DNA of 24,929 nucleotides from a virus. The notes under the pieces are model-generated. The model ran no database searches. It saw only the letters and a list, made by a program, of their open reading frames with translations, and was not told the DNA's origin. Shown here in pieces: positions 1 to 24,929 of the stretch. Positions within the stretch are counted from its first letter, which is position 1, and each line of letters starts with the position of its first letter. The position numbers and the translations under genes are program-made. Location of the stretch: positions 1 to 24,929 of IMG/VR virus record IMGVR_UViG_3300032117_001639; one strand, written 5' to 3'.

Positions 1-707
<707 letters not shown>

Positions 708-709
708 AT

Positions 710-1000
710 TTATGCCTCGTCGGTCAAATCTGCGAAAATATTTGACCATTTTTTTAGTTTTTCAATTTTTGCTATTTTTGCAGTTTCTAGTGTATCTAAA
801 TCTACAACCTGCATGTCCACTAGAATATCAATCATGGCTAGCAAGTCGCCAAGTTCTTCTTCTAAATGTCCTCTGTTAGTTTTAGGCTTTCCTGGTTTAA
901 AATTATCTAAACCGAATCTGTGACATTTACTAATTGCCTGAATAACTTCTGCACATTCCTCTGAAAGAATGTTCATTACTTCTCTTTCTCTTTCGTTCAT
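710..1000 (-). CDS. MazG-like nucleotide pyrophosphohydrolase
   Basis: A 96-residue all-alpha protein of the MazG/dUTPase-like NTP pyrophosphohydrolase superfamily. The metal-binding signature is visible as EECAE (near residue 14) and EELGDLLAMID (near residues 50-60), the ExxE...ExxD pattern. Such enzymes hydrolyse (d)NTPs to the monophosphate and pyrophosphate. In phages they are thought to clean nucleotide pools or lower (p)ppGpp; the substrate here cannot be read from sequence. The ATG at 1000 is preferred because AGAGGT sits 5 nt upstream. An in-frame start 18 nt earlier lacks a ribosome site. The gene begins 1 nt after the exonuclease stop, so the two are almost certainly co-translated. 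It is about the length of single-domain phage MazG proteins. Confidence 0.85.
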   Translation of the reverse strand: MNEREREVMNILSEECAEVIQAISKCHRFGLDNFKPGKPKTNRGHLEEELGDLLAMIDILVDMQVVDLDTLETAKIAKIEKLKKWSNIFADLTDEA

Positions 1001-1001
1001 A

Positions 1002-1586
1002 TTACCTCTGATTTGCAAATGGTGTTATCATCTTGCCTTCGTATGTAGTCGAAGTGCGTAATGTATTGTAGACATTCTGAACGCCTACTGCCTGATTCCA
1101 TGCATCTTCTAATGCATGATGTTTTAGTACTGGTGGACGATTTGGGTTAATTCCTAAATCAAAAATAGTACGCACATCTCTAATTTGCCAAAACTGCCAA
1201 GGAATGGCTTTGCCAATCTTTTTATATACGTGTTCACAAATCATAATATCGAACACACTACCGTTGGACCAAACACGTTTTGCGCCCCAGCAAAATTTAT
1301 ATAATTGCTCAAAGGCATCTCTAATGTGTATGCGGTCAACTTCACTAAATGCTTCTGCTTGTGCGGCAGGATCTTGTTTACTCCACCACTCAATAGTATC
1401 GTCGTTTGTTACTAGTCCAATTTCATCACAACTATCCAAATCTACTCTAAGATAAAGAGAATCCATATCGGGCTCCTCTACATCTTTGCCAAGCGGATCG
1501 AATTTCACTGCGCCAATCGTAAGAATGGCGGCATCGGTTGATGTCGCCAGAGTTTCTAAATCGATCATAATATCTGTTTTTGCCAT
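1002..1586 (-). CDS. DEDDh 3'-5' exonuclease, T4 DexA-like
   Basis: The 194-residue product carries the DEDDh fold markers. D9 and E11 lie in MIDLETLA, an Asp lies in GSVFDIMICE (near residue 112), and the closing His/Asp pair lies in HHALEDAWNQA (near residue 160). These residues bind two metal ions and cleave nucleotides from 3' ends. Length and motif order match the T4 DexA / Rv2179c-like group of 3'-5' exonucleases, so DNA or RNA trimming in the cytoplasm is expected. It follows a consensus sigma-70-type promoter and is the first gene of a dexA-mazG pair, probably early. There is no strong Shine-Dalgarno, only GAAAGAAC upstream of the ATG. It could equally be an RNase of the same fold. 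Confidence 0.85.
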   Translation of the reverse strand: MAKTDIMIDLETLATSTDAAILTIGAVKFDPLGKDVEEPDMDSLYLRVDLDSCDEIGLVTNDDTIEWWSKQDPAAQAEAFSEVDRIHIRDAFEQLYKFCWGAKRVWSNGSVFDIMICEHVYKKIGKAIPWQFWQIRDVRTIFDLGINPNRPPVLKHHALEDAWNQAVGVQNVYNTLRTSTTYEGKMITPFANQR

Positions 1587-1615
1587 TTAAGTTCTTTCTT
1601 TACTAGTTAACTTAA

Positions 1616-1644
1616 ATTATAACAGATATTATATCAAATGTCAA
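1616..1644 (-). promoter_or_regulatory. Consensus sigma-70 promoter upstream of dexA-like gene
   Basis: On the minus strand TTGACA (1644-1639) is followed after exactly 17 nt by TATAAT (1621-1616), a full match to the bacterial housekeeping consensus. Transcription would start near 1609, 23 nt before the exonuclease ATG. The -35 box overlaps the bS21 stop codon. It suits an early promoter read by unmodified host polymerase. Confidence 0.85.
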
Positions 1645-1874
1645 TAGAGTTTTGGTGGTAATTGTTGGTCACGGAGTTTTTTATTCCAACGAGCTTTGGC
1701 CGCACCCTTCTTACGTTTGCGTTCAGTGGTGGGTTTTTCATAAAACTCTTTGGCACGTAAATCGTCCAATTTTTTGGAATCGTCCATTTTACGTTTGAAA
1801 CGGCGTAGGGCTTGATTGATATTCTCGCCGTCTTTGACCGTTACTCCAGTGCCTCTAGTCTTCTTGTGGATCAT
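1641..1874 (-). CDS. rpsU: Ribosomal protein bS21
   Basis: A 77-residue basic protein matching bacterial bS21. It shows ALRRFKRK near residue 24, the hallmark REFYEKP-type block (AKEFYEKPTTERKRKK) and a Lys/Arg-rich tail ending LPPKLY. bS21 sits on the 30S platform close to the anti-Shine-Dalgarno and helps select mRNA starts. Phage copies are known from several large aquatic phages and are proposed to exchange with the host protein and favour phage messages. The LPPKLY-type ending resembles betaproteobacterial bS21, a clue to host. The ATG at 1874 fits the family start. It overlaps the upstream gene by 20 nt, with AGAGGA about 11 nt upstream. The stop codon overlaps the -35 box of the next promoter. 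Confidence 0.95.
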   Translation of the reverse strand: MIHKKTRGTGVTVKDGENINQALRRFKRKMDDSKKLDDLRAKEFYEKPTTERKRKKGAAKARWNKKLRDQQLPPKLY

Positions 1875-2274
1875 TATCGTTATCTTCCTCTTCGGAGTCA
1901 TGTATTTTTGCTACAATCCAATCCAAATCATAAATTCGATTTTTGCTGATTAGATTGTAAGGAGTTGTTTCATCTTTGGTAATATAAAAGACGTTTGGCT
2001 CGGCTAGCAAAAATGATATAAACTTGTGTGTCATAGGATCACAGTTGTCTACATCAATAATAATACCATGAGCTTGGCTTGCTACACTTAGTAACCAACT
2101 AATGTCAGTATCGTCATGGTCGTATATGAATATATTCAAGTCATCTATACTTTGACTTAAAATTGTTTGAAACTGTTCTTTAATAAAGTTGCTTGGTTGT
2201 ACTAGCAAGTAACTTAGAGTATTATTGAACAATTTATCAGGTGGGGTAATTAGTGTTATTTTTCCTAAATTCAT
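1855..2274 (-). CDS. Hypothetical protein, acidic C-terminus
   Basis: A 139-residue protein I do not recognise. It has an alternating strand/helix look (KITLITPPDKL, NIFIYDHDD, GIIIDVDNCD, NVFYITKDE), reminiscent of a small Rossmann-like or receiver-like alpha/beta domain with acidic turns, and ends in a very acidic tail of Glu, Asp and Asn. Its ATG (2274-2272) overlaps the TGA of the -1-frame extension of the upstream membrane/coil gene in an ATGA arrangement, and no Shine-Dalgarno is present, so translation is probably coupled. At its 3' end it overlaps bS21 by 20 nt. Confidence 0.8.
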   Translation of the reverse strand: MNLGKITLITPPDKLFNNTLSYLLVQPSNFIKEQFQTILSQSIDDLNIFIYDHDDTDISWLLSVASQAHGIIIDVDNCDPMTHKFISFLLAEPNVFYITKDETTPYNLISKNRIYDLDWIVAKIHDSEEEDNDNDPQED

Positions 2275-2408
2275 ACTGTCATTCTTTTGTTAAGTTTGGA
2301 CCAAAGTGCATCAGAATTCATCTGTTCTGCATTTTGTATATAGCCAATTACCTGCTCATTGTTATAGAATTTCCCTCCGAATCCTTCATCATGTACGTCT
2401 TTTTTTTT
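2271..2408 (-). other. Candidate -1 frameshift site and 42-residue extension
   Basis: In the zero frame of the upstream gene the minus strand reads TCA AAA AAA AAG ACG. It contains the heptamer A AAA AAG, the same slippery sequence used by E. coli dnaX. Without a shift only 16 more codons follow before TAA at 2348. A -1 shift enters a frame starting GAC at 2399 that stays open for 42 codons, reads as ordinary protein (GFGGKFYNNEQVIGYIQNAE...) and ends TGA at 2271-2273, in ATGA overlap with the next start. No clear downstream stem-loop was found. A missing A in a nine-A run would look identical. Confidence 0.6.
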
Positions 2409-3598
2409 GATTCTTCGGATTCGTCGTCGATAGCAGATACTTCATCGCCTTCGTTATTAATATAAGTTTCACCACGAGCAACACGTTCTTCAACTGTGCT
2501 TTCTTCTACTTTAGCTTCTTGTTCTTTTTCTATTTCTTGGGCAAGTTGACGTTCTGCTTCTTCAATCATCTTGTTCCATTTTTCTAACTCGCTAGCTTCT
2601 TCTTCTGTAACTGGAGTATCTGGAACTTCAACATCCGGCAGGGCAAATTGTGTAACTACTGTAGGTAAAACAATTTCTTCCATCGGAACTACTGTTGATA
2701 CCATTGGAGCAGGTTTTACTTCAACCTTTTCTTCTAATGGAGGAGCTTCTGGATCTGTTATTTGTTCCAATTCTTCTTTGGTTGGCTTTTCTCCAACAAA
2801 GGTATCTAATTCGGCAATAGTAGGATGTTCTTCTTCTTTTTGTTCTCTCGCCCATGCAAAAGTCATTTGGCTAGCAAGTAACATAATAACTGCTAGTGGG
2901 TCAAACACTATAACAATCATTATAATGATCCATGTTACTGCACTTTCAAGTAATGATGCATCTGGATTTGCACCGTATATGAATGCCGCAATATACTTGA
3001 TAGGACCAACTTCAGCTTCCACTTTACGATTCTCTGCTCGGATTGGTGCCGACTGTTCGTTAAGATCAGCAATGACCTTTTGATTAGATTCGATATCTTT
3101 GGCAAGTGAACTGCGATCTCGTTGCTGACTTTTACGTACAGCATTGGCCTTGTCTGCTCCGCCTTCTGTGGTTGAACGAGCTAAGATTTGATCAACAGCT
3201 TCGTCCATCTGTTTAAGTTGTTTACGGTCACTTTCAATATTTTCTTTGGCTGTTTTGATCTTTTCATCATATATTGCCAATTTAGATTGAACATCACCTG
3301 ACACTAAATTTTGGTCATTGTGGGCTTTTGAAAGGAATCCAAAAATGCCCATTGATGTAATAAGCATCAATACTACGACTGCTATAGTCATGTAGATTTT
3401 CATGAAACGTGGAGCACGTTCCCAATTGGCTTTTAACCAAGAGGCGCAGACAAGTTTACCAATTTCCAAAGCCGAACCCATAATCATAATGGGAATAACA
3501 GCCGCGGAAAAAATAGCGGTCAAACCTACTACAGAGTAGTAAATAGCGACCGCCGAAATTGTTAAACCAGTTAGTAAGAGTAAGTAAGCTAGTATCAT
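2348..3598 (-). CDS. Multi-pass membrane protein with coiled coil (zero-frame product)
   Basis: The zero-frame product has 416 residues. Predicted order: three hydrophobic segments (about 2-21, 24-46 and 68-90), a charged coiled-coil-like stretch (about 95-205, rich in Lys, Glu and Gln), a further hydrophobic pair around 215-260 (TWIIIMIVIVFDPLAVIMLLA), then a long Glu-rich cytoplasmic tail with runs of Pro and Val. The layout recalls DUF4407-type membrane/coil proteins, but I cannot assign a function. It would sit in the host inner membrane. The ATG at 3598 has no spaced Shine-Dalgarno and lies at the expected start of transcription of a TTGCAA-N16-TATAAT promoter. The 3' end carries an A9G run where the -1 frame extends the protein to about 442 residues, probably the intended product. 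Confidence 0.8.
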   Translation of the reverse strand: MILAYLLLLTGLTISAVAIYYSVVGLTAIFSAAVIPIMIMGSALEIGKLVCASWLKANWERAPRFMKIYMTIAVVVLMLITSMGIFGFLSKAHNDQNLVSGDVQSKLAIYDEKIKTAKENIESDRKQLKQMDEAVDQILARSTTEGGADKANAVRKSQQRDRSSLAKDIESNQKVIADLNEQSAPIRAENRKVEAEVGPIKYIAAFIYGANPDASLLESAVTWIIIMIVIVFDPLAVIMLLASQMTFAWAREQKEEEHPTIAELDTFVGEKPTKEELEQITDPEAPPLEEKVEVKPAPMVSTVVPMEEIVLPTVVTQFALPDVEVPDTPVTEEEASELEKWNKMIEEAERQLAQEIEKEQEAKVEESTVEERVARGETYINNEGDEVSAIDDESEESKKKTYMMKDSEGNSITMSR

Positions 3599-3604
3599 CC
3601 TGTA

Positions 3605-3632
3605 ATTATACTTGAAATAAGGACTTTTGCAA
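3605..3632 (-). promoter_or_regulatory. Sigma-70-like promoter for membrane/coil gene
   Basis: Minus-strand TTGCAA (3632-3627) and TATAAT (3610-3605) are 16 nt apart. The predicted start falls at about 3598, the A of the ATG, implying a leaderless or nearly leaderless message. The -35 box occupies the loop of the terminator hairpin of the preceding gene. Confidence 0.55.
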
Positions 3633-3642
3633 GTCCTTATTT
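3615..3642 (-). terminator. Rho-independent, possibly bidirectional terminator
   Basis: AAATAAGGACTT and AAGTCCTTATTT form perfect 12-bp arms around a 4-nt TTGC loop, 12 nt past the stop of the structural gene at 3654. The A-rich and T-rich outer thirds act as U-tracts on either strand, with a GGACTT core stem. Confidence 0.8.
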
Positions 3643-3653
3643 GTTCAATTATT

Positions 3654-4343
3654 TTATAGCGGAGTTCCTGCTAGAGTTGTTCCAGCTAATTGCGATGTTG
3701 ATACGTTAGCATAAATTTGTGCTGGCGTAGCTGGTTGAGTAATAGTAACTTTAACTTGTGAGTCACCAGTTTGAGCTGGATTCCAAACACGATAAGTTTT
3801 ATACCATCCTGTTGTTCCACCAGTTGCAATAGCAGTGGTAACAATATCTGTAATTGCCAATGCTGTTGTGTTAATAGCAGTACCAGTAGAATTCAAACTA
3901 TTGTAGGCTGTGTAAACTGTACCATCGCTGTTAGTAAATGTACCGTTAGCTGATGAACTTTGGCTAGCTAGATATTTGTTCCATTCGCCTAGAACAAACG
4001 CATCACGGTCAAATTCTACAGTGAAAACAACTTGTGTATTTTGTGCAGTAGCATCAGTACCGTTTGTTGCACCAGTAACAACTACGTCTAAAATACGGCA
4101 ATCTGCTATGCCTGAAAGTGCTTCTACAACACGTTCCCAACGCAAGTTTCCTTGTGCTAGAAGTAACGCTTGTGCGGCGCTCATGCTACTGGTATTAGTA
4201 TAGTTTGAACTATCCCAATCATATGGGTTTACGCCGCCGCCAGCTGTTCCAGTGGTTGCAAAGTTTGTATTAGTATTAACAGTAACTTGGTAAATTCCCT
4301 GAGTTAACTGATTCTTATCTTGTTGGTATCCTGATCCGGCCAT
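3654..4343 (-). CDS. Probable virion structural protein
   Basis: A 229-residue protein rich in Thr, Ala, Asn, Gly and Ser with few charged residues, typical of beta-rich capsid or tail proteins. The N-terminus is MAGSGYQQDKN; the middle contains WERVVEALSGIADCRILDVVVTG and a segment FTVEFDRDAFVLGEWNKYL. I do not recognise a family. It has a good Shine-Dalgarno (CAGGAG), an upstream TAAATA motif (GCTAAATA on the minus strand, 4375-4368) and a strong terminator just past the stop. Together these make a one-gene late unit, which fits a protein needed in many copies. Its composition resembles that of the 160-residue protein at 23015-23497. Confidence 0.75.
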   Translation of the reverse strand: MAGSGYQQDKNQLTQGIYQVTVNTNTNFATTGTAGGGVNPYDWDSSNYTNTSSMSAAQALLLAQGNLRWERVVEALSGIADCRILDVVVTGATNGTDATAQNTQVVFTVEFDRDAFVLGEWNKYLASQSSSANGTFTNSDGTVYTAYNSLNSTGTAINTTALAITDIVTTAIATGGTTGWYKTYRVWNPAQTGDSQVKVTITQPATPAQIYANVSTSQLAGTTLAGTPL

Positions 4344-4381
4344 TTTGCCTACTCCTGTTTATAGTATATTTAGCCCTTGGA

Positions 4382-4729
4382 TTACTTAAACACAATTAAA
4401 GCAAGTAGTCCGGCTTGGCAAAAGAACCCAAAACCAATGGTTACAATGTTCAGAAAATCCTTCTGAATTGCGGCCTTGATAAAAAAGCAAAATAATCCTG
4501 CCCAGCTAAACAACACCAAATCCACTGGAGGCATTTTTTCAGTTAATCCTGTTAAAACTGCCAACTCTGTAGGAATCGTAGCTAGGTGTAGCAGGATCAC
4601 TGCTACCCAGCCCATTGTTTCTGCACTTACATGCGGAGCATGGGTTTTGATGTTTTCAACTAGTTTGTCTAGATCGAAAAAACTAGAAAGATTTGATTTA
4701 AATTTTGAAAAAACTTCGTTTGATATCAT
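4382..4729 (-). CDS. Small three-helix membrane protein, holin candidate
   Basis: A 115-residue protein with an amphipathic N-terminal 40 residues, then three hydrophobic segments: about 41-62 (WVAVILLHLATIPTELAVLTG), 68-88 (VDLVLFSWAGLFCFFIKAA) and 91-114 (FLNIVTIGFGFFCQAGLLALIVF). It starts 8 nt after the SleB-type hydrolase stop, with an AAGGA ribosome site. Position and topology suggest a holin that would pore the inner membrane and time lysis. This is inferred from context only; no holin family signature is visible. Another role in the inner membrane is possible. Confidence 0.7.
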   Translation of the reverse strand: MISNEVFSKFKSNLSSFFDLDKLVENIKTHAPHVSAETMGWVAVILLHLATIPTELAVLTGLTEKMPPVDLVLFSWAGLFCFFIKAAIQKDFLNIVTIGFGFFCQAGLLALIVFK

Positions 4730-4737
4730 AGTTGTCC

Positions 4738-5268
4738 TTAGTTGTAAAAAATGTGATGACCAATCTTAGCTACGGGTTTTTTATTCCAGCCAGGCTGGAT
4801 ATAATCTCCATGAAAGTATAGGGCGTTTTTCAAATCTGGAAGACGGAATCCTTCCAATAATACTTTCTTTGCTACTTCCATACTTTCTGTGTACATTGCA
4901 TCATTCATTGGCTTCAATGCACTAGGTCCTTCACAATACCAACTAAATTGGCACATGACCTTTTCATAGACTACATTTTTTTGGTAGACTACTTTACAAA
5001 TATCAGATGGGAATTGTCCACTTTCTGTTCTGTTAATTGTTACTTGAGCTACAGCTACTTTACCTTCAAAAGGTTCACTGCCTGCTTCATGGTATATATT
5101 ACGAGCTAGACAATCTAATTGCTGTTGTCTCATTTGTGCTGTAATAGGGCTTGCCGAATCTCGGGCTTGTTTTAAATGTTCAAATTTCTTTGAAACTGCG
5201 AATTGTGCTAGTGCTAGCACACTTATCGCTACTGCTAGATTTACTAAAATTTTGATAATGCGTATCAT
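4738..5268 (-). CDS. SleB-type cell-wall hydrolase (endolysin candidate) with N-terminal signal-anchor
   Basis: A 176-residue protein. Residues 1-25 hold a hydrophobic helix after MIRIIK, acting as signal peptide or signal-anchor. The Hydrolase_2/SleB domain follows: CLARNIYHEAGSEP with likely catalytic Glu at 61, EGKVAVAQVTINR, FPSDICKVVYQ, CQFSWYCEG, and ALYFH near the end. The family cleaves peptidoglycan glycan strands. The hydrophobic, Ala-rich helix would deliver it through Sec, as in SAR endolysins. The ATG at 5268 is chosen because AAAGGAG precedes it. The frame stays open to a GTG at 5433 that also has an AGGAG, giving a 231-residue version. However, a late-promoter-like octamer GATAAATA (5441-5434) directly precedes that GTG, so late transcripts would begin past it. 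A three-helix protein follows. Confidence 0.9.
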   Translation of the reverse strand: MIRIIKILVNLAVAISVLALAQFAVSKKFEHLKQARDSASPITAQMRQQQLDCLARNIYHEAGSEPFEGKVAVAQVTINRTESGQFPSDICKVVYQKNVVYEKVMCQFSWYCEGPSALKPMNDAMYTESMEVAKKVLLEGFRLPDLKNALYFHGDYIQPGWNKKPVAKIGHHIFYN

Positions 5269-5357
5269 TTTTTTCTCCTTTACGCTGGATGAGGTGTCGC
5301 TACCACCGTCATGGTTATTTTGGCTGTCGATATGTCTCCTATAAAAATTAGCCTTGC

Positions 5358-5375
5358 CCACTAAACTTTTAGTGG
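5358..5375 (-). promoter_or_regulatory. Hairpin in the long leader of the hydrolase gene
   Basis: CCACTAA and TTAGTGG form a 7-bp stem with a 4-nt loop, about 90 nt upstream of the preferred hydrolase ATG. It lies in the 160-nt leader expected from the GATAAATA octamer at 5441-5434. Role unknown; it may affect leader stability or translation. Confidence 0.4.
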
Positions 5376-5436
5376 ACAATATATAGTTATCCTCTGACGA
5401 CGAGGGTAATATACTATTATTATGATCGGGCACTAT

Positions 5437-5829
5437 TTATCTCCTCATTCTAGAGATATCTACTGCCTCTTCATCACTAAAAACCGGCACTGCGTTGCTT
5501 TTATGCATGGTCGCGATGCCTTTTACCTTGATACCGGTATAAACTTTGGCTGGTGCTAGCGTTGCGTTGCCGCCGCCGGTATCTTTGCTCTTAATATGAG
5601 CAGTTGTATTGCGCCCTTCTGGGATTTTCAAACTGTAACTCGAGCCCAAACTTTCGGCTGTCATTGCACGTTTGCGTTTCTTTTCTTCGAGTTCAAGACC
5701 TTGGCGTTTAAGTAGTTCTTTCCAGCTTTCTTCCAACTGTTCTGCCTTTCTTTTAGCTTCGGCACTTGCCCATTTCTTTTTGCCTTTCTTTTTGCCAGTA
5801 GTTGATAGCCACGGACCTTCTAGATGCAT
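5437..5829 (-). CDS. Hypothetical basic protein, Lys-rich N-terminal half
   Basis: About 130 residues: HLEGPWLSTTGKKKGKKKWAS at the start, a highly charged helical stretch (AEAKRKAEQLEESWKELLKRQ) to about residue 60, then a less ordered half ending EEAVDISRMRR. I recognise no domain. The Lys-rich start suggests nucleic-acid contact or a virion role, which is inference. Start choice is uncertain: the ATG at 5829 is 13 nt from TGGAG, while a TTG at 5835 is 7 nt away and better spaced. A full-consensus sigma-70 promoter lies 40 nt upstream. Its 3' end overlaps the ribosome site of the alternative GTG start of the hydrolase. Confidence 0.8.
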   Translation of the reverse strand: MHLEGPWLSTTGKKKGKKKWASAEAKRKAEQLEESWKELLKRQGLELEEKKRKRAMTAESLGSSYSLKIPEGRNTTAHIKSKDTGGGNATLAPAKVYTGIKVKGIATMHKSNAVPVFSDEEAVDISRMRR

Positions 5830-5867
5830 ACTCAAAATAAATCTCCAAAAGTTATAACAATACAGCT

Positions 5868-5896
5868 ATTATACAGTCACTTTTGGGAAATGTCAA
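5868..5896 (-). promoter_or_regulatory. Consensus sigma-70 promoter
   Basis: Minus-strand TTGACA (5896-5891), 17 nt, TATAAT (5873-5868): a full consensus match with ideal spacing. The -35 box overlaps the last codon and stop of iscA. It would drive the basic protein at 5437-5829 and perhaps the lysis genes below. Confidence 0.85.
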
Positions 5897-6219
5897 ACTC
5901 TAAAGGACTCGCCGCATCCACAGCGATCTCTTTCATTAGGATTTTGGAAATCAAACCCTTCATTAAGTCCATTGCGGACCCAGTCCATTGTTAGGCCATT
6001 TAGATATGGCTCATCTTTTAAACTTACTAGCACACAAAAATCGCCCTGTGCGTAGTTTACAACCCCTTCTTCGGCTTCATACTTATCCACATATTCTAGT
6101 ACGTAAGCAAGCCCGCTACATCCGGTAGTTCTTACACCTATGCGAATACCAACACCCTTGCCTCTTTTGGCAAGATTTTGTTTAATTTTAGCTTGCGCTG
6201 TGTCTGTTACGATAATCAT
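5893..6219 (-). CDS. iscA: A-type iron-sulfur carrier IscA
   Basis: A 108-residue HesB/IscA protein. The three conserved cysteines are present: C34 in RTTGCSG, and C100 and C102 in CGCGESF, which bind iron or an Fe-S cluster for delivery to apo-enzymes. GLNEGFDFQNPN precedes the CGC motif as in E. coli IscA, and length is normal. The ATG at 6219 (MIIVTD) matches the family start and has AAGG 9 nt upstream; an earlier in-frame start would add seven unconserved residues. It overlaps iscU by 32 nt, keeping the bacterial iscU-iscA order. No IscS, HscB or ferredoxin gene is in the window, so sulfur must come from the host or from phage genes elsewhere. Confidence 0.95.
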   Translation of the reverse strand: MIIVTDTAQAKIKQNLAKRGKGVGIRIGVRTTGCSGLAYVLEYVDKYEAEEGVVNYAQGDFCVLVSLKDEPYLNGLTMDWVRNGLNEGFDFQNPNERDRCGCGESFRV

Positions 6220-6571
6220 CGATAGCGGCCTTAATGGCATCCTCTGCTAGAATTGAACAATGTATCTTTACTGGCGGGAGAGCAAGTTCTTCAGCGATTT
6301 CGCTATTTTTGATACTACCTGCTTCGTCCAGTGTTTTTCCTTTGACCCACTCTGTAACGAGTGAACTAGAAGCGATTGCGGAACCACATCCGTATGTCTT
6401 GAAACGAGCATCTCTAATAATACCATTTTCTACCTTTATTTGTAATTTCATTACGTCACCGCAAGCTGGTGCACCGACCATGCCTGTGCCTATGCTAGGA
6501 TCGTTTTTATCAAAAGATCCTACGTTACGAGGATTTTCGTAGTGGTCAATAACTTTGTCTGAATATGCCAT
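6188..6571 (-). CDS. iscU: Iron-sulfur cluster scaffold IscU
   Basis: A complete 127-residue IscU scaffold, on which [2Fe-2S] clusters are built from IscS-derived sulfur. Ligand cysteines C37 (PACGDV), C62 (YGCGSA) and C105 (KIHCS), the stabilising D39, and H104 are all intact. So is LPPVK (98-102), the motif bound by the specialised Hsp70 HscA. The sequence is very close to proteobacterial IscU, which argues for transfer from a host. A TAGGAG ribosome site precedes the ATG. A TTGCGA-N17-TATAAT element lies just upstream (6610-6582), but its start point would fall after the ribosome site, so read-through from upstream is more likely. The gene is followed directly by iscA. Confidence 0.97.
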   Translation of the reverse strand: MAYSDKVIDHYENPRNVGSFDKNDPSIGTGMVGAPACGDVMKLQIKVENGIIRDARFKTYGCGSAIASSSLVTEWVKGKTLDEAGSIKNSEIAEELALPPVKIHCSILAEDAIKAAIDDYRNRHSAS

Positions 6572-6598
6572 ATATGCTCCTATTATACATTATTTACG

Positions 6599-7633
6599 CT
6601 ACTTTCGCAAGTAGGAATTATTATAGTTTTCAAATAAAAACATCCAATATGGATCTAGTGCTGAAAAATTACTAATACGTTTTGGTTTATTTTTAGCGTA
6701 GTGTGTTTCGCCAAACAGTTCATCTAACACTTCACGCATTTGCCAACGATGGGTGTTAGGATCTCCTTTGACTTTTGTAAAGGGTTCTTTGGTACTGATT
6801 GCCCAAATTTGAAAATCTTCTGTATCAAAGAATCCCAGTATATTTTTAGCAGTCGCTGGATCTATGTGCGTTCTATGTTCGTAAAGTGCAGTATACCAGT
6901 CTAGATTAAAGATACAGTACCAACGTAAGTCGGCTACAGTTTCAATTGGACGAGGACTAGATTTGATAACCGGATCTAAGAATTCTAACAGGGCAGGATC
7001 AATATTAGTTTTGTAATCTTCGTATATTGTTTCAGGAGTTCCTAATGTGTGATGAAACATGGCAGTATTGCCATTTGCAAAGAAATCATCGGTAGGTCCA
7101 AACAATTGATTACCGCACATTCCGCTTACATAGATTCCGTCAAATTCTTTAAAATTAAACTGATTGCTAGATGCAACTTTAATATTGTATTTGAATTCTT
7201 TACTAATCCTGCGATCAAACAGATCTCCGGATTCTATAATGCTGTTATATGTTCCGTAAACTCTAACTTGGTCTGGATCATTTGCATATTTTTGTAACAT
7301 GAAAAGTATAAACGTACTATCTAGACCGCCACTCCACATTACATTAATAGGCTGTCCTAATGCTAACAATTCTTTAGCACGTTGTTCTGCTATTTCAAAA
7401 AAACTACGATTGTAGTTGTCTTGTCTTGCAGGAATTGGATGTAACTGACTAATATTAAGATAATGTGGTAATGAACATGTTCTATCATAAATCATGTTAT
7501 GTGTATTCAATCCAAATCGTTCATACTTGTTGAACAACTCAGGAGAGTAATATTTAGATAGAAAATGCTGTAGCTGTCTTGGATTCTGTTTTAAATAGGT
7601 AGAAACGGCATGTGTATTATAATACAGAATCAT
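6599..7633 (-). CDS. Asparagine-synthase-like ATP pyrophosphatase (PP-loop), no glutaminase domain
   Basis: A 344-residue protein with the N-type ATP pyrophosphatase P-loop SGGLDST at 101-107, preceded by the strand PINVMW, and a second motif VSGMCGNQLFG near residues 166-176 in the place of the GDGGDELFGG-type loop of asparagine synthases. These enzymes adenylate a carboxylate or similar group before attack by ammonia or another nucleophile. The N-terminal 80 residues do not start with Cys and show no class II glutaminase features, so ammonia or an amine from another source would be used. QueC and thiouridylase signatures (paired CxxC) are absent. Real substrate unknown. It starts 8 nt after the solute-binding-protein gene stop. 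Confidence 0.75.
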   Translation of the reverse strand: MILYYNTHAVSTYLKQNPRQLQHFLSKYYSPELFNKYERFGLNTHNMIYDRTCSLPHYLNISQLHPIPARQDNYNRSFFEIAEQRAKELLALGQPINVMWSGGLDSTFILFMLQKYANDPDQVRVYGTYNSIIESGDLFDRRISKEFKYNIKVASSNQFNFKEFDGIYVSGMCGNQLFGPTDDFFANGNTAMFHHTLGTPETIYEDYKTNIDPALLEFLDPVIKSSPRPIETVADLRWYCIFNLDWYTALYEHRTHIDPATAKNILGFFDTEDFQIWAISTKEPFTKVKGDPNTHRWQMREVLDELFGETHYAKNKPKRISNFSALDPYWMFLFENYNNSYLRK

Positions 7634-7641
7634 CTACAACC

Positions 7642-8586
7642 TTAGTGCTTTTTGATTTGTTCTACAAGTCCAGGAGTAAAATAATCGGCAAATTTTGTAT
7701 AAACAACTTGTGTAGCATCAGCAAAACGCTGTTGCTCTTCAGTTGACATACGAATAACTTCAATACCGTCTGCTTCTGCACGAGCTTGTGTTTGTAAAAC
7801 ATCATCAATGCTGATGCTACGCTCGTAACGTGCCGCGGCTTGAGCTGATTCACTTACTACTTGTTGTAGTTCTGGACTTAGTGTATTCCAGAATTCACTA
7901 CCAACTAGAATGCTTGTTAGGAACAAGCTGTGTTCTGTGTGGTTAATATAATTGCTTACGCCTGCTTGGTTAAGTGCATAGATACGTGGATATGTACTTT
8001 CACCAATAGCAACATTTGCCTTACCTAAGTTTTCTGTAAGTTCTTCTAATTCCATTGGAACTACATCAGCACCTAATGTCTTGAATGTTTCAATCGCTAC
8101 TGGACTAAAACTTGTACGTAGTTTTACACCACGCAAGTCCTCAATTTTGCTAACTGGTTCGTTTCCTGGAATAATACGGAAACCGCCTGAGTATGTAAAT
8201 GCTAAACCTTTGATCTTTTTAGATTCTTGCAAGCTATCCAATAGCTGTTTACCAACTGCACCTTCGAACACACGAGTAGCATGGTCGTGATCTTTAAATA
8301 AGAATGGTAAATCTAATGCGAAGAAATCTTTGTTGATCTTACCCAATGTGATTGTGTAAGTTTGGCTCATTTCAATTAGGCCGTTGTCTAACAAATCTAC
8401 TAGACTATGCTTGTCAACTACAACACCGTTGTTATACTTTTCTGAGTATTCGCTCATAGTCATAACTTCGATATCTAATGCACCAGGTGCTCTTGCATTT
8501 ACTTCACCGGCAAATACCTTTGCGGCACGAATAAACAATTCGATTGGTTCGTGTGCTAAAACCCATTTTACGTGCTTAGTTGTCAT
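7642..8586 (-). CDS. TRAP-transporter (DctP-like) solute-binding protein without signal peptide
   Basis: A 314-residue DctP-family protein. Visible family features are ALDLPFLFKDHDHATRVFEG, KGLAFTYSGGFRIIPG, the signature block EDLRGVKLRTSFSPVAIETFKTLGADVVPM near 150-175 (Arg in KLRT usually salt-bridges a substrate carboxylate), and NYINHTEHSLF. Bacterial homologues are periplasmic and pass organic acids to DctQM permeases. This one begins MTTKHVKWVLAHEP with no hydrophobic leader, and no permease genes accompany it, so a cytoplasmic binding or decoy role must be considered. The ATG at 8586 has GGAG 8 nt upstream. It overlaps the preceding gene by 11 nt. Confidence 0.9.
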   Translation of the reverse strand: MTTKHVKWVLAHEPIELFIRAAKVFAGEVNARAPGALDIEVMTMSEYSEKYNNGVVVDKHSLVDLLDNGLIEMSQTYTITLGKINKDFFALDLPFLFKDHDHATRVFEGAVGKQLLDSLQESKKIKGLAFTYSGGFRIIPGNEPVSKIEDLRGVKLRTSFSPVAIETFKTLGADVVPMELEELTENLGKANVAIGESTYPRIYALNQAGVSNYINHTEHSLFLTSILVGSEFWNTLSPELQQVVSESAQAAARYERSISIDDVLQTQARAEADGIEVIRMSTEEQQRFADATQVVYTKFADYFTPGLVEQIKKH

Positions 8587-8857
8587 AATCAAAACTCCAG
8601 ATTTCTTTGTGGTTAACAATATCTATTTCCCGCTTCATTACGGGTACTTGCTTATTTATCAGTTCTCTAATGACTGTTTCGCTAGGTATTGCATCCTTAT
8701 TTATAATGCAAGAAACGGGTATCAATAAGTTTCGATACCCGTATTCCCGGACGTTTGAATCGTAATAAAAGTAATCTTTTATAGTGTAAAGATTACGGTC
8801 TTTTCCGCTTTGTGGGAATTCATTGATTTCAATGAGATATTCATTAAGAAACGACAT
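8576..8857 (-). CDS. Hypothetical protein
   Basis: A 93-residue protein starting MSFLNEYLIEINEF, rich in aromatic and acidic residues (LYTIKDYFYYDSN, EIWSFDYDN), with no motif I recognise. The ATG at 8857 overlaps the end of the DUF2061-like gene and its purine-rich AAGGAAG is very close to the start. An in-frame upstream start adds eight basic residues and looks unlikely. It is translationally linked to both neighbours: a 14-nt overlap upstream and an 11-nt overlap with the solute-binding-protein gene downstream. Confidence 0.7.
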   Translation of the reverse strand: MSFLNEYLIEINEFPQSGKDRNLYTIKDYFYYDSNVREYGYRNLLIPVSCIINKDAIPSETVIRELINKQVPVMKREIDIVNHKEIWSFDYDN

Positions 8858-9074
8858 CTTCCTTGACCTGCTTGCCAGCATCTATTTTATTCCATACTCT
8901 TTCATGGAAGTAGTATAATACGCTGTTAACCACTAGTGCAAAACTAACAACTCCGAGCCCTACCCAAGGATTACCACTAGCAATCCACCCACCAAAGAAA
9001 TTAGTAATTGTTACTAGAATTCTCCAGGTAACTACTTTGCCTAGGCTACGTGCGGCACGTTCGTAAAATTTCAT
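8844..9074 (-). CDS. DUF2061-family small membrane protein
   Basis: A 76-residue protein matching the DUF2061 pattern: an RAARSLGKVVTWRI start, two short hydrophobic segments (about 15-35 and 40-58) and the closing LYYFHERVWNKI. It would be an inner-membrane protein with both ends probably cytoplasmic. The family has no established function and occurs widely in bacteria and in some marine viruses. It starts 8 nt after the exported-protein gene stop with AAGGATAC as ribosome site. Confidence 0.85.
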   Translation of the reverse strand: MKFYERAARSLGKVVTWRILVTITNFFGGWIASGNPWVGLGVVSFALVVNSVLYYFHERVWNKIDAGKQVKEDVVS

Positions 9075-9082
9075 TTGTATCC

Positions 9083-9385
9083 TTAATTAGGCACTAATGC
9101 ACTTCTGTAGCAATTACAGTTAGCATCTAGGATTGCTTCCCAATGGTAACCATATGGTGCTTGTGGTGGAACAACTTGTGGCGCAGGGTAAACTGGCTGA
9201 GGCTGTACTACTACAACATCGGGCTGTCTCGGTCGAGCTAGCTCGTATCCAATTACTCCTCCAACAATACTAGGAACTACCCAACCGTATCCTGGACGAT
9301 AAACATAATGTCCTCCGCCGTGATGCCATTGGGCTTGTGCCAATGATGCGAAAGATAATAATATGATTGCTAAAACTTTTTTCAT
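9083..9385 (-). CDS. Small exported Pro/Val-rich protein
   Basis: A 100-residue protein with a clear Sec signal peptide: MKKVLAIILLSF, then ASLAQAQ with a likely cut after AQA near residue 19. The mature part starts WHHGGGHYVYRPGYGW, has a Gly-rich hydrophobic patch (IVGGVIGYELA) and a Pro/Val/Gln-rich centre, and ends with a Cys-x-Cys pair (NCNCYRS). There is no lipobox, so it is probably periplasmic. Similar short secreted His/Gly/Pro-rich proteins occur in Proteobacteria, suggesting host origin. A strong AAGGAG precedes the ATG. Envelope modification during infection is a guess. Confidence 0.75.
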   Translation of the reverse strand: MKKVLAIILLSFASLAQAQWHHGGGHYVYRPGYGWVVPSIVGGVIGYELARPRQPDVVVVQPQPVYPAPQVVPPQAPYGYHWEAILDANCNCYRSALVPN

Positions 9386-9395
9386 TTTATTCTCC

Positions 9396-10451
9396 TTATT
9401 CTTTAATTATTGCACAAACACTATAATGAATTGTTAGTACTGGAAAACTAAGGCTTAAACCAAACACTTTAAGTATTGCATCAATTAGCTTGATGAATTG
9501 TGCTATGAGTAAACCTAAGAAGTTAATACAAAATAATTTCATATCGCCTAATAACTGACTAAGATCTTTCCATGCCGAATCAACAAATGGATTAAATGGA
9601 AATTCCCAGTCAAATGGTTTGCCGAATGGTGACAATGTGAAATTTTTAAGATATGCTAATATTTCTTCTGCTGTAACTACTGCTTTGTTCAAGGCCGCTT
9701 TTACAAAATCTACAATAGCATCTTGGATTGCTTTTATTGTTGGACCGCCTAATGCAATAAGCGCAACAATCTCTTCTCCGATTGCCGATAAAGCCGTGTT
9801 CCATATTGTGCTCAATGGTGGAGGGAAAGTGCCAGGGCTAGTGATGTAATCATATGCCGCTAATCCTGTTTTAATTGCATCAAAAATTAATTTTATTTTT
9901 TGTAACAATGCAGACCACAAACTTACCATTACATTTTTAACGATATTAGCAATATCAATTTGAGGAGCTTCAGAGCCACCCCAAGTTTCAAATGGAATTC
10001 CTAAAAAATTTAATAAAGACTTCAGGTCATCGATTGCAGTATGGTACAAGTTTGTAATTGCTGTAAGAAGTTTTTCATACAAGTTGTCACTAAACAAGTC
10101 ACTTACGGTTAAATTTAAAATAGGTAACGATAAATCTAAATCTAATAATTTACCAACAACTGCTTCTAACGCCTTAAGTAATGCATTTAACAATTGCCAT
10201 ATAGGTTCTAGATAACTTTTCATTATATAATTGTAAAGTCTAGATATAGCGTCTTTGATTTGAGCGTAAGTATCGATAATACCCGAGTTAGCACAACTCA
10301 TTCCCATAAATTCAAAACTAATACCAGTTACTGTGTATTCTTTTCCGTCAGGCAACGAACTGTAAACTGTATTAAACAATCCTTGCATTGTAAAGGCTTT
10401 GTTTAAGTCTACAGTCGTTGTAGCAGGAATGGATACAACATTAACAGTCAT
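9396..10451 (-). CDS. Hypothetical large amphipathic helical protein
   Basis: A 351-residue protein with a short beta-rich N-terminus containing SFEFMGMSCANSG (about 46-58), then a long series of Leu/Ile-rich amphipathic helices from about 60 to the end, broken by Pro-rich turns such as SPGTFPPPLSTIW and NPFVDSAW. Charges are sparse and several stretches are hydrophobic enough to contact membrane. No domain is recognised. It begins 1 nt after the Hc1-like stop with no ribosome site of its own, so it is coupled to it. Possible virion or injected protein, or a membrane-active protein; undecided. Confidence 0.7.
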   Translation of the reverse strand: MTVNVVSIPATTTVDLNKAFTMQGLFNTVYSSLPDGKEYTVTGISFEFMGMSCANSGIIDTYAQIKDAISRLYNYIMKSYLEPIWQLLNALLKALEAVVGKLLDLDLSLPILNLTVSDLFSDNLYEKLLTAITNLYHTAIDDLKSLLNFLGIPFETWGGSEAPQIDIANIVKNVMVSLWSALLQKIKLIFDAIKTGLAAYDYITSPGTFPPPLSTIWNTALSAIGEEIVALIALGGPTIKAIQDAIVDFVKAALNKAVVTAEEILAYLKNFTLSPFGKPFDWEFPFNPFVDSAWKDLSQLLGDMKLFCINFLGLLIAQFIKLIDAILKVFGLSLSFPVLTIHYSVCAIIKE

Positions 10452-10452
10452 A

Positions 10453-10641
10453 TTACTTTGATTCTTTACGAGCGTTCTTAACTGCTGTTACATCGTTGCG
10501 TGTTTCTTTGCACAACTTTGCAAGTTCTTGCAAGTGTTTACGAACACGAGTACCTGCGGCACTAACACCTTTGTCGTAAAACTTTTCGAAGTCACCTTCC
10601 ATTGTTTCTACTAATTTTGTAAATTCTGCGTATTTTGACAT
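10453..10641 (-). CDS. Histone H1-like (Hc1-type) DNA-binding protein
   Basis: A 62-residue basic helical protein: MSKYAEFTKLVETMEGDFEKFYDKG, then AAGTRVRKHLQEL and RNDVTAVKNARKESK. The pattern matches the conserved helical part of Hc1-like bacterial histones, with (K)AAGTRVRK as its best mark, though the Lys/Ala tail of chlamydial Hc1 is absent. Such proteins bind and compact DNA. In a phage it could coat host or viral DNA, or be packaged. It has a strong AAGGAG site and is followed 1 nt later by the 351-residue gene. Confidence 0.75.
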   Translation of the reverse strand: MSKYAEFTKLVETMEGDFEKFYDKGVSAAGTRVRKHLQELAKLCKETRNDVTAVKNARKESK

Positions 10642-10651
10642 ATAATTCTCC

Positions 10652-10942
10652 TTATGCTAGTTTAATGCCGGTTGTTTGTTGGATGTATGTATCTGCGGCA
10701 TCTTTAATAGTTGCGGCCAATACCATAATGCTATTTTTGTTAATTGTAACATCTGCATCTGGATCTGTAGTAAACAAAAATGGCACTAGTCCAATTCCAT
10801 CCTTAGTAGCTGTTAAGCACAATGGCTTTTTAACCTTGACACCGAGTGGGCCATCTTCTACTAACTTAGCAACAATCTCTTCACCTGCTGTGGTTTTGAT
10901 TGTTACAATTTCACCTTCTGCTATACCTTTTGAAATTAACAT
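10652..10942 (-). CDS. Hypothetical beta-barrel protein, Sm/LSm-like candidate
   Basis: A 96-residue protein whose first half, GEIVTIKTTAGEEIVAKLVED followed by GVKVKKPLCL, reads like the Sm1 strands of an Sm/LSm barrel (function-to-strand pattern hxhxxxxGxxhxGxh). A later NSIMVLAATI resembles the closing strand. An Sm-like structure of putative cyanophage origin has been described, which makes this plausible, but no sequence identity can be claimed here. An RNA-binding ring would be the expected role. It follows the glutaredoxin gene by 1 nt with AAAAGG as ribosome site. Confidence 0.6.
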   Translation of the reverse strand: MLISKGIAEGEIVTIKTTAGEEIVAKLVEDGPLGVKVKKPLCLTATKDGIGLVPFLFTTDPDADVTINKNSIMVLAATIKDAADTYIQQTTGIKLA

Positions 10943-10943
10943 A

Positions 10944-11171
10944 TTATACCTTTTCGAAATGTTTCTTGAGTTCTGTGAACCCGCCTATTAATTTATCGTC
11001 TAAAAAGATTTGCGGTACAGTTCTGGCATTAGGTACTGCTTCCAATAATTGTTCACGTGTATAATCTTTGTTAATGTTTCTTTCTTCGTATTCAATGCCT
11101 TTCATTTTGAGCAAGCCCTTAGCTTGGTCACAAAATGGGCAGGCGTTTTTACTCCATACTATTGCTTTCAT
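10944..11171 (-). CDS. grx: Glutaredoxin (dithiol)
   Basis: A 75-residue thioredoxin-fold protein. Redox motif CPFC (C11, C14), cis-proline motif TVPQIF near residue 52, and the glutathione-binding GGF followed by ELKKHFE are all in place. Dithiol glutaredoxins reduce ribonucleotide reductase using glutathione, matching its position directly downstream of nrdB. T4 and many T4-like phages keep a glutaredoxin (nrdC) for this. Ribosome site AAAAGGA. The CPFC motif argues against a monothiol (CGFS) Fe-S-carrying glutaredoxin. Confidence 0.93.
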   Translation of the reverse strand: MKAIVWSKNACPFCDQAKGLLKMKGIEYEERNINKDYTREQLLEAVPNARTVPQIFLDDKLIGGFTELKKHFEKV

Positions 11172-11188
11172 ATTATTCCTTTTTACTA

Positions 11189-12289
11189 TTATAAACTAGG
11201 TAACGCATCATAATCAAGTATTTCTGACATGACGCCGATAACATAGTTAGTCGATTCTGATTCTTGTAGAGCAGTTTGTTTACTGCTAGTATTAACGTGT
11301 TTGTTAAACCAAGGAATTGGAGTTGACTTTGGAGCGGCTTGTTGATATTTGATACCAATATCTTTGAGTGCGCTGACTGCTGTGTAGTCTACAAAGTCTT
11401 TTAGAATGTTTGCGTTCAATCCAATAACTGGTCCTTTTTGGAACAAGTAATCTGCCCATTGTTTTTCTTCACGGATAACATCCATATACAATGCATAGAC
11501 TTCTTGTTCGCACTCTAACTTAGCTTCAGCAAAACGTGGATCTTCTTTAACCACTTGGTTGATCAAATAAGCTGTCCAACCTTTGTGTAGTAATTCATCT
11601 TGTAAAATCAAACTGATAATGTTACCATTACCGATAAAGATTTTATTCTCAACCATTGCTAGGCTTGTAGCAAATGATACCATAAAGCGGAAAGCTTCTA
11701 GAGCATAGCTAGCATTAAGAGCTAACCAAATAGCCTTAACATGTTCACGCTCGTCAAGGAACGAACCCATTTGTTTCATGCTATTACAAATGTGTAATGT
11801 TTCGTAGTAGTTGCCTACATTTGATGCCATATTAATAATTTCTTGTGTGTCGTGGATTGTGTTGAACACATCCTTTGGCACATTATAGATATTACGAATT
11901 ATATGGCTGTAGCTCTTACTGTGGATGTTGGTTTCGAAGAAACCCCAGTTGTACATGAGAGCTTCAAGTTCGGGCAAGGAACACACTGGAGTAAATACCT
12001 GCGTTGGTCCACGACCTTGAAGACTATCAAGTGCTGTTTGACGTAATAAATTGCTAGTAAAAATATGTTTAACTGCATCGCTTGCATCCTTAAAATCATT
12101 TGCGTCTTTGGTAAGACTAATCTCTTCGGGTTGCCAGAAGAAGCCTCGGGCTGTCGCTTCAAAGTCTGCAATCTTTTTGTACTTGACTTCTTCAAAACGT
12201 TGGATGGTAACTGGGCCCGCTGGATCCAAAAACATCTTACGTGAAAGATAGTCTGTCTTTGTATTTAAGTTATATTGTTCTTTACTCAT
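11189..12289 (-). CDS. nrdB: Class Ia ribonucleotide reductase beta subunit
   Basis: A 366-residue R2 protein that houses the diiron-tyrosyl radical. Equivalents of the E. coli ligands are visible: D84 in LDSLQGR, E115 and H118 in FFETNIHSKSY, E204 in ALEAFRF, E238 and H241 in QDELLH, plus the radical tyrosine (HSKSY). One oddity: an Asn is inserted between E115 and H118, giving E-x3-H rather than E-x2-H. The C-terminal tail (VIGVMSEILDYDALPSL) resembles the peptide that docks on NrdA. The start ATG shares its A with the TAA of the aldolase (TAATG), so translation is coupled. No Shine-Dalgarno is needed or obvious. Confidence 0.97.
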   Translation of the reverse strand: MSKEQYNLNTKTDYLSRKMFLDPAGPVTIQRFEEVKYKKIADFEATARGFFWQPEEISLTKDANDFKDASDAVKHIFTSNLLRQTALDSLQGRGPTQVFTPVCSLPELEALMYNWGFFETNIHSKSYSHIIRNIYNVPKDVFNTIHDTQEIINMASNVGNYYETLHICNSMKQMGSFLDEREHVKAIWLALNASYALEAFRFMVSFATSLAMVENKIFIGNGNIISLILQDELLHKGWTAYLINQVVKEDPRFAEAKLECEQEVYALYMDVIREEKQWADYLFQKGPVIGLNANILKDFVDYTAVSALKDIGIKYQQAAPKSTPIPWFNKHVNTSSKQTALQESESTNYVIGVMSEILDYDALPSL

Positions 12290-12909
12290 TAATATTTTCC
12301 TGATGCAAGTACTATCTTGCAAATATGTTCTAATCGTTCAATGTGTTCATAGGCACGCCATGGGCTAGTATCAATAGCAACTACTCCATGCCCTTTGATG
12401 CCTACAATGTCATAGGCAATGTTTCCATTGTCATCTAATTCTAATTTTTCAAAACACTGGTCGGCTAGTTCTTGACTAATAGGAGGAACTTCAGGTACAT
12501 TGGGTGCTACTCGAGTATAACGACTAAGTTCTGGAAAGTCATTAACCACAGTACTTAAATCAATACCGGCATGCATGGCCGCTACACAATATGTAGGGTG
12601 TACATGTACAACAACACGAACTTCGTCACTATGCTGACCCATTGCTCTTTGTAGACCAAAGTGTAATGGAATCTCTCCACTAGGCTTTAGATTTGCACTG
12701 ATATCTGTATAGTGTTCTTCTTGCCACAATAAACCATGTATGCTGATTTTCTTAAATTGGTCTGGCTGTAGAGTTTGTTTGCGTACTCCACTAGGTGTGA
12801 TATAAAAATGATCACGATCGTGATGTCGTATGCTTACATTACCATCACGACTGGTAATCCAATTACGCTTATATGCGTCTACAAGTATATCACAAATAGT
12901 TTCTAACAT
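12289..12909 (-). CDS. Class II aldolase/adducin-family protein
   Basis: A 206-residue zinc-dependent aldolase-fold protein. It has the phosphate-binding GNVSIR (24-29) and TPSGVRK, then PSGEIPLHFGLQ with the likely catalytic Glu, zinc ligands HVHP and GHG, and a final EHIERLEHI. These match L-fuculose-1-phosphate aldolase, RhaD, AraD and MtnB relatives, which cleave or isomerise sugar phosphates. The exact substrate cannot be told. All key residues appear intact. It sits between nrdA and nrdB with TAATG overlaps on both sides, so it is made in step with ribonucleotide reductase. A role in supplying or removing a pentose or methylthioribose phosphate is speculation. Confidence 0.9.
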   Translation of the reverse strand: MLETICDILVDAYKRNWITSRDGNVSIRHHDRDHFYITPSGVRKQTLQPDQFKKISIHGLLWQEEHYTDISANLKPSGEIPLHFGLQRAMGQHSDEVRVVVHVHPTYCVAAMHAGIDLSTVVNDFPELSRYTRVAPNVPEVPPISQELADQCFEKLELDDNGNIAYDIVGIKGHGVVAIDTSPWRAYEHIERLEHICKIVLASGKY

Positions 12910-15233
12910 TATAACTTACATGCCTCGCAATCTTCTTCATCCATCGGTTGCTCAATGTATGTTTGTGCAACTGCTACAACTTCATCAGTTGCTTTACTTC
13001 CTGCTTTGTTAATCAAACTGTAGTAGAATGTTTTTAATCCCCATACATGTGCTTGCATCAAATTCTTAGCAATCAGCGTAGTTGGAACTTTACGTCCTTC
13101 AAAGTGCGCTGGATTATAGAATGTGTTTGTACTAATTGATTGGTCAACGTAGGCCGCAAGCACAGCCGCTGTCTTCAAATAGCCATCACAATCTGTTTGG
13201 TCCCACATGAGTTGATACTTGTGTTTCAATTTATGATACTCAGGAACAACTTGTGTAAAACTTCCTGCCTTTGATTCTTTAGTGCTGATTAGACTCATAG
13301 GCATTTCAATTCCATTAGTGCTGTTTATAACAACACTACTGCTTTCAACTGGTGCAATGGCCATTAGTGTACCGTTGCGAACTCCATACTGTTTCATATT
13401 AGTACGTAGTGTTTCCCAATCAAGTTCTGGAGCAAAATTTGCTAGTTCATTTACACCTTTAGCACGTAACTCCCAAGGGAATACACCTTGGCCATAGCGT
13501 GTCTTATCACTATGTGTACACGCTCCGCGCTCCTTTGCCAGTTCCACTGTAGCTTCAGTAAGGTAAAAGGCTTGATGTTCCATCCAGGATTTAACATCTT
13601 GTAAGGCGTCTTTCTCGCCATATTTAAGACCACGTTTTGCATGCCAGTAGGCCAAGTTTGTAACCCCAATCCCTAAAGGTTGGATTTCGTCATTGCTTAG
13701 TTTACTTTGAATACTTAGAAAATCTTGGTAATCAAGAATATTGCAAAGGCTACGTTGAAGAATGCGGCAAGCACGACGCATGTCTTCAGGATTTCTAAAA
13801 GCACCCCAATTGATACTACCAAGAGTACACAAAGCAATTCGACCATTCTCGTCATCAAGACGTTTAAAAGATTTTGTAGGTAATAGAATTTCACAGCAAA
13901 GATTACTTTGGTAAATTGTATGATACTCAGGATCAAATGGTCCTTGGTTCATTACGTTATCGATAAACACAAGATAGATACGTCCTGTGTCTGTACGTTC
14001 TTTTAGTATGCCAGACTTGAATACTTCTTCAGCAGTCATAGTCTTCTTACGTAAGTCTGTACGCTTTTCATATTTTACATACAGTTCTTCAAAACGTTCT
14101 GTGTTTTTATAAAATGCTTCGTATAAGTCTGGCACTTCGTTAGGATCAAAGAATGTTATGTTTTCTTTATTTTTAAATCGGCGCCAAAAGAACGCAGACA
14201 ATACAACACCATAGTCCATATGGCGGACGCGAGTTTCTTCCGTTCCTTGATTATTTTTAAGCACAATAAGATCATCAAACTGATGATGCCAGATAGGGTA
14301 AAAAACTGTAGCACTAGCATTACGAATGCCTCCTTGTGAACAACTTCTTAAATCTCCAAACCATTTCTTCAAGAATGGAATCATACCTGTGTGCATGATC
14401 TCCCCACCTCTGATGGGACTACCTAATGGACGTAGACGACCAATTTCCAAACCAATGCCAGCACGTTTGCTAGCATATTTTGCCATCATCTCTCCTGAAG
14501 CGAAAATACTATCAAGGTCATCATCACTACGGATGAGTACACAGGAACTGAACTGTTTAGTGGGAGTGCCAAGACCAGCAAGAACTGGAGTAGCGAGAGT
14601 AAACAAAGCATCACTGGCGGCGTTATAATACTCTTTAATATAACGCATTCTTGCATTATTTGGTTCTTCCTTATGGAAGACTGTAGCCGCGGCCACAATG
14701 TATCTAATCTGAGGCGTTTCATAAGTTTGTTTCGTTGCCCTATTTTTAACAAGGTACTTCTCAATTAACTGCTCGATTGCCGCATATGAATATGTTTCGT
14801 CTTTTTCATGATCTAACATATCATTCATTTTGTTCCAGTCTTCTTCTGTGTACCACACAAGAAGTTCTGGTGTGTATAATCCTATTTCCACATTCTTTTT
14901 TACAATAGAATATAAATGTGGAACTTCGTATTGTCCATAAACATCTTTGCGGAGGATGCTTAGTCTTTGTTTGCCTGCTACGTATTGATAGTTTGTATGT
15001 CCTACATCTGGATTCTGTTCTACGTCGATAAGGTCAACGATTGCTCGTAATGTAATGTTATCAATTTCGTTTGTAGTAATGCCATCGTAGAAATGAGGTT
15101 GGCTTTTGATTTCAATCATAGACTGACTGACATCTGCTATGCCTTTACAAACCTTCGCTACCTGAGCCTGCCACTTTTCAATCATTAGTGGCTCTTTACT
15201 TCCATCTCGTTTCGTTACTATAATTTTGCTCAT
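12909..15233 (-). CDS. nrdA: Class Ia ribonucleotide reductase alpha subunit
   Basis: A complete 774-residue R1 protein that reduces ribonucleoside diphosphates to deoxy forms for phage DNA synthesis. An intact N-terminal ATP-cone (about 1-90, VTKRDGSKEPLMIEKW) implies dATP feedback control, unlike many phage enzymes that lose it. Active-site residues present: Cys of FSSCVL, NLCCE (Asn, Cys, Glu), Cys of ALCTLGS, the tyrosine pair in TFYYSLINKAG, and the C-terminal shuttle pair in DCEACKL. The gene opens the nrdA-aldolase-nrdB-grx operon. Its ribosome site is weak (AAAGTAACGACA). The upstream leader holds TATAATAAATAC (15287-15276), which could serve as a -10 box or a late-type octamer. Confidence 0.98.
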   Translation of the reverse strand: MSKIIVTKRDGSKEPLMIEKWQAQVAKVCKGIADVSQSMIEIKSQPHFYDGITTNEIDNITLRAIVDLIDVEQNPDVGHTNYQYVAGKQRLSILRKDVYGQYEVPHLYSIVKKNVEIGLYTPELLVWYTEEDWNKMNDMLDHEKDETYSYAAIEQLIEKYLVKNRATKQTYETPQIRYIVAAATVFHKEEPNNARMRYIKEYYNAASDALFTLATPVLAGLGTPTKQFSSCVLIRSDDDLDSIFASGEMMAKYASKRAGIGLEIGRLRPLGSPIRGGEIMHTGMIPFLKKWFGDLRSCSQGGIRNASATVFYPIWHHQFDDLIVLKNNQGTEETRVRHMDYGVVLSAFFWRRFKNKENITFFDPNEVPDLYEAFYKNTERFEELYVKYEKRTDLRKKTMTAEEVFKSGILKERTDTGRIYLVFIDNVMNQGPFDPEYHTIYQSNLCCEILLPTKSFKRLDDENGRIALCTLGSINWGAFRNPEDMRRACRILQRSLCNILDYQDFLSIQSKLSNDEIQPLGIGVTNLAYWHAKRGLKYGEKDALQDVKSWMEHQAFYLTEATVELAKERGACTHSDKTRYGQGVFPWELRAKGVNELANFAPELDWETLRTNMKQYGVRNGTLMAIAPVESSSVVINSTNGIEMPMSLISTKESKAGSFTQVVPEYHKLKHKYQLMWDQTDCDGYLKTAAVLAAYVDQSISTNTFYNPAHFEGRKVPTTLIAKNLMQAHVWGLKTFYYSLINKAGSKATDEVVAVAQTYIEQPMDEEDCEACKL

Positions 15234-15275
15234 TGTCGTTACTTTATGTTGTGCGGTGTGTATTTCTCTTAGGAA

Positions 15276-15287
15276 GTATTTATTATA
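15276..15287 (-). promoter_or_regulatory. Possible nrd promoter element
   Basis: Minus-strand TATAATAAATAC, 43 nt upstream of nrdA. TATAAT could be a -10 box, but no good -35 lies 17 nt away. AATAAATA is two changes at most from the T4 late octamer. It is the only promoter-like element seen in the 169-nt gap before nrdA. Confidence 0.35.
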
Positions 15288-15346
15288 GAAAACTTCGGTC
15301 TCAAAACTTATTGAAACTCAAAAGGTTGCGGAGGCAGAAATACTTT

Positions 15347-15390
15347 ATCTCGATAATAAAGCAAATTATATACGCATTTATTATCGAGAT
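15347..15390 (-). repeat. Perfect 14-bp inverted repeat after the tail fibre gene
   Basis: ATCTCGATAATAAA (15347-15360) and TTTATTATCGAGAT (15377-15390) are perfect arms around 16 nt. It begins 13 nt past the tail-fibre stop. No U-tract follows on the minus strand, so it is not a typical intrinsic terminator. It may be an RNA 3'-end stabiliser, a processing site or an operator. Confidence 0.75.
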
Positions 15391-15402
15391 CTATCTTTTT
15401 GA

Positions 15403-17316
15403 TTAGAATGTAGATGAGTAAGAAAAAATTAACTTACCAGTATCCGATGGTGTTGTGTTTTGATATGTTATCAAAATTGACCAAGGATTGGAAGTTGTGA
15501 CTGCACCAGTGTTGTCTAAAAATTGAACTTGGAAGTCTAGTGTAGTCGAGTATGCACTACCAGTAGTAGTGAAATCATATTCATCTGTTATTGCCACTGC
15601 CTTGTTGGCAACATCAGCTACAATATTAAGCACACCACGACGTGTATAGCCAGCGGTGGCACTATCGTAGATATAGTTTATACTATAACTAATATTGCCA
15701 GTTGGGCCTGTAAGTGTTACACCTGTAGCATTATACAAATATTGTGGAGTTGAAATCCAAGGTAATGGTAATTTAATTATCTGAACATATGAACTTGTTG
15801 TTTGTGTTAGTGTTATAGAATTATTACCAAAAGACGAATACTGTCCGTGCCCCGATACTTCAGGTACGTAAGGTATAAGTGCATATGATCCTGTAGTAGG
15901 ATTTCCTAAATCACCAAAACGATCTGATTGGTCGTCTAATGAAGTATTACCATATGATGCAAAGTACACTTGTGGATACTGTGGAGATCCGTTACCACTA
16001 CCGTTGTTACCTACGTTTTGATAGATACATTCACGTGTGATATTTCCGAAGCCTGCACCAACATAAACAGCCTGTTGTTTGATATTATAGAATCTAGTAT
16101 TAAGAATTTGTGTCTGTATTGGTCCGTTTGGATTTGCTACAGATGCAGTCCAAGATGCACCTAATGAAATTCCTTGGAAGGAATTTGTAAAGTGACAATT
16201 TATAAAGTTATTGTTTGAGATATCATAAGCAGAATCATAAACACAATAATTAAATCCACTAGCTACAATATTTCTAAAAATATTATGAGTACATGTAACT
16301 AGGCTACTAACACCAGTCATGTTAATACCAATGCTAGTTGTGTTACCAGTCCATCCGCCGACTAATTTAATGTGTTCAAATATACTATCTTTGACAGAAT
16401 TCAACTGCATCATGATATTGTTGCCAGTTGCTGTTTGAATCGTCATTTCTTTTATAGTAACGAATCGACATTGTGTAGTGCTTTGTGCAATACTTGGATC
16501 ATAGTTACCAATGCTACTGCTATCGTTGACAAACTGGAACGCTGGACCAGGTGCTGTTACAACAAAGGTGCCGCCAGTGTTTGTAGCAGTAGCTAGATTA
16601 CTAATTGTCAAACTTGTGCCGTTAACTGCACCAGATACTAATGTTCCGTTTGGAATACCAGTGCCTGTGATAATATAACCAATCATAGCTGTTGAAGCTG
16701 AACTGGTTGTTAGTGTAGTTGTACCGTTAGTTAAGTTTCCAACAACGCTAATTTGTGTTGGATAATAATCGATAATTGTTTTGTCTAAGCCTGCACCAAT
16801 AATTGTTGCATAACTTGGAATATAAATTGTGCTTGTTGTTTTGTATGTTCCGGCTGGAATATTCAATACAACTCTGTTACATGAGTATACACTTGCTTTG
16901 TTACTAGGATTTAAAAATAACTGATTAATTGCACGTTGTAATGCCGCAGTATCGTCTGTTGCATCATCTGCCGCAGTACCAAAGTCCGCAGTAGTTACAA
17001 ACTGGTCCATTTTAGAACTTAAAGATTGTAATACCGGAGCAGTTGCACTAGCACCTGTTATGATGCTGGCATTGCCTGATTTGTAAACATACTGAATAGT
17101 ACCAAGAATGTTACCTGCAACAGATAAATCTTGTTGTGTAATAACTTTAATATTGCTTACACCTGGAGCGCCTTCGCTAACTGCACCGCTACCAATGTAT
17201 AATTCTTGAGTATCTATAGCCCAAGCCATTTCACCACTAGCTAGTTGTGGTAATCCGGTTCCTGAATTTGCTTGACCGCGACGTATTTGAATGCGGCTAA
17301 TTTGATAAACGGCCAT
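15403..17316 (-). CDS. Tail fibre/spike protein with beta-helix domain
   Basis: A 637-residue virion protein for host recognition. Residues 1-45 (YQISRIQIRRGQANSGTG, GEMAWAIDTQELYIGSG) match the short N-terminal module found on many phage fibres and on the Mtd tropism determinant. From about 110 (TTADFGTAADDATDDTAALQRAI) a pectate-lyase-3-type right-handed beta-helix starts, with RVVLNIPAGTYKTTSTIYIPSYATIIG. It is interrupted around 190-250 by a Thr/Gly-rich insert and continues through repeated N-rich coils (HNIFRNIVASGFN, NNFINCHF). The C-terminal 150 residues are beta-rich and probably form the receptor-binding tip. No catalytic residues can be assigned, so depolymerase activity is open. 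The ribosome site GAGG is buried in a hairpin. Confidence 0.88.
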   Translation of the reverse strand: MAVYQISRIQIRRGQANSGTGLPQLASGEMAWAIDTQELYIGSGAVSEGAPGVSNIKVITQQDLSVAGNILGTIQYVYKSGNASIITGASATAPVLQSLSSKMDQFVTTADFGTAADDATDDTAALQRAINQLFLNPSNKASVYSCNRVVLNIPAGTYKTTSTIYIPSYATIIGAGLDKTIIDYYPTQISVVGNLTNGTTTLTTSSASTAMIGYIITGTGIPNGTLVSGAVNGTSLTISNLATATNTGGTFVVTAPGPAFQFVNDSSSIGNYDPSIAQSTTQCRFVTIKEMTIQTATGNNIMMQLNSVKDSIFEHIKLVGGWTGNTTSIGINMTGVSSLVTCTHNIFRNIVASGFNYCVYDSAYDISNNNFINCHFTNSFQGISLGASWTASVANPNGPIQTQILNTRFYNIKQQAVYVGAGFGNITRECIYQNVGNNGSGNGSPQYPQVYFASYGNTSLDDQSDRFGDLGNPTTGSYALIPYVPEVSGHGQYSSFGNNSITLTQTTSSYVQIIKLPLPWISTPQYLYNATGVTLTGPTGNISYSINYIYDSATAGYTRRGVLNIVADVANKAVAITDEYDFTTTGSAYSTTLDFQVQFLDNTGAVTTSNPWSILITYQNTTPSDTGKLIFSYSSTF

Positions 17317-17317
17317 C

Positions 17318-17345
17318 TAAATATCCTCTATATAGGATATTTATC
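17318..17345 (-). promoter_or_regulatory. Late-promoter-like octamer within a hairpin that hides the tail-fibre ribosome site
   Basis: TAAATATCCT and AGGATATTTA are perfect 10-bp arms with a 6-nt loop (17318-17327, 17334-17343). On the minus strand the right arm contains the AGG of the tail-fibre Shine-Dalgarno (17328-17325). The left arm overlaps GATAAATA (17345-17338), one change from the T4 late octamer TATAAATA. Late initiation about 6 nt downstream would remove the left arm and expose the ribosome site. Confidence 0.65.
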
Positions 17346-18063
17346 AGTTATACTTGTAGTACCGTTCTACTCTATCCCACCATTTGGCTTCCCAATGGGC
17401 AAAATCTTCGGGTTTTAAGATAAATTCCTGATATTTGGGTTCTTCTACAACAACTAGCTGTTCGTTCATCTTAGGGCTTACACACATTAAAACAACACCT
17501 TTTCTAATGTTGCTTCCATAGACTTTATTGTGTGCTAGTGCATAGGCAGTTAGTTGTAGATAATAATCTTCAATCCACTCTTCTTTTTTAGGCTTGTTAG
17601 TTTGTTTGTAGTCTAAGATTGCTTCTTCATTAAGATGTAATCCGCATCCATCAGTAGTTCCCGCATATAATCCGGGATAATACAATGGCACTTCAACACC
17701 CCAAATTTCGTTAACATTAGACAACCCCTGAGCAATTACAGTTTGCGCCATTATGTGGCTTTGCTTGCTGTAAGGGTTAGTACCTGGAGGAGTGATTGCA
17801 CCAGTCTTAACATAGTCCTCTAAGAACTTATGCATTCTAGTTCCACGTCCAGCCGCTTCAGTTACAATTTCCTGTGCCTTAGCTTCACCTACACGTTTCT
17901 TCCAGTTGTTAAGTGCGTCAATTTTATCTTGAGATTTTGTTTTGTCCAATATCGTTGTAACGCTTGGAACTTTAGATCCGTCAGGCAAAGCATATAACCG
18001 CTTGCCTGCTTCACTTTTTCTATCTATTGGAGTATAGACAAACTTTTCTTTGAGTAGAGTCAT
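17344..18063 (-). CDS. PD-(D/E)XK nuclease (RecB/MGME1-like exonuclease)
   Basis: A 239-residue nuclease of the PD-(D/E)XK superfamily. The core is seen as GTRMHKFLED (about 70-80), TDGCG (the D of motif II), AILDYKQT (the D-x-K of motif III) and EDYYLQLTAYALAH, the QxxxY-type motif of RecB-like and MGME1-like enzymes. Such proteins cut single-stranded DNA ends and, in marine T4-like phages, are thought to act in recombination or DNA processing. The ATG at 18063 is preferred; an in-frame GTG 15 nt earlier is possible, and neither has a clear ribosome site. The stop codon overlaps the late-type octamer of the tail fibre gene. Confidence 0.85.
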   Translation of the reverse strand: MTLLKEKFVYTPIDRKSEAGKRLYALPDGSKVPSVTTILDKTKSQDKIDALNNWKKRVGEAKAQEIVTEAAGRGTRMHKFLEDYVKTGAITPPGTNPYSKQSHIMAQTVIAQGLSNVNEIWGVEVPLYYPGLYAGTTDGCGLHLNEEAILDYKQTNKPKKEEWIEDYYLQLTAYALAHNKVYGSNIRKGVVLMCVSPKMNEQLVVVEEPKYQEFILKPEDFAHWEAKWWDRVERYYKYN

Positions 18064-18088
18064 AGAGCTAGTATACACTAACTAATGA

Positions 18089-18391
18089 TTATCCCATAGC
18101 CTTTTGAGTAGCACGTTTTGCCATTTGGCTTAATTCGCCTTCGCCTTCCCCGCCTTGTTGCTGATGCTTTTCTTTAGTATCGGTATTGAGTGTAATACCG
18201 TCAGCACCGTAACGAGTTACTAAGGCATGTAATGTATCGGAGTCTTGTTGTGCTACTGGATCGTTTTGGTTAGTTGGCTCAAATCGAGATTTAAAACGTT
18301 GGTAGTCGATTTCTGGAGCGCCATATCTGCGTCCTAGTTGATTAACTGCTTCCCAGCTAATTGTTTCTGAATTGCCTTGGCGGTCGGCCAT
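18089..18391 (-). CDS. Hypothetical protein, possible -1-frame continuation of the upstream gene
   Basis: A 100-residue hydrophilic protein (MADRQGNSETISWEAVNQLGRRYG ... LSQMAKRATQKAMG) rich in Gln, Asp and Glu, with no recognised domain. It may be translated independently from the ATG at 18391, with AAAGGA about 10 nt upstream, but that site is inside a 12-bp hairpin. Its frame is the -1 frame of the 341-residue upstream gene and is open without a stop back through ISESADPLVLALKDLKA to the A10 run at 18442-18451. A shift there would fuse the two into one protein of about 458 residues. Both possibilities are open. Confidence 0.75.
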   Translation of the reverse strand: MADRQGNSETISWEAVNQLGRRYGAPEIDYQRFKSRFEPTNQNDPVAQQDSDTLHALVTRYGADGITLNTDTKEKHQQQGGEGEGELSQMAKRATQKAMG

Positions 18392-18398
18392 GGCTTTA

Positions 18399-18428
18399 AG
18401 ATCCTTTAGTGCTAAGACTAAAGGATCT
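18399..18428 (-). promoter_or_regulatory. 12-bp stem-loop between A10 run and downstream gene
   Basis: AGATCCTTTAGT and ACTAAAGGATCT are perfect arms with a 6-nt loop. The stem starts 13 nt past the A10 run. On the minus strand its right arm contains AAAGGA, the only ribosome site for the 100-residue downstream gene. It could stimulate frameshifting, or enforce translational coupling by hiding that site. Confidence 0.75.
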
Positions 18429-18438
18429 GCACTCTCAC

Positions 18439-19464
18439 TTATTTTTTTTTTGATGCGGCTAGCAACATACCTAAGCGACGGCTATAGTCAATGCTTTCAC
18501 GCTTTTCACGACCTTCTTCACCACCTGGCATTGGACCTGCTTCTGGAGCACCTTCTTCACCACCTGGCATTGGAGGCATTTCACCACCAGCCATGTCTGG
18601 AGCACCTTCTTCACCACCTGGCATTGGAGGCATTTCACCACCTTCTGGCTCGCCCATCATTGTGCCTTGTTTGCCTGCTACTAATGCAAAACCTTGATTT
18701 AGGCCTCTACGTGCTTGCTCTAATGCTGTGTAAACTGCTTCTAATGATGGTTTAACGGATTGGTCGTACTTTTGTGCAACATCACTACCGTAGTGTTCTC
18801 CTATGGAGTCCATTAACTCTAATAGCTGTTCAGCTTTCATAGCGGCTACATCTTCTAACCAACCCGTAATACGGTCGATCATATCTTTAGTTGCCATGAT
18901 TACTTCAGCTTTTTCTTCTTCGCCTTCTGCAAGATACACAATGCGATGTGCAACTGCTTCTGATAAATCATAGCGTAGTTTTAATTCTGCTTTTAATTCT
19001 GCCTCGTCTGCTTCGCCTAGTGCAATACGATCGATAGCTGAGTTGATCCAACTTTCTGGAACGGAATGATCCATAGCCTTTTTACGGATTGTTGCAAAAT
19101 ATACACTCTTGCCTTTTTCTTTGCCGTATTGTTTTTCCATGTTTTTCTTCATTCCTGATTTGTCAGTCTTTTTCTTGATATTCTTTTCTTTAGCCTTATC
19201 TTGAGGAGTCATCTCACGTTCCAAAATTTCTTGATTAATGCAATCTAACATTAAACGTGTCTTTTGATAAGCAGGGCTTTCATTTACGCTGTCGAAACTT
19301 TCACCAAGTTCGAACTGGCTCATCTTTGTACGTAGTTTGTTTTGCACGTCACTTAACTGTTCCATAGTGAACTGTTCTAAGTTAAGTTTATAGCCAAACT
19401 GTTGTGCCAAGCTCTCGTTTAGTGCTTTAGCTGTAATTGGTTTCGATAATTCTCTTAATTGCAT
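18439..19464 (-). CDS. Probable virion-associated protein with GEEG/MPP repeats
   Basis: A 341-residue protein. The N-terminal half is charged and helical (MQLRELSKPITAKALNE; KEKNIKKKTDKSG around 95-120). The middle is acidic and helical. From about 270 there are near-identical Pro/Gly/Glu repeats (GGEMPPMPGGEEGAP), and the end is YSRRLGMLLAASKKK followed by TAA. No family is recognised. The perfect T4 late octamer TATAAATA lies 31 nt upstream, so it is probably a late, virion-related gene. The last three Lys codons and the stop sit on a run of ten A residues, where a -1 shift continues into the next gene. AGGG 8 nt before the ATG serves as ribosome site. Confidence 0.8.
   Translation of the reverse strand: MQLRELSKPITAKALNESLAQQFGYKLNLEQFTMEQLSDVQNKLRTKMSQFELGESFDSVNESPAYQKTRLMLDCINQEILEREMTPQDKAKEKNIKKKTDKSGMKKNMEKQYGKEKGKSVYFATIRKKAMDHSVPESWINSAIDRIALGEADEAELKAELKLRYDLSEAVAHRIVYLAEGEEEKAEVIMATKDMIDRITGWLEDVAAMKAEQLLELMDSIGEHYGSDVAQKYDQSVKPSLEAVYTALEQARRGLNQGFALVAGKQGTMMGEPEGGEMPPMPGGEEGAPDMAGGEMPPMPGGEEGAPEAGPMPGGEEGREKRESIDYSRRLGMLLAASKKK
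18442..18451 (-). other. A10 slippery run at the end of the 341-residue gene
   Basis: The minus strand reads TCA AAA AAA AAA TAA in the zero frame. A -1 slip on A AAA AAA bypasses the stop and enters ATA AGT GAG, open all the way through the next gene at 18391. A run of this length is also prone to transcriptional slippage and to sequencing undercalls. Confidence 0.6.
18511..18642 (-). repeat. Short direct repeats inside the coding region
   Basis: Two 44-nt copies (18545-18588 and 18599-18642) are identical and offset by 54 nt, and a shorter partial copy begins at 18511. They encode the GGEMPPMPGGEEGAP peptide repeat. Identity at the DNA level indicates recent duplication or ongoing copy-number change by slippage. 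Confidence 0.85.
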
Positions 19465-19494
19465 GGTGGTATCCCTAAGCTGTTCTTGTTCTAG

Positions 19495-19502
19495 TATTTA
19501 TA
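19495..19502 (-). promoter_or_regulatory. T4-type late promoter octamer
   Basis: Minus-strand TATAAATA followed by C, an exact match to the T4 late consensus. Initiation near 19489 gives a short leader with AGGG before the ATG at 19464. It overlaps the stop codon of the upstream gene. Confidence 0.75.
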
Positions 19503-19950
19503 CAAAACTCCACTTAAACATTCTGGAAATTTCTTCCTTGTAATGTTCGGTGAGGAATTCGGTTTGTTCTAATTTGTTTAATAAAATTACGTATCTATCA
19601 AACTCGGTAGCTGTTTTAATGTTTTTACGATAGATTTGTGTATCGCAATGGTTAGCCCAGTAACGGGTATCTAACTGTTTGATTTCCTGGAATTTATCAA
19701 GATGCGCTTTATCGTAGGATTTCGCGGCCATTAAGGCGCATGTCTTCAGATAAAACTGTGCAACTTCATCGTGGGTTCTTCGTGCGTAAAGTCCCCAATT
19801 TCCTAGCTTGTTTTGCTTGATGTAGTAGTCTTTATAAACTATACTGCCGTTTGGTTGCACACTTATAGGCAAAGTCTTTTTAAGATCTTCCTCAAAGTGA
19901 GCGGCTATTTCTTTGAGTACTTTTGTTTTAGGTTTATTTGTGTTTTTCAT
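19498..19950 (-). CDS. Hypothetical protein
   Basis: A 150-residue mixed protein with a charged helical start (MKNTNKPKTKVLKEIAAHFEEDLKK), a short beta segment IVYKDYYIKQNKLGNWGLYAR, then long helices (FYLKTCALMAAKSYDKAHL; EFDRYVILLNKLEQTEFLTEHY) and the end MFKWSFV. No domain recognised. The ATG at 19950 is chosen over a TTG two codons earlier. It overlaps the preceding gene by 17 nt and lacks a clear ribosome site, so it is coupled to it. Confidence 0.78.
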   Translation of the reverse strand: MKNTNKPKTKVLKEIAAHFEEDLKKTLPISVQPNGSIVYKDYYIKQNKLGNWGLYARRTHDEVAQFYLKTCALMAAKSYDKAHLDKFQEIKQLDTRYWANHCDTQIYRKNIKTATEFDRYVILLNKLEQTEFLTEHYKEEISRMFKWSFV

Positions 19951-20140
19951 TTGCAACTACAGTAGGATCTTCCATTCCATACTTAGTTACCAAACTTTTG
20001 CGAATCATGGCCTGAATCTTGAATTGATCGTGTTCGCTCAGCTTACTTAACTTAACAGGCTTAGAAAGCTTCTTAAGTATTTCAGCTTCTTCAAGAGTAG
20101 TCCAGATTTCAAAATCTGAAATTAGATCACTTACTTTCAT
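19934..20140 (-). CDS. Hypothetical small protein
   Basis: A 68-residue charged, mostly helical protein (MKVSDLISDFEIWTTLEEAEIL ... MIRKSLVTKYGMEDPT). No family recognised. Its ATG overlaps the TGA of the upstream gene (ATGA) and it overlaps the next gene by 17 nt, so it is part of a tightly coupled set of four late-region genes between 21706 and 19498. Confidence 0.78.
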   Translation of the reverse strand: MKVSDLISDFEIWTTLEEAEILKKLSKPVKLSKLSEHDQFKIQAMIRKSLVTKYGMEDPTVVANEKHK

Positions 20141-21030
20141 TTAATACCAGCAATAGTTAACCAAGCATAAAGTTCGTCACCTTCTTTTAGCTTGTTGCCG
20201 CCAATAGGACTTTGTGATGCTTGTGCTCCGCCACGGTTAACACGTTCAAATCCTTTGTCTTTAACTTGTGCAATAAAACGATCTGTGGCATCGCCGCCAA
20301 CATCTCCACCGCCTTGCGCGATAGTATCTTTATGATCTTCTTTGAAATTAGGATTACGTTGTTGGAATTTAGCAGGATCTGTTTCTGGTCCAGGTGCTTT
20401 CCCTGCTCCAGGTTGTGGAACGCCTTGGTCTAAATCAAGACGATTAATCAAATCTTGAATACGTTTTTGAATTAAATCTTGTTTGCCAACCCAACGTGGA
20501 TCTTTCTTAAGTGCCGCAAGTTGACGATAGTATTGTCCTGCAGGTCCTGGGTCTTTTGCAAGTTCTTCTTCGCTAGTGCCAAAGAACCCTTCTTGTGTAG
20601 GTTGTTGTAAGTTCTTACCAACCATGCTGTTTTGTCCAGCGGCTTGTGGATTAATAGCTACTGTGTTATTAGCGCCTGGTAATAGTGCTTGTGCGCTTAC
20701 TTTAGTACCATTAGATAATTCTGCTTGTGCATCTTTACCAGTACCAGCAATGCTTTTAACTTGAATAGCATTGTCTTCTGCTAGTTCTTGTGCCATATTA
20801 GGATATTGAGACATTACTTCATCAAGCGATAGTTTTTGGTCGACATCATGTGCAGGGTAAATTGTCATGTATTGTGGATTAACCATGTGTTTGGCTTTGT
20901 GTAACCATGTCTTGCACTCGTCTGCATGCATAGGAACTGTACGACGTAGTGTGCCCATTTCGTCTACCATTGCAAATCGATATAGTTGCCCCGGGTGTGC
21001 TTGATTTTCTTTGATGTCTTTAATCTTCAT
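20137..21030 (-). CDS. Hypothetical protein, possible virion component
   Basis: A 297-residue protein. Residues 1-60 look like a small folded domain (YRFAMVDEMGTLRRTVPMHADECKTWLHKAK). The centre is Gln/Ala/Pro/Gly-rich and probably flexible. Near 175-200 there is a charged helical stretch (KKDPRWVGKQDLIQKRIQDLINRLDL), and the end is GDELYAWLTIAGIK. No family recognised. GGAG 6 nt before the ATG at 21030 supports the start. The first 11 nt overlap the nucleotidyltransferase gene. Confidence 0.78.
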   Translation of the reverse strand: MKIKDIKENQAHPGQLYRFAMVDEMGTLRRTVPMHADECKTWLHKAKHMVNPQYMTIYPAHDVDQKLSLDEVMSQYPNMAQELAEDNAIQVKSIAGTGKDAQAELSNGTKVSAQALLPGANNTVAINPQAAGQNSMVGKNLQQPTQEGFFGTSEEELAKDPGPAGQYYRQLAALKKDPRWVGKQDLIQKRIQDLINRLDLDQGVPQPGAGKAPGPETDPAKFQQRNPNFKEDHKDTIAQGGGDVGGDATDRFIAQVKDKGFERVNRGGAQASQSPIGGNKLKEGDELYAWLTIAGIK

Positions 21031-21706
21031 TATGTTCTCCGAGGCTTAATTCAGCACTCTCTAGTTTATGTATGTATTTACGCAATTTATCAATTTGTCC
21101 CCTAGCTCTGAGCAACTTAAATGCTAAGTTTTCTACGCTTTGTTCTCCGTTAGTTTCTAACCCTGCTTTACGTAGGCGTTTTAAATCTTCCATAGCTTCT
21201 TTACACTTGTCTAAATTACTGCTACGCATGGCGCTGTTAATCTTGCCTGCATAATTACGTGCTTTGCTTTTGACATCTTTAGGGTCTATTGTTGGCTCTT
21301 CATGTACAGGCTCATTGATCCACTTGTCATCTAGTACGCTGTAGATGCCAGCAGAATGGTGTACTTGTCCAGAGGGTTGAACGTATAGTTCTACAGGGAT
21401 ATCCTGTATTTTTAAATCGTAAGTATTATTATATTGACTCTTTTCAGCTGTAAAGAGTTCGTTTGAATTGACTACTAAATGCAAATCTATATCGCTGTAA
21501 GCACTATAGTTATACCCAGCACTCGATCCGCTAATAGTAACATCTTTTAATTTTAACTGTGGCACATCGAGATATTCAACAAAATGTTTAGCTATCTTAA
21601 GTAATTGATGGCGTACTTCTTTACGCAATTGGTTATTGTCCCATAGCTTGGGATTGAGCTCATGATGATGAGGATTGGGATCGATATATAGTTCTTGAAA
21701 CTGCAT
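21020..21706 (-). CDS. Nucleotidyltransferase-fold protein
   Basis: A 228-residue protein with the polymerase-beta-type nucleotidyltransferase signature GSSAGYNYSAYSDIDLHLVV near 60-80: GS, then the DxD pair binding metal. A third acidic residue may be the Glu in IPVELYVQ. Such minimal enzymes transfer a nucleotide to protein, RNA or small molecules; proteins of this type are frequent in marine T4-like phages with unknown targets. The C-terminal 90 residues are helical and basic. The ATG lies inside a small hairpin containing TTAAATAC and has no ribosome site. It follows the coiled-coil gene by 16 nt. Confidence 0.82.
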   Translation of the reverse strand: MQFQELYIDPNPHHHELNPKLWDNNQLRKEVRHQLLKIAKHFVEYLDVPQLKLKDVTISGSSAGYNYSAYSDIDLHLVVNSNELFTAEKSQYNNTYDLKIQDIPVELYVQPSGQVHHSAGIYSVLDDKWINEPVHEEPTIDPKDVKSKARNYAGKINSAMRSSNLDKCKEAMEDLKRLRKAGLETNGEQSVENLAFKLLRARGQIDKLRKYIHKLESAELSLGEHNED

Positions 21707-21723
21707 TCAGTATTTAACTGAAT
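21705..21723 (-). promoter_or_regulatory. Hairpin with TTAAATAC loop at the nucleotidyltransferase start
   Basis: ATTCAGT and ACTGAAT are 7-bp perfect arms around a 5-nt loop. On the minus strand the sequence TTAAATACTGAATG places a late-type TAAATA core directly before the ATG, which forms part of the right arm. Initiation at normal late spacing would give an almost leaderless message. Confidence 0.4.
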
Positions 21724-22124
21724 TAGAGTCCTAAGAACTTTAATATATGTGGAAAGTTAACAGCGTTGATCCAACCAGTGCCTGCGGCAAATGCTAGGCC
21801 CACCATGGCATACATGGTCCATTTGCTTTTGACTTTTTCTAGTTCGCTAATCTTGCCAGCTAGTTCATTGTGCTGTGCTGTTTGCAGTTCATTCAAGTGA
21901 TTGGCATGCTCATAATACTTTTCAGCATTGGTGCGATACTCACCTGTCATCTTATCTAGCTGTGCCAATACTGTATCACGTGTGTTGTCCAAACAGTCGT
22001 GCATGTCTTTCACATCGCTCTTAAGGTCAACTAGTTTTTCGTTGATATTTTCAACTTTGGTTTCTAACACGCTCACACGCTCAGGTAATGCGGCTAGTTG
22101 TGCAACTGCTTCTTTCGTGGCCAT
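21723..22124 (-). CDS. Coiled-coil protein with C-terminal membrane anchor
   Basis: A 133-residue protein. From about 8 to 105 it is a heptad-rich coiled coil (VSVLETKVENINEKLVDLKSDVKDM; HLNELQTAQHNELAGKISELEKVKSK). A single hydrophobic segment follows at about 108-128 (WTMYAMVGLAFAAGTGWINAV). This layout resembles XhlA-type and related phage membrane-attached coil proteins sometimes linked to lysis, but that is only a topological likeness. The ATG at 22124 is chosen for GGAG 9 nt upstream. The 120-nt gap before it holds AATAAATA (minus strand, 22239-22232) and a small GCTCG/CGAGC hairpin; nothing else is seen there. Confidence 0.78.
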   Translation of the reverse strand: MATKEAVAQLAALPERVSVLETKVENINEKLVDLKSDVKDMHDCLDNTRDTVLAQLDKMTGEYRTNAEKYYEHANHLNELQTAQHNELAGKISELEKVKSKWTMYAMVGLAFAAGTGWINAVNFPHILKFLGL

Positions 22125-22244
22125 CTCTGGGCTCTCCAATGTTATAAGTCTTGCGCTCGCTCCGAGCTGTGCCTATTGTATGATTGGTTATGATTTAAAG
22201 TGCCTAGATAATGATAATTTGCCTACAACTTTATTTATTGATTT

Positions 22245-22646
22245 TTATTTTTTAAAAAACACTATGTTTTTACCAGGATCTTCTGTGTTGAATACTGCAT
22301 ACTGCTGTTCCATTTGCTCATCTAATCCGTTTATATATGGAACCATCATAAAATCTTCTATCAAAGCGCCAACTGGATTGCCGTTAGATTCGTATACAAA
22401 ATCTCTGTCAGTGCTAAAATCGAAACGCCAAACACGCAAAATTTTGTCAGTGTCAAATCCTACTATTCGTCCTTTGACTTCTGTAGATACAGGACTATTA
22501 GTATAGAATATATTAGATCTGATACCTAGTGTTTGAATAACAGTTTGGAAGTTTTGTTCCTTCCAACGTAAGGCTTCCTTACCGGGCTCGGTTCTATGTT
22601 GCCCGGTATGGGTTATATCAACTAGGGTGTAGAGTTTGTATTCCAT
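22245..22646 (-). CDS. Hypothetical phage protein
   Basis: A 133-residue protein starting MEYKLYTLVDITHTGQHR. A helical piece (REVLRWKEQNF-like, here KEALRWKEQNFQTVIQTLGI) is followed by a beta-rich centre (KILRWRFDFSTDRDF-like, here KILRVWRFDFSTDRDFVYES) and the end GKNIVFFKK. The phrase LYTLVDITHTGQ occurs in my memory of T4-like marine phage proteins of unknown function, so it is probably a conserved late-region gene. It starts 9 nt after the preceding stop without a ribosome site. Confidence 0.78.
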   Translation of the reverse strand: MEYKLYTLVDITHTGQHRTEPGKEALRWKEQNFQTVIQTLGIRSNIFYTNSPVSTEVKGRIVGFDTDKILRVWRFDFSTDRDFVYESNGNPVGALIEDFMMVPYINGLDEQMEQQYAVFNTEDPGKNIVFFKK

Positions 22647-22655
22647 GTTACACTA

Positions 22656-22919
22656 TTAATTATTTTCGATACCGGGTGTGCCTGTAAGACTGTCTAGCAT
22701 TTCAATTTCAACAAACACAGGAATTCCGCCAGGTGCGTATTCATGGAATTTAAAATTGGCAAGCGGTTCTAATAGGTCATCGATACCATTTGGTGCTACT
22801 ACACTTGCACCTCTGTTTTTACTTGTAAAAGTATAAAATTGGTACATAGGAGGTTCACCTTGTGGTACAGGTATAATTTCTGCTTTGCTAAAAATTTCTC
22901 TAAGTTCTTCTAATGTCAT
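22656..22919 (-). CDS. Hypothetical small acidic protein
   Basis: An 87-residue acidic protein (MTLEELREIFSKAEIIPVPQGEPPMYQFYTF ... FVEIEMLDSLTGTPGIENN) with mixed alpha/beta character and no recognised domain. An AGGAG site lies 6 nt before the ATG. It partly overlaps a hairpin whose left arm holds a TTAAATA late-type core (22955-22929), resembling the arrangement at the tail fibre. Confidence 0.78.
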   Translation of the reverse strand: MTLEELREIFSKAEIIPVPQGEPPMYQFYTFTSKNRGASVVAPNGIDDLLEPLANFKFHEYAPGGIPVFVEIEMLDSLTGTPGIENN

Positions 22920-22928
22920 TTCTGACTC

Positions 22929-22955
22929 CTGTTAAAATAATTGTATATTTAACAG
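22929..22955 (-). promoter_or_regulatory. Imperfect hairpin with TTAAATA core next to the ribosome site
   Basis: CTGTTAAAATA (22929-22939) pairs with TATTTAACAG (22946-22955) with one bulged base. On the minus strand the left arm includes GTTAAATA, and the right arm runs into the AGGAG of the 87-residue gene. Confidence 0.45.
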
Positions 22956-22963
22956 TCGTAAAA

Positions 22964-22986
22964 AAGCCTACTATTAAAGTAGGCTT
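22964..22986 (-). terminator. Intrinsic terminator
   Basis: AAGCCTACT and AGTAGGCTT form a 9-bp stem with a 5-nt loop, followed on the minus strand by six T residues overlapping the stem base (22965-22960). It sits 28 nt past the stop of the structural gene at 23015, a textbook rho-independent terminator. Confidence 0.92.
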
Positions 22987-23014
22987 AGTCTTCCCATCCC
23001 GAACAGGAAATTAA

Positions 23015-23497
23015 TTAAGCAATAGAAGCACCAGAAGCTGTCAATTGAGTAATTGTAACAGCACCAGACGCCCATGAACCTAAAGCAGTTAGCAACTGAG
23101 CGGCTAAACCACCGAATGTTCCTAGTGTTGGATAGCTAGTATTGAAAACTTCAACGTTGCTTGATGTAGTCGCGCTGTTCATTGTATCAATAGCAACTGC
23201 AACAACGAATGCTGTAGCTGTTGGTGTACCAACGAAATAGATTTCACCGTACTGTTGAATTGTACGAACAGCTACTGAGAAGTAGTCGTTTGAATCTTGA
23301 TAGTTGCTGTTAACTGTGTAAACACCTGTTGGACCTGTACCAGCTGTGAAGTCTGGTGGAGTACCGCCAGAAATTACAACTTTGATAAATGCTAAGTTAC
23401 GTGTTCCAAAGTTACTATATGTAACTCCACCGTATGTGTCTTGTGATGTCATACGACCATAATTGGCCGCTACGTATGTACCTAATAGTGATGGCAT
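23015..23497 (-). CDS. Probable abundant virion structural protein
   Basis: A 160-residue protein rich in Thr, Ser, Ala, Gly, Val and Tyr with very few charges, typical of a beta-rich capsid, decoration or tail protein. It starts MPSLLGTYVAANYGRM and includes FIKVVISGG and YFSVAVRTIQQYGEIYFVG. No family recognised. Expression signals are unusually complete: an exact TATAAATA late octamer, a leader hairpin, a TAGGAG ribosome site 7 nt before the ATG, and a strong terminator after the stop. It is a stand-alone late unit built for high yield. Compare the 229-residue protein at 3654-4343, of similar composition. Confidence 0.82.
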   Translation of the reverse strand: MPSLLGTYVAANYGRMTSQDTYGGVTYSNFGTRNLAFIKVVISGGTPPDFTAGTGPTGVYTVNSNYQDSNDYFSVAVRTIQQYGEIYFVGTPTATAFVVAVAIDTMNSATTSSNVEVFNTSYPTLGTFGGLAAQLLTALGSWASGAVTITQLTASGASIA

Positions 23498-23522
23498 AAT
23501 ATTCTCCTAATCTTACCATACT

Positions 23523-23539
23523 GTTCGCACTCTGCGAAC
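23523..23539 (-). promoter_or_regulatory. Leader hairpin of the abundant structural gene
   Basis: GTTCGCA and TGCGAAC are 7-bp arms with a 3-nt loop in the 5' leader, 26 nt upstream of the ATG. A GC-rich stem near a 5' end commonly protects mRNA from decay; that is the likely role here. Confidence 0.6.
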
Positions 23540-23565
23540 GACTTTCTAAAAAGCCTTTGTAATAT

Positions 23566-23573
23566 TATTTATA
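23566..23573 (-). promoter_or_regulatory. T4-type late promoter octamer
   Basis: An exact TATAAATA on the minus strand. A start near 23560 would give a 60-nt leader to the structural gene at 23497. Confidence 0.8.
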
Positions 23574-23615
23574 GATTTTGGAAAAAAACTAGTAGATTAG
23601 GGCGAAAACGAGAGT

Positions 23616-23873
23616 TTATTCTGTATCTCTGCTTTCTTGTATGCGTTTAATACCGCGCTTAAACTTGTTTGCATCACTGCCCTTGATGCTGTTAATAAAG
23701 CGGCGTTCTAGCTCTGCGGCTGTTTCTACGTCATAATTCTCACGAATCATGTTTAATAGGTTAATTGCACTTTGGATAATGTTTGATCCACGGCTTTCTA
23801 TAACTAGATCCGTATTACGGCTTAGTCCAATATCGCTAAGTTCTTGTAAAATACTGCGTGTGCTTTTTCGCAT
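23616..23873 (-). CDS. Hypothetical small helical protein
   Basis: An 85-residue, mostly helical basic protein (MRKSTRSILQELSDIGLSRNTDLVIESRGSNI; LNMIRENYDVETAAELERRF; NKFKRGIKRIQESRD). No family recognised. The Lys/Arg content could suit nucleic-acid binding. It is the first gene of the minus-strand array and has a TTGATA-N17-TATAAT promoter 30 nt upstream, divergent from the plus-strand operon. No Shine-Dalgarno is visible before the ATG. Confidence 0.78.
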   Translation of the reverse strand: MRKSTRSILQELSDIGLSRNTDLVIESRGSNIIQSAINLLNMIRENYDVETAAELERRFINSIKGSDANKFKRGIKRIQESRDTE

Positions 23874-23902
23874 GGTGTTTCTCTATTCAACTTATTTATT
23901 GA

Positions 23903-23931
23903 ATTATACAACCTATCGGCAATTATATCAA
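23903..23931 (-). promoter_or_regulatory. Sigma-70-like promoter, divergent region
   Basis: Minus-strand TTGATA (23931-23926), 17 nt, TATAAT (23908-23903). It would start near 23896, upstream of the 85-residue gene. Its -35 box is 5 nt from a plus-strand TTGAAA (23937-23942) that is 17 nt from TAATAT, a weaker divergent promoter. Confidence 0.7.
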
Positions 23932-23946
23932 ATGACTTGAAAAATA

Positions 23947-23990
23947 TCAGTGTTTCTACTAATATGCTAAATACTCAGTAGAAACACTGA
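23947..23990 (+). repeat. Perfect 14-bp inverted repeat in the divergent promoter region
   Basis: TCAGTGTTTCTACT (23947-23960) and AGTAGAAACACTGA (23977-23990) flank 16 nt that contain GCTAAATAC, a late-type core on the plus strand. It lies 34 nt before the plus-strand operon and could be an operator over the plus promoter or an RNA hairpin in read-through transcripts. Confidence 0.8.
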
Positions 23991-24024
23991 GTTTCAAGAC
24001 ACATACACTTAAAGGAGACACAAA

Positions 24025-24210
24025 ATGTCAAAAATCATATCAGAATGGGTCAAAAGCCTAGCAAATCGTTTTAGCAAGCCACAAACTTATGGTGGCGGTT
24101 TAGAATATTATATTGTAAGTCACAATCCGCAAAACGCCGCAGACGTAGATCGTTTAACCAAAGAATACGAAACTAGTAGAAACACATTCTATTGGGCAAG
24201 GGGACTTTAA
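24025..24210 (+). CDS. Hypothetical 61-residue protein
   Basis: A small protein, first gene of the plus-strand operon, with AAAGGAG 8 nt before its ATG. The start MSKIISEWVKSLANRF may be an amphipathic helix. HNPQNAADVDRLTKEYE resembles a motif I associate with short uncharacterised bacterial proteins of the DUF3563 kind, so host origin is possible, but this is a weak recollection. Function unknown. Confidence 0.75.
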   Translation: MSKIISEWVKSLANRFSKPQTYGGGLEYYIVSHNPQNAADVDRLTKEYETSRNTFYWARGL

Positions 24211-24211
24211 T

Positions 24212-24310
24212 ATGGCAGAAGCTATTAGAAAATTCGAAAAAGAATACGGCCCTAAGTTTGCCATGTGGGCAATCGTAGCAATCATAACTTATTTGGTGAT
24301 ACATCAATGA
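24212..24310 (+). CDS. Tiny single-span membrane protein
   Basis: A 32-residue peptide: a charged start (MAEAIRKFEKEYGPKF) then one hydrophobic segment (AMWAIVAIITYLVIHQ). It begins 1 nt after the stop of the 61-residue gene and ends in ATGA overlap with the next start, so it is almost certainly translated as part of the operon. Presumably inner-membrane; role unknown. Confidence 0.65.
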   Translation: MAEAIRKFEKEYGPKFAMWAIVAIITYLVIHQ

Positions 24311-24399
24311 AACACTTTATTAAAGACTTGTGGGAAGCTATCAAGCTAGCCAAAGAAGTAAAAGCAAAAGCTATTATAGCAGGCGCACACTGGTACTAA
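24307..24399 (+). CDS. Tiny basic amphipathic peptide
   Basis: A 30-residue peptide (MKHFIKDLWEAIKLAKEVKA, then KAIIAGAHWY) with helix-forming Lys, Ala and Ile. Its ATG overlaps the TGA of the previous gene and its stop is 1 nt before the acetyltransferase ATG. Operon structure is the main support that it is real. Confidence 0.6.
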   Translation: MKHFIKDLWEAIKLAKEVKAKAIIAGAHWY

Positions 24400-24400
24400 T

Positions 24401-24929
24401 ATGCCGTACACTACTGTTCGTAGGGTATTACCGCACGAATACTCTAAGTATCGTAAACACTTGAAAGCCTTAGACGAGGCTAGCAAGTATCTACGTTTTG
24501 GCTATCAAATCAAAGATGAAATGATAGATGCACTTTGTGATAAGTTTGAATCTGAACCTGATAAAAACATTTTGTTTGCTATCGAAAATGACGATTTAGA
24601 TTTTATCGCAATTGGCCACATCTCTGACCAAGAAGAACTTGAACTAGCATTTAGCGTGTTAAAGGGCTATCAAGGGCAGGGCATGGGTACTAGGCTAATG
24701 AAACGTGTTATCCAATGGTGCCGCATACATAACAAGCTCCGAGGCTGTATGGTATGTTTAAGCACTAATGCCGCTATCAAACACTTGTGTTTAAAACACG
24801 GTATAAAAATAAAAAGCGAACACGGTGAAACACTGGCTACTATAGAACTGCCACACGCTGACGCCTATACTTATGTAGAAGAAGTTGCTGATAGAAATCT
24901 AGCAGTCATAGACTATATGAGCAAACGCA
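24401..24929 (+). CDS. GNAT-family N-acetyltransferase, cut by window edge
   Basis: At least 176 residues, open to the right edge. The acetyl-CoA-binding motif A is clear as VLKGYQGQGMGTRLMKRVI (about 88-106, pattern QGxGxG), following a beta strand DFIAIGHIS. STNAAIKHLCLKHGI near 128 matches the motif B region. GNAT enzymes acetylate amines of proteins, antibiotics or small molecules; the target is unknown. The N-terminal 45 residues (LPHEYSKYRKHLKALDEASKYLRFGY) are typical of phage and betaproteobacterial GNAT relatives that read 'do you fit the substrate pocket' differently, so no substrate is inferred. It is the fourth gene of the plus-strand operon. Confidence 0.9.
   Translation, partial: MPYTTVRRVLPHEYSKYRKHLKALDEASKYLRFGYQIKDEMIDALCDKFESEPDKNILFAIENDDLDFIAIGHISDQEELELAFSVLKGYQGQGMGTRLMKRVIQWCRIHNKLRGCMVCLSTNAAIKHLCLKHGIKIKSEHGETLATIELPHADAYTYVEEVADRNLAVIDYMSKR

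Follow-up and report, generated by a model that had tools for sequence, protein, structure and literature searches.

A conserved run of adenines very probably directs programmed −1 recoding of a gene pair in large uncultivated phages

Organisation of the locus

The window, which is the whole stretch of 24,929 nt that was analysed (positions 1 to 24,929 of IMG/VR record IMGVR_UViG_3300032117_001639), harbours on its minus strand a gene (gene 1 or ORF1, 18439-19464) encoding a protein of 341 aa, the 3' end of which reads GCA TCA AAA AAA AAA TAA (TCA to TAA at 18453-18439). The run of ten A residues (18442-18451) is preceded by TC, stands in frame as TCA AAA AAA AAA and contains the heptamer A_AAA_AAA, and the 0-frame stop codon TAA (18439-18441) lies directly 3' of it. 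Read in the −1 frame, the sequence from the run on has no stop: it continues through ISESADPLVLALKDLKA and joins the ORF at 18391-18089. The complete −1 frame, designated ORF2, spans 117 codons plus stop (18089-18442, minus strand). The first-pass annotation of this DNA had reported both the gene ending on ten A residues and the open −1 frame leading into the gene at 18391. Both descriptions proved correct, and the −1 ORF is kept in all 94 distinct junction types read from relatives, as a conserved domain of ~100-136 aa.

The product of ORF1 exhibits a weak match to phrog_14154 ('virion structural protein', E 6.7e-9), as do 12 of 13 of its relatives compared with PHROGs. Its AlphaFold model is all-helical with residues 266-319 disordered, and the predicted order of elements towards the slip site is a disordered linker rich in P, G and E followed by a basic C-terminal helix ending in SKKK. 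A fold search with ORF1 returned only phage proteins without names. Small uncharacterised genes lie upstream of gene 1, and the downstream neighbour (17344-18078) is an exonuclease homologue (phrog_298, E 7.2e-50). The assignment of the gene pair as a tail-assembly chaperone was considered and rejected, since no tape measure gene is adjacent and a weak tape-measure-like match lies ~8 kb off. Among phage isolates, the only match to ORF1 was a partial one of 65 aa in Synechococcus phage S-T4, a divergent ORF1 used as query gave none, and no isolate was found to carry the gene pair. No family could be assigned to ORF2 by Pfam, PHROGs or tblastn against phage isolates, and no relative was found in GTDB genomes.

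Conservation of the slip site

At least 571 relatives of gene 1 were confirmed in a single scan of IMG/VR. The junction was read in 57 distinct types, then in a further 17, and in 20 more obtained with a deliberately distant query, giving 94 types with protein identity down to ~41%; these types share descent, and the counts given below are not independent events. Junctions were located by peptide patterns, most of them inside gene 1 and the rest inside ORF2, and none was chosen on the A-run.

In 93 of the 94 types a run of A9-A11 is situated at or just before the stop codon of gene 1, the single exception being A6-G (L323), and all 94 carry the heptamer A_AAA_AAR/C in the 0-frame phase. The commonest form among relatives is TC-A9-G (A_AAA_AAG). 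All 74 aligned relatives have A9 or A10 at the junction, whereas the flanks of the same 74 types, 430,516 bases on the same strand, contain 53 runs of A7, 13 of A8 and none of A9 or longer; the A-run at the end of gene 1 is therefore not due to chance. Codon choice around the run is equally restricted. At codon −4, 71 of the 74 types have TCA and three have CCA, although TCA accounts for 33% of the serine codons in these genes, and the lineages in which it has changed to CCA (L166, L187 and L189) have retained the third-base A. Codons −3 and −2 are AAA AAA throughout these 74 types and the stop is always TAA, with AAG (58), AAA (10) or AAC (6) as the last codon. AAG thus makes up 58 of the 68 lysine codons at this position, against a usage of 36%. 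Among the distant relatives, four (L341, L364, L339 and L367) carry TC- or CC-A9-G and terminate 1-7 codons further on, one (L326) carries an A11 run in a different phase, and in L323 the site reads only TCA AAA AAG; ORF2 stays in the −1 frame in all of them.

Relatives in which gene 1 and ORF2 are fused in a single frame were not found, and a search for relatives with the two genes separated or reordered, which had been named beforehand as an observation that would speak against fusion, revealed none. Phase variation by A-run length was discarded as the main reading, as neither the length of the run nor the relation of the frames varies between lineages.

The first-pass annotation had also raised the possibility of a homopolymer undercall, i.e. 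one long gene with a single base missing from the assembly. A-runs are indeed error-prone, and one more A would join the two frames. However, the same −1 offset recurs in 94 types from many assemblies, with runs as different as A9-G, A9-C, A10 and A11, and the junction of the window is found again in a separate contig with 0 mismatches over 10.8 kb. This constancy across differing run lengths, together with the exact recurrence, led us to reject the undercall, and the retention of A_AAA_AAG where the run is only A6 also argues against it; its probability is practically negligible.

ORF2 as a C-terminal extension

Purifying selection acts along the whole length of ORF2 (overall pN 0.25 vs pS 0.69). 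The codons that precede the ATG at 18389-18391, previously called the start of a separate gene 2, are constrained as well (pN 0.17 vs pS 0.37), with synonymous change lowered where the RNA hairpin described below sits. This ATG is not conserved. In 30 of the 74 types there is no ATG, GTG or TTG within the first 30 codons of ORF2, and in 54 of the 74 none precedes the beginning of helix 1.

The AlphaFold model of ORF2 (mean pLDDT 77.7; ~75-94 over residues 1-90) suggests one compact domain of four helices and short strands, followed by a disordered tail. The first helix is predicted to span residues 7-22, and a start at the ATG of the window, residue 18, would cut it. An Ig-like extension was ruled out, as the model is mainly helical and not a beta-sandwich. 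Fold searches of PDB and BFVD with ORF2 gave no significant match; the best VIA-align Z score, 4.8, was to winged-helix chains and falls within the range of common arrangements, so that the predicted fold may at most be called loosely winged-helix-like, no match being convincing.

These data bear directly on the coupling switch that had been proposed for the locus, according to which ribosomes that terminate at the TAA of gene 1 melt the hairpin and resume translation at the gene 2 ATG. In the window such an ATG is indeed present, preceded by the SD-like AAAGGATC within the hairpin arm, and TAATG occurs in L037 and L039. The ATG and the SD-like site are missing in most relatives, however, the constraint on the protein and its first predicted helix both start ahead of the ATG, and upstream the −1 frame invariably stays open as far as the A-run. 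Re-initiation is, hence, a very improbable explanation, and the proposal of a switch finds no support.

As judged by the comparison of relatives, ORF2 is coding from its first codon and is an extension of a protein rather than a gene of its own. In our view, the same comparison establishes that these phages use the −1 frame. The A-run is very probably a programmed −1 recoding site which gives rise to the gene 1 protein and a minor fusion, and the suggestion of a programmed fusion by −1 slippage, made from the window by itself, is now strongly supported across the 94 junction types.

An RNA hairpin downstream of the A-run

A conserved hairpin of 12 pairs (18399-18428, minus strand) lies within ORF2 and begins 13 nt after the end of the A-run. 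Its 3' arm contains AAAGGATC, the only SD-like sequence ahead of the ATG at 18391, just as the initial reading of the sequence had stated. Lineage by lineage, RNA stability was compared with that of synonymously recoded versions of the −1 frame and expressed as a z value. The 60 nt immediately past the slip site gave a mean z of −3.83, with 53 of the 57 types tested below −1.5, compared with values between −0.95 and +0.86 in the control windows (from 29 nt on, and in ORF1 120-300 nt upstream); the last ORF1 window (−72) gave −1.06. On the stem named above, 41 cells were changed on both sides in a compensatory manner vs 12.5 in shuffles, and sliding the pairing partner weakened this signal.

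The hairpin is not the same structure everywhere. L046/L063, L085, L096 and L141 have unrelated hairpins formed by other bases at other positions, and the distance from the run ranges from 3 to 30 nt, mostly 9-24 nt. It is 14 nt or less in ~34 of the 57 types, few of them having 5-9 nt; stimulators of frameshifting are usually spaced at 5-9 nt, and 3-14 nt is known (PMC5009743). RNAalifold found just four pairs on the ungapped alignment because lineages use different hairpins, and for this reason pairs were counted on the named structure and lineages were tested singly. A significant hairpin was not found in four lineages of the main set of 57 types, nor a strong one in the distant L341, L364 and L367, in which the stop lies 1-7 codons past the run.

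From the selection on pairing we take the hairpin to be a selected element of the gene 1/ORF2 junction, and it may act on slippage. It may instead have a separate job, such as mRNA processing, stability or slowing the polymerase, with no effect on slippage. The variable distance from the run is compatible with this, as are the second slip site of the window, which has no hairpin, and the three distant lineages just mentioned. On the other hand, hairpins are restricted to the first 60 nt downstream of the slip site even in lineages with non-homologous sequences there, as expected if they are tied to that site, and we regard the separate role as possible but do not favour it.

With L339 included, four lineages combine a stop 1-7 codons past the slip site with the lack of a strong hairpin, and stop-adjacent sites mostly have one. 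The presence of the hairpin and the adjacency of the stop are possibly linked.

A second slip site in the window

Another gene on the minus strand (416 aa, 2348-3598) also appears to be recoded. Near its 3' end it carries TC-A9-G (A_AAA_AAG; 2410-2399, with the A-run at 2400-2408), followed by a −1 extension of 42 codons within the window (2271-2399). The repeat of the A-run pattern at 2399-2408, pointed out in the first-pass annotation, is thus a genuine parallel site, but the run is A9 followed by G (2399) and not A10. The heptamer is present in 55 of 55 distinct intact sites and A_AAA_AAR is always in phase, the sequence being TC- or CC-A9-R in 50 and TCT-A8/A9 in five; the run is A8 in four of the 55. 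The 0 frame stops within ~18 codons after the site, and in most relatives the −1 extension comprises ~105-116 aa. In L192, L248 and L255 the fusion of the second gene is in frame, in two of them by one additional A. No hairpin was found after this site (mean z +1.14 against recodings).

Both slip sites are present in each of five large records (259-383 kb), and in one relative of 265 kb (G001) the only two occurrences of CA9 in the record are these two sites. The −1 extension ends in a TGA that overlaps the start codon of the following ORF (ATGA, 2271-2274), an arrangement suggesting that the second gene really ends in the −1 frame. In six lineages (L221, L231, L237, L239, L241 and L263) the entire C-terminal part of the 416-aa gene is swapped for an unrelated domain (MRGFGS..YKFNGN..WIEVDK) with no A-run. 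Pelagibacter phage Mosig encodes a distant relative of the second gene, the 3' end of which lacks an A-run of this type.

Ribosomal or transcriptional slippage

In the proposed mechanism, most translation of gene 1 would end at the TAA right after the run, yielding the 341-aa protein, and a minority would slip on the A-run into the −1 frame, producing a fusion of ~458 aa with the ORF2 domain. By the ribosomal route, tRNA-Lys would slip by −1 on A_AAA_AAR, and the hairpin would raise the efficiency of slippage where the stop immediately follows the slip codon. The outcome would be a phage protein in two forms, a core and a minor extended one, which by analogy resembles other phage recoding genes that set the ratio of two products. 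The occurrence of slippage, its rate and the machine that slips are inferred here.

Slippage of the ribosome on A_AAA_AAR is somewhat favoured over that of RNA polymerase. The heptamer and its phase persist even in lineages with runs of A6 or A8, the last codon is predominantly AAG, and downstream there is a conserved hairpin. A_AAA_AAG ranks with the most efficient −1 motifs of bacteria, and the sites of insertion sequences are dominated by it and A_AAA_AAA, followed by A_AAA_AAC (PMC4066793); the order of last codons observed here, AAG > AAA > AAC, is that of the insertion-sequence −1 elements. It is also known that ribosomes slide on AAA-AAA-AAG and AAA-AAA-AAA, and E. coli genes strongly avoid both (PMC4363877). 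Against the ribosomal route stand the spacing of the hairpin, which in most lineages exceeds the usual 5-9 nt, the second site with no hairpin, and the near-invariant A9 rather than A6-7, which suits polymerase slippage equally well.

Programmed transcriptional slippage, in which RNA polymerase adds one A (or 1+3n) on A9/A10 and the resulting mRNAs are translated normally into the fusion, deserves serious consideration, although we hold it to be the less probable route. A run of nine or more A residues in 93 of 94 types, with the degenerate base of codon −4 included, would be well explained by it, and so would the second site with the same motif and no RNA structure, the loose spacing of the hairpin, and the closure of the +1 frame within 2-7 codons after the slip site. 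Moreover, A9 is a documented length for efficient slippage of bacterial polymerase (PMC5009743), and the dnaX gene of T. thermophilus slips at nine A's (PMC3711429). Nevertheless, L323 has only A6-G at the first site and four lineages only A8 at the second, codon phase of the heptamer is kept at both genes, and AAG is in excess of its usage at the last codon. The downstream hairpin is not yet transcribed at the moment the polymerase slips, and E. coli RNA polymerase slips less on runs of A than on runs of T (PMC6260861). To the participation of both machines, or of some other process, we assign a small probability.

It is also conceivable, if rather unlikely, that the shared TC-A9-G sets the level of two unrelated fusions across a large group of phages, and that the balance between termination and slippage at the stop-coupled site is tuned by a hairpin lying past the usual ribosome-entry distance and not bound to the 5-9 nt rule.

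Relation to known recoding systems

The site most closely recalls several known cases and differs from each. With E. coli dnaX (A_AAA_AAG plus stem-loop) it shares the heptamer in most relatives, the −1 direction, the downstream hairpin and two products per gene, but here the run is A9-A10, the stop directly follows the slip codon, the hairpin lies farther off and at a variable distance, and the shifted product would be longer, not shorter. Transcriptional slippage in dnaX of Thermus thermophilus is alike in the nine A's and in reaching another frame through the run, whereas the present site has kept its codon phase and a downstream hairpin, and lineages with A6 and A8 occur. The lambda G/GT tail-assembly chaperone and its counterparts likewise consist of a phage gene with a main product and a −1 extended form, yet the present pair does not lie between tail tube and tape measure genes, its next gene is an exonuclease homologue, and gene 1 encodes a 341-aa protein predicted to be helical. 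A C-terminal domain is also added by a −1 shift in the capsid/tail proteins of T3 and A2, the extensions of which are Ig-like, in contrast to the mainly helical ORF2 prediction. The −1 sites of IS elements have A_AAA_AAG/A/C with the same order of frequency; here the gene is viral and there is no transposase.

The recoding is of a known kind in a gene of large phages that is undescribed in the open-licence literature, where no report of the gene pair was found. The gene pair is a very well-supported addition to the recoding of phages, found in large uncultivated ones (259-383 kb records) and lying beyond the classic cases of tail chaperones and capsids. Gene prediction programs split gene 1/ORF2 in two, or miss ORF2 where a start codon is absent. 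The natural variants (A6, A8, A9, A10 and A11; stop adjacent or not; hairpin or not) could serve to separate ribosomal from polymerase slippage, and the same variants could reveal the effect of the far-placed hairpin.

Elsewhere in the window, the minus strand of positions 1-15300 carries, as read from the translations, DnaK-like (Hsp70) and IscU/IscA-like genes in the same contig as ribonucleotide reductase and glutaredoxin-like genes.
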